Shown: positions 1-64,000 of the stretch, one piece after another | How the letters are laid out: each line of letters begins with the position of its first letter | Numbering within the stretch: the first letter of the stretch is position 1 | From: Acidobacteria bacterium UBA7540 | GTDB taxonomy: Bacteria > Acidobacteriota > Terriglobia > UBA7540 | NCBI GenBank assembly: GCA_002478145.1 | Contig: DLMI01000129.1 | Coordinates: 4,099-68,098, forward strand | Direction of reading: 5' to 3' | DNA: 64,000 nucleotides | The notes under the pieces: model-generated | What the model saw: only the letters and a program-made list of their open reading frames with translations | Database searches by the model: none | What the model was told of the DNA's origin: nothing | Made by a program: the position numbers and the translations under genes

Positions 1-1116
1 GGCAAACCAGTTGACGATCGAGGACCCTTCGAGGCCAGCCGCGGCGCTGAGAGTGAGCGTGGGGTAATAGGCCGTTTTGGCCACCCCGATTTCGGCGTTG
101 GCGGCGGCCATGCGCCGTTCCGCCGCGGCGATGTCGGGCCGGCGCTGCAACAAATCGGAGGGGACTCCCGCCGGGATCTTGGGCGGGGGCATATCCAGCG
201 GCGAGACGGGGATCGAGAAGGTCGATGCGGGCTGGCCTACGAGCGCGGCAATGGCATGTTCGAATTGGGCACGCTGCACTCCCACGTCGATGGCCTGTGC
301 CTGGGTGGTTTCAAGCTGCGTCGCCGCTTGCGCCACTTCCACTTTGGCCGCCAGCCCGCCGTTATACCGGTTGGTGGTGAGGTCCAGAGCTTTCTGGTAG
401 GCGACCACAGTGGAGTCAAGCAACTGCTTCTGCGCATCCAGCCCACGTAGCGCAAAGTAGTCGGCAGCCAGCTCCGCGTGAATACTCAGCCGGGCGGTTT
501 CCAAATCTGCCGCGCTGGCCAGGGCGCTGGCCGTGGCAGCTTGAACCGTGAGATGGATTCGTCCCCAGGCGTCCACCTCATAGGAAAGGTCGAAGGGCAA
601 TACGAAATCCCCCTGCGTTTGGCCATATTGGGGGCCGGCGTTGGGAGCGTTCTTGGAAAGTTGTTCCCCGGTAATGTTGGGACCGGCGCTGACCGTCGGA
701 TACAAGCCCGACCGATTGATACGAATCAGGTCACGCGCCTGGCGAAACTGCGCTTCTGCGACCTTCAGGTTTTGGTTCGAGACGTCGACACGCTCCTCAA
801 GGGCATTCAACTGCGGATCGTTGAAGATTTCCCACCACTTTCCGCGAATCACCTGGTCCTGAGGCTGGGACGCTTTCCATTCACTTTGCGGCCCGGCCGC
901 ACTGGGCGCAAGCTCCTTGTAGGCGGGTGGCGTCGGAACCGGGGGCTTTGCGTACTTGGGGCCGGGGGTGCAGGCGCTGGCAAAGAACAGTAGGCAGAAG
1001 GCAGATAGCAGCAGGCAGGTGGGTAATACGAAGTCAAAAGGCAAAGCGCAAAAGGCAAAAGGCAAGAACGGCCGGCTTTGACTTTTGCACTTTGCCTTTT
1101 GCCTTTTGACCTTCAT
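1..1116 (-). CDS. RND efflux outer-membrane lipoprotein, NodT/TolC family (3' end outside window)
   Basis: Outer-membrane channel of a tripartite efflux pump. 372 codons are visible and the frame stays open to base 1, so the C-terminus is missing. The reading contains a lipobox-like FFASAC at about residues 45-50, then a TolC-type body with coiled-coil helices (QLNALEERV, VAEAQFRQARDL) and the family-typical LLQRRPDIAAAERRM and YYPTLTLSAA. It starts 41 bp after the adaptor gene ends, so it is probably the last gene of the pump operon. The start is the ATG at 1116. The N-terminal 45 residues are odd: they are read from an AAAAGGC-type word palindrome and a GGCAGA-rich stretch, so the original start may have been replaced. 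The family call rests on motif recognition and is firm; the start is uncertain. Confidence 0.85.
   Translation of the reverse strand, partial: MKVKRQKAKCKSQSRPFLPFAFCALPFDFVLPTCLLLSAFCLLFFASACTPGPKYAKPPVPTPPAYKELAPSAAGPQSEWKASQPQDQVIRGKWWEIFNDPQLNALEERVDVSNQNLKVAEAQFRQARDLIRINRSGLYPTVSAGPNITGEQLSKNAPNAGPQYGQTQGDFVLPFDLSYEVDAWGRIHLTVQAATASALASAADLETARLSIHAELAADYFALRGLDAQKQLLDSTVVAYQKALDLTTNRYNGGLAAKVEVAQAATQLETTQAQAIDVGVQRAQFEHAIAALVGQPASTFSIPVSPLDMPPPKIPAGVPSDLLQRRPDIAAAERRMAAANAEIGVAKTAYYPTLTLSAAAGLEGSSIVNWFA
1033..1110. repeat. AAAAGGC word palindrome in the lipoprotein 5' end
   Basis: The left half repeats the word AAAAGGC and the right half repeats its complement GCCTTTT. The outer arms GTCAAAAGGCAAA are exact inverted copies. 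The element lies between the adaptor gene and the outer-membrane lipoprotein body and is translated as the basic start and part of the hydrophobic leader of the lipoprotein. Confidence 0.75.
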
Positions 1117-1157
1117 TTCTGCGCACCTGCCCATATGCCACTTCCGTGCAGTTCGTG

Positions 1158-2390
1158 TCACTCCCCGCCCCAAGAACCCGCGCCCGGGGTAGCGCTGCGA
1201 ACTTCCTGACCTTCCACCAAAGAATCCGGCGGATTCGTAATCAGCTTCTCGCTTCCGTCGAGGCCCGATACCACTTCAACTTCCGTCCCGAAGTCCCGGC
1301 CCAGGGTTATAGGAATCAGGGCAGCGTGGCCGTTGCGGACCACCCCGACGCGCAAGCCTTCGGAACGAAAAATCAGACAGGTGACCGGGATGACGACCGT
1401 CGAAGTGGCAGAGGGAAGCTTCAAATGGACTTCGGCGTAAGCCCCGGGCAGGATTTCGCCCGTGGGGTTGGCGACGTCCACCTCCGCAAGCAGGGTGCGG
1501 GACGCCTGATCAATCGCCTCGGAGGTCCGCACCAGTTTGCCGGGAAAGCGGCGCCCGGGAAACTGCGGCATCGTTAAATAGGACTGGACGCCCGGGACCG
1601 CCGCGGGGGAGTAAGTTTGCGGCACATTCACGTAGACGCGCAGGGTGTTGATGGCCGCCACATGAAACAATTCCTTGGCGCCGCTGCCGCTTCCAGAACC
1701 AATGAGCTGTCCGATATCGGTATTGCGCGCCGTGAGCACCCCGTCGAAAGGCGCATAAACCTTTTCAAAGGATTGTAGTTGTTCCAGACGCTTCACGTTG
1801 TCCGCGGCGGAGTCCACCATGGCCTTTTTGGCGTGAGCGTCACCCACAGCGTTATCAACATCCTGCTTGGCCACGGAATCGCTCTTCAGCAGGAACTCAT
1901 AGCGGGCGGCGGTGGTCTGCGCCAGATCGTAGTTGGCCTTGGCCGTTGCCAGTTCTGCCCGCGCCTGCTGGAGTTGCTGATCCAGTTCGGGCGTATCGAT
2001 GTCCGCCAGAAGCTGGCCGTCCTTTACCCTGCCGCCGATGTCCACGTACCAGCGCTTCAGATAGCCGCTCGTACGCGCATAAATCGGCGCGTCGATGAAG
2101 GCCTGGATGTTCCCTGGCAATACGATTTCTTCCCGCGGCGCGCCTCGCTTGGATTGAGCCAGCGAAACCGCGGGCACGGCGAGATCGCGCGTGTCGGCTT
2201 TCACGTCGGCAGCGGCGCGGGCACGAGTGGTAATGCCCCTGTAAACGACGGCGCCCGCGACAATTAAGAGAACCGCCAGCCCGAAGATGACTTTGCCCGC
2301 CCCGGATGACGGGGGCCTTTGGCCCGGCAGGCCAGGACCCGCGTTCTGCCCGTCGGGGCTCTCAATGTCGAAACTTTCCTCAACGCTCAT
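1158..2390 (-). CDS. RND efflux periplasmic adaptor (HlyD/MFP family)
   Basis: Membrane-fusion subunit linking the inner-membrane RND pump to the outer-membrane channel. 410 aa. There is a single N-terminal membrane anchor (VIFGLAVLLIVAGAVVY, about residues 34-50), a barrel-sandwich half (YARTSGYLKRWYVDIG), a coiled-coil hairpin rich in Gln and Ala (about 135-205), the second lipoyl half (VYAPFDGVLTARNTDIGQL) and beta-barrel/membrane-proximal domains ending near TNPPDSLVEGQEV. Length and order match the family. It lies between the pump gene, separated by a 141-bp spacer holding a GATCGG palindrome, and the outer-membrane gene, all leftward. The substrate cannot be told from sequence. Confidence 0.93.
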   Translation of the reverse strand: MSVEESFDIESPDGQNAGPGLPGQRPPSSGAGKVIFGLAVLLIVAGAVVYRGITTRARAAADVKADTRDLAVPAVSLAQSKRGAPREEIVLPGNIQAFIDAPIYARTSGYLKRWYVDIGGRVKDGQLLADIDTPELDQQLQQARAELATAKANYDLAQTTAARYEFLLKSDSVAKQDVDNAVGDAHAKKAMVDSAADNVKRLEQLQSFEKVYAPFDGVLTARNTDIGQLIGSGSGSGAKELFHVAAINTLRVYVNVPQTYSPAAVPGVQSYLTMPQFPGRRFPGKLVRTSEAIDQASRTLLAEVDVANPTGEILPGAYAEVHLKLPSATSTVVIPVTCLIFRSEGLRVGVVRNGHAALIPITLGRDFGTEVEVVSGLDGSEKLITNPPDSLVEGQEVRSATPGAGSWGGE

Positions 2391-2401
2391 TACGTCCTCC
2401 A

Positions 2402-2542
2402 GGATCGGGTGATCGGAAGATCGGGAGATCGGGCGAACAAAAACCTACGCGTCTGCAAGATGTTTCCTGCTCGTCCGATCACTCGGCCAACCGATCTCCC
2501 GATCATCCGATCTGTTCACCCGATCTTCCGATCACCCGATCC
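2402..2542. repeat. GATCGG word palindrome with perfect 24-bp arms
   Basis: Bases 2402-2425 are the exact reverse complement of 2519-2542. Further imperfect GATCGG/CCGATC words fill both flanks of the central spacer. The right arm overlaps the last codons and stop of the RND pump gene (stop at 2532-2534), so the element supplies the end of that protein. RNA from the operon could fold it into a very long hairpin between pump and adaptor. Confidence 0.85.
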
Positions 2543-5500
2543 TTCTTCTGCCGTGCACAACGCTGAACACGGTGGGAACAAAGAACAGCGTCGCCACCGT
2601 GGCAAACAGCAGGCCGCCGATCACCGCCCGGCCCAGTGGGGCATTTTGCTCGCCGCCCTCACCCAGGCTCAGAGCCATGGGTACCATACCGATAATCATG
2701 GCCAGCGCCGTCATGATGACGGGGCGAAAACGAGTGAACCCGGCGTCCAGTGCCGCCCCCGTGGCATTGACGCCTTCTTGCAATTTTTCCTTGGCAAAAC
2801 TCACCACCAGAATGCTGTTGGACGTGGCGACACCCACGCACATGATGGCGCCGATCATGGCCGGCACGCTGAAGGTGGTGTGAGTGGCGAACAGGAACCA
2901 GAGGATCCCCGCCAGCCCCGCCGGCAAGGCGGAAATAATGATCAGCGGGTCCAGCCAGGATTGGAAATTCACCACGATCAAGAGATAAACCAGCACAATC
3001 GAGAAGACTAGCCCGGCCAGCAGTCCCGAGAAGGACGAGCGCATGGTCTCAATCTGCCCGCGCACAATGGTCCGCGAACCGCGCGGCAGATCCTTCTGGC
3101 TCTCACCCACCATGCGGTCGAGGTCGCGAGCCACACCGCCCAGGTCTCTTCCCTGCACGGCGCCATAAATATTGACCACGGGCTGAACGTTGTAATGCGA
3201 GACTGCGGCCAGCGATGCGCCGCGGCTGATGGAGGCGAGGTTCCCGAGGATTTGCGGGGGAGCGCCGGCGGAGCTCGTAATGGGAATGTTTTGCAGATCC
3301 TGGAGCGCTTCCACCCGGTATTGCGGCGTTTGAGTTGTGACACTGTAGCTGACGCCGGTCCGCGGGTCCAACCAGAAGGAGGGAGAAGTCTGGAAGCTCC
3401 CACTTAGGGAAACCAGAATGTCGCTGGCGACGTTGCTGGTCGTAAAGCCCACCTGCGCCGACCGGGTACGGTCAATGTCAACCTGGAGCCGGGGCAGGTT
3501 GAAAGGTTCCTGAATGCGCAAGTCAACCGCGCCGGGAATGTATTTGAGTTTACGCATCAGCCCCTCGGCGAATCGCCGATTGGCGGTCAGGTCTTGGCCC
3601 ACCACCTGGACATTGATGGGCGCCGGGAGGCCGAAATTCAGAATCTGGCTGACCATGTCCGAGGGCAGGACGTAAAACGTCACGCCAGGGTATTCCTGAG
3701 CCAATTTGAGCCGCAGCCTGCGGAGGTACTCCGCCGTGGGGTGATGGTCTTCCGACAGCGCGACCATAATGTCAGCATCCCCGGTGCCGATGGGAGCCGA
3801 GTTGCTGTAAACGAGATTCACGCCGCTGTAGGGCAACCCGATGTTATCGATAATGCTGGTGACTTCCTGGGGAGGGATCTCTTGCCGAATTGAATTCTCG
3901 ACGAAATCGCAAAGCCGCGCCGTCTCCTCGATGCGCGTGCCGGTGGGAGCCCGCAGGTGCAGGGTGAACTGACCACTGTCAACCTTGGGGAAAAAGTCCT
4001 GGCCAATCAAGGGAATCAGCAAAAACGAAGCCGCGGCGGCGCCTAAGACCCCCAGTGCGAGCCAGGCAGGATGGCGCAGGCAAGTCCCTAGCCAACCCTT
4101 GTACCTCCCCCGCAGCCCTTCGAAAAGGTGCTCAAATCTTATTTGCAGTCGCGCCAAAAAGTGGCGCTGGGCCTCGGCTTCCAGATTCTGGGCGTCGTGC
4201 TCGTGGCCGCGGAGCAGGTATCGCGCCATGGTCGGCACCAAGGTCCGGGACAGGAGGTAAGACGCCAACATGGCGAAGCTTACCGCTTCCGCCAGGGGGA
4301 TAAAGAGGTGCCGGGCAACCCCGGTCAGGAAAAACATGGGCACGAAAACAATGCAGATGGCGAGGGTCGAGACAAAGGCCGGAACGGCAATCTGCGACGC
4401 GCCATCCAAAATCGCCACCAGGATTTGTTTATTCATGGCGATGTTGCGGTTGATGTTTTCGACTTCAACCGTGGCGTCGTCCACCAGAATCCCCACCGCC
4501 AAAGCGAAGCCTCCTAGCGTCATGATGTTGATGGTTTCCCCGAGCGCACTGAGCACGACCAGGGAGGTTAGGATGGAAAGCGGGATGGAGACCGCGATAA
4601 TGATGGTGCTCCGCCAGCTCCCTAAGAACAGCAGAATCATCGCCGCGGTAAGGAGAGCGGCAATAAGCGCCTCCCTCACTACACCTTTAATGGCGGCCCG
4701 CACAAAGATGGACTGGTCATTGAGGTAGTGGAGTTGCAATTGCGGCGGCAAACCCTTCTGAATGACCGGCAGCTCCGCTTTGATTCGGGAGATGATATCC
4801 AGAGTCGAGGCATTCCCGGTTTTCATCGCCGTCATCAATGCCGCCCGTTGGCCGTTAACGCGCACGATGTTGGTCTGGGGCGGGAAGCCATCGCGCACAT
4901 AGGCGACGTCGCGAACATAAATGACCGTGCCACCGGAGGTTTTTACCGGCAAATCGTTGAGTTCTGCCGTCGTCCGCGGGCTGGCGTTGGTCTCAACGTC
5001 ATACTCATAGCGGCCGATTTTGGAAGTCCCGGAAGGAAGAATCAGGTTCTGGGCGCTGATGGCATTCACGACGTCGACGGGCGAAAGTCCCTTGGATTGC
5101 ATGGCGGCAGTGTTAAGGTCCACCTGCACTTGACGTTGCTTTCCCCCGTAGGGCCATGGTATGGCGGCGCCTTCCACGTCGGCCAGTTGGACGCGGATGA
5201 AGTTCGCGCCCAAGTCAAACAACCGCTGCTCAGAAAGCCCTTGCCCGGAAAGTCCCAATTGCAGAATGGGCACCGTGGATGCACTGTACTGCATAATAAA
5301 CGGAGGGGTGGTGCCGGGCGGGAATTGCCGAAGCTGTGTCTGCGACATTGCCGTCACCTGGCTCATCGCCATGGCAATGTTGGCGCCCGGCTGGAAGAAA
5401 ATCTTGATGACGGCGATGCCATTCAGCGATTCGGACTCGATGTGCTCAATGTCATTCACCGTCAAGGTCAGGGAACGTTGATTGATAACCGCGATTCGGT

Positions 5501-5681
5501 TCGCCATCTGGTCAGCAGAGAGGCCCGTGTAGCCCCACAGGACGGTTACAACCGGGATGTTGATGTTGGGAAAAATATCCTTGGGGGTGCGAATGATCGA
5601 CAGGTCGCCCAAAATCATGATGACTATAGCCATCACTATGAAAGTGTATGGCCGTCGCAATGCTAATCGGACTATCCACAT
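2532..5681 (-). CDS. RND multidrug/metabolite efflux inner-membrane permease (AcrB/MdtB-like)
   Basis: Proton-driven inner-membrane pump of the tripartite system. 1049 aa, the normal length for hydrophobe/amphiphile RND pumps. Visible: TM1 at the N-terminus (YTFIVMAIVIMILGDLSII), porter domain, and a TM2-TM6 block from about residue 335 with the TM4 proton-relay pair in GILVDDATVEVENINRN. A second porter half follows, then a second TM block ending with FATVATLFFVPTVFSVVHG. The gene starts 53 bp after the LysR-type gene on the same strand and is followed by adaptor and channel genes, so the four probably form one operon. Substrates are unknown. The last residues come from the palindrome at 2402-2542. 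Confidence 0.95.
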   Translation of the reverse strand: MWIVRLALRRPYTFIVMAIVIMILGDLSIIRTPKDIFPNINIPVVTVLWGYTGLSADQMANRIAVINQRSLTLTVNDIEHIESESLNGIAVIKIFFQPGANIAMAMSQVTAMSQTQLRQFPPGTTPPFIMQYSASTVPILQLGLSGQGLSEQRLFDLGANFIRVQLADVEGAAIPWPYGGKQRQVQVDLNTAAMQSKGLSPVDVVNAISAQNLILPSGTSKIGRYEYDVETNASPRTTAELNDLPVKTSGGTVIYVRDVAYVRDGFPPQTNIVRVNGQRAALMTAMKTGNASTLDIISRIKAELPVIQKGLPPQLQLHYLNDQSIFVRAAIKGVVREALIAALLTAAMILLFLGSWRSTIIIAVSIPLSILTSLVVLSALGETINIMTLGGFALAVGILVDDATVEVENINRNIAMNKQILVAILDGASQIAVPAFVSTLAICIVFVPMFFLTGVARHLFIPLAEAVSFAMLASYLLSRTLVPTMARYLLRGHEHDAQNLEAEAQRHFLARLQIRFEHLFEGLRGRYKGWLGTCLRHPAWLALGVLGAAAASFLLIPLIGQDFFPKVDSGQFTLHLRAPTGTRIEETARLCDFVENSIRQEIPPQEVTSIIDNIGLPYSGVNLVYSNSAPIGTGDADIMVALSEDHHPTAEYLRRLRLKLAQEYPGVTFYVLPSDMVSQILNFGLPAPINVQVVGQDLTANRRFAEGLMRKLKYIPGAVDLRIQEPFNLPRLQVDIDRTRSAQVGFTTSNVASDILVSLSGSFQTSPSFWLDPRTGVSYSVTTQTPQYRVEALQDLQNIPITSSAGAPPQILGNLASISRGASLAAVSHYNVQPVVNIYGAVQGRDLGGVARDLDRMVGESQKDLPRGSRTIVRGQIETMRSSFSGLLAGLVFSIVLVYLLIVVNFQSWLDPLIIISALPAGLAGILWFLFATHTTFSVPAMIGAIMCVGVATSNSILVVSFAKEKLQEGVNATGAALDAGFTRFRPVIMTALAMIIGMVPMALSLGEGGEQNAPLGRAVIGGLLFATVATLFFVPTVFSVVHGRRRIG

Positions 5682-5734
5682 AAAGCGAGAATTGCTCCCA
5701 ACTGATCTGTCTAGCTACTGAACCTCAGCCGGAC

Positions 5735-6634
5735 TTATTTCACCAGGGCACTTTGATGTGCCGTTTCGCGAACCACCTGAAGGAACGCTTGCAAAACCTC
5801 GGATTGGTCATCCCGGCGCCAAGCAATGGCAATTTCCATAGTGGGCGCAGGCTCGGGTAGGCACTTGAAAACTACACCACGGTCGCCCATTTGGGTAACG
5901 GACTCCGCAACCAGGGTGACGCCCATTCCGGCCGCCACCAAGTTGAGAATCGTCTGGAGCTGGCTCGCTTCCGCGCCTACGCGGAGGCTGAATCCGGCCC
6001 TCCTGCAAAGCCCAGCCACTTGATCATAAAAGCCGGGGGCGAGCTGACGCGGGGGCAACAGAAAGGCCTCCCCAGACAGATCGCCAAAGGTAATCTGATG
6101 TTTGTCGGCGAGAGGATGGTGCTCCGGAAGCGCTACAACTAACCTTTCTTCCAGGATCGGCTCAAAGGAGAGCATATCGTCACGGACCGGCAACCGCAAC
6201 AGGCCCACATGGACTCGCCTCTGCCGCAGGTTTTGGATGAGTTCGGAAGTTTTCATCTCGTGGAGCTCAATTTCCACGCCCGGAAAGCGGTCGCGAAAGA
6301 CTTTGAGGAAGGCAGGCAACAAGCTATAGGTTGCAGCACCCAGAAATCCGATGGCCAGCCTCCCAAACTCCCCGCGGCTCGCCCGCTGGGCCACCTCGAC
6401 AGCGTGATTCAGTTGGGTGAGGGTCACGCGAGCTTCGTCAAGGAAGGCCCGACCGGGTTCGGTAAGCTGGACGCGCCGTTTGGTGCGCTGTAAGAGCTGA
6501 ACGCCTAGTTCTCCCTCCAGTCGGCGGATTTGCTGGCTCAAGGGCGGTTGGGCAATGCCCAGCCTCTGGGCCGCTCGGCCAAAATGTAACTCTTCTGCGA
6601 CCGCAACAAAATAGCGCAAATGCCGGAGTTCCAT
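5735..6634 (-). CDS. LysR-family transcriptional regulator
   Basis: 299 aa from the ATG at 6634. Ten more codons are open upstream, but MELRHLRYFVAVAEE is the standard LysR beginning. Winged helix-turn-helix at residues 1-60 (RAAQRLGIAQPPLSQQIRRLE), then a periplasmic-binding-like effector domain (about 90-295; RLAIGFLGAATYSLLP, AAGMGVTLVAESV). It sits at the head of the RND pump operon on the same strand with a 53-bp gap, so the likely target is this operon and itself. A possible -10 (TATATT) lies at 6661-6656 on the minus strand. The effector is unknown. Confidence 0.92.
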   Translation of the reverse strand: MELRHLRYFVAVAEELHFGRAAQRLGIAQPPLSQQIRRLEGELGVQLLQRTKRRVQLTEPGRAFLDEARVTLTQLNHAVEVAQRASRGEFGRLAIGFLGAATYSLLPAFLKVFRDRFPGVEIELHEMKTSELIQNLRQRRVHVGLLRLPVRDDMLSFEPILEERLVVALPEHHPLADKHQITFGDLSGEAFLLPPRQLAPGFYDQVAGLCRRAGFSLRVGAEASQLQTILNLVAAGMGVTLVAESVTQMGDRGVVFKCLPEPAPTMEIAIAWRRDDQSEVLQAFLQVVRETAHQSALVK

Positions 6635-6907
6635 GTGTAATACCTGCAAGGTCTTAATATACAACGACTATTATTTCATTCATACTTAAAATTTCGCGCC
6701 CAGACTGCCACCCGGTGCGCCAGGAGTGCCTTGCGGCTTCATTCGGCATTGGTGGAAGCCAAAGAGAATCTACCTCTTGCGGAAGGCCCTTACTCAGCGG
6801 GATCGGAAACATCCTCTGCCTTTCCCAGGGTTCGCGGCAAACACGGCGGGGTGCGCATGATGGAAAAAGTCAGACTCTGCGCCTGGCAGGACTACGGTGG
6901 AAAACCC

Positions 6908-7867
6908 TTACGAACTGCCGATCAGGATTCCAGTGAGAAACACCAGCACTCCACCCACAACAACTTGGAACGCAGCGGCAAGGAAGGGGGTATCCATGTA
7001 GCGGTGACGCACGAAGCTTATGGCCGCCAGCTCAGCGGCCACGATCGCAACAGCCACGCTGGTGGCAACCCTGAAATCAGAAATAAGAAAAGGCAGCGTG
7101 TGCCCGATCCCTCCGGCGGTGGTCATCAGCCCGCAGATAAGTCCCCGCACCCAAGGGCGGCCGCGCCCGGTAAGGGAGCCATCGTCCGAGAGAGCCTCGG
7201 CGAAACCCATGGAAATCCCTGCCCCAACGGAGGCGGCGAGGCCGACCAGAAAAGCGTCCCAGCTCTTGTGCGTGGCGAAGGCGGCGGCGAACAGGGGCGC
7301 CAGAGTGGAAACGGAGCCGTCCATTAAACCCGCCAGACCCGGCTGGACAATCTGGAGCATGAACAGGCGGCGTTGCGCAGCTTCCTCCTGCGCGCGGGTC
7401 TCCGGCGTGAGGTGCTTCATCTCGAGTGATTCAGCAAGGGCAGAGTGTTTGCGCTCGGCCTCCGCCAGGTCGCCCAGCAGCTTCCGGGTGGAGGCGTCCG
7501 TCACTCTCTGCATGGCACGCTCGTAAAACCGCCGGGTCTCCAGTTCCATGATCTCCGCTTGCTTCCTCACCACATCAATGCGCAGCGGCCGAATGAGCCA
7601 GACGGGACGGCGATCCACAAACCCTTTCACGTCCTGGCGGCGGATCAGGGGAATATGCTCGCCGAAGCGCTGCCGGTAAGTCTCAATCAGGCTCCGGCGA
7701 TGCCCGGATTCCTCCTCCTGCATCTCCTCAAACATCTGCGCCGTGGCAGGGTAACTCTCGCGCAGGCCATCGACGAAGTCGCCATAGATGCGACCGTCTT
7801 CCTCTTCCAGGGCAATGGCCAAGGCGAGGATTTCCCGCTCGGAAAGGTCTTTGAAATTTCGCGCCAT
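6908..7867 (-). CDS. mbfA: MbfA-like membrane ferritin (ferritin-like domain plus VIT1-type iron transporter)
   Basis: 319 aa. Residues 1-150 form a ferritin/rubrerythrin-like four-helix region with iron-ligand motifs EEEDGRIY, EESGH and EAERKH. Residues about 170-319 form the VIT1-like membrane part with small-residue-rich helices (GLAGLMDGSVSTLAPLF, VGLAASVGAGISMGFAEALS). This arrangement is that of MbfA, an inner-membrane iron/manganese exporter of alpha-proteobacteria. It probably lowers cytosolic Fe(II) under iron excess or peroxide stress. It is a lone leftward gene, with its 3' end facing the lysR promoter region across 6635-6907. The function is inferred from domain order. Confidence 0.85.
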   Translation of the reverse strand: MARNFKDLSEREILALAIALEEEDGRIYGDFVDGLRESYPATAQMFEEMQEEESGHRRSLIETYRQRFGEHIPLIRRQDVKGFVDRRPVWLIRPLRIDVVRKQAEIMELETRRFYERAMQRVTDASTRKLLGDLAEAERKHSALAESLEMKHLTPETRAQEEAAQRRLFMLQIVQPGLAGLMDGSVSTLAPLFAAAFATHKSWDAFLVGLAASVGAGISMGFAEALSDDGSLTGRGRPWVRGLICGLMTTAGGIGHTLPFLISDFRVATSVAVAIVAAELAAISFVRHRYMDTPFLAAAFQVVVGGVLVFLTGILIGSS

Positions 7868-7957
7868 GAACGTGCCCCCAACGTAGCGCGGACCTTCGGT
7901 TTTGAAGTCCGCGGCTCTTCTCTAGTGATGCGTTCGCCGTTTTGTATTCTAGCACTT

Positions 7958-7979
7958 GTAGCGCGGGCGTCTCGCCCGC
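7958..7979. repeat. GTAG-hairpin (REP-like) element
   Basis: GTAG at 7958-7961 is followed by a 7-bp stem (GCGGGCG, loop TCT, CGCCCGC). It is one of several GTAG-plus-hairpin elements in the window and lies in the spacer between the mbfA-like gene and the epimerase gene. Confidence 0.55.
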
Positions 7980-8045
7980 AGTCGCGCTTCCATACGCGGA
8001 GTGTCGCAGGCATTAAGAATTGGCGTATACTTTCCCCACTTCATG

Positions 8046-8119
8046 GTAGCGGGGCAGTTTGACGTAGAGGCGGCTTTACGCCGCCATTTGGTGATCCCGC
8101 CTTGCGGGATCGCCGCTAC
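8046..8119. repeat. GTAG...CTAC paired-hairpin (BIME-like) element
   Basis: A first GTAG lies at 8046. The main unit 8064-8119 opens with GTAG, contains a GGCGG/CCGCC hairpin and a GATCCCGC/GCGGGATC hairpin, and closes with CTAC. It ends 10 bases before the AAGGAGGA ribosome-binding site of the next gene, so it will be part of that gene's leader if transcription starts upstream. Confidence 0.7.
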
Positions 8120-8143
8120 CACTTCATCAAGGAGGAATCATTC

Positions 8144-9271
8144 ATGGCTGAGAGTACTGGTTCTGGCTCGGTAAGTCGTAGAAGTTTTCTTGCCACCACG
8201 GGCAGCATGATCGCGGCGACCCCGCTCGCTGGCACCCTGGCTTCAAAGGCAGTGGAAGCGCCGGAGGCTTTTCCGGCCGCTCCCGCCGCCGAAAAGGCAG
8301 TTCCCAAAATTCCCATCGGCGTCTTCGATCCTGTTTACGGCGACCTATCACTCGACGAGATGCTCGAGAAGATCAGCGCCCTGGGGATTGAAGCAGTCGA
8401 GATCGGCACGGGCGGATATCCGGGCGCCAAGCATTGCCCCGTCGCCGATCTCCTGGCGGACCCTGCCAAGGCCAAAGCCTGGAAAAAGAAATTCGAGGAC
8501 CGCAACATTCTCGTGGCCACACTGAGTTGCCACGGAAATCCTGTTCATCCCAACCCCGAGATCGCCAAGCAGTACGACGACTCGTTCCGCGGCACCGTCC
8601 TGCTGGCAGAACGATTGGAAGTTCCGGTGATCGTCACCTTTTCGGGCTGCCCGGGCGATTCACCGACAGCGAAACATCCCAACTGGGTTACGTACCGGTG
8701 GCCGCCCGACTATGAGGAAGTCGTCAACTGGCAGTGGGAGAAGGTGGTAATCCCTTACTGGCGGGAAACGGTGAAATTTGCGCGCCAGCACGGCGTCAAA
8801 CGGATCGCGCTCGAAATGCATCCGGGCTTTGTGGTTTACAACCCGTTCACGCTGCTGAAGCTGCGCGAGGCGGTGGGAGAGGAAATCGGAGCGAATTGCG
8901 ATCTTAGCCACCTCTTCTGGCAGGGCTGCGATCCGGTGGTGGTCATCCACTTTCTTGGCAAACAAGGCGCTATCTACCACGCCCACATGAAGGATACGGT
9001 AGTCTTCAAGGACAATGCCGCCACGACCGGCGTCCTCAATTTCTCCGCCGACCCAGCCAAATTCGCGCAAGGTTCGGTCATCTTCCGCGCGGTTGGATAT
9101 GGTCATGGCGCGCAACTCTGGAAGGATGTCGTAAAAGCTTACATGGACATCGGCTTCCAGGGCATCATGAGCATCGAAAACGAGGACCCGATACTGCCGG
9201 GCGAGGTTGGGGTCGAGCGCGCAGCCTTTGTGCTCAAAAACGTTCGCGCCGAACTGTTGGAAGGAAAGTGA
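8144..9271 (+). CDS. Tat-exported sugar phosphate isomerase/epimerase-like TIM-barrel protein
   Basis: 375 aa from the ATG at 8144, preceded by AAGGAGGA at 8129-8136. Residues 1-40 form a twin-arginine signal (SRRSFLATTG, then a hydrophobic Ala-rich stretch). The rest is an AP-endonuclease-2/xylose-isomerase-like barrel: GIEAVEIGTGGYPGAKHCP, ATLSCHGNPVHPNP, RIALEMHPGFVVYNP, GANCDLSHLFWQG, YHAHMKDTV, GIMSIENEDP. The E, D and H residues in the last four motifs are the usual metal ligands. It probably acts on a sugar in the periplasm. It stands alone. The exact substrate is unknown. Confidence 0.85.
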   Translation: MAESTGSGSVSRRSFLATTGSMIAATPLAGTLASKAVEAPEAFPAAPAAEKAVPKIPIGVFDPVYGDLSLDEMLEKISALGIEAVEIGTGGYPGAKHCPVADLLADPAKAKAWKKKFEDRNILVATLSCHGNPVHPNPEIAKQYDDSFRGTVLLAERLEVPVIVTFSGCPGDSPTAKHPNWVTYRWPPDYEEVVNWQWEKVVIPYWRETVKFARQHGVKRIALEMHPGFVVYNPFTLLKLREAVGEEIGANCDLSHLFWQGCDPVVVIHFLGKQGAIYHAHMKDTVVFKDNAATTGVLNFSADPAKFAQGSVIFRAVGYGHGAQLWKDVVKAYMDIGFQGIMSIENEDPILPGEVGVERAAFVLKNVRAELLEGK

Positions 9272-9528
9272 CAGGGAGTAAGAAGAAGGCAGAGGTCGGC
9301 AGTCAGGGCCGGCGAGCCTCCCCTTTTCTTGCGCCAGAAGTCTGAGCGTTGTAGAGATGCTCAAAGAGGAGGCTACTCTGCACGGCGAAATCGACCGTCC
9401 CAGTCGACAAAGAACTGGTTTCCCATTTTTCCCTTGCGTGTCATTTTTCTTGAGATGTTCTGTCTCAGCAGAACATTATCCCAATGATTTTCAAGGGATT
9501 GGAAGGGTTAAATGATATATATGTATTG

Positions 9529-9540
9529 ACACATATGTGT
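9529..9540. promoter_or_regulatory. Perfect 12-bp palindrome ACACATATGTGT (possible operator)
   Basis: An exact dyad in an AT-rich patch about 225 bp upstream of the phosphatase start. It overlaps a TTGACA box at 9526-9531, and a second TTGACA lies at 9547-9552. The geometry fits an operator on a promoter, but no factor can be named. Confidence 0.35.
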
Positions 9541-9603
9541 ATCGTTTTGACACACTCGGCGGCCCGCGCCCTTGATGATAGGCTACACTTCTAGACAGTC
9601 TGA

Positions 9604-9698
9604 GCTTCCGCTGCGGCCTGATGCAATTTCTCCGGGAATTTCGGCAGGACGGGCTTTCTGCTGATCGCACAGTCGCAGAGTTTCGCTCTGCGCCGGCC
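9604..9698. repeat. 95-bp dispersed repeat, copy 1
   Basis: Aligns without gaps to 62352-62446 at 83 of 95 positions by manual comparison. It ends in a small hairpin CGCAGAG/CTCTGCG. Reading the shared stretch as protein on the minus strand gives mostly amino-acid-changing differences, so it does not behave as coding. Confidence 0.8.
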
Positions 9699-9763
9699 GG
9701 CGATAGCTGCGTGTGGTACACTCCGCAAATCTGGAATGTTGCCGGTCACCGGGAGGTGCGCGT

Positions 9764-11167
9764 TTGGAAGATCAGGTTCTGATGATGCTTCGCGGCCAAG
9801 TCAGCGGCATCATCCTGGGTACCGTTTTTCTGTTCATCGGTCTGGCTGCCTGCGGCATCGCTGTGGTTCGTGGTGGCGGCAGAATTCGCATCCTTATATG
9901 GTTTGGGATCTTCAGTGCGATGTATGGCGCCCGCATACTGGCGCAGATGCCCGCAGCGTTTAGTCTACTGCCACGGTCAACCTGGGCCAGTCGCCATTAC
10001 GTGATAGCGATTATCACGTACCTGATCCTTATTCCCGCGCTACTTTTCTGGCTGGAGCTAAGCCTCGGAAAGCTGCGTCGCTTTTTGCAGATCACGGTTA
10101 TCGCGGCGTCGGTGATCGGCATTGCCGGCGTTTGCTCAGCCTTCATTACCGAATCGCCCTACAAATTCATGCCCTATAACAATCTACTGGCGATCTGGTG
10201 CTTTCTGACACTCGCGGTGGTAAACGCTGTTCCAAGTTTGGCCAAGAGATTCATGGTCATCCGAAGCCGGATTGCCGCAATCGGCACGCTGGTCCTGGCG
10301 GTTGCAGTCCTCTACGCCAATTTGCAGTTCCTTTTCCACCTCCCTTACTATCCTTTCTTCGAGCCGCTGGCGTTCGCGGTGTTTGTCTTCTCGCTCGGAT
10401 ACGTAGCCGCAGAGAAGATCTTCGCCGACGAGCGCCGCCTGCTCTCCATTGAAAACGAACTCGAGATCGCCCGCGAGATACAGAGTTCGATTCTTCCGGG
10501 CTGCGCTCCCGAACTCAAGAGCCTTCGTATCAATGCCGCTTATCGTCCTATGACCGCCGTCGCCGGCGATTTCTACGAGTTTGTTCCCGTCGACCAGAAC
10601 CGGGTTGGCTTCCTCGTGGCTGACGTCTCCGGACACGGTGTCCCAGCCGCGCTCATCGCAGCGATGATCAAGGTGGCGATGCAATCGGTCGTGTCTTCCG
10701 CACATGACCCGCCAGAAGTACTGCGCGGGTTGAATCGTATCCTCTCTGGCCAACTGCGGGGCCAGTTAATTTCCGCCGCCTATTTGTGGCTCGATACGGA
10801 GATTCGCAAGGCGTCGTACTCGGCCGCGGGACATCCACCGCTTCTGTGCTGGCGGGAGGGTAAGCTGGAGCGTATCGAAAGCAACGGTCTACTGTTTGGA
10901 GTCAGGTCGGATTCCGACTATCCCGTTTGTGAGATGCCGCTCCACTCAGGCGACCGCTTCCTGCTTTACACCGACGGTGTCGTTGAGCCCGAGAATGCCG
11001 TCGGCGAACCTTTTGGCGATCGCAAGCTTGAACAAGTCGTTCGCAACAATCACTCGCTCCCGCCTTCTGAGTTGTCGGAGCAACTGCTCTCAGAGATACG
11101 CCACTGGCAACCTGCTTCCGTGACCCAGCAGGATGACATCACGCTCATTATCATAGACGTCGTTTAG
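9764..11167 (+). CDS. Membrane SpoIIE/RsbU-type PP2C serine phosphatase
   Basis: 467 aa from a TTG at 9764, chosen because GGGAGGT lies 6 bases upstream (9751-9757); a GTG at 9713 is also open. The N-terminal half has six to seven hydrophobic helices (about residues 8-215). A short linker helix (LLSIENELEIAREIQSSILP) leads to a PP2C/SpoIIE domain with GDFYEF, VADVSGHGVPAALIAAM, YSAAGHPPLL, LLYTDGVVEPEN and QQDDITLIII; the Asp residues are the metal ligands. Such proteins dephosphorylate anti-sigma-factor antagonists in partner-switching pathways. No anti-sigma gene is adjacent, so the partner is elsewhere. Confidence 0.9.
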   Translation: MEDQVLMMLRGQVSGIILGTVFLFIGLAACGIAVVRGGGRIRILIWFGIFSAMYGARILAQMPAAFSLLPRSTWASRHYVIAIITYLILIPALLFWLELSLGKLRRFLQITVIAASVIGIAGVCSAFITESPYKFMPYNNLLAIWCFLTLAVVNAVPSLAKRFMVIRSRIAAIGTLVLAVAVLYANLQFLFHLPYYPFFEPLAFAVFVFSLGYVAAEKIFADERRLLSIENELEIAREIQSSILPGCAPELKSLRINAAYRPMTAVAGDFYEFVPVDQNRVGFLVADVSGHGVPAALIAAMIKVAMQSVVSSAHDPPEVLRGLNRILSGQLRGQLISAAYLWLDTEIRKASYSAAGHPPLLCWREGKLERIESNGLLFGVRSDSDYPVCEMPLHSGDRFLLYTDGVVEPENAVGEPFGDRKLEQVVRNNHSLPPSELSEQLLSEIRHWQPASVTQQDDITLIIIDVV

Positions 11168-11326
11168 TCACGCTGGAATGCCAATACTGGCGACGCTAAA
11201 GCAAGTCTGGCGTGAATCCGACGATTCTGGGCGACTGGTCGCCCACTCGGAAAGAATGCTCCGCGCCCGGGGCCGGCATCGTTTAGCCTGGGGGGCCATG
11301 ACCCAACGGCGCGGTGTTGCCAATCA

Positions 11327-11403
11327 TCCCTCCATCGCCGGCGCGAATACGTGAGCGCAGTTATGCAACCCCGTGCTTGTGTCACTTCGCGAGCGTCACG
11401 GCG
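11327..11403. repeat. 77-bp gene-end repeat, copy A
   Basis: Nearly identical to 19801-19876, with about four differences including one C gained or lost. Both copies overlap the stop codon of a leftward gene. Here the shared bases are read in another frame, giving the ending EATP rather than the VTLAK of copy B. Confidence 0.8.
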
Positions 11404-12112
11404 TCGCCTCAGCCGGCGCAGGGTTTGTATCGCCCTCTGGAACTGGCGCTTTCGCAGCAGCGCTGGCTCCGGGCCTCGTCAAGAGAAACAGGGCACGCCC
11501 GCTGATTTCCTCGTCGAATTCGCCACCGCGTCCCTCGAATGCCAGCCTTATTCCTTCCACTTGGTGTTCGGGAGGCACTTTGCCGAGGGCGCAGTTCACT
11601 TGCAGCGTCGCGTTTTTCGCTAACCCCAACACCGGAAGCAGGCGGATGCGCAGCACGGCCAGGCCGCCTGCGGGCATGGGGCCAGAGAACATCTCCGAAC
11701 GCCTGGGGCCGAACTGTGGGGGGCCTAATGCCCGGCCCTCGCGCATGAGCGCACCCGGCGCGATACCGTAGGAATCAAAACTGACGAGTTCGCTCGCCAC
11801 CCAGACACCTGTCTCAAGCACATCTCCACTCGAGGACTTCCGGGTGTAAGTCCCCGCCGCCGTCACCGACTTGCTTTGCGGAGCGAGCGTGCCTGCGCCG
11901 CTCAGCTCGTAACTCGCGCCATCGGCGGACTTGACCACCGCCGGACAGGCGGAAGAGTCACCGGAATCGCAAAGAAACCCCGAGCCGACCAGGAGGGTGT
12001 AATCACTATTGCTGGTTTGGGCTATCGCCGGAACAACCGCCAGAAATATAGTCAGGCTCGGCAGTGCCACCCACGCGATGACCCGGTTCAGAAATACCCG
12101 TTGGCATGACAT
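11396..12112 (-). CDS. Secreted protein of unknown function
   Basis: 238 aa from the ATG at 12112, preceded by GGGAGGAGATT; an upstream in-frame start at 12193 lacks such a site. The signal peptide (residues 1-33) ends near AIAQT. The mature part has one internal pattern suggestive of a beta domain: DYTLLVGSGFLCDSG, SYELSGAGTLAP, TAAGTYTRKS, then a Pro/Ala-rich tail. Four Cys residues are in the mature protein. I recognise no catalytic motif or named family. The last four codons and stop lie in a 77-bp repeat shared with the end of the MarR/GH gene at 19855, so the C-terminus may be recent. Confidence 0.65.
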   Translation of the reverse strand: MSCQRVFLNRVIAWVALPSLTIFLAVVPAIAQTSNSDYTLLVGSGFLCDSGDSSACPAVVKSADGASYELSGAGTLAPQSKSVTAAGTYTRKSSSGDVLETGVWVASELVSFDSYGIAPGALMREGRALGPPQFGPRRSEMFSGPMPAGGLAVLRIRLLPVLGLAKNATLQVNCALGKVPPEHQVEGIRLAFEGRGGEFDEEISGRALFLLTRPGASAAAKAPVPEGDTNPAPAEATP

Positions 12113-12393
12113 AATCTCCTCCCGTCGTCGGCGCAAGCTAAACGGAAGCCGCAAGCCTTTGACCCTCGGTAGCGGGGGAATAGTGCGGCCCACAGGGAAA
12201 GCAATAGGCCGCTGGTCGCGCGCACAATGAACCGTCCCGCCCTGTTAGAGGCGGATGAGCATGCTTAGGATAACGCAGATCTACACTCTGCCACTCCCGC
12301 TCGCAAGTTTCTGAGCGGTTGGGTGCGGGCTGCGCGTCGCGAACCCGCGCAGTCGCACAGAGCATCAGCGTGAGCAAGAAAAGTCGTTGTGTG

Positions 12394-13590
12394 TTACCTC
12401 ATGACTAAAAACGCGTACGGCATTGCGGGCCGCAGGAAGCCGTGAGACACACCGCTCGCGTCAATGTAGTATCCCGTGATCGCCCCCACTGGGTTGATAG
12501 TCAAGGGAAAAGTGCCCTGGTCGGTGCCTGTGCCTGCACCCGGAACATCGAACTTGGTGATTATGCCGTCAGGAGCGCGCACGAAGCCGTGAGACACATC
12601 GTCCCCGTCCACATAGAAACTCGTGATCGCTCCCGCCGGGTTCATGATCATGTACCCTATGAGGCCCTGCCAGGCGCCTGTGCCCGCCCCAGGGACATCG
12701 AAACTTCTGACTGTGCCGTCGGGAGCGCGCAGACAGCCATGCCACACATTGTTCGCATCTCCGTAGGTACATGAGATCGTCCCCTCCGGGCTGATGCTGT
12801 AGCCCTGGGTGCCCTGCCAGGCGCCTGTGCCTGCGTGCGGATCGTCGAAGGTAACAAACCTGCCATCCCAAGTGCGCAGGTAGCCGTGAAACACACTGTT
12901 CGCATCTTGGTAACTTCCCGTGCTCGCCCCGTCCGGGATGATGGCGTTGAATACGCCGGGGTCAGTGCCCTCGCCGGCGATCGGAGCCATGCCCGGAGGA
13001 TCAAATGTGGTCAAGGTGCCGTCAGGGGCGCGCAGGAGGCCGTGCCACACCCCGCTCGCATCTTCGTAGGTCCCCAGGATCAACCCCGCCGGGGTGATGC
13101 TGAGACCTGCGGTGCCTTGCCAGGCGCCTGTGCCCGCCCACGGAGCCTCGAAGGTCGTGAACTTGCCGTCAGGTGCGCGCAGGTAGCCGTGATACACGTT
13201 GTTCGAGTCTACGAAGCACCCCGTGACCGCCCCCTCCCGGTTCATGCCCCGGGCCTCGATAGTACCCTGGCCGGGGCCTTTGCCCGCGCCCGGAGGATCG
13301 AACTTGGTGATTTTGCCGTCAGGGGCGCGCACGAAGCCGTGATACACATTGCCCGCGTCAATGTACCACCCCGAGATCGCCCCGTCCAGGATGACGCCGA
13401 ATGGAAAAGTACCCTGGCCGGCGCCTGTGCCCGCCCAAGGAGCGTCGAATGTGATGATGGTGGGCCTGGGCTCGTGAGCGCTCCCGGAAAGGCCCAGCCC
13501 CAGCATGCACAGGGCCAGGCAAAGGGCGAGCGCTCCTTCCCGTCGCACTGCCGAACAGAATTGGTAAAAAGTAATATGGTTCGTCATCAT
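12394..13590 (-). CDS. Secreted protein of seven approximately 50-residue repeats (HAF-type beta-propeller-like)
   Basis: 398 aa with AAGGAG 8 bases before the ATG at 13590 and a signal peptide to about residue 38. The rest is seven tandem units with consensus TFDPPGAGTGxxQGT, then xGAITGxYxDAxxVxHGFLRAPDG. At DNA level they repeat about every 145-150 bp. Repeats of this kind (HAF family) are common in Acidobacteriota and probably build one extracellular beta-propeller. The last unit ends in PAMPYAFLVMR. The ligand is unknown. Unit number may vary by slippage because the repeats are similar at DNA level. Confidence 0.85.
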   Translation of the reverse strand: MMTNHITFYQFCSAVRREGALALCLALCMLGLGLSGSAHEPRPTIITFDAPWAGTGAGQGTFPFGVILDGAISGWYIDAGNVYHGFVRAPDGKITKFDPPGAGKGPGQGTIEARGMNREGAVTGCFVDSNNVYHGYLRAPDGKFTTFEAPWAGTGAWQGTAGLSITPAGLILGTYEDASGVWHGLLRAPDGTLTTFDPPGMAPIAGEGTDPGVFNAIIPDGASTGSYQDANSVFHGYLRTWDGRFVTFDDPHAGTGAWQGTQGYSISPEGTISCTYGDANNVWHGCLRAPDGTVRSFDVPGAGTGAWQGLIGYMIMNPAGAITSFYVDGDDVSHGFVRAPDGIITKFDVPGAGTGTDQGTFPLTINPVGAITGYYIDASGVSHGFLRPAMPYAFLVMR

Positions 13591-13812
13591 TGGTTAATCT
13601 CCTTTTGGCTTATCTCTGCCAGGATTTCCGTGGTCAGAAATAGGGTTCGGTAGATTGCTCTCAACGTGAGGAGCTCACCTTCCGCGAGCACTTTCCGGCA
13701 GCCACGTGCAGGCATCAATGCCCTGGGTGTCATGCGATCGTCATCTCTAGGTCGCGAGCTAGCTCGCTGGGTAGAAACGGGTTGTAACCAGATGTACTCT
13801 CAGAAAAATGCC

Positions 13813-13840
13813 TTGACTGGGCTTATGCGAGTGGTAAACT
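13813..13840 (+). promoter_or_regulatory. Sigma-70-like promoter for the winged-helix/TPR gene
   Basis: TTGACT at 13813-13818 and TAAACT at 13835-13840 are separated by 16 bp. The start codon is at 13865 with GGGAG upstream, giving a leader of about 18 bases. Confidence 0.6.
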
Positions 13841-13864
13841 CCTACCAATGCTGGGAGACGGCCT

Positions 13865-16276
13865 ATGCCTGACCCGCCCCTCGTCTCGCATGTTGTCCAC
13901 TTCGGGGTCTTCGAAGCTGACCTTCGCTCCGGAGAGCTGCGCAAGCACGGGCTCAAGGTCAAAATTCAGGAACAACCCTTTCGAGTTTTGGCCATGCTGC
14001 TGGAGCAGCCGGGCCAGATCGTCACGCGCGAGGAACTGCGCAAGAAGCTTTGGCCTACCGACACATTTGTGGACTTCGAGCACGGTCTGAACGCCGCCAT
14101 CAACAAGCTCCGCGCGGCGCTGGGCGATCCCGCAGACAACCCGCGTTGTGTAGAAACCTTGCATCGCCGGGGTTATCGCTTTATCGCGCCGTTGGATGGA
14201 AGGGCAAGGCAAGAACTGCCCCTGCCGACAGCCGGCCCGAGGGCGGTTCACGAATCGGCCCTACGAAGACAATGGGATGTCGCGGTGGTGGGCAGGAAAC
14301 TCTGGAAGGTTCTTGTTCCCGCTGCCCTGATCGTTGTCGCTGGCACCATCGGGAGAACGTTGTACTTCCGCTCGCGCCAAGCCGCGACTCGCCTGACCGA
14401 CAAAGACACCATTGTTCTTTCCGATTTCATCAACAAGACGGGCGATGAGGTATTCGACGACACGCTGAAGCAGGGACTCTCGGTACAGCTTGAGCAATCG
14501 CCCTTTCTCGCCCTAGTTTCCGACCGCAAGGTGAATGAGACGTTGAAGCTGATGGGCCGTCCCGCCGGTGACCGGTTGACGCCGGAGGTCACCCGCGAAG
14601 TCTGCGAGCGCACGGGCAGCACGACGATGCTGACCGGCTCGATTGCGGGGCTGGGCAGCCAGTACGCGATTGGCCTGAAGGCAGAGAACTGCGAGACGGG
14701 CGACGTGCTGGCGGAAGCGCAGGAGCAGGCGGCGGGCAAGGAAGCGGTGCTCAAGGCTCTGGACGCCGCTGCGGTCAGTTTGCGCGGCAAGCTGGGCGAG
14801 TCGCTCAGCACGGTGCAGAAATACGCCACGCCGGTGGAGGAAGCGACCACGCCATCCCTGGAGGCGCTGAAAACCTACAGCCTGGGACTAAAGAGGTACT
14901 CTGCGAAAGGGGACATAGCCGCGCTGCCCTTCTTCCAACGGGCGGTGGACCTTGACCCGAATCTTGCCATGGCCTACGCCTTGATGTCGTCTGTCTACTG
15001 GGACCTAAACGAAGTGGGGCCGGCGGCCGAAAATGCACGCAAGGCTTACGACCTGCGGGAGAAGGTGAGCGAACGGGAGCGGTTCTGGATCGAGGGGAAC
15101 TACTACCTCACCGCGACGAGAGAGCTGGAGAAGGCAGCACAGGTATACGAACTGTGGCAACAGACCTACCCGAGAGACCCCACGCCTTACAGGGGCCTGG
15201 GACTTACTGCCATCGCCCTGGGAAACTTGGAAAAGGCATTGGAGGAATTTCGAGAGGCGATGCGCCTGGAGCCAAATGATGCGAACAACTATATCTGCCT
15301 CGGCTACGCCTACACGACCCTCAACCGGCTGGACGAGGCGGAGGCGGTGTACAAGCAGGCGGAGGAGCGCAAGCTGGAGGGCGAGTACCTACTCCTGAAC
15401 CACTACTTCGTGGCTTTTCTGAAGGGCAACGCGGCGCAGATGGCGCAGTTGGTCTCAGCCGCCATGGGCAAGCCGGGCGCGGAAGACATGCTGCTGGCCA
15501 CGCAAGCGGACACGGAAGGTTGGTACGGCAAGCTGAAGAACGCGCACGAGCTGACCCGGCGGGCGATGGATTCAGCCCAGCACAACGACGCCAAAGAGAG
15601 TGCGGCAACCTATCAGGCAGGGGCAGCGCTGTGCGAGGTGGAATCGGGAAACCGGGAGCAGGCGCGTGCCGAAGCCAATGCGGCGTTGAAGCTGGCCCCA
15701 AACCGCGATGTGCGGGCCATGGCGGCCCTGGCCCTGGCGCGGGCAGGGGATACGGCAGTGGCGGAGAAGCTGGCGGCTGAACTCGACAAGACCTTCCCGC
15801 TGGATACGCTGGTCCAAAGATATTGGCTGCCCACGATCCGGGCGGGCGTCGCCCTGGAACACAAAGACCTGAACCGGGCAATCGAACTATTGAAGGCGGC
15901 GAGCACGGTCGAACTTAGCGAACCAACGAACCTCGCGATGTCCCTGTGCCCAGTCTATTTGCGTGGAGAAGCCTATCTCATGCTCCACGACGGCAACGCA
16001 GCCGCAGCGGAATTTCAGAAATTCATTGACCACCGAGGACTCGTGGTGAACTTTCCCTGGGGTGCGCTGGCACGCCTCGGACTGGCGCGTGCCTACGCTG
16101 TAGAGGCGGGTTTATCCCGCCACGGCGAAAATGGCGGCATAAAGCCGCCGCTACAGCCGGATGCCCTCGCCAAAGCCCGCGCCGCCTATCAGGATTTTCT
16201 CGCCCTTTGGAAAGACGCCGACCCCGACATCCCCATCCTGAAGGAAGCCAAGGCGGAATACGCAAAGCTGAAATAA
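13865..16276 (+). CDS. Winged-helix (OmpR/CadC-type) DNA-binding, transmembrane, TPR protein
   Basis: 803 aa, ATG at 13865 after GGGAG. Residues 10-105 are an OmpR-type winged helix ([51 protein letters not shown]). A transmembrane helix lies at about 145-165 ([15 protein letters not shown]). A FlgO/adenylate-cyclase-associated-like domain follows ([20 protein letters not shown]), then many TPR units to the C-terminus. This CadC-like plan implies a membrane-bound regulator sensing outside or protein partners. Residues 746-764 are encoded by a GTAG...CTAC element inside a TPR region. A Ser/Thr kinase gene follows on the same strand. Confidence 0.9.
16100..16154. repeat. Intragenic GTAG...CTAC paired-hairpin element, 55 bp
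   Basis: Opens with GTAG at 16100, contains the hairpins GGCGGGTTTATCCCGCC and GGCGGCATAAAGCCGCC, and closes with CTAC at 16151-16154. It lies wholly inside the winged-helix/TPR gene, open in all codons, and is translated as residues 746-764. Confidence 0.85.
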
Positions 16277-16280
16277 TCCC

Positions 16281-16339
16281 GGCGCTCCGGCCCTCGCTTT
16301 CAGGACCTCCTGCGCCGCATGAATTTCCCGTCGTAGTTG
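16281..16339 (+). repeat. Direct repeat flanking the kinase gene, copy 1
   Basis: About 83% identical by eye to 19551-19609, sharing GCTTTCAGGA and TGCGCCGCATGAA. It starts 4 bp after the TPR gene stop; the other copy starts 38 bp after the kinase stop, in the same orientation. Confidence 0.7.
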
Positions 16340-16410
16340 CGTATTGTAGTTGCGCATTGACTTGCCCGTGGTTGCGGCCTAAGATGCACCTCGAAGGCGG
16401 TTCCCTCCCT

Positions 16411-19400
16411 ATGATCGGCACGACCGTCTCGCACTACCGCATCCTGGAGAAGCTGGGCGGCGGGGGCATGGGTGTGGTCTACAAGGCCCAAGACACCAAG
16501 CTCAAGCGCACCGTCGCCTTGAAATTCCTGCCTGAAGAACTCTCCAAGGACCGGGAAGCCCTGGAACGATTTCGGCGCGAAGCCCAGGCTGCCTCCGCGC
16601 TCAACCATCCCAACATCTGCACTATTCACGCTATTGAGGAGCACGAGGGCCAGCCCTTCATTGACATGGAATATCTGGAGGGGCAAACCCTGGAGCATTT
16701 GGTGGATGTAGGGGCGCGCGGCGCGCGCCCAACGGGGCAGGGCGAACGCCGTTCGCCCCTACCAATCGATACCCTGCTCGACTTGGCCATTCAGATTGCG
16801 GATGCGCTGGACGCGGCCCACTCGAAGGGGATCATCCATCGGGACATCAAGCCAGCGAACATTTTCGTGATCCCGCGAGGCGGGACGGCCCAAGCGAAGG
16901 TCCTGGACTTTGGTTTGGCCAAGCTGGCGCGGGAAAAACGGGGGCTGGGTGCTAGGGGCTGGGGGCTGGGGAAAGAAGCCCTGCAAGAGGTGCCAACCGC
17001 GACTTACGGAACCGTGGAGGAGCAATTAACCAGCCCGGGCGCGGTGATGGGAACGGTCGCCTACATGTCGCCGGAGCAGGCGCGTGGAGAAGAAGTCGAC
17101 GCCCGCACAGACCTCTTCAGCTTCGGGGTGGTGCTCTACGAGATGGCGACAGGTCACCCGGCCTTTTCCGGGACAACTCCCGTGCTCATTTTTGATGCGA
17201 TTCTGAACCGCCCGCCCACCTCGCCAGTGCGGCTGAATCCCGACTGTCCTGCCGAGTTGGAACGCATCATCAACAGGGCGCTGGAGAAACAGCGCTCAAT
17301 GCGCTACCAGAGCGCCACCGACCTGCTAGCCGACCTCAAGCGTTTCCGGCAGCGGATCATTTCGCGTCCGTCAGCCGCCGGGGCCGTCGCTCAGTGGCTC
17401 CGAAAGCCGCAAGTGGCGATTCCGGCGCTTCTTGTTCTTCTCGTCCTGGCCGTCGGAGCAGGATGGTGGATTCATCGAAGTGCCCGGGTCCGCTGGGCCA
17501 GGGAAGAAGCTCTTCCGGAGATCGAGCGGCGTATTGGAAACAACGATGTTTGGCGGAATTTGACTGATGCGTACAGCCTTGCGGGGAAAGCGGAAGAATA
17601 CATTCCGCATGATCCCAAGCTGGCCGAACTCTTCTCAAAGTGTTCCTTGAACATCAACATCACGACTGAACCTTCCGGGGCAAAGATCTATATGAAGGAA
17701 TATAAGGCTCCAGATAGCGAATGGAAGTATCTGGGTGTCTCTCCGATCAAAAAGATCAGAGTGCCTGTCGGAATCTTCAGATGGAAACTGGAAAAGGATG
17801 GCTATGAGACAGTGATGGCAGCATCCTCGACCTGGGACATTGATAGAGAGGCGAAATTAAGTCCAGGTGATCTCCTAAGAGTACTGGACAAGAAAGGCAG
17901 CATTCCGCCGGGCATGGTGCGGGTACCAGGAGCGGAAACCGAGGTGGGGAAATTGAGTGATTTCTTCATCGACAAGTATGAGGTAACCAACAAACAATAC
18001 AAGGAATTCATCAACAGCGGTGGATACAGAAACAGGAAGTACTGGAAACAGAAATTCACGAAAGAAGGAAGGGAACTGCCTTGGGAACAGGCGGTCAAGG
18101 GATTCATAGACCAAACGGGTCAACCGGGCCCTGCGACTTGGCAGGCGGGAGATTACCCGGAGGGGCAGGGTGATTATCCGGTATCAGGAATTAGCTGGTA
18201 CGAGGCGGCAGCGTATGCGGAATTTGTCGGGAAGAACCTGCCAACTGCGTACCATTGGAATATGGCGAGGGGTGGATATACCACACTGATTCAGGTACCT
18301 CAACTCGGAGGTTACGCCATATTCGCGCCCTTTAGTAACTTTAGAGGCAAAGGTCCCGTCCCGGCGGGGAGTCTTGCGGGAATAACGTCCTACGGCGCCT
18401 TTGACATGGCGGGGAATGTAAGAGAGTGGTGCTGGAACGAGACCCCGAAGGGAAGATTGATCAGGGGAGGCGCCTGGGACGACAACACCTATATGTTCAG
18501 TGCGTTGAGTCAAGCTCCGCCCATGGATCGTTCCGCCAGGAACGGGTTTCGGTGCGTTCTCTATCCTGATCTCGGGAAGATCCCCGCGTCAGCGTTTCAG
18601 ATGGCAAAATCAACGGGCGATCCGTTTTTCGGTGAAACAGTAGATTTTTACAAAAACAAACCGGTCCCGGATTCAATTTTCCAGATTTACAAGGAGCAGT
18701 TTTCCTACGACAAGACTGATTTGAAGGCCCGCGTGGAATCGAGGCAAGAAACCTCGGAGTGGATTCAAGAGAGAATAACCCTTGATGCCGCCTATGGCAG
18801 TGAACGGGTCATTGCCTATCTTTTTCTCCCCAAGAATACAGTGCCTCCCTATCAAACGGTCATCTATTTTCCCGGCTCTGCTTCCTGTTATCAAAAATCC
18901 AGCGAGCACCTCGAAAGTTATTATGAATTCCCGATGTTCCTTTCTTTTATCGTGAAAAACGGTCGGGCGGTCCTCTATCCTGTCTATAAAGGGACCTTCG
19001 AGCGCGGAAATGATAGGCTGGCTGCCCTCCTCGAGGGGGACGGGAGTTCTCATCAATACACCGAGTTGCTCATTCAAGATGTCAAAGATTTCAAAAGATG
19101 CGTCGACTATCTGGAGACCCGTCAGGATATCGACAGTAAAAAGCTCGCCTATTACGGAATGAGTTGGGGAGGGCAGCTAGGAGCGATCATCCCCGCCGTG
19201 GAGGAACGCCTCAAAGCCAGTGTGTTGTTGGCAGGAGGCTTCGGGCAACTTCCGCGCCCTGAAGCAAATCAATTCAACTATGTGACCCGAGTGAAGACGC
19301 CAACCCTGATGTTAAACGGCAAATACGACACGCTTTTGCCACTCGAGACATCATCAAAGCCCATGTTTGAACTTTTGGGAACTCCGGCTCCCGACAAGCA

Positions 19401-19512
19401 GCAGAAAGTGTACGACACTGACCACATCCCCCCCAGAAATGAGTTCATCAAGGAAACTCTGGCCTGGCTCGACCGCTACCTCGGTCCAGTAGAGAAGAGT
19501 GCGGGGCCTTGA
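16411..19512 (+). CDS. Transmembrane Ser/Thr kinase fused to PEGA, SUMF1-like and alpha/beta-hydrolase domains
   Basis: 1033 aa from the ATG at 16411, the usual [11 protein letters not shown] beginning. Cytoplasmic kinase: Gly loop [13 protein letters not shown]38, HRD at 143-145, DFG at 166-168, [13 protein letters not shown] helix lies at about 335-355. A PEGA domain (about 414-475) is followed by a SUMF1/FGE-like domain (about 500-720; [31 protein letters not shown]) that lacks the paired catalytic Cys of true formylglycine enzymes. The C-terminus is an alpha/beta hydrolase with S918 in GMSWGG, D973 and H1005. Outer domains presumably sense or act in the periplasm. Two insert-like stretches interrupt the kinase: residues 100-118 and a Gly/Trp-rich run after DFG. 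Confidence 0.9.
16708..16762. repeat. Intragenic GTAG...CTAC paired-hairpin element in the kinase gene, 55 bp
   Basis: GTAG at 16708-16711, a GGGCGCGC/GCGCGCCC hairpin, a GGGCGAACG/CGTTCGCCC hairpin, and CTAC at 16759-16762. It has the same length and layout as 16100-16154 with different stem sequence. It is translated in frame as kinase residues 100-118, just after the hinge-region motif and before the helix leading to HRD. Confidence 0.85.
16939..16972 (+). repeat. GGGGCTG word repeat inside the kinase activation region
   Basis: Four imperfect tandem copies of GGGGCTG/GTGCTAG, read as a Gly/Trp/Leu-rich insert shortly after the DFG motif. Confidence 0.6.
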
Positions 19513-19854
19513 TCGTCACTCCCCACGACCCAGGACATGTCGCGATTTCTGACGCTCCGACCCGTAGCTTTCAGGATTTGTTGCGCCGCATGAACTTCCC
19601 GCCGTAGTGCTACATATGCCTGAGTATGCGATTTCGGCGCGAGTTGAAACACTAGGGGGCACGCCAGAGAATCACTTGGTTACAGGCCATCTTCCAGTTG
19701 TTCCCTTGGCACGCGCCAGCGAAGCTGCAACCGCCACCTCAAGTCCAGGTAACGCCGCGTTTCGAAAGCAGGCTGATTACTGTTGATACGATCCCCTTCA
19801 CCCCTCCATCGCCCGCGCGAATAGGTGAGCGCAGTTATGCAACCCGTGCTTGTA
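19513..19854. other. Spacer between kinase and MarR/GH genes, repeats only
   Basis: 342 bp between convergent genes. It holds direct repeat copy 2 (19551-19609) and most of gene-end repeat copy B (19801-19876). I see no coding region and no strong terminator. Confidence 0.6.
19551..19609 (+). repeat. Direct repeat flanking the kinase gene, copy 2
   Basis: Partner of 16281-16339. The two same-orientation copies bracket the kinase gene at about 3.3 kb spacing. Confidence 0.7.
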
Positions 19855-19876
19855 TCACTTCGCGAGCGTCACGGCG
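19801..19876. repeat. Gene-end repeat, copy B
   Basis: Partner of 11327-11403. On the minus strand it includes the final codons (VTLAK) and stop of the MarR/GH gene plus about 54 bp downstream. Confidence 0.8.
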
Positions 19877-21801
19877 GCAACTCCGAATCCGCCCAGCTTG
19901 AAGGTTGATCCCGCGATCGAGCTTGAGGCTGGCGGGTTCGAGCCGGTCGTCAGGTCGATCATTTCGATCTTCCCTCCCCCAGCCTCGGGCAGGCTGATCT
20001 CGAATTCTCGATCGCGCTTGTTCACCAGCAGCAGCTTTCGTTCTCCACTGGGACTCACAAACGCCTGCGCCATCACGTACCCCGAGTCGCTGGAAGCCTC
20101 CACAATCTTGTCGCCGGGCCGGAAGTTGTCGAGGATTAACTTCAGGACCCAGTATCGCGGGTTGGGTTGAGCAGTGTCCCAATCAAGCATGGCGATGCTC
20201 GGCCACAATCCGGGACCACAGGGTATGCCCGATTCGCCGGCCGCATCGATTCCGAGCCGCGCCAGTCCCGCGAAAACATAAGCGTAGGTCGCCGCCGAGA
20301 GACTCCAATAGGAGGGCCGGATGGGTTTGAAGACGTAATCGGGGCTCGTCTGCGACCAGTCGTCAGGAAGCATCGTTCCGATCTCATTGACCATGGTGCC
20401 CGTCTTCGGTGATAGCATCTTTCGGATGGTTTCAATGTAACCGACGATCTCCAGGAACTTGTCAGCTTGGTTGAAATACGTGAACTGTTGAGCTTCCGGA
20501 GGTTCGTCCGCGTTCGGCACGGCGTAGAAATGGCAGGAGATCATATCGAGTGGAATCCCAGGTTGGTGATGCTGGGGATTGAGAAAATAGGTAAGGTACT
20601 CCGGATGTCCGACGATATAGGAATGTGAGATGCCTACAAACTTCGTCTGCGGTGAGACTTTATGAATGGCTTGCACCACGGCGTCGTAAAGCTTGGTGTA
20701 GGTTTCGGCGCTAAACCCGTGCTCGAGGTCGGGTTCATTGAACACTTCCCAATAGTCCACCTTGTAGTGATGTCCTGATGGGTGCCATTTCCCCAGCTCA
20801 TCCGTAAAGCCGCCTTTCACATGCCAGGCGACAAGGCGCTCAAAGTAATCGGCAACCTCGCGAAAAGTGGGATCGCGGAGCTCCGTACCCTGCCCGTAAT
20901 GCCACGCTTCTTTCCTCGGATCCGCAGGGTAACGGACCGGTTCGGCCGTCTTGAACATCCATGCCGGGATGGTGGTGAAGTTCAGCACCACGGGATGCCC
21001 CTCGAGCGCTTTCATGACATCCTCGGTCACCGGATCGATGAGAGAGAAGTCCCATGACGTTGTGGTGGCAGTGGGGGGGTCCAGTTCTGCGACGCCGAGG
21101 TGGGGATAAACGTACCCCGCTCCTGTGTACCGCACATCGTCAGCACCAAGATCCCTGACCCTCTGAAGTATTTGATCGTGAAGCGGGGCGCCGCGCATCA
21201 AAGCTGGCGACGCGCCTACCAATAGAGTCGGCGTTGTCTGCGAAACACGGATGACCCGGTCCCAGTGAACCTGAACCTTGACGGGCTGTTCTCCCGCCCA
21301 AATAGTGGAAATGCCGAAGAACAGAACGAGCACGAAAGCGGAGGTTACACGTGCAGCACTCAGGAGGCCCTGCAGGAGCCGAAGCCGTCGCTTTCCCAGA
21401 TGTCCCAACTGCCGGCGGTGGAACTCCTCGATGGGCCCATCGAGTTCGGCGAGGATTCGCAAACCTTCGGGGGCGATCCGCACCGTGATTATGCGCCGGT
21501 CTTTGCTCTCGCGCGCCCGCACGATAAGGCCACGCTTTTCCAGGCGATCCAGCAGGCGAGTGATATCCGGGTCGTGGGTGATCATGCGCTCCGCCACCTC
21601 TCCGCAGCACAGGCCGCCGGGTGCGGCGCCGCGAAGAATCCGCAGCACGTTGTATTGGGTGCCGGAAAGCCCCGAGCGCTTAATCGCCTCCTCTGCGCCG
21701 CGCGCCAGGAGGTCCGCCGTCCGCTGGAGGCTGAGATACGCTTCCTGCTCCAGGCTGCGTGAAGCCCTGTGTGACTCGGTGGTGCTTTCTCTTTTTGCCA
21801 T
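19855..21801 (-). CDS. MarR regulator fused in frame to a GH39-like glycoside hydrolase
   Basis: One uninterrupted 648-codon frame. Residues 1-151 are a complete MarR protein (GLSGTQYNVLRILRGA, DPDITRLLDRLEKRGLI, RARESKDRRIITVRI) ending where MarR proteins normally end. Residues 152-169 are a hydrophobic stretch like a signal peptide or TM helix (SAFVLVLFFGISTIWAG). The rest is a clan-A hydrolase with acid/base E356 in WEVFNEPD and likely nucleophile E473 in VNEIG; the 117-residue spacing matches GH39 xylosidases as I remember them. It may be a true membrane one-component protein, or two genes joined by a small indel near 21340-21355. The C-terminal codons lie in repeat copy B. No other gene shares the transcript. 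Confidence 0.75.
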   Translation of the reverse strand: MAKRESTTESHRASRSLEQEAYLSLQRTADLLARGAEEAIKRSGLSGTQYNVLRILRGAAPGGLCCGEVAERMITHDPDITRLLDRLEKRGLIVRARESKDRRIITVRIAPEGLRILAELDGPIEEFHRRQLGHLGKRRLRLLQGLLSAARVTSAFVLVLFFGISTIWAGEQPVKVQVHWDRVIRVSQTTPTLLVGASPALMRGAPLHDQILQRVRDLGADDVRYTGAGYVYPHLGVAELDPPTATTTSWDFSLIDPVTEDVMKALEGHPVVLNFTTIPAWMFKTAEPVRYPADPRKEAWHYGQGTELRDPTFREVADYFERLVAWHVKGGFTDELGKWHPSGHHYKVDYWEVFNEPDLEHGFSAETYTKLYDAVVQAIHKVSPQTKFVGISHSYIVGHPEYLTYFLNPQHHQPGIPLDMISCHFYAVPNADEPPEAQQFTYFNQADKFLEIVGYIETIRKMLSPKTGTMVNEIGTMLPDDWSQTSPDYVFKPIRPSYWSLSAATYAYVFAGLARLGIDAAGESGIPCGPGLWPSIAMLDWDTAQPNPRYWVLKLILDNFRPGDKIVEASSDSGYVMAQAFVSPSGERKLLLVNKRDREFEISLPEAGGGKIEMIDLTTGSNPPASSSIAGSTFKLGGFGVAAVTLAK

Positions 21802-21923
21802 GCTTCAACTATATGCGTTATAACAACTATTGTCAAGAGGAATAGTCAATCCCGTGAGTCTTGGTCTGGTCTACGCTTTTTCCGAGACTCCGCTCGGAAA
21901 AGGTGGCTGGCGCGAAGCGCTTT

Positions 21924-21999
21924 GGAGTGCGGCAGCTTGCTGCCGCTTTTGCGGCCCGAGCTTGCTCGAGCCGCTGCCGGAAGCAAGCTGCCGCACTCC
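21924..21999. repeat. GGAG...CTCC palindromic element with 17-bp perfect arms
   Basis: The arms 21924-21940 and 21983-21999 are exact inverted copies, with an inner hairpin between. It lies between the divergent marR/GH start and the mqnC 3' end. GGAG is the alternative REP tetranucleotide in enterobacteria, so this may be a further REP class. Confidence 0.75.
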
Positions 22000-22038
22000 A
22001 GAACTCGCTGGGTGTTGCTCGCCAACGAAATCCCACAA

Positions 22039-23076
22039 TTAGTTCAGGAAGTACGTGCGGTAGAGGGTGTCCCGTTTGACGGGACGGAAACCTGCCTCCT
22101 CGATGAGGCGGCGGAGCTGGTCCTCGCTGGAAGTGCGGCTGACGCCGGCGGCGCGAACCACGTTCTCCTCGATGAGGATGCTACCCACATCGTTGCCGCC
22201 GAAGCGCAGAGCAATCTGGCAGATCTTGTGGCCCGGGGTAAGCCACGAGGCCTGGACGTTGAGGATGTTGTCCAGATAGATGCGGGAGACGGCAAGCGTT
22301 TTCAGGTAATCGACGGCGCTGGCTTCCTCCTTTACGAAGTTGCCGAGCGAGGTGTTCTCGCGCTGGAAGAGCCAGGGGATGAAGGCCGTGAAGCCGCCGG
22401 TTTCCTCTTGCAGTTGGCGGATGCGCGCGAAGTGGTTAATGCGATGCTCGAGCCTTTCTCCGCAGCCGAACATCATGGTGGCGGTGGTGCGCATACCGAG
22501 CTGGTGCGCGGTGCGATGCACCAGGAGCCACTCCTCAGTGGTGCACTTCAGCCGCGCGATGCGCTGCCGCACCTCGTCGTCCAGGATTTCCGCCCCGCCG
22601 CCGGGGATGGAATCGAGGCCGGCATCCATGAGACGCATAATCGCGTCACGAACATTCATGCCGGAGACTTCGGCGATGTTCAGAATCTCCGGAGCGGAGA
22701 AGCAATGCAAATGAAGGACGGGGTAACGCTGCCGGATGCTGGAGAGTAGGTTCTCGTAATAATCGATCTTGAGGTCAGGGTGAAGGCCGCCTTGCATGAG
22801 GATTCCCGTGCCACCCGTGGCGAGCGTTTCATCGATCTTCTCGAAGATCGACTCGAGCGGTTGGATGTATCCCTCAGGCGAGCCCACCGGCCGGTAGAAG
22901 GCGCAAAACGAGCAGTACTCCGTGCAAACATTGGTGTAGTTAATGTTGCGGTCAATGATGTACGTGACCACACCTTCAGGATGGAGCCGCTTGCGCACGG
23001 CGTCAGCCTCAAATCCGATGCCGAGCAAATCATCGGACTTCAGCATGTCGAGAGCTTGCGCAGGAGTTAAAGCCAT
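22039..23076 (-). CDS. mqnC: Cyclic dehypoxanthinyl futalosine synthase (radical SAM)
   Basis: 345 aa from the ATG at 23076 (MALTPAQALDML), with AGAGGGA upstream. It cyclises dehypoxanthinyl futalosine in the futalosine route to menaquinone. The radical SAM cluster Cys are C51, C55 and C58 (CTEYCSFC), followed by TGILMQGGLHPDLKI, HCFSAPEI, DSIPGGGAEIL and TTATMMFG, all typical of MqnC. mqnA lies just upstream on the same strand, separated by 134 bp that includes a GTAG hairpin element, so the two may be co-transcribed. Other futalosine genes are not in the window. Confidence 0.95.
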   Translation of the reverse strand: MALTPAQALDMLKSDDLLGIGFEADAVRKRLHPEGVVTYIIDRNINYTNVCTEYCSFCAFYRPVGSPEGYIQPLESIFEKIDETLATGGTGILMQGGLHPDLKIDYYENLLSSIRQRYPVLHLHCFSAPEILNIAEVSGMNVRDAIMRLMDAGLDSIPGGGAEILDDEVRQRIARLKCTTEEWLLVHRTAHQLGMRTTATMMFGCGERLEHRINHFARIRQLQEETGGFTAFIPWLFQRENTSLGNFVKEEASAVDYLKTLAVSRIYLDNILNVQASWLTPGHKICQIALRFGGNDVGSILIEENVVRAAGVSRTSSEDQLRRLIEEAGFRPVKRDTLYRTYFLN

Positions 23077-23146
23077 TGCCAAAGTCCCTCTCCGTCGGGT
23101 GAATTTCCGCAGGGCTGGTGGAGTGACCAATAATTGGGTGGACGCT

Positions 23147-23205
23147 GTAGCGCCGCCGTCCCGGCGGCATTTGCCGGTCCCGCCGCGCGGAACCGGTGCT
23201 GCGCC
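23147..23205. repeat. GTAG-hairpin element between mqnA and mqnC
   Basis: GTAG at 23147-23150, then a GCCGCCG/CGGCGGC hairpin and a second GC-rich dyad (CCGGT...ACCGG). It abuts the mqnA stop at 23211. Confidence 0.65.
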
Positions 23206-23210
23206 GGACT

Positions 23211-23999
23211 TCAGACGAAGTACATTTCCTTTTCGACCAGTATGATGCCCGCCTCGCGCGCCAGCTTGAAAAAGAGGCGCAAGCCCTTGCAGTTCTCCTC
23301 ATCCAGAGAATAATCGATATTCTCGGTCAAGTAAACCTTAACATCCGCAGGTTCCATATTGAGCTTCAGCGCGTATTCAGCGGCGATGTCATCAATGTGA
23401 GCAAGGCCGAACTCTCGGGACTCCTCGAAGTCTCCCCGGTACTTGGAGAGGTTCTTGTCTTCATGGCCCGCCCAGAAGGCGAAGACGAACGGCAATCCCG
23501 TAAACTTTTTCCATTCCGCGGCAAGGTCATAAACCTTCGCCGAGCCGCGATAGGTGAGCGCCGGATCGCCGATCACGAGTGCCGAATCAGCGCGCTTCAA
23601 CATCTCGTGCGGTCGCGGGGCGGAGGGAATGAGGTTGACCGTGCGCGAGTAAAACTTGCCCAGCAGGATGCGAAGAAACGCTACGGAAGTTCGCGAGGAG
23701 GTGTCCACTGCAACGCTTTGGATTTTTTCGATAGGGACTTTGCTCAAAAGAAGTACACTACGGACGCGCGATTTCGAAGCGATGGAGATGCCGGCGATAA
23801 TTTGCATGCGGTCCATGCGCTGGTACTCGATGACGGGGATGATGCCGATATCTGCATTCCCGTCCCGCACCGCGTCCGCGCAATGGGCCGGAGTGGCGAA
23901 CTGGAGTTCGTACTTGCCCTGCTGCTGGCCATGGAGCATGCCCCAAATCAGCGGCACGGAATTAAGGTACTGAACGACGGAGATTCTGAGCGTAGACAT
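23211..23999 (-). CDS. mqnA: Chorismate dehydratase (futalosine pathway)
   Basis: 262 aa from the ATG at 23999 (MSTLRISVVQYLNSVPL); five more codons are open upstream. MqnA removes water from chorismate to give 3-enolpyruvyl-benzoate, the entry step of the futalosine route. It has the periplasmic-binding-like fold with ADIGIIPVIEYQRM, VAVDTSSRTSVAFLRILL, ALVIGDPAL and FVFAFWAGH. It precedes mqnC. No Shine-Dalgarno sequence is evident. Confidence 0.93.
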   Translation of the reverse strand: MSTLRISVVQYLNSVPLIWGMLHGQQQGKYELQFATPAHCADAVRDGNADIGIIPVIEYQRMDRMQIIAGISIASKSRVRSVLLLSKVPIEKIQSVAVDTSSRTSVAFLRILLGKFYSRTVNLIPSAPRPHEMLKRADSALVIGDPALTYRGSAKVYDLAAEWKKFTGLPFVFAFWAGHEDKNLSKYRGDFEESREFGLAHIDDIAAEYALKLNMEPADVKVYLTENIDYSLDEENCKGLRLFFKLAREAGIILVEKEMYFV

Positions 24000-24456
24000 A
24001 TAGATCACAGCCAAATGGAAAACACAATTCTATCCCAACGTGCGCTTCTGTCAAACTCCACGCGGGCGGATATGACCCGAATTAGTAAATTGGACTTGTG
24101 GCCGTGCTGCGCGGACGCCTCGGACGTCCATGACTGTCATCCTGAGTCCGTCGGCTGACGGACGAAGGATCTCGGCAGTTCGCGAGAAGAATCCACTGGC
24201 CGGAGGTACAAGCAAACTGCGGGGATTCTTCGGCCCCCAAAGAACGGGGTCCTCAGCATGACACGGGGCATGGCCGGATTCCGAGCCGGCGCTTCGAGGC
24301 AAAACTTTTCTTCTTGCTTCCGCATCTCATGTTCTGCGATTTTAGAGGAGCGCCAGCACCGATGGCGAAGGGTTGGGTCGGCGGTCCGGAGCCGTGGCGT
24401 GTGTGTAGAAAAGGCGCAAGCTTGGAAAACAACTCTGCGCAAGGTGGTAAGGAAAC
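24000..24456. other. Divergent spacer between mqnA and dprA
   Basis: About 457 bp carrying the promoters of mqnA (leftward) and dprA (rightward), not individually identified. It also holds the palindromic element at 24136-24262. No gene is seen. Confidence 0.55.
24136..24262. repeat. GTCATCCTGAG-type palindromic element
   Basis: It begins GTCATCCTGAG and ends with the imperfect complement CTCAGCATGAC, with inner GAAGGATCT, AGAAGAATCC and GGATTCTTCGG words that pair across the centre. The design resembles the element in the trmFO 3' end (GTCATTCC...GGAATGAC) with another sequence. Confidence 0.75.
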
Positions 24457-25593
24457 TTGAGCGACGAGAACACCCAATTCTGGCTGGGGCTGACGAAGCT
24501 CGAAGGTCTGGGCGTACGCGGCGCGCACAGGCTGGTGGAGCATTTCGGTTCGCCGCAGGCCGCCTACATGGCCTCGCTGACGGAGCTTGAAAGCTGCGGA
24601 ATTCCGGCGCGCGTGGCGCAGTCGATCTTTGCTCAGGCGGGATTGAAGGAAGCCGCCAGAGACCTCGAAGCCTCCGCCAAAGCGGCTTGCCAAGTTGTGG
24701 CGTACTCCAGCGACGATTATCCTCCGCGGCTCAAACAAATCCCGGACCCGCCGTTGGTCCTCTATGTTCGTGGGGATGTCAAGGTACTTTCGCGTTATGC
24801 GCTGGCGATCGTCGGCACGCGGCGGCCGACGGCTTATGGCGGCCAGGTGGCGCAGCGGCTGGCGCACGACCTCGCGCAGAGGCAGTTGGTAATCGTGAGC
24901 GGGTTAGCTCGGGGTATCGATTCTGCGGCGCATCGCGGCGCCCTCGAAGCAGCGGGAAAGACCGTGGCGGTTCTGGGCTCGGGGATTGACGTGATTTATC
25001 CCCGCGAAAATAAGCGGCTGGCTGAACAAGTCACCGAGTGCGGCGCATTGATTTCGGAATTTCCGCCCGGCACTTCACCCGCTCCCGAGAACTTTCCCAT
25101 TCGAAACCGCACGATCAGCGGACTTGCGCTAGGCGTAGTGGTTGTGGAGGCGGCGGAATACAGCGGCTCCCTGATTACGGCGCGCCTGGCCCTGGAGCAG
25201 AACCGTGAGGTGTTCGCCGTGCCGGGCAACATAACTTCGGCGCAGAGCTTCGGCCCCAATCACCTGATAAAGCAGGGCGCCAAGCTCGTGGATGAATGGA
25301 TGGATGTCATCGAAGAGTTCCCTGCGGAAATTCGCATGCAACTTCTCCCTCCCGTGGAAGCATCGGATGAAGCTGCAGCTCAACCTCAGACGGGGTCGCT
25401 TTTTGAACAGTCCTTGACGCCGGACCAGAAAGCGGTGTTTGATGTGTTGCGCGCCGACCAGCCCCTGTTTGTGGATGCGGTACTGACTTCGGCGTCGATC
25501 CCACAGCCGCGGGTGATGACAGCTCTCCTGGAGCTTGAAATGGCGGGAGTGATCCGGCAGTTGCCGGGGAAGAATTTTATCCGGAAACTCTAG
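24457..25593 (+). CDS. dprA: DNA-processing protein DprA
   Basis: 378 aa from a TTG at 24457 after GGTAAGGA. Loads RecA on incoming single strands during natural transformation. N-terminal SAM-like/HhH region, Rossmann domain with AIVGTRRPTAYG, SGLARGIDSAAHRGAL, VAVLGSGIDVIYPREN, SEFPPGTSPAPENFPIRNR and EYSGSLITARLAL, and a C-terminal winged helix (about 305-378). It lies 12 bp before topA, in the order dprA-topA-trmFO-xerC. That implies one operon and a competence or recombination capability. Confidence 0.95.
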   Translation: MSDENTQFWLGLTKLEGLGVRGAHRLVEHFGSPQAAYMASLTELESCGIPARVAQSIFAQAGLKEAARDLEASAKAACQVVAYSSDDYPPRLKQIPDPPLVLYVRGDVKVLSRYALAIVGTRRPTAYGGQVAQRLAHDLAQRQLVIVSGLARGIDSAAHRGALEAAGKTVAVLGSGIDVIYPRENKRLAEQVTECGALISEFPPGTSPAPENFPIRNRTISGLALGVVVVEAAEYSGSLITARLALEQNREVFAVPGNITSAQSFGPNHLIKQGAKLVDEWMDVIEEFPAEIRMQLLPPVEASDEAAAQPQTGSLFEQSLTPDQKAVFDVLRADQPLFVDAVLTSASIPQPRVMTALLELEMAGVIRQLPGKNFIRKL

Positions 25594-25605
25594 GAAAGTT
25601 TTTCT

Positions 25606-28023
25606 ATGGGTAAATCGCTGGTCATTGTCGAATCGCCGGCCAAGGCAAGAACGATCAACAAATACCTTGGATCGAACTATCTGGTGAAGGCCTCGCTGGG
25701 GCACGTGTTGGACTTGCCCAAAAAGGACCTGGGCGTGGACCTCGCCAACAATTTCAAACCAACCTACATTACGATTCCCGGCCGGAAGGCTATCATCTCG
25801 GAGTTGAAGTCCGCGGCAGCAAAATCAGATGCCATTTACCTGGCTGCCGACCCGGACCGGGAAGGCGAAGCCATCTGCGCCCACTTGCGCGAGTTGCTGA
25901 ACGGCAAGAAGCGAAAATTCTTTCGCGTACTCTTCAACGAGATCACTCGCGACGCCATCCTCGAAGCTTTCAAGATTCCGGGAGAGATTGACTCCAAGCT
26001 GGTGGACGCGCAGCAGGCGCGGCGCATTCTGGACCGTCTGGTAGGCTACCAGGTGAGCCCGCTGCTTTGGGACAAGGTGAAGCGGGGAATCTCGGCGGGG
26101 CGTGTCCAAACCGTGGCCTTGCGCTTGATCGTCGAGCGCGAGCGGGAAATTCAGGCCTTCCAGAAGAAGGAATACTGGACCATCAGCGCCCGCGTGGAAG
26201 GCAAGAACCCTCCGCCCTTCGACGCGCGCCTGGTGAAGTTCCGGGGCAAAGACCTGGAGATTCCCGACCAGGCGACAGCCGACCGAATCGTCAACGCGAT
26301 TAAGGCTGCGAATCTGGTGGTGGAGTCGGTGACCACCACGGAGAAGCGGAAGTATCCGGTGCCGCCGTTCATCACCAGCAAGCTCCAGCAGGAAGCCGTC
26401 CGCAAGCTCCACTTCCCTGCCAGAAGAACCATGTTGCTGGCCCAGCGTCTTTACGAGGGCCTGGAGATTGGTGACGAAGGCTCGGTCGGCCTCATTACCT
26501 ACATGCGGACAGACTCCACTCGTGTGGCGGAAGGCGCCCTGAGTGCCGTGCGCGGTTACATCCTGACCACTTTCGGGAAAGATTATCTTCCCCCTGCACC
26601 CATACACTATAAGAGCAAGAAAGGCGCCCAGGATGCCCACGAAGCCATCCGGCCAACCGACGCGACCCGAAACCCCGACTCCATCAAGAGGTACCTCAGC
26701 CCGGACGAGTTCAAATTGTATAAGCTCATCTGGCAGCGTTTTGTGGCCTCGCAAATGACTCCGGCGGTCTTTGACCAGACCACGATCGACATCTCTGCCG
26801 GCGACTACTTGCTGCGCGCTACAGGCTCGGTGGAGAAGTTCAATGGCTTCCGCGCCGTTTACGAAGAAAGCAAGGACGAGAAGGCGGAAATGGAGGAAGA
26901 TGAGGAACTGAAACTCCGCCTGCCGCAGGTTGAGCAGGGCGAAAGGGTCAAGCTGCGGAAGATTCTACCGGAACAGCACTTCACCGAACCTCCCCCACGA
27001 TTCAACGAAGCCACACTAGTGAAAGCGTTGGAGGAAAAAGGCATCGGCAGGCCCTCCACCTACGCCACCATCCTCTCCATCATCCAGAACCGCGAGTACG
27101 TGGAGAAACTTCAGGGCCGTTTTTATCCCTCAGAACTCGGGATGGTGGTGAGCGATCTGTTGGTGAAGAACTTCAGCGACATCTTCGAGGTAGCTTACAC
27201 CGCCCGCATGGAAGAAGAGCTGGACGAAGTCGAAGAAGGGAAACTCACCTGGACGGAAGCTCTCAGTGAGTTCTACAAGAAGTTCAAGAAAGATTTGCGG
27301 GTCGCCGAACGCGAGATGGTGGACATCAAGGGAGAAGGCATCCCGACCGAGGTGAAGTGTGAGAAGTGCGGCAAGCCCATGGTGATCCGGCTGGGACGCA
27401 ACGGCCAATTCCTCTCCTGCACGGGCTATCCCGAGTGCGATGGAACCAGCGACCTGCCGCCTGAAATGGCTGCGAAATACGCCAGTGGCGGGCCTCCGGC
27501 GCCCGAACTCCCAGAACAAGCCTGCGAAAAATGCGGCAAGCCCATGGCCGTCAAGCGCGGCCGCTTCGGATTCTTCCTGGCTTGCACGGGTTATCCCGAA
27601 TGCCGGAACACCAAGAAAATCGTGATGAAGGAAGGCGCCGCGACGGCCGTCAGCGACACGCTGCTGGAGGAGAAGTGTCCTGAATGCGGCAGCCACCTGG
27701 TGCTCAAGCACGGCCGCTACGGGCAATTCACCGCCTGCAGCAACTATCCGCAATGCAAATACGTGAAGCGACAGACCCTCGGTATTCCCTGTCCCGAAAA
27801 AGGCTGCACGGGTGAACTGGTCGCGCGCCGCACGCGCAAAGGCAAGACCTTTTACGGCTGCAGCCGCTACCCCAACTGCAAGTTCACCGCCTGGGACAAA
27901 CCCGTCAACGAACCCTGCCCCCATTGCGGCTATCCCCTCCTGCTCGAGAAGCATAAGAAGGACGGCCCCCCCATCCGCTACTGCCCGAATGAAGCCTGTA
28001 AATTCCAGCGGGCGGTGGCGTAA
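25606..28023 (+). CDS. topA: DNA topoisomerase I
   Basis: 805 aa. Type IA enzyme relaxing negative supercoils. TOPRIM at the N-terminus (SLVIVESPAKARTINKYLG, AADPDREGEAI), catalytic Y299 in LITYMRTDST, then the toroidal domains (RPSTYATILSIIQNREYV). The C-terminus carries five Cys-rich zinc-ribbon units, from CEKCGKPMVIR at about residue 585 to CPHCGYPLLL near the end. Full length for the family. It follows dprA by 12 bp and precedes trmFO across a word palindrome. Confidence 0.97.
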   Translation: MGKSLVIVESPAKARTINKYLGSNYLVKASLGHVLDLPKKDLGVDLANNFKPTYITIPGRKAIISELKSAAAKSDAIYLAADPDREGEAICAHLRELLNGKKRKFFRVLFNEITRDAILEAFKIPGEIDSKLVDAQQARRILDRLVGYQVSPLLWDKVKRGISAGRVQTVALRLIVEREREIQAFQKKEYWTISARVEGKNPPPFDARLVKFRGKDLEIPDQATADRIVNAIKAANLVVESVTTTEKRKYPVPPFITSKLQQEAVRKLHFPARRTMLLAQRLYEGLEIGDEGSVGLITYMRTDSTRVAEGALSAVRGYILTTFGKDYLPPAPIHYKSKKGAQDAHEAIRPTDATRNPDSIKRYLSPDEFKLYKLIWQRFVASQMTPAVFDQTTIDISAGDYLLRATGSVEKFNGFRAVYEESKDEKAEMEEDEELKLRLPQVEQGERVKLRKILPEQHFTEPPPRFNEATLVKALEEKGIGRPSTYATILSIIQNREYVEKLQGRFYPSELGMVVSDLLVKNFSDIFEVAYTARMEEELDEVEEGKLTWTEALSEFYKKFKKDLRVAEREMVDIKGEGIPTEVKCEKCGKPMVIRLGRNGQFLSCTGYPECDGTSDLPPEMAAKYASGGPPAPELPEQACEKCGKPMAVKRGRFGFFLACTGYPECRNTKKIVMKEGAATAVSDTLLEEKCPECGSHLVLKHGRYGQFTACSNYPQCKYVKRQTLGIPCPEKGCTGELVARRTRKGKTFYGCSRYPNCKFTAWDKPVNEPCPHCGYPLLLEKHKKDGPPIRYCPNEACKFQRAVA

Positions 28024-28029
28024 AAATAA

Positions 28030-28103
28030 GTTGAGAGTCGACAGTCGAGGGTCGAGAGTCCGTTGAGACCTTGGACCTCAACTGTTGACTGCCGACAGGC
28101 ATA
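28030..28103. repeat. GTCGAGAG word palindrome between topA and trmFO
   Basis: Left side: repeated GAGAGTCGACAGTCGAGGGTCG-like words. Right side: CCTCAACTGTTGACTGCCGAC as imperfect complements. It occupies most of the 123-bp topA-trmFO spacer. Confidence 0.6.
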
Positions 28104-28146
28104 CTCCCTTCCGCGCTGCTATAATCACTGGCAGGAAGGGTTCTTG

Positions 28147-29586
28147 ATGAGGGCGGTCACGATCGCCGGAGGCGGGCTGGCAGGCAGTGAAGCCGCCTGG
28201 CAACTCGCTGTCCGGGACATTTCCGTTACGCTGTATGAGATGCGGCCGGCGCGCTCGACGCCCGCCCACAAGACGGACCGTTTAGCGGAGCTGGTTTGCA
28301 GCAACTCGCTGAAGTCGAACACGCCGGGCGCAGCCTCGTGGCTCCTGAAGGAAGAGTTGCGCCGCTCCGGGTCGCTCCTGTTAAAGCTTGCTAGTGAGTG
28401 CGCCGTTCCAGGTGGCGCGGCATTGGCGGTTGACCGAGAGCGATTCTCGGCCTCCGTCACTCAGGCGCTCGCCGAGCACCCACTCGTCACCATACGCCGG
28501 GAAGAGCTGCGGGAAATTCCCTCGGACGGTCTTGTGGTAATCGCCACTGGCCCCCTCACCTCGGACGCCTTGACGCGCTGCCTTCAGGCGCTCACGGGCT
28601 CCGAAAACCTGGCATTCTACGATTCCATCAGTCCCATCGTCGATGCCGAAACGCTGAACCATGAACGCCTCTTCCCTGCCTCACGCTACGGAAAGGGCGG
28701 CCGTGATGACTACCTGAACTGCCCCCTGAACGAAGCGGAATACTGCGCCTTCTATGACGCGCTGCGAGGCGCGGAGACAGTGCCGGCGCATGAATTCGAA
28801 GACCTGAATTACTTCGAGGCCTGCCTGCCCATCGAAGAACTGGCGCGGCGAGGGTACGACACGCTTCGCTTCGGCCCCATGAAGCCTGTGGGCTTGCTCG
28901 ACCCGCGGACCGGCAAGCAGCCCTTCGCCGTGGTGCAGCTCCGGGCCGAAAACCTGCGCTTTTCAAGCTACAACCTGGTGGGGTTCCAGAACCACCTCAA
29001 GTTTCCCGAGCAGGAGCGCATCCTGCGCATGATCCCCGGGCTCGAAAATGCCGAGTTCTTGCGCTTCGGGCAGATGCATCGCAACACTTATATCAATGCG
29101 CCAAGGCTGCTCGAGGCCGACCTCAGCCTTCGTGCCGCGCCCAACGTCTTCATCGCAGGCCAGCTTTGCGGAGTGGAAGGATACGTGGAGTGCATCGCCA
29201 CCGGGTTCCTTGCCGGAGTGGCGTTGGCTCAGCAGGTGGCAGGGGCTGCCTTCACGCCGCCCCCGCGCACGACGGCGCTCGGGTCGCTGCTCCACTATAC
29301 TTCGCACGCCGACCCCGGCAACTATCAGCCTGCCAACATTTCTTTCGATTTGCTTCCCCCCCCGGAGAACCTGCCCAGGCTCATCGCGCGTGACCGTGGC
29401 GCCCGGCGCGCGCGACAATGTGAGAGAGCGTTGGCCGACTTGCAGGAGTGGCTCCACGAGCTTAATAACGTTGTCATTCCGAGCGAAGCGAGGAATCTCG
29501 CTCTGAGCCCTTCTTCGACAGACCAGAGCGAGATTCCTCGCTTCGCTCGGAATGACAGGCCAGAAACGGATCCTTGGCATGGATGA
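28147..29586 (+). CDS. trmFO: tRNA m5U54 methyltransferase, folate/FAD-dependent
   Basis: 479 aa from the ATG at 28147, with GGAAGG about 8 bases upstream. Methylates U54 of the tRNA T-loop using methylenetetrahydrofolate and FAD. FAD motif VTIAGGGLAGSEAAWQLA at residues 3-20, then LAELVCSNSLKSN, ISPIVDAET, GRDDYLNCPLNEAEY, FGPMKPVGL, QMHRNTYINAP and GQLCGVEGYVE, all TrmFO signatures. Normal family members end near residue 440. Here residues about 443-471 come from a perfect 32-bp-arm palindrome (VIPSEARNL and IPRFARND), so the tail is acquired and probably dispensable. Confidence 0.95.
   Translation: MRAVTIAGGGLAGSEAAWQLAVRDISVTLYEMRPARSTPAHKTDRLAELVCSNSLKSNTPGAASWLLKEELRRSGSLLLKLASECAVPGGAALAVDRERFSASVTQALAEHPLVTIRREELREIPSDGLVVIATGPLTSDALTRCLQALTGSENLAFYDSISPIVDAETLNHERLFPASRYGKGGRDDYLNCPLNEAEYCAFYDALRGAETVPAHEFEDLNYFEACLPIEELARRGYDTLRFGPMKPVGLLDPRTGKQPFAVVQLRAENLRFSSYNLVGFQNHLKFPEQERILRMIPGLENAEFLRFGQMHRNTYINAPRLLEADLSLRAAPNVFIAGQLCGVEGYVECIATGFLAGVALAQQVAGAAFTPPPRTTALGSLLHYTSHADPGNYQPANISFDLLPPPENLPRLIARDRGARRARQCERALADLQEWLHELNNVVIPSEARNLALSPSSTDQSEIPRFARNDRPETDPWHG
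29473..29556. repeat. Perfect 32-bp inverted repeat (GTCATTCCGAGCGAAGCGAGG type) in the trmFO 3' end
   Basis: Arms 29473-29504 and 29525-29556 are exact reverse complements around a 20-base loop. It is translated as the TrmFO tail, and its right arm covers an alternative xerC start at 29552. Confidence 0.9.
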
Positions 29587-30493
29587 ACTCATCGAGCGCT
29601 ACGTCAACTACCTCCGGTACGAGCGGAACGCCTCCCCGCACACGGTGCGCAACTACCGCAGCGACCTCCTACAGTTCCGGGATTACCTGGCGGAGGGCTG
29701 CGCCGCCGCCGCTGTTGATGTCAGATCGGTCGACGCTTTGCGCATCCGCGGCTTTCTCAGCATTCTTTTCTCTAGGCAAGAAAAGAAGTCGTCCATCGCC
29801 CGGAAACTCTCGGCGGTGAGGGCATTCTTTAAGTTCTTGAAGCGCGAGGGGGTGCTCGCCGAGAATCCTTCCACGCTTGTCTCGACTCCCAAGCAGGACA
29901 AAACCCTTCCCAGGATCATGACTGAGGAAGAAATGAACGCTTTCCTCGACGCTGTGGCCGAAGCCACCAAAACCGGAGAGCCCGCCATGCGGCGCGACCG
30001 CGCGCTGCTGGAAATGCTTTACGCCTCGGGCCTGCGCGTGAGTGAATTGGTGGGCCTGGATCTCCGCAGCGTGAACTTCGGAGACTGCATGGTGCTCGTC
30101 CGCGGCAAGGGACGAAAGGAGAGGATCGTGCCCTTCGGCTCCAAGGCTAAGCAGGCCCTCGAGGACTACCTCCCGGTCCGGCAAAGAATCCTCCAGGAAA
30201 GGAAGAAGTCCGGCCAGCAGGCCCTGTTTTTGAATGTGTGGGGGGAGCGGCTCACCACACGCTCCGTGGACCGGTTGGTGAAGAAATACGTCCGGCACTA
30301 CGGGCCGGCTGTAAAGGTCAGCCCACATTCGCTCCGCCATGCTTTTGCCTCTCACCTCCTCACGGAGGGAGCTGACCTGAGGGCAATCCAGGAAATGCTG
30401 GGGCACACCAGCCTGGCAACTACGCAGAAATACACGCAGGTCTCAATCAAACAGTTAATCGAGGTCTACGACAAAACCCACCCCAAGGCGTGA
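29579..30493 (+). CDS. xerC: XerC/XerD-type tyrosine recombinase
   Basis: 304 aa from the ATG at 29579 (MDELIERYVNYLRYERN). An upstream ATG at 29552 lies in the repeat arm and would add nine repeat-derived residues. N-terminal SAM-like core-binding domain, then the catalytic domain with R in ASGLRVSELVGLD, K in GKGRKERIVP, HSLRHAFASHLL, LGHTSLATTQKYTQV (His and nucleophile Tyr). Resolves chromosome dimers at dif. The gene order topA-trmFO-xerC matches the Bacillus codV region, but hslVU does not follow. XerC versus XerD cannot be separated by eye. Confidence 0.92.
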   Translation: MDELIERYVNYLRYERNASPHTVRNYRSDLLQFRDYLAEGCAAAAVDVRSVDALRIRGFLSILFSRQEKKSSIARKLSAVRAFFKFLKREGVLAENPSTLVSTPKQDKTLPRIMTEEEMNAFLDAVAEATKTGEPAMRRDRALLEMLYASGLRVSELVGLDLRSVNFGDCMVLVRGKGRKERIVPFGSKAKQALEDYLPVRQRILQERKKSGQQALFLNVWGERLTTRSVDRLVKKYVRHYGPAVKVSPHSLRHAFASHLLTEGADLRAIQEMLGHTSLATTQKYTQVSIKQLIEVYDKTHPKA

Positions 30494-30494
30494 G

Positions 30495-30568
30495 GCTAGA
30501 AGAGCAGGTGTCAGGGGCCAGGTCCCAGGGGTCAGGCGCCAGGGGGCAGGTGACAGGTGCTAGCCCGC
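30495..30568. repeat. CAGGGGTC word repeat after xerC
   Basis: About eight imperfect copies of (C)CAGGTGTCAG/GCCAGGG words, bounded by GGCTAG and CTAGCC. It lies just after the xerC stop in the convergent spacer with the GH3 gene. Confidence 0.65.
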
Positions 30569-30662
30569 ATTTCTCACCACGGGTCTGGAAGGGCGCACAC
30601 TTCCGCTCTTTCGTTGCCAATCTTCATCCATCTTGAGCTCCACAGACTCGCCTGGGTCTCTT

Positions 30663-32975
30663 TCATTTCGCGACCACCTGCAAGGGAACGCTGCTCGTTT
30701 GGTCGGAACTCGGTCCGACCATGATGTCGAAGACCCCAGGCTCGACCACCCAATGCATATCCTGATTCAGCATCTGAAGGTCGCGCGGCGTGAGCTTGAA
30801 TTCCACCGTCCTCATCTCTCCGGGTTTCAGGCCGAGGCGCTGGAAACCTCGGAGTTCCATCACCGGACGCGTCACCGAGGCCACGCGCTGGTGAATATAC
30901 AGCTCCACGACCTCATCCCCTTCCCTGCTGCCGCTATTGGTCACGTCCACTCTGACTGTAGTCTCTCCGCCCGTGCCGATCGCCGCGGGATCGACGCGCA
31001 GGTGGTCGAGCCGGAAGGTGGTGTAACTCAGCCCCCAGCCGAACGGGAATAGCGGCTCTCGGCCGTTGAACAGGTAGCTGCGGTTCAGGGAAGGTTTATG
31101 GTCATAATAATCGGGAAGTTGGCCGACATTGCGCGGAAAGCTGATGGGCAGTTTCCCTCCCGGATTGACATCACCAAAAAGCACGTTGGCCGCGGCGGTT
31201 CCGCCTTCCTGGCCCAGGTACCAACCTTCCAGAATTGCCGGGACGTGTCCCACGGCGTAGTTGATAGAGAGCGGGCGGCCATTGATCAGGAACACCACGG
31301 TGGGCGTGCCGGTCTCCACGATCGACTTGACTAACTGATCCTGGTAGCCGATCAGATCGAGCGAGTCCCGATCCCCCAGGTGATTCTCCGCCCAGGCTTC
31401 ACGATTAGTGCTTTCGTTCTCACCCACCACGACAATGGCAACATCCGCCTTCCGCGCGACCTCGGTGGCGGCTTGAATGCTCTTCAACTGGGACTCGGGA
31501 TCCGGGAGTTTGACTTCATTCTGGTACCACGCTGACCAGCCCTGCGTCCCTTCCGTGATTTTGCAGCCCTCGGAGTAAACCACCGTAGCGGCCGTGCCCA
31601 CGCGTTCACGGATGCCCTCCAGAATGCTCACGCTGTGCGCCGGCTCCCGGCTGTAGCCACCCAGGTGGACATCCGCCGCGTTGGGACCGATCACCGCGAT
31701 GGTCTTCAACTTCGCCAGGTTCAGGGGCAGCAGATTGCCCTGGTTTTTGAGAAGCACGATGGCTTCCTGCGCGGCCTTCAGCGCCAATTGCCGATGCTCG
31801 GGACTGTTCGTAATCCGCTGCGCGTAGTCAGGATCAACATAAGGGTTTTCAAAGAGCCCCAGGCGAAACTTCGCGGCCAGGACCCTCGCCACGGCCCGGT
31901 CCACTTCACTTTCGGGAATCCTTCCTTCGCGCACCTGATCGATCAGCGTGCCAAAGACCGAACCGTCCGAGAGATCGTAATCCACTCCGGCCGCCAGGGC
32001 CTGACGGGCCGCGTCCGCATTATCGGCAGCGATGTGATGCATCGTCACCAGCATCTGGAGCCCGCCGCCGTCGGAAGTCACGTAGCCGCGGAATCCCCAT
32101 TCCTGGCGGAGGACTTTGTCCAGCAACCAGGAGTTGACATGCGAGGGAATGCCATCGATCTCGTTGTACGAGGCCATCACGCTGCCGACCTGGGCCTCCT
32201 GCACCGCAGCGCGGAAAGCCGCCAGAAAGGATTCGCGGATGACCCGCTCGGAGTAGTTAGCAGGCGCCATGTTGGTTCCCCCTTCCGGTTCTCCATGCAC
32301 CGCGAAGTGCTTGGCGGTGGCCAGAACGTGGTGCCGGTCGATGAGGAAATTCGGGCCCTGCAATCCTTCAATGGCAGCGACGCCGAGGCGCGAACCCAGG
32401 TAGGGGTCCTCTCCGTAGGTTTCTTCGGTCCGGCCCCACCGCGGGTCCCGCGCCAGATCCAGCACGGGCGTGAACGCCTGATTATCACCAGCGGAAGCCA
32501 TTTCGTCGGCAGCGGCCGTGAACACCTGCCGCACCAGTTCCGGGTCCCAAGTACTGGCCAAGCCCAGCGCCTGAGGGAAACTCGTGCTCCCGTTTTCCAT
32601 GAAGCCATGCAGGGCTTCGCCCTGGAAAATCGCCGGGATGCCCAGGCGCGTTTTCTCAACCTGGTATCTCTGCATGGCGTTGCGCAGAATTGCCGCGTCG
32701 CGCGGGCTTATCTTCGAGTCAACGCTGAACATCTTGCGAAAGATCTCGCGCGCGTTGGCGTCAGTGAACTTGCCCGTCGTGTCCAGGATGCCGGAGCTGG
32801 CCCCGCGCCGGGGCGCCAATTGCCAGACTTTCTCCTCCAGCGTCATGCGCTTCAACAAATCAGCACCACGCTGCTCAATGGGGAAATTGGGGTTGCGGTA
32901 ATCAGGAACCGGCGTCTGAGCGAGGGCATTCCCGAGAAATGCAAACAGCAGGAGGAAGCCAAATAGGTAACGCAT
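30663..32975 (-). CDS. Secreted glycoside hydrolase family 3 (beta-glucosidase/xylosidase)
   Basis: 770 aa from the ATG at 32975 (MRYLFGFLLLFAFLGNALAQ, signal peptide). Contains the GH3 N-terminal barrel (NQAFTPVLDLARDPRWGR, ATAKHFAVHG), nucleophile D302 in YVTSDGGG, the C-terminal alpha/beta sandwich (IAVIGPNAADVHLGGYS, VVGENE) and a fibronectin-III-like end (FPFGWGLSYTTF). Releases terminal beta-linked glucose or xylose. It follows the GH31 gene by 52 bp on the same strand, so they probably act together on xyloglucan-like oligosaccharides. Confidence 0.93.
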   Translation of the reverse strand: MRYLFGFLLLFAFLGNALAQTPVPDYRNPNFPIEQRGADLLKRMTLEEKVWQLAPRRGASSGILDTTGKFTDANAREIFRKMFSVDSKISPRDAAILRNAMQRYQVEKTRLGIPAIFQGEALHGFMENGSTSFPQALGLASTWDPELVRQVFTAAADEMASAGDNQAFTPVLDLARDPRWGRTEETYGEDPYLGSRLGVAAIEGLQGPNFLIDRHHVLATAKHFAVHGEPEGGTNMAPANYSERVIRESFLAAFRAAVQEAQVGSVMASYNEIDGIPSHVNSWLLDKVLRQEWGFRGYVTSDGGGLQMLVTMHHIAADNADAARQALAAGVDYDLSDGSVFGTLIDQVREGRIPESEVDRAVARVLAAKFRLGLFENPYVDPDYAQRITNSPEHRQLALKAAQEAIVLLKNQGNLLPLNLAKLKTIAVIGPNAADVHLGGYSREPAHSVSILEGIRERVGTAATVVYSEGCKITEGTQGWSAWYQNEVKLPDPESQLKSIQAATEVARKADVAIVVVGENESTNREAWAENHLGDRDSLDLIGYQDQLVKSIVETGTPTVVFLINGRPLSINYAVGHVPAILEGWYLGQEGGTAAANVLFGDVNPGGKLPISFPRNVGQLPDYYDHKPSLNRSYLFNGREPLFPFGWGLSYTTFRLDHLRVDPAAIGTGGETTVRVDVTNSGSREGDEVVELYIHQRVASVTRPVMELRGFQRLGLKPGEMRTVEFKLTPRDLQMLNQDMHWVVEPGVFDIMVGPSSDQTSSVPLQVVAK

Positions 32976-33027
32976 AGTGTTCTCCTTCGGTAGTTCTGGA
33001 CGGTCTCTCAATCTGTTTCGGATTGTT

Positions 33028-35367
33028 TCAGCGTTGGACGGTGACCGCCGTGCCGTTGTAGGAAACCGTTTTATCGACTGTCCCCGACGGGCTCACGCCA
33101 ATGCCGTGACCCGGCCCCACCCAGACAATATTGAACGTGCGGTGCTCGAGCATGCCTGGGAGGCTGCCTTGGCGCGAGCCGATTGTGAGCGTGTGCTTGG
33201 CGTCATCCCAGCGAATGGGAATCGTCTCATACGCGCCCTTCTCGTAGTCGTAAGTAAGGCCATCGTCTTCGTAGAGTGTGAAGTCCGCATCCGCTCCCGG
33301 ATAGATGCGCAATTCGACGGGGTCCTCCGGTTTTTGACTGCTGTACTCCATCGCTGGCCCCAGGGGCAAAATCGAACCGGCACGCGCGAACAGCGGCAGG
33401 GTTTCGAGCGGCGCCGCCGCCATGATGAACTTGCCCCCGGAGAAACTTTCGCCGCTCCAGAAGTTGGTCCAGGTGGTGTTCGGCAGGTAGACGCGCCGCC
33501 CGTCCACTCCGGGGTCGGTGACAGGACTGACCATCAGCGCCGGCCCGAACAGAAACTGATCGCCGATGTTGCGCGCCGTCACATCCTCGCGATAATCCAT
33601 CACCAGCGGGCGCATCAGGGTGTAGCCCGCGTGCGTCACCTGCCACGCCAGCGAGTAGATATAGGGCATCAGGCGGTAACGAAGCGTGTCGTACCGGGTC
33701 AGAATCTCCTGCGCGTCGGCGCCGTAGGACCACAGCTCGTTCTGGTTGGTGGCGCGCGTTCCGTGCACGCGCAAGATGGGGCAGAACGCTCCGTATTCGA
33801 ACCAGCGCAGGAACAGCTCCCGGTAGGCGGGACTGTCGGGGTTGCCATCCGTAAAACCACCAATATCGGTCGTCCAGTAGGGAATTCCGGAAAGCATCAA
33901 GTTCAATCCAGCGGGAATCTGCCGTTTGAAGGTTTCCCAATCGGAATTAATATCACCCGACCAGGCCGCCGTGCTGTTGCGCTGGATGCCCGCATACGCC
34001 GACCGCGAGAGAATGAAAACGCGCTTCTGGTCGGTCACACTGCGCTGGCCGTCATAGACGGCGGAGGTGGTCATCAGTGGATAGAGGTTGGCGTAACGGG
34101 CGCCGCTACCTGCGGCCACCTTGTCACTCACCAGAATGTTGGTTTCACGCCCCTCCGTTTCCGGTTCCGTCGTGTCGAGCCACCAGGCATCCGCGCCAAT
34201 CTTGAACAGCACGTTGTCCATCAACTGCCAGTAGAACTTGCGGGCAGCGGGATTGAAAGCGTCATACAGGGCCATTCCTGCAGGATGAAAGGCGGCTGCC
34301 TTGGTGCGGTCGATAAAGTAACCGCGCTTGTCCATCTCCTCATAGACTTTCGAGCCGGGATCGAAATAGGGCCATACCGAAATCATCAGATGGAAATGGT
34401 TGCGGTGCAAGTCGTCGATCATACCCCTGGGGTCGGGATAGTGGTCGTTGAATTCGAAGTCTCCTTTGATTTTCCACCAGAACCAATCCTGCACGAGGTT
34501 ATCGACGGGGATGTGCAATTCGCGGTACTTGTGCGCCACTTCCAGCAGCTCTTTCTGCGACTGATAGCGGTTCTTGCACTGCCAGAAGCCGTACGCCCAT
34601 TTGCCGAACATGGGAGCCGCGCCGGTCAGCTCGCGGTAAGCGGCGACGATCTTGTCGAATTCCGGGCCGTAAATGAAGTAGTAATCGATCTGGTCGGCGA
34701 CTTCCGAGCTGATATAGAGCGACTGCATGAAGCGGTTGTTGAAGCGGCTGCGGGAAGGGTTGTCCCAGAACAGGCCGTAGCCGTTGGTTGACAGCAGCAT
34801 GGGGAGGGAAATGTTGGAGTTGTCCTGCGCGATGTCCACCGATTCTCCCCGGTAGTTCCACACCCCGGCCTGATGCTGCCCCAGGCCGTAGAAGCCTTCC
34901 GGCGAGCCCCACAGCGCCACGAACTCTTCGGCGCGGTAAGTCTTCTCGCCGTTGACCACGACGGGAGTCATCGCCCGGCCGCTGTCCTGCATCAGCCTTT
35001 TGCCCGCCGCGTCACTGAAGACAATCACTCCGTCCTTGCGGGCCACGGTGACTCGAAGTTGCGCGGTGCTCAGCGTCACCTCTTTGTCGGTCGATTCCAC
35101 CAAGAAGTGCGCTCGAGGCCAATTCGTTTTGATCACAGCAAGATGCTTCACCTCCGGGAAAGAAGGTGTGGGCGTATAGAGAACGCGGACGATGGAATCC
35201 GAGCAGACCTCCAGCCGCATTAGGCCGGTCTGCATGGTGAAGAGCACGCCGTCGGATTGCCTCTCGATACCCTTGTCGGGATTCAAGGGATTCCATTGCG
35301 AAACGGCGTTCGGCGCCAACAACAGCAGTGATAGTAGAAGGGCGTATTGTTTTATTCGTGTGATCAT
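33028..35367 (-). CDS. Secreted glycoside hydrolase family 31 (alpha-xylosidase/alpha-glucosidase)
   Basis: 779 aa from the ATG at 35367 (MITRIKQYALLLSLLLLAPNA, signal peptide). Galactose-mutarotase-like N-domain, then the GH31 barrel with nucleophile D398 in WWLDTTEPE and acid/base D472 in WSGDINSDW. GIPYWTTDIGGFTDG and a C-terminal DUF5110-like sandwich follow. The FGKWAYGFWQCKNRY stretch is typical of alpha-xylosidases, but specificity is not proven. First gene of the GH31-GH3 pair. Confidence 0.92.
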   Translation of the reverse strand: MITRIKQYALLLSLLLLAPNAVSQWNPLNPDKGIERQSDGVLFTMQTGLMRLEVCSDSIVRVLYTPTPSFPEVKHLAVIKTNWPRAHFLVESTDKEVTLSTAQLRVTVARKDGVIVFSDAAGKRLMQDSGRAMTPVVVNGEKTYRAEEFVALWGSPEGFYGLGQHQAGVWNYRGESVDIAQDNSNISLPMLLSTNGYGLFWDNPSRSRFNNRFMQSLYISSEVADQIDYYFIYGPEFDKIVAAYRELTGAAPMFGKWAYGFWQCKNRYQSQKELLEVAHKYRELHIPVDNLVQDWFWWKIKGDFEFNDHYPDPRGMIDDLHRNHFHLMISVWPYFDPGSKVYEEMDKRGYFIDRTKAAAFHPAGMALYDAFNPAARKFYWQLMDNVLFKIGADAWWLDTTEPETEGRETNILVSDKVAAGSGARYANLYPLMTTSAVYDGQRSVTDQKRVFILSRSAYAGIQRNSTAAWSGDINSDWETFKRQIPAGLNLMLSGIPYWTTDIGGFTDGNPDSPAYRELFLRWFEYGAFCPILRVHGTRATNQNELWSYGADAQEILTRYDTLRYRLMPYIYSLAWQVTHAGYTLMRPLVMDYREDVTARNIGDQFLFGPALMVSPVTDPGVDGRRVYLPNTTWTNFWSGESFSGGKFIMAAAPLETLPLFARAGSILPLGPAMEYSSQKPEDPVELRIYPGADADFTLYEDDGLTYDYEKGAYETIPIRWDDAKHTLTIGSRQGSLPGMLEHRTFNIVWVGPGHGIGVSPSGTVDKTVSYNGTAVTVQR

Positions 35368-35655
35368 TCGTCTCCTGAGTTCACGGAACGGCGGATGCCG
35401 GATCCGTGTTTGATCCTGGACTCTTCTTCCGGCAGCTGCGGCAGGTGGTTGGCATGGAACCCGTATCATACGCCAGGTTCGTCCAACCCGGACAGGCTAC
35501 CAGAACAAATAATCGAACCTCGGTCAAGGAGCATCCCATAGACAGGTTTTGGGCTTAAACTTATGGGTGCAGTGTTACGAGGTCCAAAACATAGGGAGGC
35601 GCTCTTGCGTTGCCAGATTTGCCGATTGGGGAGGGCCCCGCACCCTGCGGCATTA

Positions 35656-36825
35656 ATGTTTTCCTCATTGCGTTCTTCGATCGCGGGACTTGGTCTTTTC
35701 GGGGCGCTATCCATCCTGACCTTCGCCCTCGTCACCTTTGCGCAGGGACCTGATCCCGCCCAGCTCTTCCAGGATGCGTACGCGGCCCAGCAGCGCGGAG
35801 AGACGACGGTGGCCATACGCAAGTATGAGGAACTCATTCGACTTCATCCGGACATGACCGCGGCGCGCGCGAACCTGGGTGTCGTACTCGCCTCTCTGGG
35901 TCGCTTCGACGAGGCTATCGTCCAGTATCGTGCCGCACTCGAGCAAGTCCCCGGCAATCCGGCCCTCCGCCTCAACCTGGCGCTCGCTTACTACAAGAAA
36001 GGTGATTTTCCCCTTGCGGCTGGCGAGTTCAGCTCTCTGCACGAAGCTGAGCCCGGCGACGTGCGGGTCGCCACGTTGCTAGGCCAATGCTATGTGCGGC
36101 TGGGCCGCGACGCGGAGGTCATCTCCCTTCTGATGCCCTTCGAGAAGGCTAACCCCGGCAATCTCGACCTCGAGTGGGCACTGGGATCGGCGCTGATTCG
36201 CTCCGACCGCACCGAAGAGGGCGCGGAGCGAGTCGAAAAGGTCGCCGAGCAGGGACACAACGCCGAGGCGTACATGCTGGCTGCGCAGTCGTATCTCAAG
36301 CTCGCTGCCTTCGACAAGGCGCGCCGCAACTTCGACGCGGCAATGCGTCTCAACCCGCATCTGCCCGGCCTTTACACCCTGGGCGGCATGATCATGGACA
36401 ATTCCGGCGATTCCCAGGGGGCGGCGGGCGCCTTTCAAAAGGCGCTCGAAGCCAACCCCAATGATTTTGAGGCGCGGCTGCGTCTTGGCGCAGTTCTCTA
36501 CGACCAGCGCCAGTTGGATGCCGCCAAAAAGCAACTCGAGCGGGCGGTCGAGCTCGACCTCGCATCGGGGGTCGCTCGCTATGAGTTGGCGCGGGTCGAA
36601 CGCGCGCAGGGTCAGCTCGACGCTGCCGTGAAAGACCTTGAAAAGGTCGTGCGAGCCGAGCCGGACTGGCTGCCACCGCACATTGAGCTCGTCGCCCTTT
36701 ATTACCGCCTGAAACGGCCGGAAGATGGTGCGAGGGAGAAGCGGATCGTTGACCGACTCAGCGCCGAGGAGCAGCAGCGCACCTCCAAGTCCCGCATTAT
36801 CGCCCCGACGATTCCTTCACATTGA
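35656..36825 (+). CDS. Secreted tetratricopeptide-repeat protein
   Basis: 389 aa from the ATG at 35656; the frame is open back to 35563 but the signal peptide begins here (IAGLGLFGALSILTFALVTFAQ). About nine TPR units fill the rest (AARANLGVVLASLGRFDEA, LRLNLALAYYKKGDFPLA, FEARLRLGAVLYDQRQLDAA). It is a periplasmic scaffold of unknown partner. Its 3' end overlaps that of the convergent UnbV/FG-GAP gene by 29 bp. Proteins of these two families often occur side by side in Acidobacteriota. Confidence 0.82.
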   Translation: MFSSLRSSIAGLGLFGALSILTFALVTFAQGPDPAQLFQDAYAAQQRGETTVAIRKYEELIRLHPDMTAARANLGVVLASLGRFDEAIVQYRAALEQVPGNPALRLNLALAYYKKGDFPLAAGEFSSLHEAEPGDVRVATLLGQCYVRLGRDAEVISLLMPFEKANPGNLDLEWALGSALIRSDRTEEGAERVEKVAEQGHNAEAYMLAAQSYLKLAAFDKARRNFDAAMRLNPHLPGLYTLGGMIMDNSGDSQGAAGAFQKALEANPNDFEARLRLGAVLYDQRQLDAAKKQLERAVELDLASGVARYELARVERAQGQLDAAVKDLEKVVRAEPDWLPPHIELVALYYRLKRPEDGAREKRIVDRLSAEEQQRTSKSRIIAPTIPSH

Positions 36826-38527
36826 GCACGCGGTCGGCGGCCACGTCCCGGAGTGTCTGCACGATGCCCGACGGCCAGCGGATCTCGACTTGTTCGGCCT
36901 GGTCCTCCGCGCCAAGCCCGAAGTGCACCGGTCCGTGGCTGGACGAGGCGTAGCCGACGCTGGTGGTCATGTGATTGTACTGCGCCCCCGCCCTCGTCAC
37001 GACTTTGACCACGGCGCCGATCCCGTCGCGGTTGCTCTTGGTTCCCTCAAGCTGAATGTCTAGCCAGTGCCCGGCGCCCTCGGTTCGATTCATCCAGATC
37101 TCAGCCTCCCTTCCCAGCGCGGTGACCACCACATCGACCCGGCCGTCGCCGTCGAAGTCGCCGAAGGCGCAGCCGCGGTGGCGCGCGGGGGGAGAGGCGT
37201 TCAGCCCCGCTTCCTCGGTCAAAGCCTGCCATTTCCCGCCCGCACCCAGGTTCCGAAAGACGGTGTTGTACTGCTCGATCTCCGTGCCGGGTTTCGGCAG
37301 CGCCTCGACATGTCCGCGCGTCACGAACAGGTCCTTCCATCCGTCGTTATCAAAATCGAAGAGGCCCGGGCCGTAGCCGCTCATCGACCGGCTGAGCTCT
37401 CGCATCCCGCTTTCGTAGGTAATTTCCTCAAACCCGCGTCCGCCCATGTTGCGAAAAATAGGAAAAGTCTGATTATTCAGGGCCACGGTCACGATATCCG
37501 GGTAACCGTCGTTATTGAAGTCCCGAAAATCCAAACCCATCCCCGAGATGAACGCCCCGTCTTCGGCTAAGGCAACGCCTTCCTGAAGCGCCACTTCCTC
37601 GAATTTCTGCCCGGTGTTATGAAACAGGAAGTTGTAGTACGCGTCGTTGGTCACGAACAGGTCAGGCCGTCCGTCCAGGTCGTAGTCGGCCATGCCCACG
37701 CCCATGCCCTTGCCCACGTGAGCGCGAATGCCCCATTCCTCCGATACATCTTGAAAGGTTCCATCGCCCTTATTCAAAAATAGCTGATTGGGCTGGCCCT
37801 TGTAAAACCTCGGGCTGCAATAATCATAGGTATCGGCGAAGCCGCAGAGGGGTTCCTTCTGGCAATCCCATTGCAGGTAGTTGAGCACGAACAGGTCGAG
37901 CAGGCCGTCATTGTTGACGTCCACCCAGGCTGCGGTGATGGTCCAGAGCGGGCCGTACTCGGGGTCGTTCCAGCGGTCCAAACCCGCCTTGGCGGTGACA
38001 TCGGTGAACGTTCCGTCGCCGTTGTTGTGATAAAGGGTGTTGCGGTGGACGCCCGCCACGAAGAGGTCGGGATATCCATCGTTGTCGTAGTCGCCGACGG
38101 CCACGCCGTTGTCATATCCGCTGCCCGCCAAGCCCGCCTGCTGGGTGACGTCGGTGAACACCCCGTGACCGTCATTGCGGAAAAGCCGGTTCGAGAACTT
38201 CGGCGAGTCTTTCTTCAACGTCGTGATATTCGCGCCATTGGTGAAGAAGATGTCGGGGCGGCCGTCCTTATTGTAATCAAAAACGGCGACCCCGCCCGCC
38301 ATCGTGGCGGGAGCGTGGGGAGTAGCGAGGGTTTCATCACTCTCGTGGTGGAAAGGCGCCCTTTGCAGTGAGAATCGAATCCGGGGAGACGAGCCGCTGA
38401 GAGCACGCTGAAAAGCGCGGCTCCGGGCACGCGGCATCCAGAATGCCCCCAACAGCGCCAACATCTCACGCCGCGTGAAGGTGCGCCGAATTGTGGGCAA
38501 GGTGAAGCCGTAGTTGCCGATAATCAA
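36797..38527 (-). CDS. Secreted CRTAC1-type FG-GAP/ASPIC-UnbV protein
   Basis: 576 aa. Probable signal with twin Arg (TFTRREMLALLGAFW). Repeated FG-GAP/VCBS blades: VFDYNKDGRPDIFFTNG, VGDYDNDGYPDLFVAG, MADYDLDGRPDLFVTN, FRDFNNDGYPDIVTVA, FDFDNDGWKDLFVTRG, FGDFDGDGRVDVVVTA, each with Asp-rich calcium sites. An ASPIC/UnbV end follows (GIGAVVKVVTRAGAQYNHM, VHFGLGAEDQAEQVEIRWPSG). It forms an extracellular beta-propeller, probably for binding; no catalytic role is known. Confidence 0.92.
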   Translation of the reverse strand: MIIGNYGFTLPTIRRTFTRREMLALLGAFWMPRARSRAFQRALSGSSPRIRFSLQRAPFHHESDETLATPHAPATMAGGVAVFDYNKDGRPDIFFTNGANITTLKKDSPKFSNRLFRNDGHGVFTDVTQQAGLAGSGYDNGVAVGDYDNDGYPDLFVAGVHRNTLYHNNGDGTFTDVTAKAGLDRWNDPEYGPLWTITAAWVDVNNDGLLDLFVLNYLQWDCQKEPLCGFADTYDYCSPRFYKGQPNQLFLNKGDGTFQDVSEEWGIRAHVGKGMGVGMADYDLDGRPDLFVTNDAYYNFLFHNTGQKFEEVALQEGVALAEDGAFISGMGLDFRDFNNDGYPDIVTVALNNQTFPIFRNMGGRGFEEITYESGMRELSRSMSGYGPGLFDFDNDGWKDLFVTRGHVEALPKPGTEIEQYNTVFRNLGAGGKWQALTEEAGLNASPPARHRGCAFGDFDGDGRVDVVVTALGREAEIWMNRTEGAGHWLDIQLEGTKSNRDGIGAVVKVVTRAGAQYNHMTTSVGYASSSHGPVHFGLGAEDQAEQVEIRWPSGIVQTLRDVAADRVLNVKESSGR

Positions 38528-38637
38528 GGTAAATCCTCTATTTCAGATGGTGTTGGTGGCACAAGTGTTGACCTGAATCCGGCGTGAAAGAAACTGCTAA
38601 GAATGCGGTTTCGCGCCCCGCGGGGCATTGTGCTGAA

Positions 38638-38656
38638 ACCCCACTCTTCGTGGGGT
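38638..38656 (-). terminator. Possible weak terminator after the TPR/carboxypeptidase-regulatory gene
   Basis: A CCCCAC/GTGGGG stem with a 5-base loop, followed on the minus strand only by TTT, 156 bp past the stop of the leftward gene at 38812. The short T-run makes it doubtful. Confidence 0.3.
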
Positions 38657-38811
38657 CTCAGCGTAAGGCGCAGCATACCTGTTTTGCCGGCTTTCAGCAA
38701 GCCTTCGGCGAGTTCTTATTTAGCTGGTGATGCCGGATTCAGATTAAGTCGTCCGCCTTCGGGCAGGGCCTAGGGGACATCGTCCGGGTGCACCGGTGTG
38801 GGTCACTCCCG

Positions 38812-39855
38812 TCAAGGCTTGCTGGTGGAACTGGCCCTCACTTCCGGCTCGGCGCTGGTCACGCCGCCACTCCGCAAAACCTCCGAGATCTTCTTAGCGC
38901 TAGTAGCGTACGGCCCTTGCGGGCTTAGGCGCAGGTAGGTGTCAACCTCGGCCAGAGCCTTCCCGTATTCGCCCGTCTTCAGGTATGTGTTGGCAAGCTT
39001 GGCGTGAAACTCCGCCGGCATATCAGGATGGAGTGACTGCGCGGTAAGAAAATCCTGCGAGGCCTTTTGGTATTCCCCCCTGGCAAAATGGACCGTTCCG
39101 AGCTGATAGTGAGAGAGCCAAGCATTCGGCGACAGCCGCAGCACCTCGCGAAGAATGGTCTCGCTGTCTTGGGGCTTGTTCTCAGTCATATAAAGCCGCG
39201 CCAACGAGTAAAAGGCATCCAAGTAGGTGCCGTCACAGTGGATGGCTTGCTTGTACCTGTCCTCGGCCCTATCCGGTTTGTGGTCGGCAAGATCAAGTTC
39301 CGCGAGAGCGGCCTGCGCTCGCGCGAAGCAGGGGTATTCTTCGACTGCTTTTTCGAGGTGGTTCCGCGCTTCTGTCAGCTTGTTCTCCCGCCAGGCGTGC
39401 GTTCCCTTCTCAAACTCCTTGCGGGCGTTTTTCGGAGCCGCCTGATCGGTCAGCGAGGGCAGAGCACTGAGGTTGACTTTGGATTTGTCAAGGGGCAAAA
39501 GGACAATCCTGACGCTGTGAAAGGTGATCCAGCCATCGCTAAGGTCGAGAGACTGCTGGTAAGGTTGAAAGTCGCCATCCTTCACGGATAGGCTGTAGTT
39601 CCCGGCGAGGAGCCCAGCAAACTCAAAGTTCCCGCTCGAATCCACCGGACGGCTCATTATGGGCGTGCCCTCCTGCGTCTCAAGCGTAACGGTCACCCCC
39701 ACAGGGATCACCTGCCCGTCCCTGGTTTGGACCTGACCACGCAAGGTGATGTTGTGCAGGAAGGCACCCTGCTGCCCGGGGGAGGCGGACGCTGCAGAGA
39801 AGAGCACCGCGCCGCAGACCATTGCTGTCCAAGAAAAAGAACAACTCCGCACCAT
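38812..39855 (-). CDS. Secreted protein with carboxypeptidase-regulatory and TPR domains
   Basis: 347 aa with AAGGAG before the ATG at 39855. Signal peptide to about residue 27. Residues 35-115 form a carboxypeptidase regulatory-like beta domain (LRGQVQTRDGQVIPVGVTVTLET, GNFEFAGLLAGNYSLSV). TPR units run from about 145 to 325 (ARNHLEKAVEEYPCFARAQ, DAFYSLARLYMTENKPQ). This layout is common in Acidobacteriota. It probably has a periplasmic or surface assembly role; the partner is unknown. Confidence 0.8.
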   Translation of the reverse strand: MVRSCSFSWTAMVCGAVLFSAASASPGQQGAFLHNITLRGQVQTRDGQVIPVGVTVTLETQEGTPIMSRPVDSSGNFEFAGLLAGNYSLSVKDGDFQPYQQSLDLSDGWITFHSVRIVLLPLDKSKVNLSALPSLTDQAAPKNARKEFEKGTHAWRENKLTEARNHLEKAVEEYPCFARAQAALAELDLADHKPDRAEDRYKQAIHCDGTYLDAFYSLARLYMTENKPQDSETILREVLRLSPNAWLSHYQLGTVHFARGEYQKASQDFLTAQSLHPDMPAEFHAKLANTYLKTGEYGKALAEVDTYLRLSPQGPYATSAKKISEVLRSGGVTSAEPEVRASSTSKP

Positions 39856-40053
39856 GGCACATCTCCTTGGCTGGGATTTAGTCTTGTCTACCCTGACTTG
39901 GTCAACTTAGCACGAAACGGAACGCAAATCAACTGTCCCCAGTCTGTGGTGCCTGGCTGCTCGCGCTCGTCAATCAGCAACTCGGTGCGAGGTGTGGCGC
40001 CGGCGAAGGTCCACGGGTGCTTCTCCGCCCCGCCTCTCGGCCGGAACACATGA

Positions 40054-40092
40054 CAAAAAAAAGGGGGGATGGCCGAAGCCATCCCCCGCTTG
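40054..40092 (-). terminator. Rho-independent terminator of the TonB-type receptor gene
   Basis: On the minus strand, a GGGGGATGGC stem with a TTCG tetraloop and its complement GCCATCCCCC is followed at once by eight T. It lies 23 bp after the receptor stop. Confidence 0.92.
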
Positions 40093-40115
40093 CCGTGCTA
40101 GTCGTTCCGGTCGCC

Positions 40116-43100
40116 TCAGAAGTAGTACTTGAGACTGAGTTCCATTACGCGGCGACCCGTCGTGTACAGGGGCTTGCCCGTGAAGTTAGTGTTCACGTTG
40201 GTCGGGCTGAGCGTCCCGCTCTTGTTAAAGCTCAAATCCACGTCGCTGTTATTCAGGGTGAAATCCGGCAGAGGATGGTTCAGGAAGTTGAAAGCCTGGA
40301 CGCGGAATTGGATACTCTGCCGCTCGGTGATCTTGAAGTTCTTGTACAGACCAAGGTCACTGTCGAAGTAGGCAGGGCCTTTGATGTACGGCCAGATGAT
40401 ATTCCCATTCTGCCCCTGCGTGGTGGGTGGGGTAAAGCAGTTGGGATTGAAATACTGGCCGGACGACAAACCCTTCCGAGGATCGCAGGTCAGAACAGGA
40501 ACGAGGCTGTCAGCGGTAGTGCCCAGAATTTGTGTGGTGCCTTCGTTGCCCGCATACGCCACGTTCAGAGTGCCGCCGGTGTTCGGCTGTATGGGTGAGC
40601 CGCTCTGGAGTTGGGTCAGGCCGGAGATCTCCCATCCGTTGACGAACCCCTTGGCAATCTTCTCGCCATATGATTCGCCATGGACCGGCCCGGGGAGGCG
40701 GAATACGTACGCGATATTAAAGATGTTCGTGTGGTCGTAGGCAAGCACGCCGTAGTTATTCTTCAGGTTGTACCAGTCGAGGAGGGCGCCATTGCCATTG
40801 CCACCGTTGTCGGTTTGGCCGTCGCGGATGCCGAGTACTTTGCTCCACGTGTAGTTCATCATCACCGTGACCCGTCCGGCCCGCTTGTTCCACGAAATCT
40901 GGAGGGCATTGTAGTTCGCGTAACTGCCGTGCCCATTGACATTGATGCTCTTGTCGGCGTAATTGTACGGGTCGTAGTCCACCACCGCGCTGCCGGGGAC
41001 GCCACCTGTCTTACAGCCCGTGGGTGTGTAGAAGGGTGCATTGCAGTAAGCGATCCCCGTCACGGGATCGGGTTTGAAGTACGCGCCCAGCGGCATCTTG
41101 TTGGCGACCGACGCGTTGGCGGCGATCAGCTCGTTGCGGCTGGCGTTGCCAGTATATCCGACCTCGAACAGCGAGTTCCATGGCCCGCGCTGGTCAATGA
41201 GGAAGTCCCAGTTCGCCGTATAGGGGGTTTTGTTATCGCCGAACGCCATCGCGCCCTCGGAGAGGCCGCTGCTCGATGCGGGAATTGCCCCTGTCGGCGT
41301 AGTTGGCAGGCAGGCGCTAGACGAAGTGAGCGTGGCCCACCCCCGAGCACCGCAGGTGGTCGAGAAAATCTGAACGCCCAGCGGAACCTCGGTTCCGTTA
41401 ACGTCGTTGTACGCGACCTGGTAACGGTAAACGCCGAAGCCGCCGCGCAGGATGGTCTTACCATTTCCGAACAGATCGTACGCAGCGCCCACGCGCGGGT
41501 CGTAGTAGAAAGTCGGCGAACTCCAACCCGAAAGGGGAATTTTGGAGTTGATGCCATGCCAGGTGAAACCTGGCAGGTTATTCCCAATGCACGTAGGCCC
41601 TACGGACGCGCTTGCGCATAGTGCCGGATCGAACACCGCCACTCCTTCAGTACCCCCAGGAGACCACTGGCCTAGGTGGTCGAGACGGAGGCCGAAGTCC
41701 AGTGTCAGCCGGCGGCTTGCTTTCCAATGATCCTGCGCGTAACCCGCCAGCGTGGTGAACCAGAGGTTGTGGACCGGATCCAAGCTATACTGATTGAAGT
41801 TCACGGCGTTGCCAAGCAGCATGTCCGCCAGGGGATTCCCGGTTGTAGTGTAAGCCCAAGGATCCCATTCGAAGCTCCCCTGCGGGAAGCCGTTATTGCC
41901 CTCCCAAGTACCGTCAGTTTGCTGGTTGCCCCACCGGGCCCAGTAGAAGCCGAATTTGATCGTGTGCTTGCGCACTACCCAGGCCAGGTTATCCGAGAGC
42001 GAAGGCACACGCTTGAGAGCGCCGAAAGCGCCGTTCTGAAAACCAGCGGCAAACCCCGGAGCCCAGAACATGGGCATGTAGCCAGGGCCCCAGCCGTCGT
42101 CGCTAAAGACGTTCGGGATCATCGGCGCGGTGCCAGCGTTGTAGGGGAGCTTAAGGTTGGCCAACGCTCCAAGATTGGCGGGATTAGCCTTCGCGGGGTC
42201 CGCGTCTTTTACGGGGTTAATGAACGAGGTGTAGTTAAACGTCGTTTCGTTGGTCAGCGTGGGTGTGAACACGTGCGTCAGGCTGGTAGACCAGAGGTTG
42301 GAGATTTCGATGGCCGGGAAGGCCGAGGGGTAGGGGACGGTGCCGGACGGTATCCACCAGACGCCCAGGTTGTTTTGGTCTATTTCGTGCTGGCGGTTGT
42401 AGGAGACGTACAGCCTCGTATTCTGGGTGATGTTGTAGTCGCCGCGCACCTTAATCTCATAGCGATCAACCGGGGGAGCGTTTATGAACTGGTAATCGTA
42501 CCCGCCATGAGTGGCTGGACTGACGTCGGGCGCCGGGAAGAGGCTCATATAGGCCTGCCCAATCGGGTCGATCAGGTTCGAGGGAATCTGCCCGCCGCTG
42601 GATACGATCGACGCCGCGGCGGGAGTTCCGCAGAAATTGGGCCAAGATCCATTGCCGTAAGTTCCGGGCTTGCCTGCTACGGGACCATAGGCGCTGAGAT
42701 TGCAGGGAGTAGTCGCCGTAGTCCAACCGGTGCTCGCGGGGGGAAGCTGGCTTTGAGTGAAGTTGCCGTTCAGCATGTCCGCAGTGGGCGTAAAACTGTT
42801 TAGCAGCGAGCCCTCTGGGTGCTGGATCATGTATTCGAAGCCGCCAAAGAAGAACAGCTTGTCACGACCCTTGTTGAAGTCGGTGAAAGGCAAAAGCACA
42901 GGGCCGCCAACAGTGAAGCCGGGATACCAATAATGGTCGATCGGCTTCTTCGCGCCTTGAGACTTGAAGTAGGAGTCCTCGGCGTTCAGGTCTCCGTTAC
43001 GCATGTATCCGTAAATGTCGCCATGGAGTTGTGATCCCCCACTCTTGCCGGTTGCGTTGACGGTGACAGGTCCGTTAGCGAATTCGGCGTCGAAGGCGGA

Positions 43101-43829
43101 GGTGCGGACCGTCAGCTCAGCGGTCTGATCCTGGTTGATGTTCGCCGTCTGCGTACCCGTGTTTCCCGTATCGACGATAACTCCGCCGTCCACGGTCAAC
43201 TGCAAGCCGCCGTAAGGCTGAGTCCCGCTCGCCGAAAACGTGCCGACGGGACCGCTGTTGGTTTCCGTGGTTAGACTGTTCCATGGAGTCTGGCCCAAGC
43301 CGTTGGCATACCCCATGCCAGGCAAGATCTTGATGAGCTCCGCCGCATCGCGGCCCTCGATCGCCAGTTCGCTCACCATGTTCTGGTTCAGGGACGTGCT
43401 GTTCTCGCCAGTGTCCACCGGCGCCAAGGCAACGGCAGCGGCCACGACTTCGACGGTCGTCGTCGCCCCGGCCACCTTCAGGGCGATGTTCGGCAGCGTT
43501 CTGCTGTCGTAGGCGTTTAACACAATGTTCCTTTGCTCCCAAGTGGTGAACCCCTTCGACGAAATCGTCACTGTGTATGAGCCCACCTGAAGTAGCGGGA
43601 AGCTGAAGAAACCAACGCTGTTCGAAACGATGTTCTGAGTCGCGTTGGTGGCCTCATTCTTTAACGCCACGTTGGCGCCGGGAATAACCGCGCCTGTTAC
43701 GTCAACAATGGTGCCGCTCAATGAAGCGGTCGCCACCTGACCGAACGCGGGCAGTTGTAAAGTACTTAGGACTGCAATAAACAGGGCTGCAAAGGCTGCC
43801 CCGCATTGCTGCAGATAATGCTTCTTCAT
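40116..43829 (-). CDS. TonB-dependent receptor-like outer-membrane protein with carboxypeptidase-regulatory domain (Oar-like)
   Basis: 1237 aa. Signal peptide to about residue 30 (ends QLPAFGQ). Residues 33-120 form a carboxypeptidase regulatory-like domain (SLSGTIVDVTGAVIPGANVAL). A plug-like region follows (about 140-260; DAAELIKILPGMGY, TVDGGVIVDTGNTGTQ), then a very large beta-barrel to the C-terminal Phe (MELSLKYYF). This is the acidobacterial giant receptor type, thought to import or bind polysaccharide or peptide fragments. Promoter-like boxes lie at 43901-43930 and a strong terminator follows. The divergent neighbour is a malectin-domain regulator, a plausible controller. Confidence 0.92.
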   Translation of the reverse strand: MKKHYLQQCGAAFAALFIAVLSTLQLPAFGQVATASLSGTIVDVTGAVIPGANVALKNEATNATQNIVSNSVGFFSFPLLQVGSYTVTISSKGFTTWEQRNIVLNAYDSRTLPNIALKVAGATTTVEVVAAAVALAPVDTGENSTSLNQNMVSELAIEGRDAAELIKILPGMGYANGLGQTPWNSLTTETNSGPVGTFSASGTQPYGGLQLTVDGGVIVDTGNTGTQTANINQDQTAELTVRTSAFDAEFANGPVTVNATGKSGGSQLHGDIYGYMRNGDLNAEDSYFKSQGAKKPIDHYWYPGFTVGGPVLLPFTDFNKGRDKLFFFGGFEYMIQHPEGSLLNSFTPTADMLNGNFTQSQLPPASTGWTTATTPCNLSAYGPVAGKPGTYGNGSWPNFCGTPAAASIVSSGGQIPSNLIDPIGQAYMSLFPAPDVSPATHGGYDYQFINAPPVDRYEIKVRGDYNITQNTRLYVSYNRQHEIDQNNLGVWWIPSGTVPYPSAFPAIEISNLWSTSLTHVFTPTLTNETTFNYTSFINPVKDADPAKANPANLGALANLKLPYNAGTAPMIPNVFSDDGWGPGYMPMFWAPGFAAGFQNGAFGALKRVPSLSDNLAWVVRKHTIKFGFYWARWGNQQTDGTWEGNNGFPQGSFEWDPWAYTTTGNPLADMLLGNAVNFNQYSLDPVHNLWFTTLAGYAQDHWKASRRLTLDFGLRLDHLGQWSPGGTEGVAVFDPALCASASVGPTCIGNNLPGFTWHGINSKIPLSGWSSPTFYYDPRVGAAYDLFGNGKTILRGGFGVYRYQVAYNDVNGTEVPLGVQIFSTTCGARGWATLTSSSACLPTTPTGAIPASSSGLSEGAMAFGDNKTPYTANWDFLIDQRGPWNSLFEVGYTGNASRNELIAANASVANKMPLGAYFKPDPVTGIAYCNAPFYTPTGCKTGGVPGSAVVDYDPYNYADKSINVNGHGSYANYNALQISWNKRAGRVTVMMNYTWSKVLGIRDGQTDNGGNGNGALLDWYNLKNNYGVLAYDHTNIFNIAYVFRLPGPVHGESYGEKIAKGFVNGWEISGLTQLQSGSPIQPNTGGTLNVAYAGNEGTTQILGTTADSLVPVLTCDPRKGLSSGQYFNPNCFTPPTTQGQNGNIIWPYIKGPAYFDSDLGLYKNFKITERQSIQFRVQAFNFLNHPLPDFTLNNSDVDLSFNKSGTLSPTNVNTNFTGKPLYTTGRRVMELSLKYYF

Positions 43830-43900
43830 GAATTTCTTCTCCCTTCTTCTCTGGTAGGACCCAAGACCGACAAGACTTACACACGCAACCTTCCCTCCCG

Positions 43901-43930
43901 CCTATACCAAACAGGTGCGCAGTAACACAA
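43901..43930 (-). promoter_or_regulatory. Putative promoter of the TonB-type receptor gene with adjacent dyad
   Basis: On the minus strand, TTGTGT (43930-43925) and TATAGG (43906-43901) are 18 bp apart. The near-palindrome AGGTTAAACCT at 43930-43940 abuts the -35 box and could be an operator. Confidence 0.4.
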
Positions 43931-44140
43931 GGTTAAACCTGTTAATTTTCCGTCTACTGCTAGTTACTCCAATAACTGGCTTGTTTTCAATACGACGGGG
44001 CTGCGGTTTCAACTGTAACGGGTGACGCCGTGTCAAGCTATTTAAGAATGTAATTTTCGCATGAGCCGCCAATCCATCTAAAGTCTTACCCAAGGTCCAT
44101 GCCTTCTCCGTGTCGTTCAACGGTCAGGGAGGGTTGAGGG

Positions 44141-44338
44141 CTAGCTAGGACGCGAGGCTCGCGATGGACTGAGCCTCCGCTGCGCCAACTCGTAGATGGC
44201 CTCCCGTTTCTCCTCGATGCGGCAGTTCAACTCAAACGCATCCCTACTTGCCAAGATCCTCTGCTTCCCCCGCCGCTCGGCCCGTCGATAACGGACGTAA
44301 ACGGCTCGGAGGTACTCCCATTTGCTTTGCCGCCCCAT
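44141..44338 (-). CDS. Small ORF, possible remnant of an IS transposase 5' end
   Basis: 65 aa, Arg-rich. The first 29 residues (MGRQSKWEYLRAVYVRYRR and following) resemble, from memory, the N-terminus of integrase-core IS transposases that begin MGRxSKWEYxRAIYxRY. The expected continuation is absent and unrelated codons follow to the stop. It lies in the divergent spacer between the receptor and malectin regulator. It could also be a real small protein. Confidence 0.3.
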   Translation of the reverse strand: MGRQSKWEYLRAVYVRYRRAERRGKQRILASRDAFELNCRIEEKREAIYELAQRRLSPSRASRPS

Positions 44339-44453
44339 GCCAACCCCCGCCTCGAAACTGCTCTCCTGGGTTACCTTGCGGACGGCTTGACGGGTTACAT
44401 TCTTAAGTGGCTTGGCGGCGCCTCACCAGTAACATTTAACGTGACTCGATGTC

Positions 44454-44459
44454 TACACT
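44454..44459 (+). promoter_or_regulatory. -10-like TACACT just before the malectin regulator
   Basis: TACACT ends 9 bases before the ATG at 44469, so a transcript would begin at or near the start codon. No clear -35 box is seen. Confidence 0.35.
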
Positions 44460-44468
44460 TTACAACCC

Positions 44469-46130
44469 ATGGCGCTCGGTGATATCTTTGTCCCAGCTTT
44501 TTGCCTCTGGTCTACGGATATGGCGATGCTGGTTCACAACGACGACGAGAGGGGCGAACTCGAGAATGTTCTCAGTTCGGGCATCTTCGCCAAAGCTCCT
44601 GGGCAGGCCAAGCTGCTCAAATACATTTGCGACGAGTACTTCCTGGGTAGGGCCGACCGAATCAAGGAATACAATCTCGCCACGGAAGCCCTGGGAAGAG
44701 CAGCGGATTTCGACCAGAACCGAGACGCCATCGTACGGGTTGAAGTCCACCGGCTTCGGAGGAAGCTGAAGGAGTATTACGAAGGCGAGGGAGCAGGGCA
44801 CGCCCTCCGCATTGTGATTGACCCCGGGCACTATGCGCCGCGATTTGTTCCTCGAGACGAAATGCCTTCGACTGAGCTGGAGGCTGATTCGGGAACTTCC
44901 GAAGTCCGCGAAAGCCAGAACTTCGAATTCCCGCAGCAGATGGGCCAGGGAGTTACAGCCGATACCAAGCCGTCGGGTCTTCATGCCTTGCCTATTGCCG
45001 TGGGAGGGCTTGTTCTTGCCGTTGTCATGGCGGGAATCCTTCTTGAATGGCGGAAGCACACGGGGGCCTTGGTAAAGGCATCGCCGGCGGCCAGTCCCTC
45101 CTCGTTGGCGGGCTCCCCGGTGGTGGCAGGAGCGTTGGACTCCGTGCGCATCCTGTGCGGTTATCCCAAGGACAAGTATATCGACCGCGCGGGAAATTCC
45201 TGGCTGGGTGACCGGTATTATTCCGGGGGCGGGACGGCCAGCCAGCCGCCGCAATTTGTGGCGCGCGCGCCGGATATGACGCTGTACCAGACCTTCCGCT
45301 CGGGGAATTTCTCCTACCATATTCCGCTCAAACCCGGCAACTACGAGCTGCATCTGTACTTTGTGGAGACGCACTATGGGCCCGGAAGCCTCTCCGGCGG
45401 CGGGGAAGCCAGCCGCCTGTTCGATGTTCTGCTGAACGGGAAGCCCTTACTCCGGATCTTCGACATCATCAAAGACGCCGGGGGGAATAACATCGGGGAT
45501 GAGCGAGTTTTCAAAGACGTGACCCCGGCTGCGGACGGCTATCTGCATTTGAGCTTTCAGGCGCTCATCGACTCGCCGATTCTGAATGCGATCGAAATCG
45601 AGCCGGCGCCAGCGGGGGAAATCAATCCCATACGCATCGTGGCTCAGAATAATTCCTACACCGACCACGCGGGCAACATCTGGAGTCCCGACCGCTATTA
45701 CAGCGGCGGGCAACTGGCCGTGCATATTACTGCTAAGCCGGTCAGCCGAACCTCGGATCCCAGCCTTTACTCCGCTGAGCGGTACGGCCATTTCAGTTAC
45801 GCGATTCCGGTCGCCCCGGGCAAATACAGAGTCACGCTACGATTTGCGGAGACTTATTGGGGTGTCGAGAACCGGATTCCCAGTTTGCCTGACCAGAATG
45901 GTTCGCTGGAGGGTGGAGCCGGGAGTCGGGTCTTCGATGTCTACTGCAACGGGGTGGTCCTGCTTCGCAACTTCGACATCTTCAACGCGGCGGGTGGGCC
46001 CTTCATCGCAGTGGAGAAGACGTTTGATAACCTCGAGCCCAATGCTGAAGGCAAGCTTATGCTGGCTTTCGTTCCTGTGAAGGATTATGCGAGCGTGACT
46101 GCTTTGGAAGTCGTCAATGAACCCCATTAA
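44469..46130 (+). CDS. Membrane regulator-like protein with two malectin-type carbohydrate-binding domains
   Basis: 553 aa from the ATG at 44469; ATGs at 44520 and 44526 are alternatives, and none has a Shine-Dalgarno site. The cytoplasmic part (about 25-115) is the domain ELENVLSSGIFAKAPGQAKLLKYICDE... with IVRVEVHRLRRKLKEYY, a helical, regulator-like module frequent in Acidobacteriota. A TM helix lies at about 173-193. Outside are two malectin-like beta domains: about 222-375 (RAGNSWLGDRYYSGG, HIPLKPGNYELHLYFVETHYG) and 383-552 (HAGNIWSPDRYYSGG, FAETYWG). It probably senses sugars and signals inward; the divergent TonB-type receptor is a likely target. Confidence 0.8.
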   Translation: MALGDIFVPAFCLWSTDMAMLVHNDDERGELENVLSSGIFAKAPGQAKLLKYICDEYFLGRADRIKEYNLATEALGRAADFDQNRDAIVRVEVHRLRRKLKEYYEGEGAGHALRIVIDPGHYAPRFVPRDEMPSTELEADSGTSEVRESQNFEFPQQMGQGVTADTKPSGLHALPIAVGGLVLAVVMAGILLEWRKHTGALVKASPAASPSSLAGSPVVAGALDSVRILCGYPKDKYIDRAGNSWLGDRYYSGGGTASQPPQFVARAPDMTLYQTFRSGNFSYHIPLKPGNYELHLYFVETHYGPGSLSGGGEASRLFDVLLNGKPLLRIFDIIKDAGGNNIGDERVFKDVTPAADGYLHLSFQALIDSPILNAIEIEPAPAGEINPIRIVAQNNSYTDHAGNIWSPDRYYSGGQLAVHITAKPVSRTSDPSLYSAERYGHFSYAIPVAPGKYRVTLRFAETYWGVENRIPSLPDQNGSLEGGAGSRVFDVYCNGVVLLRNFDIFNAAGGPFIAVEKTFDNLEPNAEGKLMLAFVPVKDYASVTALEVVNEPH

Positions 46131-46169
46131 AGCCCGTCAATGCCAATCGGTGCACCAATTAGCGCACCT

Positions 46170-47009
46170 TCAGATCGTCGTCGCGCGTAGGATATGGCCG
46201 CCCTTGCTGGGAAGAGTGCTCACCTGGTTTGGAAAGAAGCGGGCGGCTATCTGGGGAGGCCCCAAGTCCTCGACCTCAGAGTACCCGAGTGCCATGAGTT
46301 TGGCTCGGAGCTCGTCCGCTTCGAAGTAGTTCAGCCAGGCTTCGCCCAACTCGGCGACGTGCGTCGCGCGCCTCTCGTGGCTGATGCGCGCTTCCGCCGA
46401 CAATGAAGCCGGAGGATCGCTGTAGTCGAAAACGACGTGTGCGCCATTCGGAAGACTCGCGATGAAGCGGAGGGTCGACCATACAGCTTCCTCGGTCAGG
46501 TAAGGCACGACGCCCAGCCAAGTGAAGAAGGTCTGCTGCGCCGAATCAAAACCAGCGGCCGCTAAGCCCTCGGCCAAAGTCTGGTGTTCGAAATCGATGG
46601 GAGCGAAGGTCAGCGAGCTCGGTATGGGGATAGCGGCATCTGCGAGGCGTTGGCGTTTCCAGGCCTGCGTAGTTGGATGGTCAACTTCGAAGATGCGCAG
46701 CCGGTCCCGCAATGTGGTGCGATAGGCATAAGTGTCCAGTCCCGCGCCGAGCGCTACAACTTGACGCACACCGCGTTCAACAGCAGCCGCTAAAGCATCC
46801 TCCGCGAAGCGCGTTCTCACGGCGATGAAAATTCGCATCCTTCGTCCAGAGGGTCGCTCCTCAACCTTGCGCACTACGGTCTCGGCGTCTTCGCCCAGGA
46901 TACGCAGAGCAAGTGGATCGGCGAAGATGCGACCCTGTTCTAGGACCTGATGAGCGGCACGGTGAGCGGCTGCGGCCCAGGCCGTCCGGCTTGGCTTTCC
47001 CAATTGCAC
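46170..47009 (-). CDS. Class I SAM-dependent methyltransferase, leucine carboxyl methyltransferase family
   Basis: 279 aa. Matches the LCMT/PPM1-like family of bacteria: QGRIFADPLALRIL, RTRFAEDAL, the SAM loop VVALGAGLDTYAYR, FEVDHPTTQAWKRQRL, FFTWLGVVPYLTEEAV, HVVFDYSDP. The substrate is not predictable; some relatives act in natural-product pathways. It is a lone gene, convergent with the malectin regulator (39-bp gap). Confidence 0.9.
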   Translation of the reverse strand: MQLGKPSRTAWAAAAHRAAHQVLEQGRIFADPLALRILGEDAETVVRKVEERPSGRRMRIFIAVRTRFAEDALAAAVERGVRQVVALGAGLDTYAYRTTLRDRLRIFEVDHPTTQAWKRQRLADAAIPIPSSLTFAPIDFEHQTLAEGLAAAGFDSAQQTFFTWLGVVPYLTEEAVWSTLRFIASLPNGAHVVFDYSDPPASLSAEARISHERRATHVAELGEAWLNYFEADELRAKLMALGYSEVEDLGPPQIAARFFPNQVSTLPSKGGHILRATTI

Positions 47010-47167
47010 GAATAAAGCTTACTACATCTCAGAAGTTATCTTGCGTGGTCGCTCAAATCCCATTGCCATTGCGCCTGCACAACGTGCAGGGTTGCCGGAT
47101 ACGAATCGGGTCTTGTCATTATTGAGTGTTGCACAATAGAGTGACACAGGAAGACGAGCGTCACTCG

Positions 47168-49477
47168 TTATTGAGTAGCCTGACTGGGCTTCGCTTCGAG
47201 ATCCAAAATCAGCAATGACATCGGGTTTTGCCACACGCGGCAGATTGGGTCCGCTGACCGCTGGAGCGGCGGATTGCTTATTTTGGACTTAGTCGAATAG
47301 AAAAAAGTACCGTCTGCGTAACGGTATTCGTATAGAGGGGTTATACCCGAGGTTTTCTTCCATGTCACACCCGACTGGTCAGCCTTGCCCTCCCAGGTCC
47401 CGCTCTTACCCGTGTTTATCTCCGTCCAATCACCGATGAGCTTTCCACCCCGGAGACGGCCAACGATGCGGTAGCGGTCATCCCCTTGTTTTAGCCGGAA
47501 CTCAATTCGGCCTTCCCGGTATGTCCCTTCCGTAATCTCATCTTGATCGAGATGCCCCCGAACGATCTCGCCTTCCACTCTGATCTCCAAGGTGAATGGA
47601 AACTCGGAACCTTCTGAGTCGCGGGCCGTGCAGTTCCAAGTTCCCGCAATCATTTCGCCGGATTCCTCCTGTTTCGCCGACAATGCATAAAAGAGCGGTT
47701 GACCGTACGTGGTTTTTGCCGGTGGCTCAAGGCTCAGGATCATGCCGCGCCTACTCATGGTCGCGAATACAGGAACGAGCCCCTCGCGCTGTCGGTCCGG
47801 CGACAGCGCAAAAAAGCCGATCTCCTTGATGTTCTGCCACTCGTTCCGGGATTCAACGCCTTCGCGCAACAGATAACGCGTAAGTCCGTCGGCGCTGGTG
47901 ACCTGATAAACCGGCACGGGAAGGAACAGACGCGGGTCGTCGAGCGCAAGCCGGTACATGATCTGGTTGTAGTTGTACCGTGGCGTCTTCACCGGCGTGT
48001 TGGAGAAGAAGTCCGTGTACGTCGCTTCAAAATAAATGAGCCTTCCGTTTTGCTGGGCAAAGAACGGATGCTGTACTGGCAAGTAAAATGCGTAGCGGTC
48101 ATGCATCACAACCTTCGCCGAGTAGACCCACGGGCCAAGCGGAGTGTCGCCCTCGGCGTACCAGATTTCTCCAACGTGCCCCTGCACCAGCATGATCCAG
48201 CGCTTCCGGTAGCTGTTCCACTCCACCGTGGCGCCGAAAGGCGCAATCGGAGCTCCGGTCTCGAAGTCGCGGAGCTGGATCAATCCCTCTTGCGCCTTCA
48301 TCTTCCCGGCTGCGATGAGCGCTTGTTGCTGTTTGTAATTCAGAGGAGGGGTGTCGCGCTTCCAGCCGCAAACCAAGCGGCCATCGGGGCCGCGCTCCAG
48401 GCTGGCATCGTTCTTGTCCACGCGCGTGCCTTGCACCAGGCAGGTGTACCCTTCGTACTCAGACGGATGCATCAGGTGCGCGAGGTCCGCCTGGACACGC
48501 GCTCCCGGAGCAGACTCGGAAGGAAAATACTGATAGTCGTGGCCGCCGCTTCTGACACGGAACGGGCGGCCTTCCAGACGCAACTGCGCATTGAGATCCA
48601 ATTGCAGAATCGGCTCAAATCTCTGCGTGTCGTCATTGAATAGCACCAGCGTGCGCTCCAGCTCTTCGCCCAGATTCTTCATCCTCCGGCACTCACCGGC
48701 CAGGCGTTCCCGGCCGTTTGCATCGTTGACCAGCCCCGCCCAGAAGAGCCACTCCAGGCCATCCCCGGTTGTCGGACACATGGCTCTGCTGAATCCTGTG
48801 CTGTCGACGAAATACCGCAGATTCACGCCCCGGCTCGGATCCAGTCCTCCGCGACCCGGCAGTTCTGAGACCGCGCCCGACTCCGCAAAATTTCCGAGAG
48901 GATAGGAGACCTTACTTGTGTCCCCGAAGAACCAATACAACTTGCCGTGGTAGGGAACGGCCTGCGCGCCGTCCTGCCCCGCGATCTGGGCATTCAGCAT
49001 AGGCTGCTGAATGGGAACCCGCTCGCCCACTAGGACGCTGTCGCGATAGATGCCTTCGCCGGTGAGGCGATAGAGCCGCTCCGCCACATTGAGGCGCTTG
49101 ATCTTGAGCACAGCCGTTCCGCCCGGAGTGGTCTGCAGGCTTACTCCGCGATTTCCCAGCCAGTCCTGCGGGTACTCATATCCGTGGCTCTGAATGGAAA
49201 ACCACACAGCCTGGTTCATCAAACCCGGTTCATAAAAGGCGACGATACCGTTGCTGTCGGTGTAGTAGGAGATTTCACTCGTCGTGCGAAGCTCAACCAG
49301 TGGTACGCCGCGCCCTGTGTCCTGATCAACTACGACGATCTTGAAGTAGTCGGCGAGCTGCTGGGCAGCACTTGCCTGAAAAACCAGCGCAAGCAAAATC
49401 GAAAACAAAAGGCACTCAGTCCCTGCTCTCCGCCAACGGGAGGCTGGTTCCTTACTCGGGCTCTGCGCTCTGTCCAT
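47168..49477 (-). CDS. Large secreted protein of unknown function, propeller-like
   Basis: 769 aa from the ATG at 49477. An Arg-rich start leads to a signal segment (CLLFSILLALVFQASAAQ). Residues about 45-120 look like a carboxypeptidase-regulatory beta domain (VVDQDTGRGVPLVELRTT). The central region has repeated beta-strand motifs (YHGKLYWFFGDTS, RWIMLVQGHVGEIWYAE, LIYFEATYT) reminiscent of five-bladed glycosidase-type propellers (GH43/DUF4185). The C-terminal 120 residues include a small barrel (AGTWNCTARDSEGSEFPFTLEI, GKSGTWEGKAD). No catalytic set could be assigned. Confidence 0.75.
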   Translation of the reverse strand: MDRAQSPSKEPASRWRRAGTECLLFSILLALVFQASAAQQLADYFKIVVVDQDTGRGVPLVELRTTSEISYYTDSNGIVAFYEPGLMNQAVWFSIQSHGYEYPQDWLGNRGVSLQTTPGGTAVLKIKRLNVAERLYRLTGEGIYRDSVLVGERVPIQQPMLNAQIAGQDGAQAVPYHGKLYWFFGDTSKVSYPLGNFAESGAVSELPGRGGLDPSRGVNLRYFVDSTGFSRAMCPTTGDGLEWLFWAGLVNDANGRERLAGECRRMKNLGEELERTLVLFNDDTQRFEPILQLDLNAQLRLEGRPFRVRSGGHDYQYFPSESAPGARVQADLAHLMHPSEYEGYTCLVQGTRVDKNDASLERGPDGRLVCGWKRDTPPLNYKQQQALIAAGKMKAQEGLIQLRDFETGAPIAPFGATVEWNSYRKRWIMLVQGHVGEIWYAEGDTPLGPWVYSAKVVMHDRYAFYLPVQHPFFAQQNGRLIYFEATYTDFFSNTPVKTPRYNYNQIMYRLALDDPRLFLPVPVYQVTSADGLTRYLLREGVESRNEWQNIKEIGFFALSPDRQREGLVPVFATMSRRGMILSLEPPAKTTYGQPLFYALSAKQEESGEMIAGTWNCTARDSEGSEFPFTLEIRVEGEIVRGHLDQDEITEGTYREGRIEFRLKQGDDRYRIVGRLRGGKLIGDWTEINTGKSGTWEGKADQSGVTWKKTSGITPLYEYRYADGTFFYSTKSKISNPPLQRSADPICRVWQNPMSLLILDLEAKPSQATQ

Positions 49478-50001
49478 GGACTCAGGTCTCTGTGATCTTA
49501 CCAACAGACCGGGACTCCTGCCCCGTCGTTCCAGCTTCGGAAGAAATCTTTACCCAACCGCCCTCTGCCAAAGAAGCGCCGGGAACTGAAGAGTCTTCGA
49601 CAATGCCTTGCTTTTGTCAACTTTCTCACCGCTCACGGATAGTTGGAACTCAAACCGGAGGGGTTCCCTGGGTCCCATCATCGGTTGACCGGTTCTTATG
49701 TCTACCACTGTTTTGGCTGCGAAGCGCTGGGGAGTCACCGGAGAGTGGACGGGGATTCATGGCCGACCGGTCCACCTCCAGACAGGGGCGCTTGTGATCC
49801 TGGTCGCGGCGTTGTTCACCCTAGGCTCAGGGAGCAGGTTGTGATGCTTTTTGATTCTTCGTAAAGGAATCGTACTCTGCCACGGACTCCTGGAACAATG
49901 AAGTGAAGAATGTAGGTCTACAGAGCTGGTTGCTCGGAGAAAGCGAGTGGCCAATTCCCCTCACGGTACCCCGAATCATTCAGGGCGCCGGATGCAAATC
50001 G
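49478..50001. other. Spacer without a convincing gene
   Basis: About 520 bp. Short frames exist on both strands but lack ribosome-binding sites and recognisable motifs. The sequence may be degraded coding DNA; nothing identifiable remains. Confidence 0.45.
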
Positions 50002-50322
50002 TCACACGAGGAAGCGGGAGCGGATACTTTCCTGCACGGTGGGACTGCGACGCATAAGCCATTCCCCAACCTCAGCAGAGGCCTCAAGAAGCATGTTGAA
50101 AACAGCCCCTGCAAACCGGAGGCAGGCGGCGAGAACCTTCACACCCAGCCAGACCACCAAATGCTGCACCGCCCTTGCGGGGTCTCGAAGTTCGAAACTG
50201 AGGCGGTAGTGTGGCCTGTCCGTACGATACCTCATCAGGACCATCCCCGCATAAATGGCTCCGGCTGCAACAGCCACCCACTTCAACAAGTGGCCAAACA
50301 CGAGGCTCAAATACGTAACCAT
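50002..50322 (-). CDS. Small membrane-associated protein, unknown
   Basis: 106 aa from the ATG at 50322, with AAAGG about 11 bases upstream; an alternative ATG lies at 50355. One hydrophobic helix at the start (LLKWVAVAAGAIYAGMVLM), a second amphipathic or membrane helix (VVWLGVKVLAACLRFAGAVF), and a basic C-terminus (RRSPTVQESIRSRFLV). Divergent from the gene at 50429. No family recognised. Confidence 0.5.
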   Translation of the reverse strand: MVTYLSLVFGHLLKWVAVAAGAIYAGMVLMRYRTDRPHYRLSFELRDPARAVQHLVVWLGVKVLAACLRFAGAVFNMLLEASAEVGEWLMRRSPTVQESIRSRFLV

Positions 50323-50428
50323 TTTCTCGTTTACCTTTCCTTTCTTCAAGACCACTTCTACTAACTTAGATTCGAGTTGGCCGAAAAGGATTCATTGTCT
50401 TATCGAACAATAGTTGGTTGTTTTTCAT

Positions 50429-50755
50429 ATGGTTAGATCCGCCTCCTCCGACTCGTGGCATGTGGTTTGCTTGCTGGACGGCGACGCGCCTCCGAAATCC
50501 AATCTGAACGATAAAGTGTTCGCCACACTTCCGCGCCGAGTGTCGGCTGCCGCATTGGAAAAGACAGTCGAGAGGGCGTTCGAGAATCTGCGCTCACGGG
50601 AAGAAAGCCGTAAGACACGGCAGGAACTGCGGCCTGTCGCCTCCGATCCTGGGACCTTGAACAAAATCGGCGTGGCGCTGTCCCGACCGCTTGACGATGG
50701 GGCTATTGCAGGGTATATTTGTCCCTATCCCAAACAAAACGGGAATCCCAGCTAA
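50429..50755 (+). CDS. Hypothetical protein
   Basis: 108 aa from the ATG at 50429 (a TTG at 50414 is also open). No ribosome-binding site is obvious. The middle is a charged helix (ALEKTVERAFENLRSREESRKTRQEL). It ends 15 bp before a gene with a strong ribosome-binding site on the same strand, so the two may be co-transcribed. No family recognised. Confidence 0.4.
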   Translation: MVRSASSDSWHVVCLLDGDAPPKSNLNDKVFATLPRRVSAAALEKTVERAFENLRSREESRKTRQELRPVASDPGTLNKIGVALSRPLDDGAIAGYICPYPKQNGNPS

Positions 50756-50770
50756 ACAAGGAGGAGGACT

Positions 50771-51172
50771 ATGCTCGGAGAACTGATTTCTGAGTCGCGC
50801 GGAAAGCGGACGGCAAGGCGAGTGCTTTCGGCGAGCCCTGGATTCAAGGTTGAAGTGTCATTCGAGGCCGACGGAAAGCTCCTGGGGATGGGTGCCCGCA
50901 CTATCGCAACCTACTGGTCAGAAGCGAGGCCTGACGGAAGCCTGTACGGAGAGGGACAAGCGGTCGTCATCACGCAGGATGGCGAGACCGCCACCTGGAA
51001 GGGCCAGGGCGTGGGGAAGTTCCTGGACGGCGGCGCCGTCAGTTATCGGGGCGCGGTTTACTACAGCACCGCATCTCCGAAGTTGGCGCGCCTGAACACC
51101 GTCGCCGGTGTGTTCGAGTTTGAAGTGGATGCCGACGGAAGCACTACCTCGAAGGTGTGGGAGTGGAAATAG
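50771..51172 (+). CDS. Conserved-looking hypothetical beta-rich protein
   Basis: 133 aa, with AAGGAGGAGGA 5 bases before the ATG at 50771. No signal peptide. The pattern of alternating strands (FKVEVSFEADGKLLGMG, YGEGQAVVITQDGETATWKGQGVG, VSYRGAVYYSTAS, GVFEFEVDADGSTTSKVWEWK) suggests a small antiparallel barrel, similar in feel to allene-oxide-cyclase-like or lipocalin-like barrels. Function unknown. Confidence 0.7.
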   Translation: MLGELISESRGKRTARRVLSASPGFKVEVSFEADGKLLGMGARTIATYWSEARPDGSLYGEGQAVVITQDGETATWKGQGVGKFLDGGAVSYRGAVYYSTASPKLARLNTVAGVFEFEVDADGSTTSKVWEWK

Positions 51173-51180
51173 CTGAAACT

Positions 51181-51345
51181 CGGTGACAGGCGAAAAGCGC
51201 GAAAGGGCCAGAGGCTTTGAGGGGAAGGGGATAAAACCGGACCTGCCTGGTGGAACCCTTTGAATCTCGGTCCCTTTCGCTTTTCACCCTTTTCCTTCTT
51301 TTTCCCCTCATGGGCGGCTTGTGACTTCTGCTCGTCGCTACTCGT
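51181..51345. repeat. GCGAAAAG word palindrome between convergent genes
   Basis: Left: GTGACAGGCGAAAAGCGCGAAAGGG and GAGGGGAAGGGG words. Right: CCCTTTCGCTTTTCACCC, TTTTTCCCCTC and CGTCACTG complements in reverse order. It fills the space between the small barrel gene and the transglutaminase gene and could act as a bidirectional terminator hairpin. Confidence 0.6.
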
Positions 51346-51353
51346 CACTGCGC

Positions 51354-53555
51354 TCAGGCTCTGCTGATTTCATCCAGAAGCTGGCGCAGCCGCGCTATGG
51401 GCACTTGCGCCTGACCGAAACGGAGCAGGTTGTAGAGGTGAGTAAATTCCCAGACGCCTGATCCGAGGGGCGTCCCCAACAACGATTGAGCGAACTCCCA
51501 GGGTGTTAGCGCGGCAGGCTTTCGATAGCCTTTCTTGCGCAGCGTGTTCAGCAGCCTTTGATAAGTCATGGTGGCTTGGTGCGGGCTCAGTGCGAGCTCC
51601 CGGCGTCCAAACTTCCACACCCAGAAAAACCGGATGTCGGCCAGCGAAATGCCCTTTTCGCCAGTCACCAAGGCTGCCAGGATGATCACCATTAATAAGA
51701 GCATGAAAAGCTTGTGCGACATCAGCCACGCTTCGACGACGTAGGCCACCCGCACCCCCTGATGTCTAAGCTTGTCGGTGCGATCCCGGAATTCCTGCTG
51801 GAAATCCCTGGAGGTTTGTTCCACCTGCCGCGCCAGCCGGACTTGATGGCTGAAATCGTAGTTGACAATCCACTCGCTCCAGAAAAGGTTCAAAGCATCG
51901 AGGTAATCGTCCCATGCTCCGGCGCGGATGGGATTGGGGTCCGCAGGGGTAGGATCAAACGCAATCCAGCCGTAATTCGGAAAATACACTTCCACCCAGC
52001 TATGGGCATCACGAGCGCGGACCACAAAATCCTTGCCGATACGGTTATAAGAACCCGTCTGAAAGCCATTCACCAGCCGCGAGGGGATGTTGAGCGTTCG
52101 AAGCATCACGGCCATCGAGGCGGCAAAGTATTCGCAGTATCCTGATTTGGATTTGAACAAGAAACTGACGAGGGGGTCTCCGGGCTCAATGGCTGACGGG
52201 TCGAGCGTGTACCGGAAATTGTCTCGCAGGTAATTCTCAATCGCGGTGGCGCGGTCGTAATTGTTCGTGGCAGTCGATGCGACCCTCCGGGCAAGCTCCG
52301 AAATCTTCGGGTTCAGATTGGGGAGCCGGAGATACACCAGGCGGACATCATCGGGGTATTTCGTGGAGGCGCGCTGCAACTCCCGGGCCGAAGGAAGCCC
52401 TGTCTCCGAAACCACATCGTAAGCCAGAGGCGAGAAGGCATATTGAGGGCTATGCAGGGAGCCTGTCTCATCGACATTCACCAAGTGAAACCGACCCATA
52501 ACCTCCTGGGGAATAGGGGCGGCGAAAAGCACGTCGGTGGAGAGCGCCGAGCGCAACACATGGTAGCGGAGCAGTCGCCGTGAACGGCTCTGCCAGCCCT
52601 CGAGCTGGGGCAGAACAAAGCGCTGTTCGGTGGCCTGCGTAATGGGTATTTGCTCCGTGTTGTCATTAAACCAGTGCGTGCCGTCAAAACTCGTCAAACC
52701 CACACCCCGCCATTTCACACCCTGGAATTGCCTGGGATCTCCTTCTAAGGTGACGCGCATGACAACCATAGGGGAACGCAGGATCTTCCGGATGTCTCCC
52801 ATGTTAACGGAGTCTGAGAAGCCGGTGATGTTCTGCGCCTGTGAGGAGAGCGCGGTCAAGTAGCCTGTCCGGTATCTCGGAATGACGAAAAAGAGAACCG
52901 TTGCCAAGAGAAAAATGCCGGCAGCTAAACCCACGGCCGCCCTCATCAGCGCCCCTTCGACGGCTGTCCGGTTCTGTCCAGGTTTTCGGAAAGGGCCTTC
53001 CGGCGCACGGGACGCCGACTCCATTCCTTGCTTGATTTCGTAGCTGATGAAGGTCGAGATGGCGAAGATGACGTACAGGGTGAAGAAGATCAAATAAGTG
53101 GTGCTGACCGTCAGGATAGCGCTTGCCAGCATCATCATGAAAGATAGGGTGGCGAGGTAACCGTAGTCGCGATAGGTTCGTGCCGAGAAGATTTTGACGA
53201 CGGTGGTGAACAGAATAAGGTGAACGGTCGCGGCCAGCATCCTGTCCAAAGCGCTCAGGCCCGGCGCGAAGATCAAGAAGTCGAGGGCGTAAAAGAAGAT
53301 GTAAAAGATGGAAATCCGCGTGACCGTGCGCGGCGAGAGGGAATAGTCTGCCTCGCGAGAGTAGCTCCAGAGCTTCACGGCCAGCGCGCTGGAAACCACC
53401 ACGATCGAGAGCGTGTCCAACTTGCCCGTCATCGTGAGGGTGATGAATCCCGTAGCCAGGGTCAGCAGCAGCGAAATCTCAAAGTAACGCTGCACGCTAA
53501 TGTTGGATTGAAGCCTTACCAGCTTGGCGGAATCGAGTTGTGCTGTCTTTGCCAT
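51354..53555 (-). CDS. TgpA-like membrane transglutaminase
   Basis: 733 aa from the ATG at 53555. N-terminal membrane block of five to seven helices (about 25-250). The periplasmic part (about 250-600) has the transglutaminase triad: C474 in SGYCEYFAASMAVMLR, H518 in DAHSWVEV, D534 in AFDPTP. A further TM helix lies near 630 (LFMLLLMVIILAALV), with a cytosolic DUF4129-like tail. TgpA proteins normally sit with MoxR ATPases and DUF58 proteins; here the neighbour is mutY and two VWFA proteins on the same strand. The substrate is probably a cell-envelope protein. Confidence 0.92.
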   Translation of the reverse strand: MAKTAQLDSAKLVRLQSNISVQRYFEISLLLTLATGFITLTMTGKLDTLSIVVVSSALAVKLWSYSREADYSLSPRTVTRISIFYIFFYALDFLIFAPGLSALDRMLAATVHLILFTTVVKIFSARTYRDYGYLATLSFMMMLASAILTVSTTYLIFFTLYVIFAISTFISYEIKQGMESASRAPEGPFRKPGQNRTAVEGALMRAAVGLAAGIFLLATVLFFVIPRYRTGYLTALSSQAQNITGFSDSVNMGDIRKILRSPMVVMRVTLEGDPRQFQGVKWRGVGLTSFDGTHWFNDNTEQIPITQATEQRFVLPQLEGWQSRSRRLLRYHVLRSALSTDVLFAAPIPQEVMGRFHLVNVDETGSLHSPQYAFSPLAYDVVSETGLPSARELQRASTKYPDDVRLVYLRLPNLNPKISELARRVASTATNNYDRATAIENYLRDNFRYTLDPSAIEPGDPLVSFLFKSKSGYCEYFAASMAVMLRTLNIPSRLVNGFQTGSYNRIGKDFVVRARDAHSWVEVYFPNYGWIAFDPTPADPNPIRAGAWDDYLDALNLFWSEWIVNYDFSHQVRLARQVEQTSRDFQQEFRDRTDKLRHQGVRVAYVVEAWLMSHKLFMLLLMVIILAALVTGEKGISLADIRFFWVWKFGRRELALSPHQATMTYQRLLNTLRKKGYRKPAALTPWEFAQSLLGTPLGSGVWEFTHLYNLLRFGQAQVPIARLRQLLDEISRA

Positions 53556-53608
53556 GAGCAACGTTTTGCTAGCGGATTACATTTTAGCGCAAGGCGCATT
53601 TCCGACAA

Positions 53609-54670
53609 TTAAAACACCTGCTGCGCGATTTTGCGAGCCAGTTGCGAAATCGCGGCCTGCCGCAGTCTCGAAATAGGAAACCATCGAAGTCCTCTTTTGC
53701 GGGGAGTGTGCGAAACCTCCGCCGGGTAAGCATGGACGCGAATGGAGCGGTAAGTAATGCCGTGACGGAGCTCGGCGATGGAGTCCTGGATGGCGACGGA
53801 AGCGCTCCCGCCAGCCCCGAGCTTATTGCGTAAGCTCGCCAGCGCCTCGGGGCGGGAGCGGCCGAAGGCGGAGGGGAAATTCCACAGGTCATCTAACAGG
53901 CCGTCATCAAGGCCGCGCACCATGGCCACTCGGGCTCCGCGCCGGAGGATAGCAGCAGCAAGGTAATGGGATTCCGCCGCGCGCCTGGGACGCGGCTGGG
54001 GGTAGAGTTGGGGCTGGCCGGATTTGTATCCCCGGCACCAGCTTCGCACTGGGCAGGCGGTACATCGGGGAGCGCGAGGCAGGCAAAGGGTTTGCCCCAG
54101 TTCCATTAACGACTGGTTGAAGTCACCGGAGCTTCGAGGCGCAAGCAGAAGTTCGAGTTGGGCTTCTGCCGCGCGCCGGAAGTCCAACTGGTGAAGATTA
54201 CCCTGGAGAGCCGCCAGACGCGAGAGGACTCTGGCAACGTTCCCGTCCAGCAGGGTGTGGACCTGATCGAAGGCAATGCTCAGAACTGCCCGCGCCGTGT
54301 AATCCCCAATTCCAGGCAGCGAACGAATTTGCTCGTACTGCTGGGGGAACGCTCCGCCAAAGCGGCGAACCATTTCCTTGGCGGCCTGGTGCAGGTGACG
54401 GGCGCGGCGATAGTAGCCCAGTCCTGACCATAGTTGCAGGACTCGCTCGAGTGGGGCGCGCGCCAGGTCGGCTAATGTGGGAAACGCCGCGAGAAAGCGT
54501 TGGTAGTACGGGACCACCGTCGCCACCTGGGTCTGCTGAAGCATTACCTCAGAAACCCAGACGGCATACGGATCACCACTCTTCCGCCACGGGAGGGGGC
54601 GCGCGTTTCGACGAAACCACTCCAGCAGCGCACTTCGAATCGCATCTCTGTCCTGGCCCGAAAACTTCAT
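53609..54670 (-). CDS. mutY: A/G-specific adenine DNA glycosylase
   Basis: 353 aa from the ATG at 54670 (MKFSGQDRDAIRSALLEWF). An ATG at 54742 overlaps the upstream stop by 4 bases (ATGA) and adds 24 atypical residues; coupling makes it possible. Removes A opposite 8-oxoG. HhH-GPD: SEVMLQQTQV with catalytic Glu, SLPGIGDYTARAVL, LDGNVARVLSRL. [4Fe-4S] Cys spacing 6-2-5 in CLPRAPRCTACPVRSWC. The NUDIX-like C-domain recognising 8-oxoG ends the protein. Lies between VWFA and transglutaminase genes. Confidence 0.95.
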   Translation of the reverse strand: MKFSGQDRDAIRSALLEWFRRNARPLPWRKSGDPYAVWVSEVMLQQTQVATVVPYYQRFLAAFPTLADLARAPLERVLQLWSGLGYYRRARHLHQAAKEMVRRFGGAFPQQYEQIRSLPGIGDYTARAVLSIAFDQVHTLLDGNVARVLSRLAALQGNLHQLDFRRAAEAQLELLLAPRSSGDFNQSLMELGQTLCLPRAPRCTACPVRSWCRGYKSGQPQLYPQPRPRRAAESHYLAAAILRRGARVAMVRGLDDGLLDDLWNFPSAFGRSRPEALASLRNKLGAGGSASVAIQDSIAELRHGITYRSIRVHAYPAEVSHTPRKRGLRWFPISRLRQAAISQLARKIAQQVF

Positions 54671-54738
54671 CCGTTTGATGCTATCGTTGTCTGCGTTCTG
54701 ATTGAGCCGAGCTTTTCTGCCGCACGCAGACGAAACGC

Positions 54739-57195
54739 TCATTCGAGAACGAAGTCCGCCGTGCGTATGGGGCTCGCCCCACCCGCGGAATTCCGGGCCC
54801 TTACCTCCAGCCGGTATTCTCCTGCCTGAAGGCTGTCCGTGGGAATCTCCCGTGCCAGGGGGATCAGCGGATTCCCCGAGCGCGCGAGCGCGTTCACAAG
54901 TATGGTGTTCGAGGAATACACTTGCTGGTTGGTCTTGCGATTGACGATATTGAAGAGCACCCCCACACGGGGTACCAGACTCGATTGCATCAGGGGTTCA
55001 AAAACCTCGACGTAGAACGCGACCTTGTCGCCGCGCTGGAAACGATTGCCCGGCTGGATGAATACTTCCATACCCTGGAAGAGCAGCGGAGTTTGATCCT
55101 CGAGGAGTTGTGAATCCAGGCTGGCAACGAGCTGGTCCACGGGACGAAAAGCGTTGCTGAGGGCGGGTCCGCTGAGCTCGAGGTGTTGGCCGTCAAAGGG
55201 GGCAATGCTCAACGCTGTTTCGTACTTCCCAAATTTCTCCCCGCCGGTGCTCAGAACCAGTTTCAGCGTGTATTTTCCCGGTGCAACATTGAAGGTGTGC
55301 TGATAATTGAATGGCCCTTTGGAAAACTCCTTCAGGTCTTTCTTTTCCATGTCCAGCTTCACCGTATCGCTGAATCGAGCGGCCACCGATCCGTCCTCCC
55401 GGTAGGCAATACCCAGCACTTGCACATTGGAATGAAGCTCCTTCTTCCCTTTTTCGAAGTCGATCGCCGAAGCCGGGACCTGAAGCGAAATGTTCACGCG
55501 CGCCACGCCCGGCGAACTGTAGAAGTAAGGCGTACTGAGTGAAACAGGGACTTGTCCGGGCTGAGAACTTGCCGCCAGCGCTTCCAGGGTTTTCCCCTCG
55601 AGTTTTCCGGCCAGCAGGTCGGGAGACTTCAAGTCGTAGTAACCATTACGGTGGCGGAGTTGCACTCCGCCGCGGGTCACCTTCACTGTGATCTTGTGGT
55701 AACTCCCGTCGTGCGCTTGGCTGGGTGGGACATAACCTAGAATGTAGTACTCGTCCAATTCGTTGGCGATCTTATTCAAGCCGGCAAGGAAATCGTTGGT
55801 GTTGAATATGGTAAAGCCGCCTGTCCCTCGAGCCAACGCGTCGAGAACCTGCTGGTTGGCGGAAACGCTTTGATCAATCAAGCCCCGGAGGCGGTTCTGC
55901 GGGCAAAGAGGATTCGATAGGGCAACCGTCGAGTTGTTACACTGAGAAGTGCCGCCGGGATAATTCGCGTAAGAACCTCCCGAGCCACCGGCATTGCCTC
56001 CTCCTCCGCCACCCTTCGTGCCGCCACCACCTCCTGTCCCGCCGCCACCCTTCGTGCCGCCACCACTGCCGCCGCCACCTCCTGTCCCGCCGCCACCCTT
56101 GGTGCCGCCGCCAGTGCCACCGCCACCTCCTGTCCCACCTCCACCCCCACGTGCACCGCCAAGTCCTCCGCCTCCGGTCCCACCGCCCCCACCGCCAACT
56201 CCTCCGCCTCCTCCGGTCCCGCCGGTACCGCCGCCACCGCTATGCTGCGGCCAGGGGTCGGGCGAACCCGCTAAGGAAGCGAGCAATCCTGGTTCGTGCG
56301 GGAATGGCGAATCGAGGAGAAATGGATTTGGCGGCAGCCCTGGCAGGGACGTGAGTGGTGCCTGCAAGCCTCGCACGTCCACCGGGTAGATCGCCACATT
56401 GGCTCGACTAGCAGCATCGATCGTGGCATCGAGCTCAAATTGGTGTTCCGAGGTGAGTGGAAAGCCTGCGGAGAAAAGAATCAACGTCTTGCGGCCAGGG
56501 ACGGCCCCCAGTGTTTTCGCCAAGTCGCGGATGGCCAGAAGGAACGATCGGGCGCCGAAATCGGCTTCAGCCAGGGAAATCTGCCCCATCGACGCAATTC
56601 CGGCAGTCGGCGCACCCATGGACGCAATATCGACTGTCGACGTGGATATATTCGGCGAAACCGCAGAGTATTTCACCTCTGCCGTCGCACGCCTCAGCTT
56701 CTCTCCGTCCGGGGTGAAATTCTGGACCACTTGGGTTGTCCCTCCAAAGTCCACCACCGCCATCAGGCGTTCCGGCGACGCAGTCTTCTCCACAAACTGG
56801 TTTGCGGCCCGCCGTGCCACCATTTGGTCTCCGGCGCTCATGGTGGAGTCATCGAAAAAGAGCACGATATAGCGAGGCTGGCTCGGCCCTTTAGGACCCC
56901 GACCCTCCCCGGCGCGCGAAAAGCTGGCAATCACTTGGGGCTGGTTATCCTCGAGGACCTCGAATTCCTTCACCTCCAGATCTTTGATGTATTCCCCTTT
57001 CTTGTTGGTGGCAATGACGTCCACCAGAACAAGATTCGCTTCGGCTCTTATGATTTGAGGGGAAGTGGCGGCCACCTGGGGAGGAGCATTCGGCGCTCCC
57101 CCGCTCTGGGCAAGAGTGAGAACCAGCCGCGCTCCCAAAATTCCGAGGGCAGCCGGTAGGAGAATATACAAACCAAAGTTGGTTCTTCGACGCAT
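54739..57195 (-). CDS. Secreted VWFA-related protein with Gly-rich insert
   Basis: 818 aa. Signal or anchor at residues 8-30. VWFA-related domain of the acidobacterial type: VDVIATNKKGEYIKDLEVKEF, YIVLFFDDSTMSAGD, GRKTLILFSAGFPLTSEH, IYPVDVRG. Residues 318-404 are almost pure Gly with Thr/Lys (GGGGTGG, GGGTKGGGG units). Then GTGGFTIFNTND and DEYYILGYVPP close the domain, and a beta-rich C-terminal half of 300 residues follows. The Gly insert lies in the loop where relatives have short spacers. It starts 10 bp after the first VWFA gene ends; role in envelope assembly is inferred only. Confidence 0.88.
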   Translation of the reverse strand: MRRRTNFGLYILLPAALGILGARLVLTLAQSGGAPNAPPQVAATSPQIIRAEANLVLVDVIATNKKGEYIKDLEVKEFEVLEDNQPQVIASFSRAGEGRGPKGPSQPRYIVLFFDDSTMSAGDQMVARRAANQFVEKTASPERLMAVVDFGGTTQVVQNFTPDGEKLRRATAEVKYSAVSPNISTSTVDIASMGAPTAGIASMGQISLAEADFGARSFLLAIRDLAKTLGAVPGRKTLILFSAGFPLTSEHQFELDATIDAASRANVAIYPVDVRGLQAPLTSLPGLPPNPFLLDSPFPHEPGLLASLAGSPDPWPQHSGGGGTGGTGGGGGVGGGGGGTGGGGLGGARGGGGGTGGGGGTGGGTKGGGGTGGGGGSGGGTKGGGGTGGGGGTKGGGGGGNAGGSGGSYANYPGGTSQCNNSTVALSNPLCPQNRLRGLIDQSVSANQQVLDALARGTGGFTIFNTNDFLAGLNKIANELDEYYILGYVPPSQAHDGSYHKITVKVTRGGVQLRHRNGYYDLKSPDLLAGKLEGKTLEALAASSQPGQVPVSLSTPYFYSSPGVARVNISLQVPASAIDFEKGKKELHSNVQVLGIAYREDGSVAARFSDTVKLDMEKKDLKEFSKGPFNYQHTFNVAPGKYTLKLVLSTGGEKFGKYETALSIAPFDGQHLELSGPALSNAFRPVDQLVASLDSQLLEDQTPLLFQGMEVFIQPGNRFQRGDKVAFYVEVFEPLMQSSLVPRVGVLFNIVNRKTNQQVYSSNTILVNALARSGNPLIPLAREIPTDSLQAGEYRLEVRARNSAGGASPIRTADFVLE
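55985..56245. repeat. Gly-codon minisatellite in the VWFA gene
   Basis: About 260 bp of imperfect GCCGCCACC/TCCTGTCCC repeats (plus-strand view) encoding the Gly-rich loop. The opposite strand is an open Pro-rich frame that is only a shadow. Likely to change length by slippage and hard to assemble. Confidence 0.85.
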
Positions 57196-57205
57196 ACGCC
57201 ACCCC

Positions 57206-59068
57206 CTAATAAGGTATCTCCACCGTACGGTTCAGCCCCGATAATTGCCCAGCCTCGGAGTCCCGGACAATCTGGCGAACCAGGTACGTCCCGGGCTTCA
57301 AGTCGAATTCCATCTTTAGCGTTATTCCGGTTTGGTTCAACCTCGCAAGTGTAGCATCGCGAAGTCGAAACTCTACCACTTTCTCTTTTCCCTCCACGTA
57401 CTTTCCATCCCGGTCGAACAGGACGGTTAAAAAGGTGAGTTTGTTCAGATGGCGATCCTGTTCCTTGCGGAAACGCACGGAACTCAAATCCAAATGAGTA
57501 AGCACAGCAAGCCGCGCCTCGGCTTCGTTGACTTTATAAAACTGCGTGTGCACATTGATCGGAAGTTCCTTCAATTCGTCTTGGGAGTAAACTGCCTGTT
57601 CGATTTCTTCCTTGGCCTTGGTGGCCACATCCACCGACGCTTTGGGCGCAAAATAGCCACGGCGCGCCTGAATCGTGAAGCCGGCGGGGTTCACCAGGTT
57701 GACCTTCAGCTTGTGGAATCGGCCATCAAACTTGAGGTTGCGGGGAGAAAAGGCCAGAACGTAATAAACGTCCGAAAGTGTCCCCACCTGTCGGAAGCCC
57801 CTGTCCAAATCGTTGCTATTGTGGAAGAACTGGCCACCCGTATCCCCCGCAAGGTCGGAAAGAACCTCCTCGGCCAGGGAGAATCCCGCATCGATGATCT
57901 GTTGTTTCCTCCCCATCAAATCCGGACGGCCGGGGAGACTAATGGTTTGGCGGCTGGCATCACCGCCGGGAATGATGACATACAGGCCCCTGGGGTCCAG
58001 GGCGCTGATGACCACGCTGGAGCGCAGCGCTCGGTCCGCGATCTCCGCGATCTGGGACTCCAGGTTGTAGAGGAGAAAACCGGGCGAAAGGAAAATGACG
58101 CTGTGTTGCCCGGGCAGCAGCGCGGTGCGGCGAATGACTTGTTCAAGGCCTCGCAACACCGCCTCGGACTGCGTCTCCCAATCATTCAACACCCGCGTTG
58201 CCTCCGCCTGCACGATGTTTGCCGCTGTGCTGCTGCACGTTTGCAGCGCGGCGCTGTCGCCGACTTCGCAATCGCACTGGATAACCTCTTGTGTCGCAAT
58301 ATCAGTGGCAGAGGGGTCGTGCTGTTGCACGATTAAGTAAGCCTGATAGTCACCAATATCAGGACAGGAATTTGTATCTGTTGAGATATTGGGCCTCGGT
58401 CGGAGCTTGAAAAGGGCTTCGTGGAGCTTGCTGCGGTCGTCCGTGAAGTCCAGGTTGCCCTGGCCTGAGGAGGTGAAGATGCCCGCCCTGTCCGCAGCAG
58501 TAAGCGTGGTCGCCAGATACCGGTCGGCGGCATCGCGGGCGTGAGCGATATCTTCAAACGTCATTTGGAGATCATCGAAGTAAAGCGCCTGGAAGTTCCG
58601 CGCCGTCGCATTCGCCGCTCCCGCCTCTGAAGCGGCTTCCTCATCCGACTCCTTGCCGGGGGCCGGGCGCGCCACGGCCGAGGTGCGGCTGGAGGATTCG
58701 AGGGCGAACTGGTCAATCTCCTGCGGCTTGCCGTTGTCCAATAATCGAAAGTCTTCTTTCCGCAGGCGGGGCACGGGACGACCATTCGAGTCGCGCACGA
58801 TCGCACGCACCACCACCATGTTGCGCTGCACTTGCACCTTGAACGGGGATTGAACGTCCTGGGTGGCAATTTCCTGTTCACCCGAGCCCTGGCCGGCGGC
58901 AGCCGCCGGCACGCCACTGAAAAGCCCCGCCCCCAATAGGCCCACAAATAGTAGCAGTAAGGTGACCCCTATCCCGCCCTGCCAGATGGGTTCCCAGGCA
59001 CGCACGGAAGCTGGCCCCAAAGGAGTCGGGCCAAGCCCACGGTAGCGCCGCTCGAAAGCGAAGTCCAT
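57206..59068 (-). CDS. Secreted VWFA-related protein
   Basis: 620 aa. Cytosolic start, membrane/signal helix at about 32-52 (GVTLLLLFVGLLGAGLFSG). VWFA-related domain: VRAIVRDSNGRPVPRLRKEDFRLLDNGKPQEI, ALYFDDLQMTFEDIAHARDAA, HSVIFLSPGFLL, ISALDPRGLYV, DTGGQFFHNSNDLDRGFRQV, YYVLAFSPRN. A beta-rich C-terminal domain follows. First gene of the leftward VWFA-VWFA-mutY-transglutaminase cluster. Confidence 0.9.
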   Translation of the reverse strand: MDFAFERRYRGLGPTPLGPASVRAWEPIWQGGIGVTLLLLFVGLLGAGLFSGVPAAAAGQGSGEQEIATQDVQSPFKVQVQRNMVVVRAIVRDSNGRPVPRLRKEDFRLLDNGKPQEIDQFALESSSRTSAVARPAPGKESDEEAASEAGAANATARNFQALYFDDLQMTFEDIAHARDAADRYLATTLTAADRAGIFTSSGQGNLDFTDDRSKLHEALFKLRPRPNISTDTNSCPDIGDYQAYLIVQQHDPSATDIATQEVIQCDCEVGDSAALQTCSSTAANIVQAEATRVLNDWETQSEAVLRGLEQVIRRTALLPGQHSVIFLSPGFLLYNLESQIAEIADRALRSSVVISALDPRGLYVIIPGGDASRQTISLPGRPDLMGRKQQIIDAGFSLAEEVLSDLAGDTGGQFFHNSNDLDRGFRQVGTLSDVYYVLAFSPRNLKFDGRFHKLKVNLVNPAGFTIQARRGYFAPKASVDVATKAKEEIEQAVYSQDELKELPINVHTQFYKVNEAEARLAVLTHLDLSSVRFRKEQDRHLNKLTFLTVLFDRDGKYVEGKEKVVEFRLRDATLARLNQTGITLKMEFDLKPGTYLVRQIVRDSEAGQLSGLNRTVEIPY

Positions 59069-59215
59069 TTTCGCCCCGTATTTCGCAGACCAACCAAGCT
59101 AAGTATCTGGCGGGCCTGTGGCAAAGTCAAGTCAAGGCCCGGTAGTGACTCATTTTGAATTTTGTAGAGCGGAATTCGGTGTTAAACTCTTCTTAAAATC
59201 AGAGGGAGATGCGGC

Positions 59216-59221
59216 TATAAT
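59216..59221 (+). promoter_or_regulatory. Consensus TATAAT -10 box for a leaderless gene
   Basis: TATAAT is followed by exactly 8 bases and the ATG at 59230, so transcription would start at or within two bases of the start codon. Confidence 0.55.
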
Positions 59222-59229
59222 CTGCTCCT

Positions 59230-60015
59230 ATGGATATAGTTCTCTCCCTTCTGGAAAGTCCACTCTCGGCGCTCGTCCTTTGCTTGTTATTGGGGGCGGT
59301 GGCCATGAGCGGTAAACTTAGTCAACTGGCCGCGAACTTGTGTTTGGTTGGAGTGTGTATTGTGGGAGGAATTGGAATTCTCAGGGGCGCTGCGCGCCAA
59401 CCGCGCCTGGCTTTTGGTGCAATTCTGGTGTTGATAGGATTTTGTCTGGTGATAAGTCATTGGATAAGGCCCGAAAAAGAAAATAAGCTGCCGGAGCAGC
59501 CACCCCGAAGAGGCACTGAAGCCAAGCCGCAAACAGATTTTAAAGTCGAGTGGGCACTCCCCATTGTTTCCGATACGACAGTGACTGAAGGAAAAATCCG
59601 GAGAAAGTGGACAACTTTCTTTTTGCAGGTAGCCGTCTTGAACAAGGGGACTCCAAGTGTCATAGGAAACATTGAACTCATTGTAAAATTCAGAGATGGA
59701 AGGCAGTTTAAGGGAATTCTGTTTGTCCCTGACCAGGAAATTCTTACCTTCCCGACACCCGATGGCGGCTCTACTTCTTTTCACCGGACCTCCGCATTTA
59801 TTACGAGAGCTACGACAGTCCCTATAGCCACTAATGCTCGCGTGTCTGGCTTTGTGATGTACAAGTTCCCCGCAGAGATAAGACCGCAAATGACTCAAGT
59901 GGGAACTGTGTATATTTTCACGGTTTGGGATGCAGAAGGAAAAGAGTATAAGACTTACATTCCATGGGTCAACGAACTGGCAACGGAAATAGGAAGAATG
60001 CCCGGAGTGGATTAA
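59230..60015 (+). CDS. Membrane protein of unknown function
   Basis: 261 aa. Three N-terminal hydrophobic helices (about 5-20, 30-50, 58-78: LSALVLCLLLGAVAM, LCLVGVCIVGGIGIL, FGAILVLIGFCLVISHW), a basic linker, then a soluble beta-rich domain (FFLQVAVLNKGTPSVIGNIELIVKFRDG, GTVYIFTVWDAEGKEY). Base composition is visibly more AT-rich than neighbours, which suggests transfer. It lies directly before the RAYT element. No family recognised. Confidence 0.75.
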   Translation: MDIVLSLLESPLSALVLCLLLGAVAMSGKLSQLAANLCLVGVCIVGGIGILRGAARQPRLAFGAILVLIGFCLVISHWIRPEKENKLPEQPPRRGTEAKPQTDFKVEWALPIVSDTTVTEGKIRRKWTTFFLQVAVLNKGTPSVIGNIELIVKFRDGRQFKGILFVPDQEILTFPTPDGGSTSFHRTSAFITRATTVPIATNARVSGFVMYKFPAEIRPQMTQVGTVYIFTVWDAEGKEYKTYIPWVNELATEIGRMPGVD

Positions 60016-60045
60016 ATGAACTTAGCCTGCATTCGGTGGAAGCGG

Positions 60046-60085
60046 GTAGCGCAGAGTCTCGCCTTTTGAGACTCTGCGGCTCTTG
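60046..60085 (+). repeat. Left REP of the RAYT element
   Basis: GTAG tetranucleotide followed by CGCAGAGTCTC, loop GCCTTTT, GAGACTCTGCG. GTAG beside the stem foot is the recognition feature known for RAYT/REP pairs. Confidence 0.9.
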
Positions 60086-60100
60086 GTGGGCAATCGCGCG

Positions 60101-60106
60101 TATAAT
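60101..60106 (+). promoter_or_regulatory. Consensus TATAAT -10 box of the RAYT gene
   Basis: TATAAT is followed by 8 bases and the ATG at 60115, the same spacing as for the gene at 59230, giving a leaderless transcript. No good -35 match at 17 bp. Confidence 0.5.
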
Positions 60107-60114
60107 GCGGGGTC

Positions 60115-60636
60115 ATGTCCCGCTTGCGACGCCTGGTCGTGTCCGACCGATTTTTCTTCGTCACTTGCCGGCTCCTGCCGCGCCGAGGGAAGCTTCTGGG
60201 ATCGGAATTCGAGCGCCTGGCCCGTGTGGTGCGAGAACGGCGAGAGAAATACCATTTTCTCCTGACGGCCTGGGTTTTCTTGCCGGACCACTGGCATGCG
60301 ATCATCTTCCCGCGTTATCCGCTCACCATCTCGCGGGTCATGGAATCCATCAAGGTGGGCTCAACGCATCGCATCAACTCCGGCAGAAGAGAGTCGGGCC
60401 TTCTCTGGCAGCCGCGATTTTTCGACCGGGCGGTGCGGACGGTTCAGGAATACTACGAGAAGGTGGAATACATTCACCTGAACCCGGTGCGGGCGGGGCT
60501 TGTGGAGCGAGCAGAGGACTGGCCGTGGTCGAGCATGAGGGACTACGCCGGGAATTTGAGCGCGGTGGCCAGCGGGCATCGCATTCTGCCCATCGATCGG
60601 ATACTGCTGCCAGCCGATGCCCGGACACGGATCTGA
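60115..60636 (+). CDS. REP-associated tyrosine transposase (RAYT, Y1 family)
   Basis: 173 aa. Single-strand endonuclease of the Y1 HUH family that cuts and joins REP hairpins. HUH histidines H59 and H61 in FLPDHWHAII. Likely catalytic Tyr Y119 in EYIHLNPVRAGLV. WPWSSMRDYAG at about 136-146 is the conserved C-terminal motif. Length and motifs are complete, so it is probably active. It is flanked by its own inverted REPs. Confidence 0.95.
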   Translation: MSRLRRLVVSDRFFFVTCRLLPRRGKLLGSEFERLARVVRERREKYHFLLTAWVFLPDHWHAIIFPRYPLTISRVMESIKVGSTHRINSGRRESGLLWQPRFFDRAVRTVQEYYEKVEYIHLNPVRAGLVERAEDWPWSSMRDYAGNLSAVASGHRILPIDRILLPADARTRI

Positions 60637-60640
60637 ACGA

Positions 60641-60678
60641 AAAGCCGCAGAGTCCCAACATCAGGGACTCTGCGCTAC
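60641..60678 (-). repeat. Right REP of the RAYT element
   Basis: Inverted copy of the left REP: CGCAGAGTCCC, loop AACATCA, GGGACTCTGCG, CTAC. The compensating stem changes (T/C with A/G) relative to the left copy show that the stem is maintained. Confidence 0.9.
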
Positions 60679-60725
60679 CTGCTCCGATGCGCGAAGTACC
60701 TTGGCCAAATCCTTGGAGGTCGCCC

Positions 60726-61669
60726 CTAATCGCTTAGCTCGTCCCTCACGCGCGAAAACAGCCAGTCCGCCCAATCCTTGTACTCTTGTGCTTCTGAATT
60801 TCCCGCGGTGACTCTTTCAAAAGTGGCCCGCATAGTGATCTGGAATTCGTATGTTTCGCATCGTGCAGCTAACTCCGGAGCCAGTCTGACGCCGGGCGGG
60901 AGCCACCCGATTGGCGGTTCCCCCGTCCCGGTGGTTACAATAGGCTCGACCACAAAGTCCATCTCGAAAAATAAGGGCTTCTTAAGTCTTAAGATGAATT
61001 TTTCCGGCCCGCTGGCAGGGGATGAGGCCACGTGGATAAGAGTCACCCTTGTACCCTTGGGTAAGGGGAGGTGACCGTGCTCCCATTTAAATCGTTCAAG
61101 GTCGCTGTCAGAAAACCGGTTGACGGCGACAATGCCTAAAAAGGTCTTGCCCGGGTAGTCTTGAAGCCTGGATAACCTCATGGGCTTGCTCACCGTTGTT
61201 ATTTGAGCACCAGATACCCAGTGCACCCACCAGCCGCCCCGCTGGAGTTCCTCAACGGTACGAAGGAGTTGGTACTGGAGGAGCTCTCCGCAGAACGCGA
61301 ATCTGTCACCAGCATTGGTCGGCTTTTCTATAGTGGATACCCACTTGCCGTCACGATTGGTTTTCGGACGCCCCAAACCAAAAGATTCAGACAGGCGAGA
61401 CGTAATCTTGGGGCTACTGGGATCGAAATTCACCCAGGCCGGAGCTCCGTCGACCGTGTCGAACACAACAGAGCTTGCGAACGCAGATTCGACCGTCGAC
61501 TCTTTCAATGAGACGAGCACTGCTGCTAGCGTGGTCGCAGTGCCAACCAGCAGAATTGAAAGAACCGGAGCAAGGGTCTTCTCGCTCCAGTTCAACACAA
61601 CCAAGGTAATGGTAGCTGCAAGTAATAAAAAAAACCGACAACAGCGGGAACAAGAATTATCTTCGTCAT
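60726..61669 (-). CDS. Two-TM membrane protein of unknown function, apparent frameshift in a poly-T run
   Basis: The main frame (60726-61604) codes for 292 aa but has no ribosome-binding site. Just upstream, AGAGGTGGA and an ATG at 61669 begin MTKIILVPAVVGFF, which runs out of frame at a run of eight T (minus strand; plus 61627-61634). Adding one T joins the two into a natural first helix (IILVPAVVGFFLLLAATI), followed by a second (VLSILLVGTATTLAAVLV). The soluble part has no recognised motif (GEPPIGWLPPGVRLAPELAA). It may be a sequencing error, a recent mutation or slippage-controlled expression. Confidence 0.65.
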
Positions 61670-61831
61670 GTCCACCTCTCTCGGGGGAAGTAGCGCATCA
61701 ATATCCCATAATTTAACCACGGTTTTCTCTAGAGCGAAGATTTTTGTTGGAGATCACTCGCGGCTTGGCGCAGAACGCTAGCTCTGCGGTCGGTGCCCCA
61801 GAGTCGAGCTCCTGCTGACGGTGGGGTCGTC

Positions 61832-62218
61832 ATGGAAAGCGCATCAAACGCCTGTCTCAGCCACCGGCACGACACCCAAAGGGCAAGTCGCCCCGAGGGT
61901 TTCTCGCTCCTCGAGATGATGATGGTGGTCACGGTGATCCTGATCGTGGCTTCCATCTCTGTCCCTATCTACACGACCGCCGTGGTGCGCGCGCGTGAGG
62001 CCGTTCTCCGCGACCACCTCTTTGAAGCTGTCGGCTCTCAGCGGTCAGCTTTCAGCGAGCATGCCGATAGCTGAGAGCTGAGGGCTGAAAGCGTGCCCTG
62101 GCAGGAGGAGAAGGAAGACGCGACGCTCTCACCAAAGCAAACGGCGCTGGGGATTGTGGACGTCCACAGCGGCTCGAACCTCGTTTCACTCGAAGGCACT
62201 CCGTACAGCAGTTGGTAA
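61832..62218 (+). pseudogene. Broken type IV prepilin-like (pseudopilin) gene
   Basis: The N-terminus from 61832 keeps a prepilin cleavage/methylation motif (PEG, then FSLLEMMMVVTVILIVASIS). The same frame at 62095-62218 gives WQEEKEDATLSP, GIVDVHSGSN and EGTPYSSW, which is the usual C-terminus of acidobacterial pilin-like proteins as I remember them. The middle third (about 40 residues) is missing and is replaced by a CTCAGC word palindrome carrying an in-frame TGA at 62072-62074. Confidence 0.75.
62026..62092. repeat. CTCAGC word palindrome inside the broken prepilin gene
   Basis: Left: GTCGGCTCTCAGCGGTCAGC and TTTCAGC words. Right: GCTGAGAGCTGAGGGCTGAAAGC complements. It occupies the place of the missing central pilin codons. 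Confidence 0.75.
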
Positions 62219-62837
62219 CTAAAGGATTCAGGATTCAGGATTCAGAAGTCAGGAACGGGTAGCGCGCCGGCTGACGCAGACTGCACCTCTGTGCTTCAGC
62301 GGTTCGTAGCCTCCAGCGCCTATCCTCGCGCCAAGCTCTTTGGTAGTCACCGCTTCCGCTGCGGCCTGATGAAAGTTCTCCGGCAATTTCGGCGGCACGG
62401 GCTTTCTGCTGATCGTATAGTCGCAGAGCTTTAGTCTGCGCCAGCCTGCGGGGTGACTCACGGGTTATAGGCTAGATAAGTAACCGACAAAGAGGGCCAC
62501 CCGCCGCCCCGTGTGGCAAGATGACACACATATGCGCTTGCCAGCATATATCCCGCGATTGCCCCAACCCCTTGAAAAACATTGGGATAAGCGGCCGCGG
62601 AGGTGGAACACTCCACGAAAAATGAGACGAATGGAGAAAATGGAAATCTCGCCCCTGGGCACGGCTACTCATCTTTAACCCCTTCGGGGTTCAGCCGCAC
62701 TCGTCAATTCTCACCGCTTGATTTGCGTTCACAGGCAGCCTAAAATGTCTCTCAACAAGGATGCTGCCCTTGCGCCGCAGCGGGCTTTTATGGGCGACCT
62801 GAATTGACCTCGCGTCCTTGCCAAACAGGCTCGGACC
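62219..62837. other. Non-coding accessory spacer
   Basis: About 620 bp. It contains three tandem GGATTCA words (about 62224-62244), copy 2 of the 95-bp dispersed repeat, and an AACCCCTTCGGGGTT hairpin near 62677-62691. Short frames here show no motifs. Confidence 0.6.
62352..62446. repeat. 95-bp dispersed repeat, copy 2
   Basis: Ungapped partner of 9604-9698 (12 differences counted by eye), in the same orientation. The terminal hairpin is less perfect here. Confidence 0.8.
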
Positions 62838-64000
62838 ATGCAGCGCGCTTCTTCTCAATCAGGGAGCCTCCGCGACAACGACTGCGTTGCCATCGTGGGT
62901 GGTGGACCCGCCGGTTCCTTCTTCGCCATCCATCTTCTTCGCGAAGCCAAGCGTCTGAATCGACACCTCGAAGTGGTCATCGTCGAGAAGCGTGGTCTGA
63001 CGGACTTGGGCGCCGATAGCTTTCAGTGCAGGGGATGCAACTTCTGCGCGGGCGGCATCTCCCCCAGGTTGAATGAGATACTTGAGGAGCAGGGTCTGGT
63101 GGTTCCGGAGGAGATCATCCAGGGGCGCATCGATCACGTGTGGATACAGGGCCAGTGGAAGAACTTCCGGCTTCGAGTTCCCAAAGGCATGCGGATGTAC
63201 TCCGTATTCAGGGGCTCGTTACCCAGCCGGCGGAGCGGCAGACCCGGAGGGTTCGATGCCTTTCTGCTGGGTGAGGCGGTCAAAAAAGGCGCGCGCGTCT
63301 TGTATGGCAAAGTGGAGGGCATTGATTATGCCGCGTCCGGGATGCCCCGCTTGACGGTGCGCACGAAATCCGGAGAGGGGGTCCTGCTGGAGGCCGGCTT
63401 CGTGACCATCGCTATCGGAATCAATACACACGGTGGCCTCGACTACCGTGACGATGCCCTGATCGCCTCGCTTCAGCGTTTGAATCCGGGGTTCGTTCCC
63501 GGCAAGTCCCGCAAGGCCTTCATCTTCGAGCTGGAGGTGGGCGAGGACTATCTGGCGCGCCAAATGCACCGCGAGATCTACTTCATCGAGTACGCCTCCA
63601 AGCACCTCGCCCTCGAGCATACCGCGCTCATTCCCAAGGGCAGGTTCTTGACCGTCGCCATGATCGGCAAGTGTATCGACGAGGCGTTGTTGCCACAAGA
63701 CAGCCAGCAGATCGTGCGCGATTTTCTGGCGCTGCCTCAGATCGAGCGCATCTTACCAGGCCTCGAGGCGGCTCCCATCGCCTGTGCCTGTGCTCCCAGA
63801 ATGACCGTGACCACCGCCAAGTGCCCCTTCGGCGACCGCTTTGCCATCATCGGCGACGCGGTCGGGTCGCGGTTGAACAAAGACGGCCTGTTCTCGGCCC
63901 ACGTGACGGCGAGCCGGCTGGCGCAGACCGTGCTCCAGGACGGAATCGACAAGCAGGCCCTCGCCAAAGGATACGGGAAGGCCATCAAGTGGCTGGCCGC
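62838..64000 (+). CDS. FAD-dependent oxidoreductase with CxxCxxC motif (3' end outside window)
   Basis: 387 codons from the ATG at 62838, open to the window edge. N-terminal dinucleotide fold VAIVGGGPAGSFFAIHLL with VIVEKR at the end of the second strand. Soon after comes FQCRGCNFCAGG, a CxxCxxC cluster that could bind a metal or Fe-S centre or be redox-active. The second FAD motif FAIIGDAVGSRLNKDGLFSA lies near residues 335-355. The layout is that of geranylgeranyl-reductase/halogenase-like flavoproteins. Substrate unknown. No strong ribosome-binding site is visible. Confidence 0.8.
   Translation, partial: MQRASSQSGSLRDNDCVAIVGGGPAGSFFAIHLLREAKRLNRHLEVVIVEKRGLTDLGADSFQCRGCNFCAGGISPRLNEILEEQGLVVPEEIIQGRIDHVWIQGQWKNFRLRVPKGMRMYSVFRGSLPSRRSGRPGGFDAFLLGEAVKKGARVLYGKVEGIDYAASGMPRLTVRTKSGEGVLLEAGFVTIAIGINTHGGLDYRDDALIASLQRLNPGFVPGKSRKAFIFELEVGEDYLARQMHREIYFIEYASKHLALEHTALIPKGRFLTVAMIGKCIDEALLPQDSQQIVRDFLALPQIERILPGLEAAPIACACAPRMTVTTAKCPFGDRFAIIGDAVGSRLNKDGLFSAHVTASRLAQTVLQDGIDKQALAKGYGKAIKWLA

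Follow-up and report, generated by a model that had tools for sequence, protein, structure and literature searches.

The spacer at positions 2402-2542 of the DNA studied here (64,000 nucleotides, analysed as a whole and called the window) carries a short word in imperfect tandem copies followed by its complement, and loci of the same build with other words lie elsewhere in the window. What kind of sequence is this, and what joins loci that do not share a word? The original prediction described at least seven such loci (1033, 2402, 16939, 28030, 30495, 51181 and 62026, perhaps also 62224) as palindromes between genes, each made of a private word of six to nine bases that no homology search would group, and offered local template switching or a selected hairpin function as their source. 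Our analysis points to a different answer: the locus at 2402-2542 and its kin are probably gene-less miniatures of larger IVP elements, the full form of which carries a gene of the family PF05635 (here called the IVP gene).

Word arrays in the window

Each of the eight loci was scored against 1000 dinucleotide shuffles. At seven of them the word period lay above all 1000 shuffles, with period 7 at 1033, 16939, 28030, 30495, 62026 and 62224 and period 8 at 2402; the word periodicity of 51181 was not significant against these shuffles (P 0.065). The complement of the word, sought within 160 nt 3' of it, was significant at four loci (0/1000 shuffles at 2402 and 62026, P 0.001 at 1033, P 0.010 at 28030), weak at 51181 (P 0.072; fold z -1.08) and absent from the 160 nt downstream of 16939, 30495 and 62224 (P 0.88, 0.99 and 0.99). 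Predicted folds were far better than those of shuffles at 1033, 2402, 28030 and 62026, with z values from -4.2 to -9.7. The eight proposed word palindromes therefore stand as periodic words in seven cases and as inverted arms in four, and 51181 drops out. In the full window we found 11 segments of period 7 or 8, compared to a mean of 0.4 in 20 shuffles; four of the 11, namely both arms of 1033 and of 2402, had an inverted partner with a score of at least 16 (shuffle mean 0.0). The periods 5-6, 9-10, 11-12 and 13 gave 4, 3, 2 and 1 segments, none of them with an inverted partner at this score. Taking the results per locus and window-wide together, the unit is a short tandem one as proposed, with a length of 7 (once 8) and not any length between 6 and 9. 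The word detector and the score cut-offs are custom scripts, and the cut-offs were set after inspection of the first IVP-gene flanks; therefore, the control sets count for more than the absolute rates. An Rfam scan of the window gave no match to any family.

The whole candidate miniature element (2402..2542, no strand assigned) occupies the spacer between a gene for a membrane-fusion protein (HlyD_D23; 1158..2390, minus strand) and a gene for an AcrB-type RND pump (2532..5681, minus strand). Its left arm (2403..2436, plus strand) consists of four imperfect copies of the octamer GATCGGGT/A, with a period-8 score of 18 that was reached by 0 of 1000 shuffles, and then the inner flank GAACAAAA. 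After a loop without any trace of an IVP gene (2437..2490), the right arm (2491..2541, plus strand) carries the complementary words CCGATCTC, CCGATCAT, CCGATCTT and CCGATCAC. The arms are 96% complementary over 28 nt and the predicted RNA fold reaches z values of -9.7 and -8.2 on the two strands. A second candidate miniature (1031..1113, no strand assigned; fold z -5.5 / -6.4) lies between an outer-membrane-factor-like gene and the membrane-fusion gene, with AAAAGGC arms at 1031-1065 and 1077-1113 and a loop of about 12 nt. Both have terminal inverted repeats and lack a long ORF, which is one of the criteria for a MITE, a gene-less derivative of a gene-bearing element.

The position between genes that had been proposed for the loci holds for 1033 and 2402; 16939 lies in a protein-kinase ORF and 62026 in a pilin-like reading frame. 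The former is a heptamer array of GGGGGCT in 4.6 copies (16940..16971, plus strand) without an inverted partner, in frame in the ORF at 16207-19512. In alignments with PknB, residues 142-173 of this ORF (about 16930-17025, some 32 residues) are unmatched versus 6 PknB residues, and the in-frame array lies near the DFG motif of the kinase domain, which it lengthens by about 25 residues compared with PknB. The latter has heptamer arms AGCTGTC / AGCTGAG (62026..62092, no strand assigned; fold z -4.2), and by eye the pilin-like frame ends at a stop within the element. Close by, 62223..62252 (plus strand) holds AGGATTC in 4.4 copies, again without an inverted partner. The 5' spacer of a GidA-family gene contains a GTCGAGA array with a weak complement (28029..28090, no strand assigned; period-7 P <0.001, inverted P 0.010, fold z -5.4). 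Directly 3' of the stop of a phage-integrase-family gene lies an array of CAGGTGC/CAGGGGT without an inverted partner (30505..30559, plus strand). The weak candidate GCGAAAAG (51181..51300, no strand assigned) was significant neither as a word nor as a hairpin.

Some further features of the window were observed alongside. The genes on the two sides of 28023-28063 are found on different contigs in G001 and G003, so that this array may mark a rearrangement point. The 27-nt segment 30569-30595 has an identical copy in G003 (contig C249), and three places in G001 resemble it at 90-91%; hence a further dispersed sequence adjoins the 30495 array. At the end of the GidA-family ORF lies a perfect 34-nt inverted repeat, TGTCATTCCGAGCGAAGCGAGGAATCTCGCTCTG, with an 18-nt loop and without a word period (29472-29557), and 12526-12831 is a 150-nt tandem unit in two copies.

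Word families in sister genomes

Evidence at genome scale came from relatives of the window, among them L001, L002 and L003 (from three Acidobacteriota MAGs, with G001, G002 and G003 as the corresponding whole genomes). The relatives were found with the pump protein of gene 2532-5681, which is 92%, 86% and 85% identical in L001, L002 and L003. Dispersed copies of the window words were seen in the sister genomes G001 and G003. For AAAAGGC there were at least 64 matches in G001 and at least 56 in G003, which are lower bounds with 40 of 80 and 40 of 78 candidates scored; GATCGGG gave 20 matches in G001 and 5 in G003, and in all these counts several matches fall on one copy. Moreover, ordinary blastn aligned 2402-2542 with six G001 copies, contrary to the claim that such loci cannot be grouped by a homology search. 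Five aligned G001 copies have the inner flank GAAYAAR just inside the 2402 arm in common, and 2402-2542 belongs with gene-less G001 copies that share this flank.

The idea of a private word per locus was not upheld, since sister genomes also contain the words of 1033, 2402 and 30495. The same words at many loci there (also in G312) are what the original prediction had named as speaking against it, and they make the words those of dispersed repeat families. The loci of the window are thus several dispersed families with one design. The core of the earlier idea, a class united by its design of a short tandem word, often with an inverted partner, was confirmed, and the words vary from family to family and from one orthologous spacer to another. 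The spacer that separates the pump gene from the membrane-fusion gene carries GATCGGGT in the window, ATCGGGCC in L001 and GTAGGGA/TCAGTAG in L003. The next spacer (1033) has AAAAGGC in the window and a diverged but related set in L003, and the spacer after the integrase gene (30495) holds other arrays in G001 and G003, as seen by eye. Orthologous spacers therefore remain occupied and their words change.

A PF05635 gene between word arms

In L001 a decayed small ORF lies between the ATCGGGCC arms. This ORF gave PF05635, the S23p / 23S_rRNA_IVP four-helix bundle family, as a lead, and such a protein gene bracketed by word arms had been missed by the earlier reading. PF05635 had 46 matches, spread over all seven relatives, and 14 named control genomes gave no match. 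Among the first 30 PF05635 genes, nearly every one was flanked by arrays that were inverted from side to side and had individual words. In the first set of 56 loci the inverted-repeat score had a median of 24, compared to 10 for 189 control ORFs, and 41/56 loci exceeded the 99th percentile of the controls. A period-7 score of at least 14 was reached at 37/56 loci versus 4/189 control ORFs and a period-8 score of at least 14 at 11/56 versus 0/189; the other periods from 4 to 12 never exceeded 3/56 loci. From the Acidobacteriota we fetched 121 of 176 distinct matches, mostly the stronger ones, and dropped L085, L090 and L132 for short flanks. Inverted word arms with a score of at least 18 were present at 96 of the resulting 118 loci, as against 4/194 control ORFs and 6/187 in genomes having the gene. 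Among the 22 loci below this score, 12 have an array on at least one side and 10 have none. Word arms thus bracket the gene, lying about 56 nt before and about 51 nt after the conserved PF05635 domain, and G outnumbers C in the 5' arm at 76/87 loci.

The gene itself shows a bias between codon positions. In 21 gene pairs with at least 60% protein identity, positions 1, 2 and 3 differ by 0.30, 0.19 and 0.64 per site, as expected if selection keeps the protein. A representative PF05635 protein matched one solved structure, 2gsc (XCC0516; E 1e-23), which is a pentamer. We know of no function for the S23p/PF05635 family. Likeness of the words rises with protein identity: the words were alike in 5/8 pairs at 65-80% identity, in 11% of 163 pairs at 50-65% and in 3.6% of 1201 pairs at 35-50%.

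Matches to PF05635 above the cut-off were found in 29/60 Acidobacteriota genomes, in 26/39 genomes of the phylum of a Verrucomicrobiota MAG and in 33/200 genomes of the phylum of a Nevskiaceae MAG. The arms passed at 21/32 Verrucomicrobiota loci (L324 and L331 skipped at contig edges, L341 and L342 left out below the family cut-off) and at 23/28 Pseudomonadota loci (L357 dropped for a short flank, L373 left out as partial), both counted without separate controls in these phyla. In addition, a PF05635 protein occurs in 26 plasmid records, mostly of cyanobacteria; arms were present at 7 of the 10 plasmid loci read from these records, that is 5/8 cyanobacterial loci and the single Gemmatirosa and Azospirillum loci. 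One of the plasmids, pANA02 of Anabaena sp. 90 (L143), has an S23p gene with heptamer arms in a type I-D CRISPR-Cas operon, where it separates cas6 from cas4. In a Kofleriaceae MAG (G070; L305 and L311) we noted by eye S23p genes with 6-base words of the types CGCAAA and CGTGGA, which suggests that the unit length may vary by lineage.

The gene at the focal spacer and across genomes

The remnant in L001 was compared with L458, an IVP element elsewhere in G001 that has no internal stop. Positions 10836-11180 of L001 match the start of this gene with 81% identity over 122 nt and its end with 73% over 107 nt; the arms are alike, and about 166 nt of the gene are missing between. According to this match, the orthologue of the 2402-2542 spacer in L001/G001 contains an IVP element that has ATCGGGCC words and an internal deletion. 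The remnant had no Pfam or local-profile match, and the assignment is based on the DNA match to L458 and on a 30-residue blastp match. For GATCGGGT itself, the related word ATCGGGCC was the only one met on an IVP gene. The word of 1033, AAAAGGC, stands on both sides of an IVP gene in G016 (L289) and likewise in G003 (L464), in the second case with an inverted score of 16, just below the cut-off of 18. Within the window, tblastn over the whole length found no IVP gene (best E 0.011), and a local profile run in six frames found no PF05635-like match in the 2402-2542 loop (best E 0.49 over all loci tested).

Arrays and gene co-occur across genomes. We counted 115 word arrays in 508 kb from 17 genomes with at least three matches, versus 9 in 377 kb from 13 genomes without the gene, and an inverted partner accompanied 51 of the 115 and 2 of the 9. 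The samples comprised at most 40 kb per genome; the 17 genomes are 16 of the 18 that qualified plus G003, and the 13 were taken from 29 without the gene. Array density was about tenfold higher in the sampled genomes with the gene (Mann-Whitney P 4e-4, with kinship ignored). Exceptions occur on both sides: the gene-rich genomes G001 and G037 had no arrays in 15.9 and 7.0 kb, and 4 were found in G010, which has no gene. A 400-kb stretch of G032 held 32 word loci, 17 of them with inverted arms and mostly 70-200 bp long; it contained no IVP gene, and gene-less copies of G032 showed no clear remnant of one (best E 0.017). The word TCAGTTG stands at about seven G032 loci and also on an IVP gene elsewhere in G032, and the loops of same-word miniatures in this genome differ from each other. 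Words of gene-less arrays matched the IVP arms of their own genome best among 11 sets, in G032 with 0.56 versus at most 0.40 (43 arrays) and in G016 with 0.69 versus at most 0.38 (29 arrays), a lead that shrinks to 0.36 versus 0.30 and 0.30 versus 0.26 with equal-sized samples. As a separate observation, L279 5836-6043 (query 2336-2544) is a repeat of about 208 nt, of which both G032 and G313 contain many copies (75-90% identity).

Turnover among congeners

Six congeners of G032 (G309-G314) were compared at orthologous sites; the words at the sites called E1, E2, L155, L186 and 30495 were named by eye. At the L186 site, G032 has TCAGTTG arms and the gene, G310 has gene-less TCTTTGG, G311 and G313 have gene-less GCTTAGA, G312 and G314 are empty and G309 has something different. 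At one and the same congener site, elements are hence present, absent or exchanged for others. By eye, no obvious target-site duplication was seen between filled and empty L186 sites. The E1 spacer holds TCAGTTG in G032, GGGCTTA in G313, TTTGTAC in G314 and G311, GTGATGA in G312 and G310 and another hairpin in G309. A comparison of words at one spacer, as the original prediction had suggested, therefore gave in six congeners three word types unlike that of G032, or a different hairpin. We also considered that the target site dictates the word; this is unsupported, as one orthologous spacer holds differing words in congeners. At L186 the words GCTTAGA and GTTTAGA of G311 and G313 recall GTTTAG of the empty site in G312.

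The E2 spacer is the main result against plain insertion. Both arms are present in G032, G314 and G309, the left arm only in G311, the right arm only in G312 and none in G313 and G310. The arms enclose old host spacer, which the armless G313 has as well (a 14-nt exact block, E 2e-4, with adjacent aligned blocks). Arms can thus surround host DNA, and neither arms around old sequence nor single arms are given by simple insertion. At the L155 site, G314, G309 and G313 (L428, L429 and L430) carry an inverted repeat with longer words, CAGATTACG-like, beside a surviving left heptamer array.

Origin of the word loci

The full form of an IVP element would comprise an array rich in G on the coding strand, a stretch of about 55 nt, the PF05635 / S23p gene, a stretch of about 50 nt and the complementary array. 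We propose that full elements are copied into new spacers and that copies may then lose the gene through internal deletion and persist as hairpins. Words would be carried along by the elements, form dispersed families in this way and drift in both arms jointly. Slippage would alter the copy number of the word, and correction from arm to arm within the hairpin may preserve complementarity during the drift of the word. This fits arms that match strongly inside an element but weakly from one related element to the next. Most miniatures would descend from full copies. The PF05635 protein may take part in movement or upkeep of the elements, as suggested by its conservation, its kinship to Avd and its constant location between the arms. 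Against the reading of 2402-2542 and its kin as miniatures we count the absence of an IVP gene from the window, the 22/118 loci that fail the arm test, the unpaired arrays at three of the eight loci, the 32 G032 word loci in a stretch free of IVP genes, the E2 spacer, the smaller own-genome lead in equal-sized samples, the exceptions G001, G037 and G010, the lack of a visible target-site duplication and the missing Pfam and profile matches of the L001 remnant.

A different order of events is conceivable, in which the arms come first: arrays arise by slippage, short-range template switching then makes the inverted copy, and the IVP gene is a passenger in the loops. We rate this as rather unlikely, although the E2 spacer, where the arms enclose older host DNA and two congeners have one arm each, speaks for such a copying model and leaves some probability to the local template switching of the original prediction. 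Arrays without a partner at 16939, 30495 and 62224 also speak for it, as do the dissimilar loops of same-word miniatures in G032 and the L155 spacer, which in three congeners retains only the left array beside an unrelated inverted repeat. However, an independent process should continue in genomes without the gene, and in those sampled arrays are about ten times rarer. The shared word and inner flank of the G001 copies of the 2402 family and the deleted IVP copy at an orthologous spacer are further results against this order of events.

The strong predicted folds at 1033, 2402, 28030 and 62026, and spacers that keep their occupancy despite a change of word, could also be understood if selection maintained the hairpins between genes as terminators, as processing sites or for the stability of mRNA, with the word design as a side effect. 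This seems improbable. No terminator-like site (stem and T run) was found at the arms of 1033 or 2402, which lends no support to a selected terminator role; the two such sites in 900-2700 both lie inside the pump gene, and shuffles gave a mean of 1.9. Furthermore, the copies at 1033 and 2402 stand between co-oriented efflux genes, other copies lie within the kinase and the pilin-like frame, and two congeners lack any element at the L186 site. REPINs are known miniature elements, and REP/REPIN-like elements mobilised by a RAYT transposase would likewise be small, dispersed, inverted and intergenic; we give this origin very little credence, because the words vary freely between families here and the bracketed gene is a different one, PF05635. 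That the loci are an artefact of assembly or binning is hardly credible: the window and many of its relatives are MAGs, but the layout recurs in many separate assemblies and in finished plasmids of Nostoc edaphicum (between ribonucleotide-reductase genes) and Nostoc sp. C052.

Beyond the reading as gene-less miniatures of IVP elements, one may speculate, as an idea that is more probably wrong than right by a wide measure, that the S23p/IVP system represents a class of mobile DNA whose ends are set by a period (7 or 8) and by complementarity instead of sequence. Its protein would recognise or build word hairpins and could place matching arms around its own gene or around host DNA, and words would be rewritten over time. 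If this long shot were true, the excess of seven-base repeats long noted in bacteria would for the most part be debris of the S23p system.

Comparison with known systems

The closest known arrangement is the intervening sequence (IVS) of 23S rRNA with an S23p ORF, which likewise has a PF05635 protein in a short segment with inverted ends. In one such IVS, tandem heptamers were described just 5' of the S23p start codon (PMC4990558, from the part available). Unlike these, the elements described here lie in spacers of protein genes and in ORFs, have word arrays at both ends and use many words, and most sampled word loci are gene-less, with dozens per genome. The locus 2402-2542 has the inverted terminal repeats and long stem of an S23p-type IVS but neither the S23p ORF nor a place inside a 23S gene; related full elements do carry the S23p (PF05635) ORF. 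The family also resembles Avd of diversity-generating retroelements in sequence and structure, as stated in the accessible part of PMC10053308.

Short tandem repeats of seven bases (STRR) have been described in Xanthomonas (GGGAATC) and Nostoc (GGGGA(C/T)T), both in PMC4692102, and in Beggiatoaceae (TAACTGA; PMC4679880). Similar to our loci, they are tandem 7-nt units, mostly intergenic and dispersed, at least in the portions of these papers at hand; by this criterion of a 7-nt unit, six of the eight window loci have period 7 and 2402-2542 has period 8. PMC4692102 also mentions in these portions that some heptamer pairs are inverted and that sites are kept with varying sequence. According to the same excerpts of both papers, heptanucleotide repeats outnumber all other longer simple repeats in many bacterial genomes that are rich in repeats, and are ascribed to polymerase slippage; the excerpts discuss slippage, quadruplexes and regulation and propose no protein gene or element. 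In the open-licence literature, as far as its text was accessible, we found no general link between the S23p gene and heptamer repeats, the nearest being the one IVS of PMC4990558. A tie between the two would give two puzzles one testable answer, namely that such repeats represent the termini of S23p elements and of gene-less copies derived from them, and the miniature reading would help to explain why seven-base repeats are abundant in some bacteria.

A related idea of a class defined by unit length and not by sequence is found in the repeats of constant size and variable sequence of Subirana and Messeguer (PMC8161180, PMC6749651), whose units are 20-21 and 52 nt; heptamer-derived satellites are merely mentioned in the parts available. 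With MITEs and REPINs, the loci described here share the form of small inverted-repeat DNA without a transposase that is tied to a larger gene-bearing form. They differ from both in that their ends have a fixed period instead of a fixed sequence and in that no known transposase gene is involved. With the gene and the heptamer repeats tied together, period and complementarity would serve as a simple element finder where a homology search with one word fails, and the tie would also predict which genomes are hosts.
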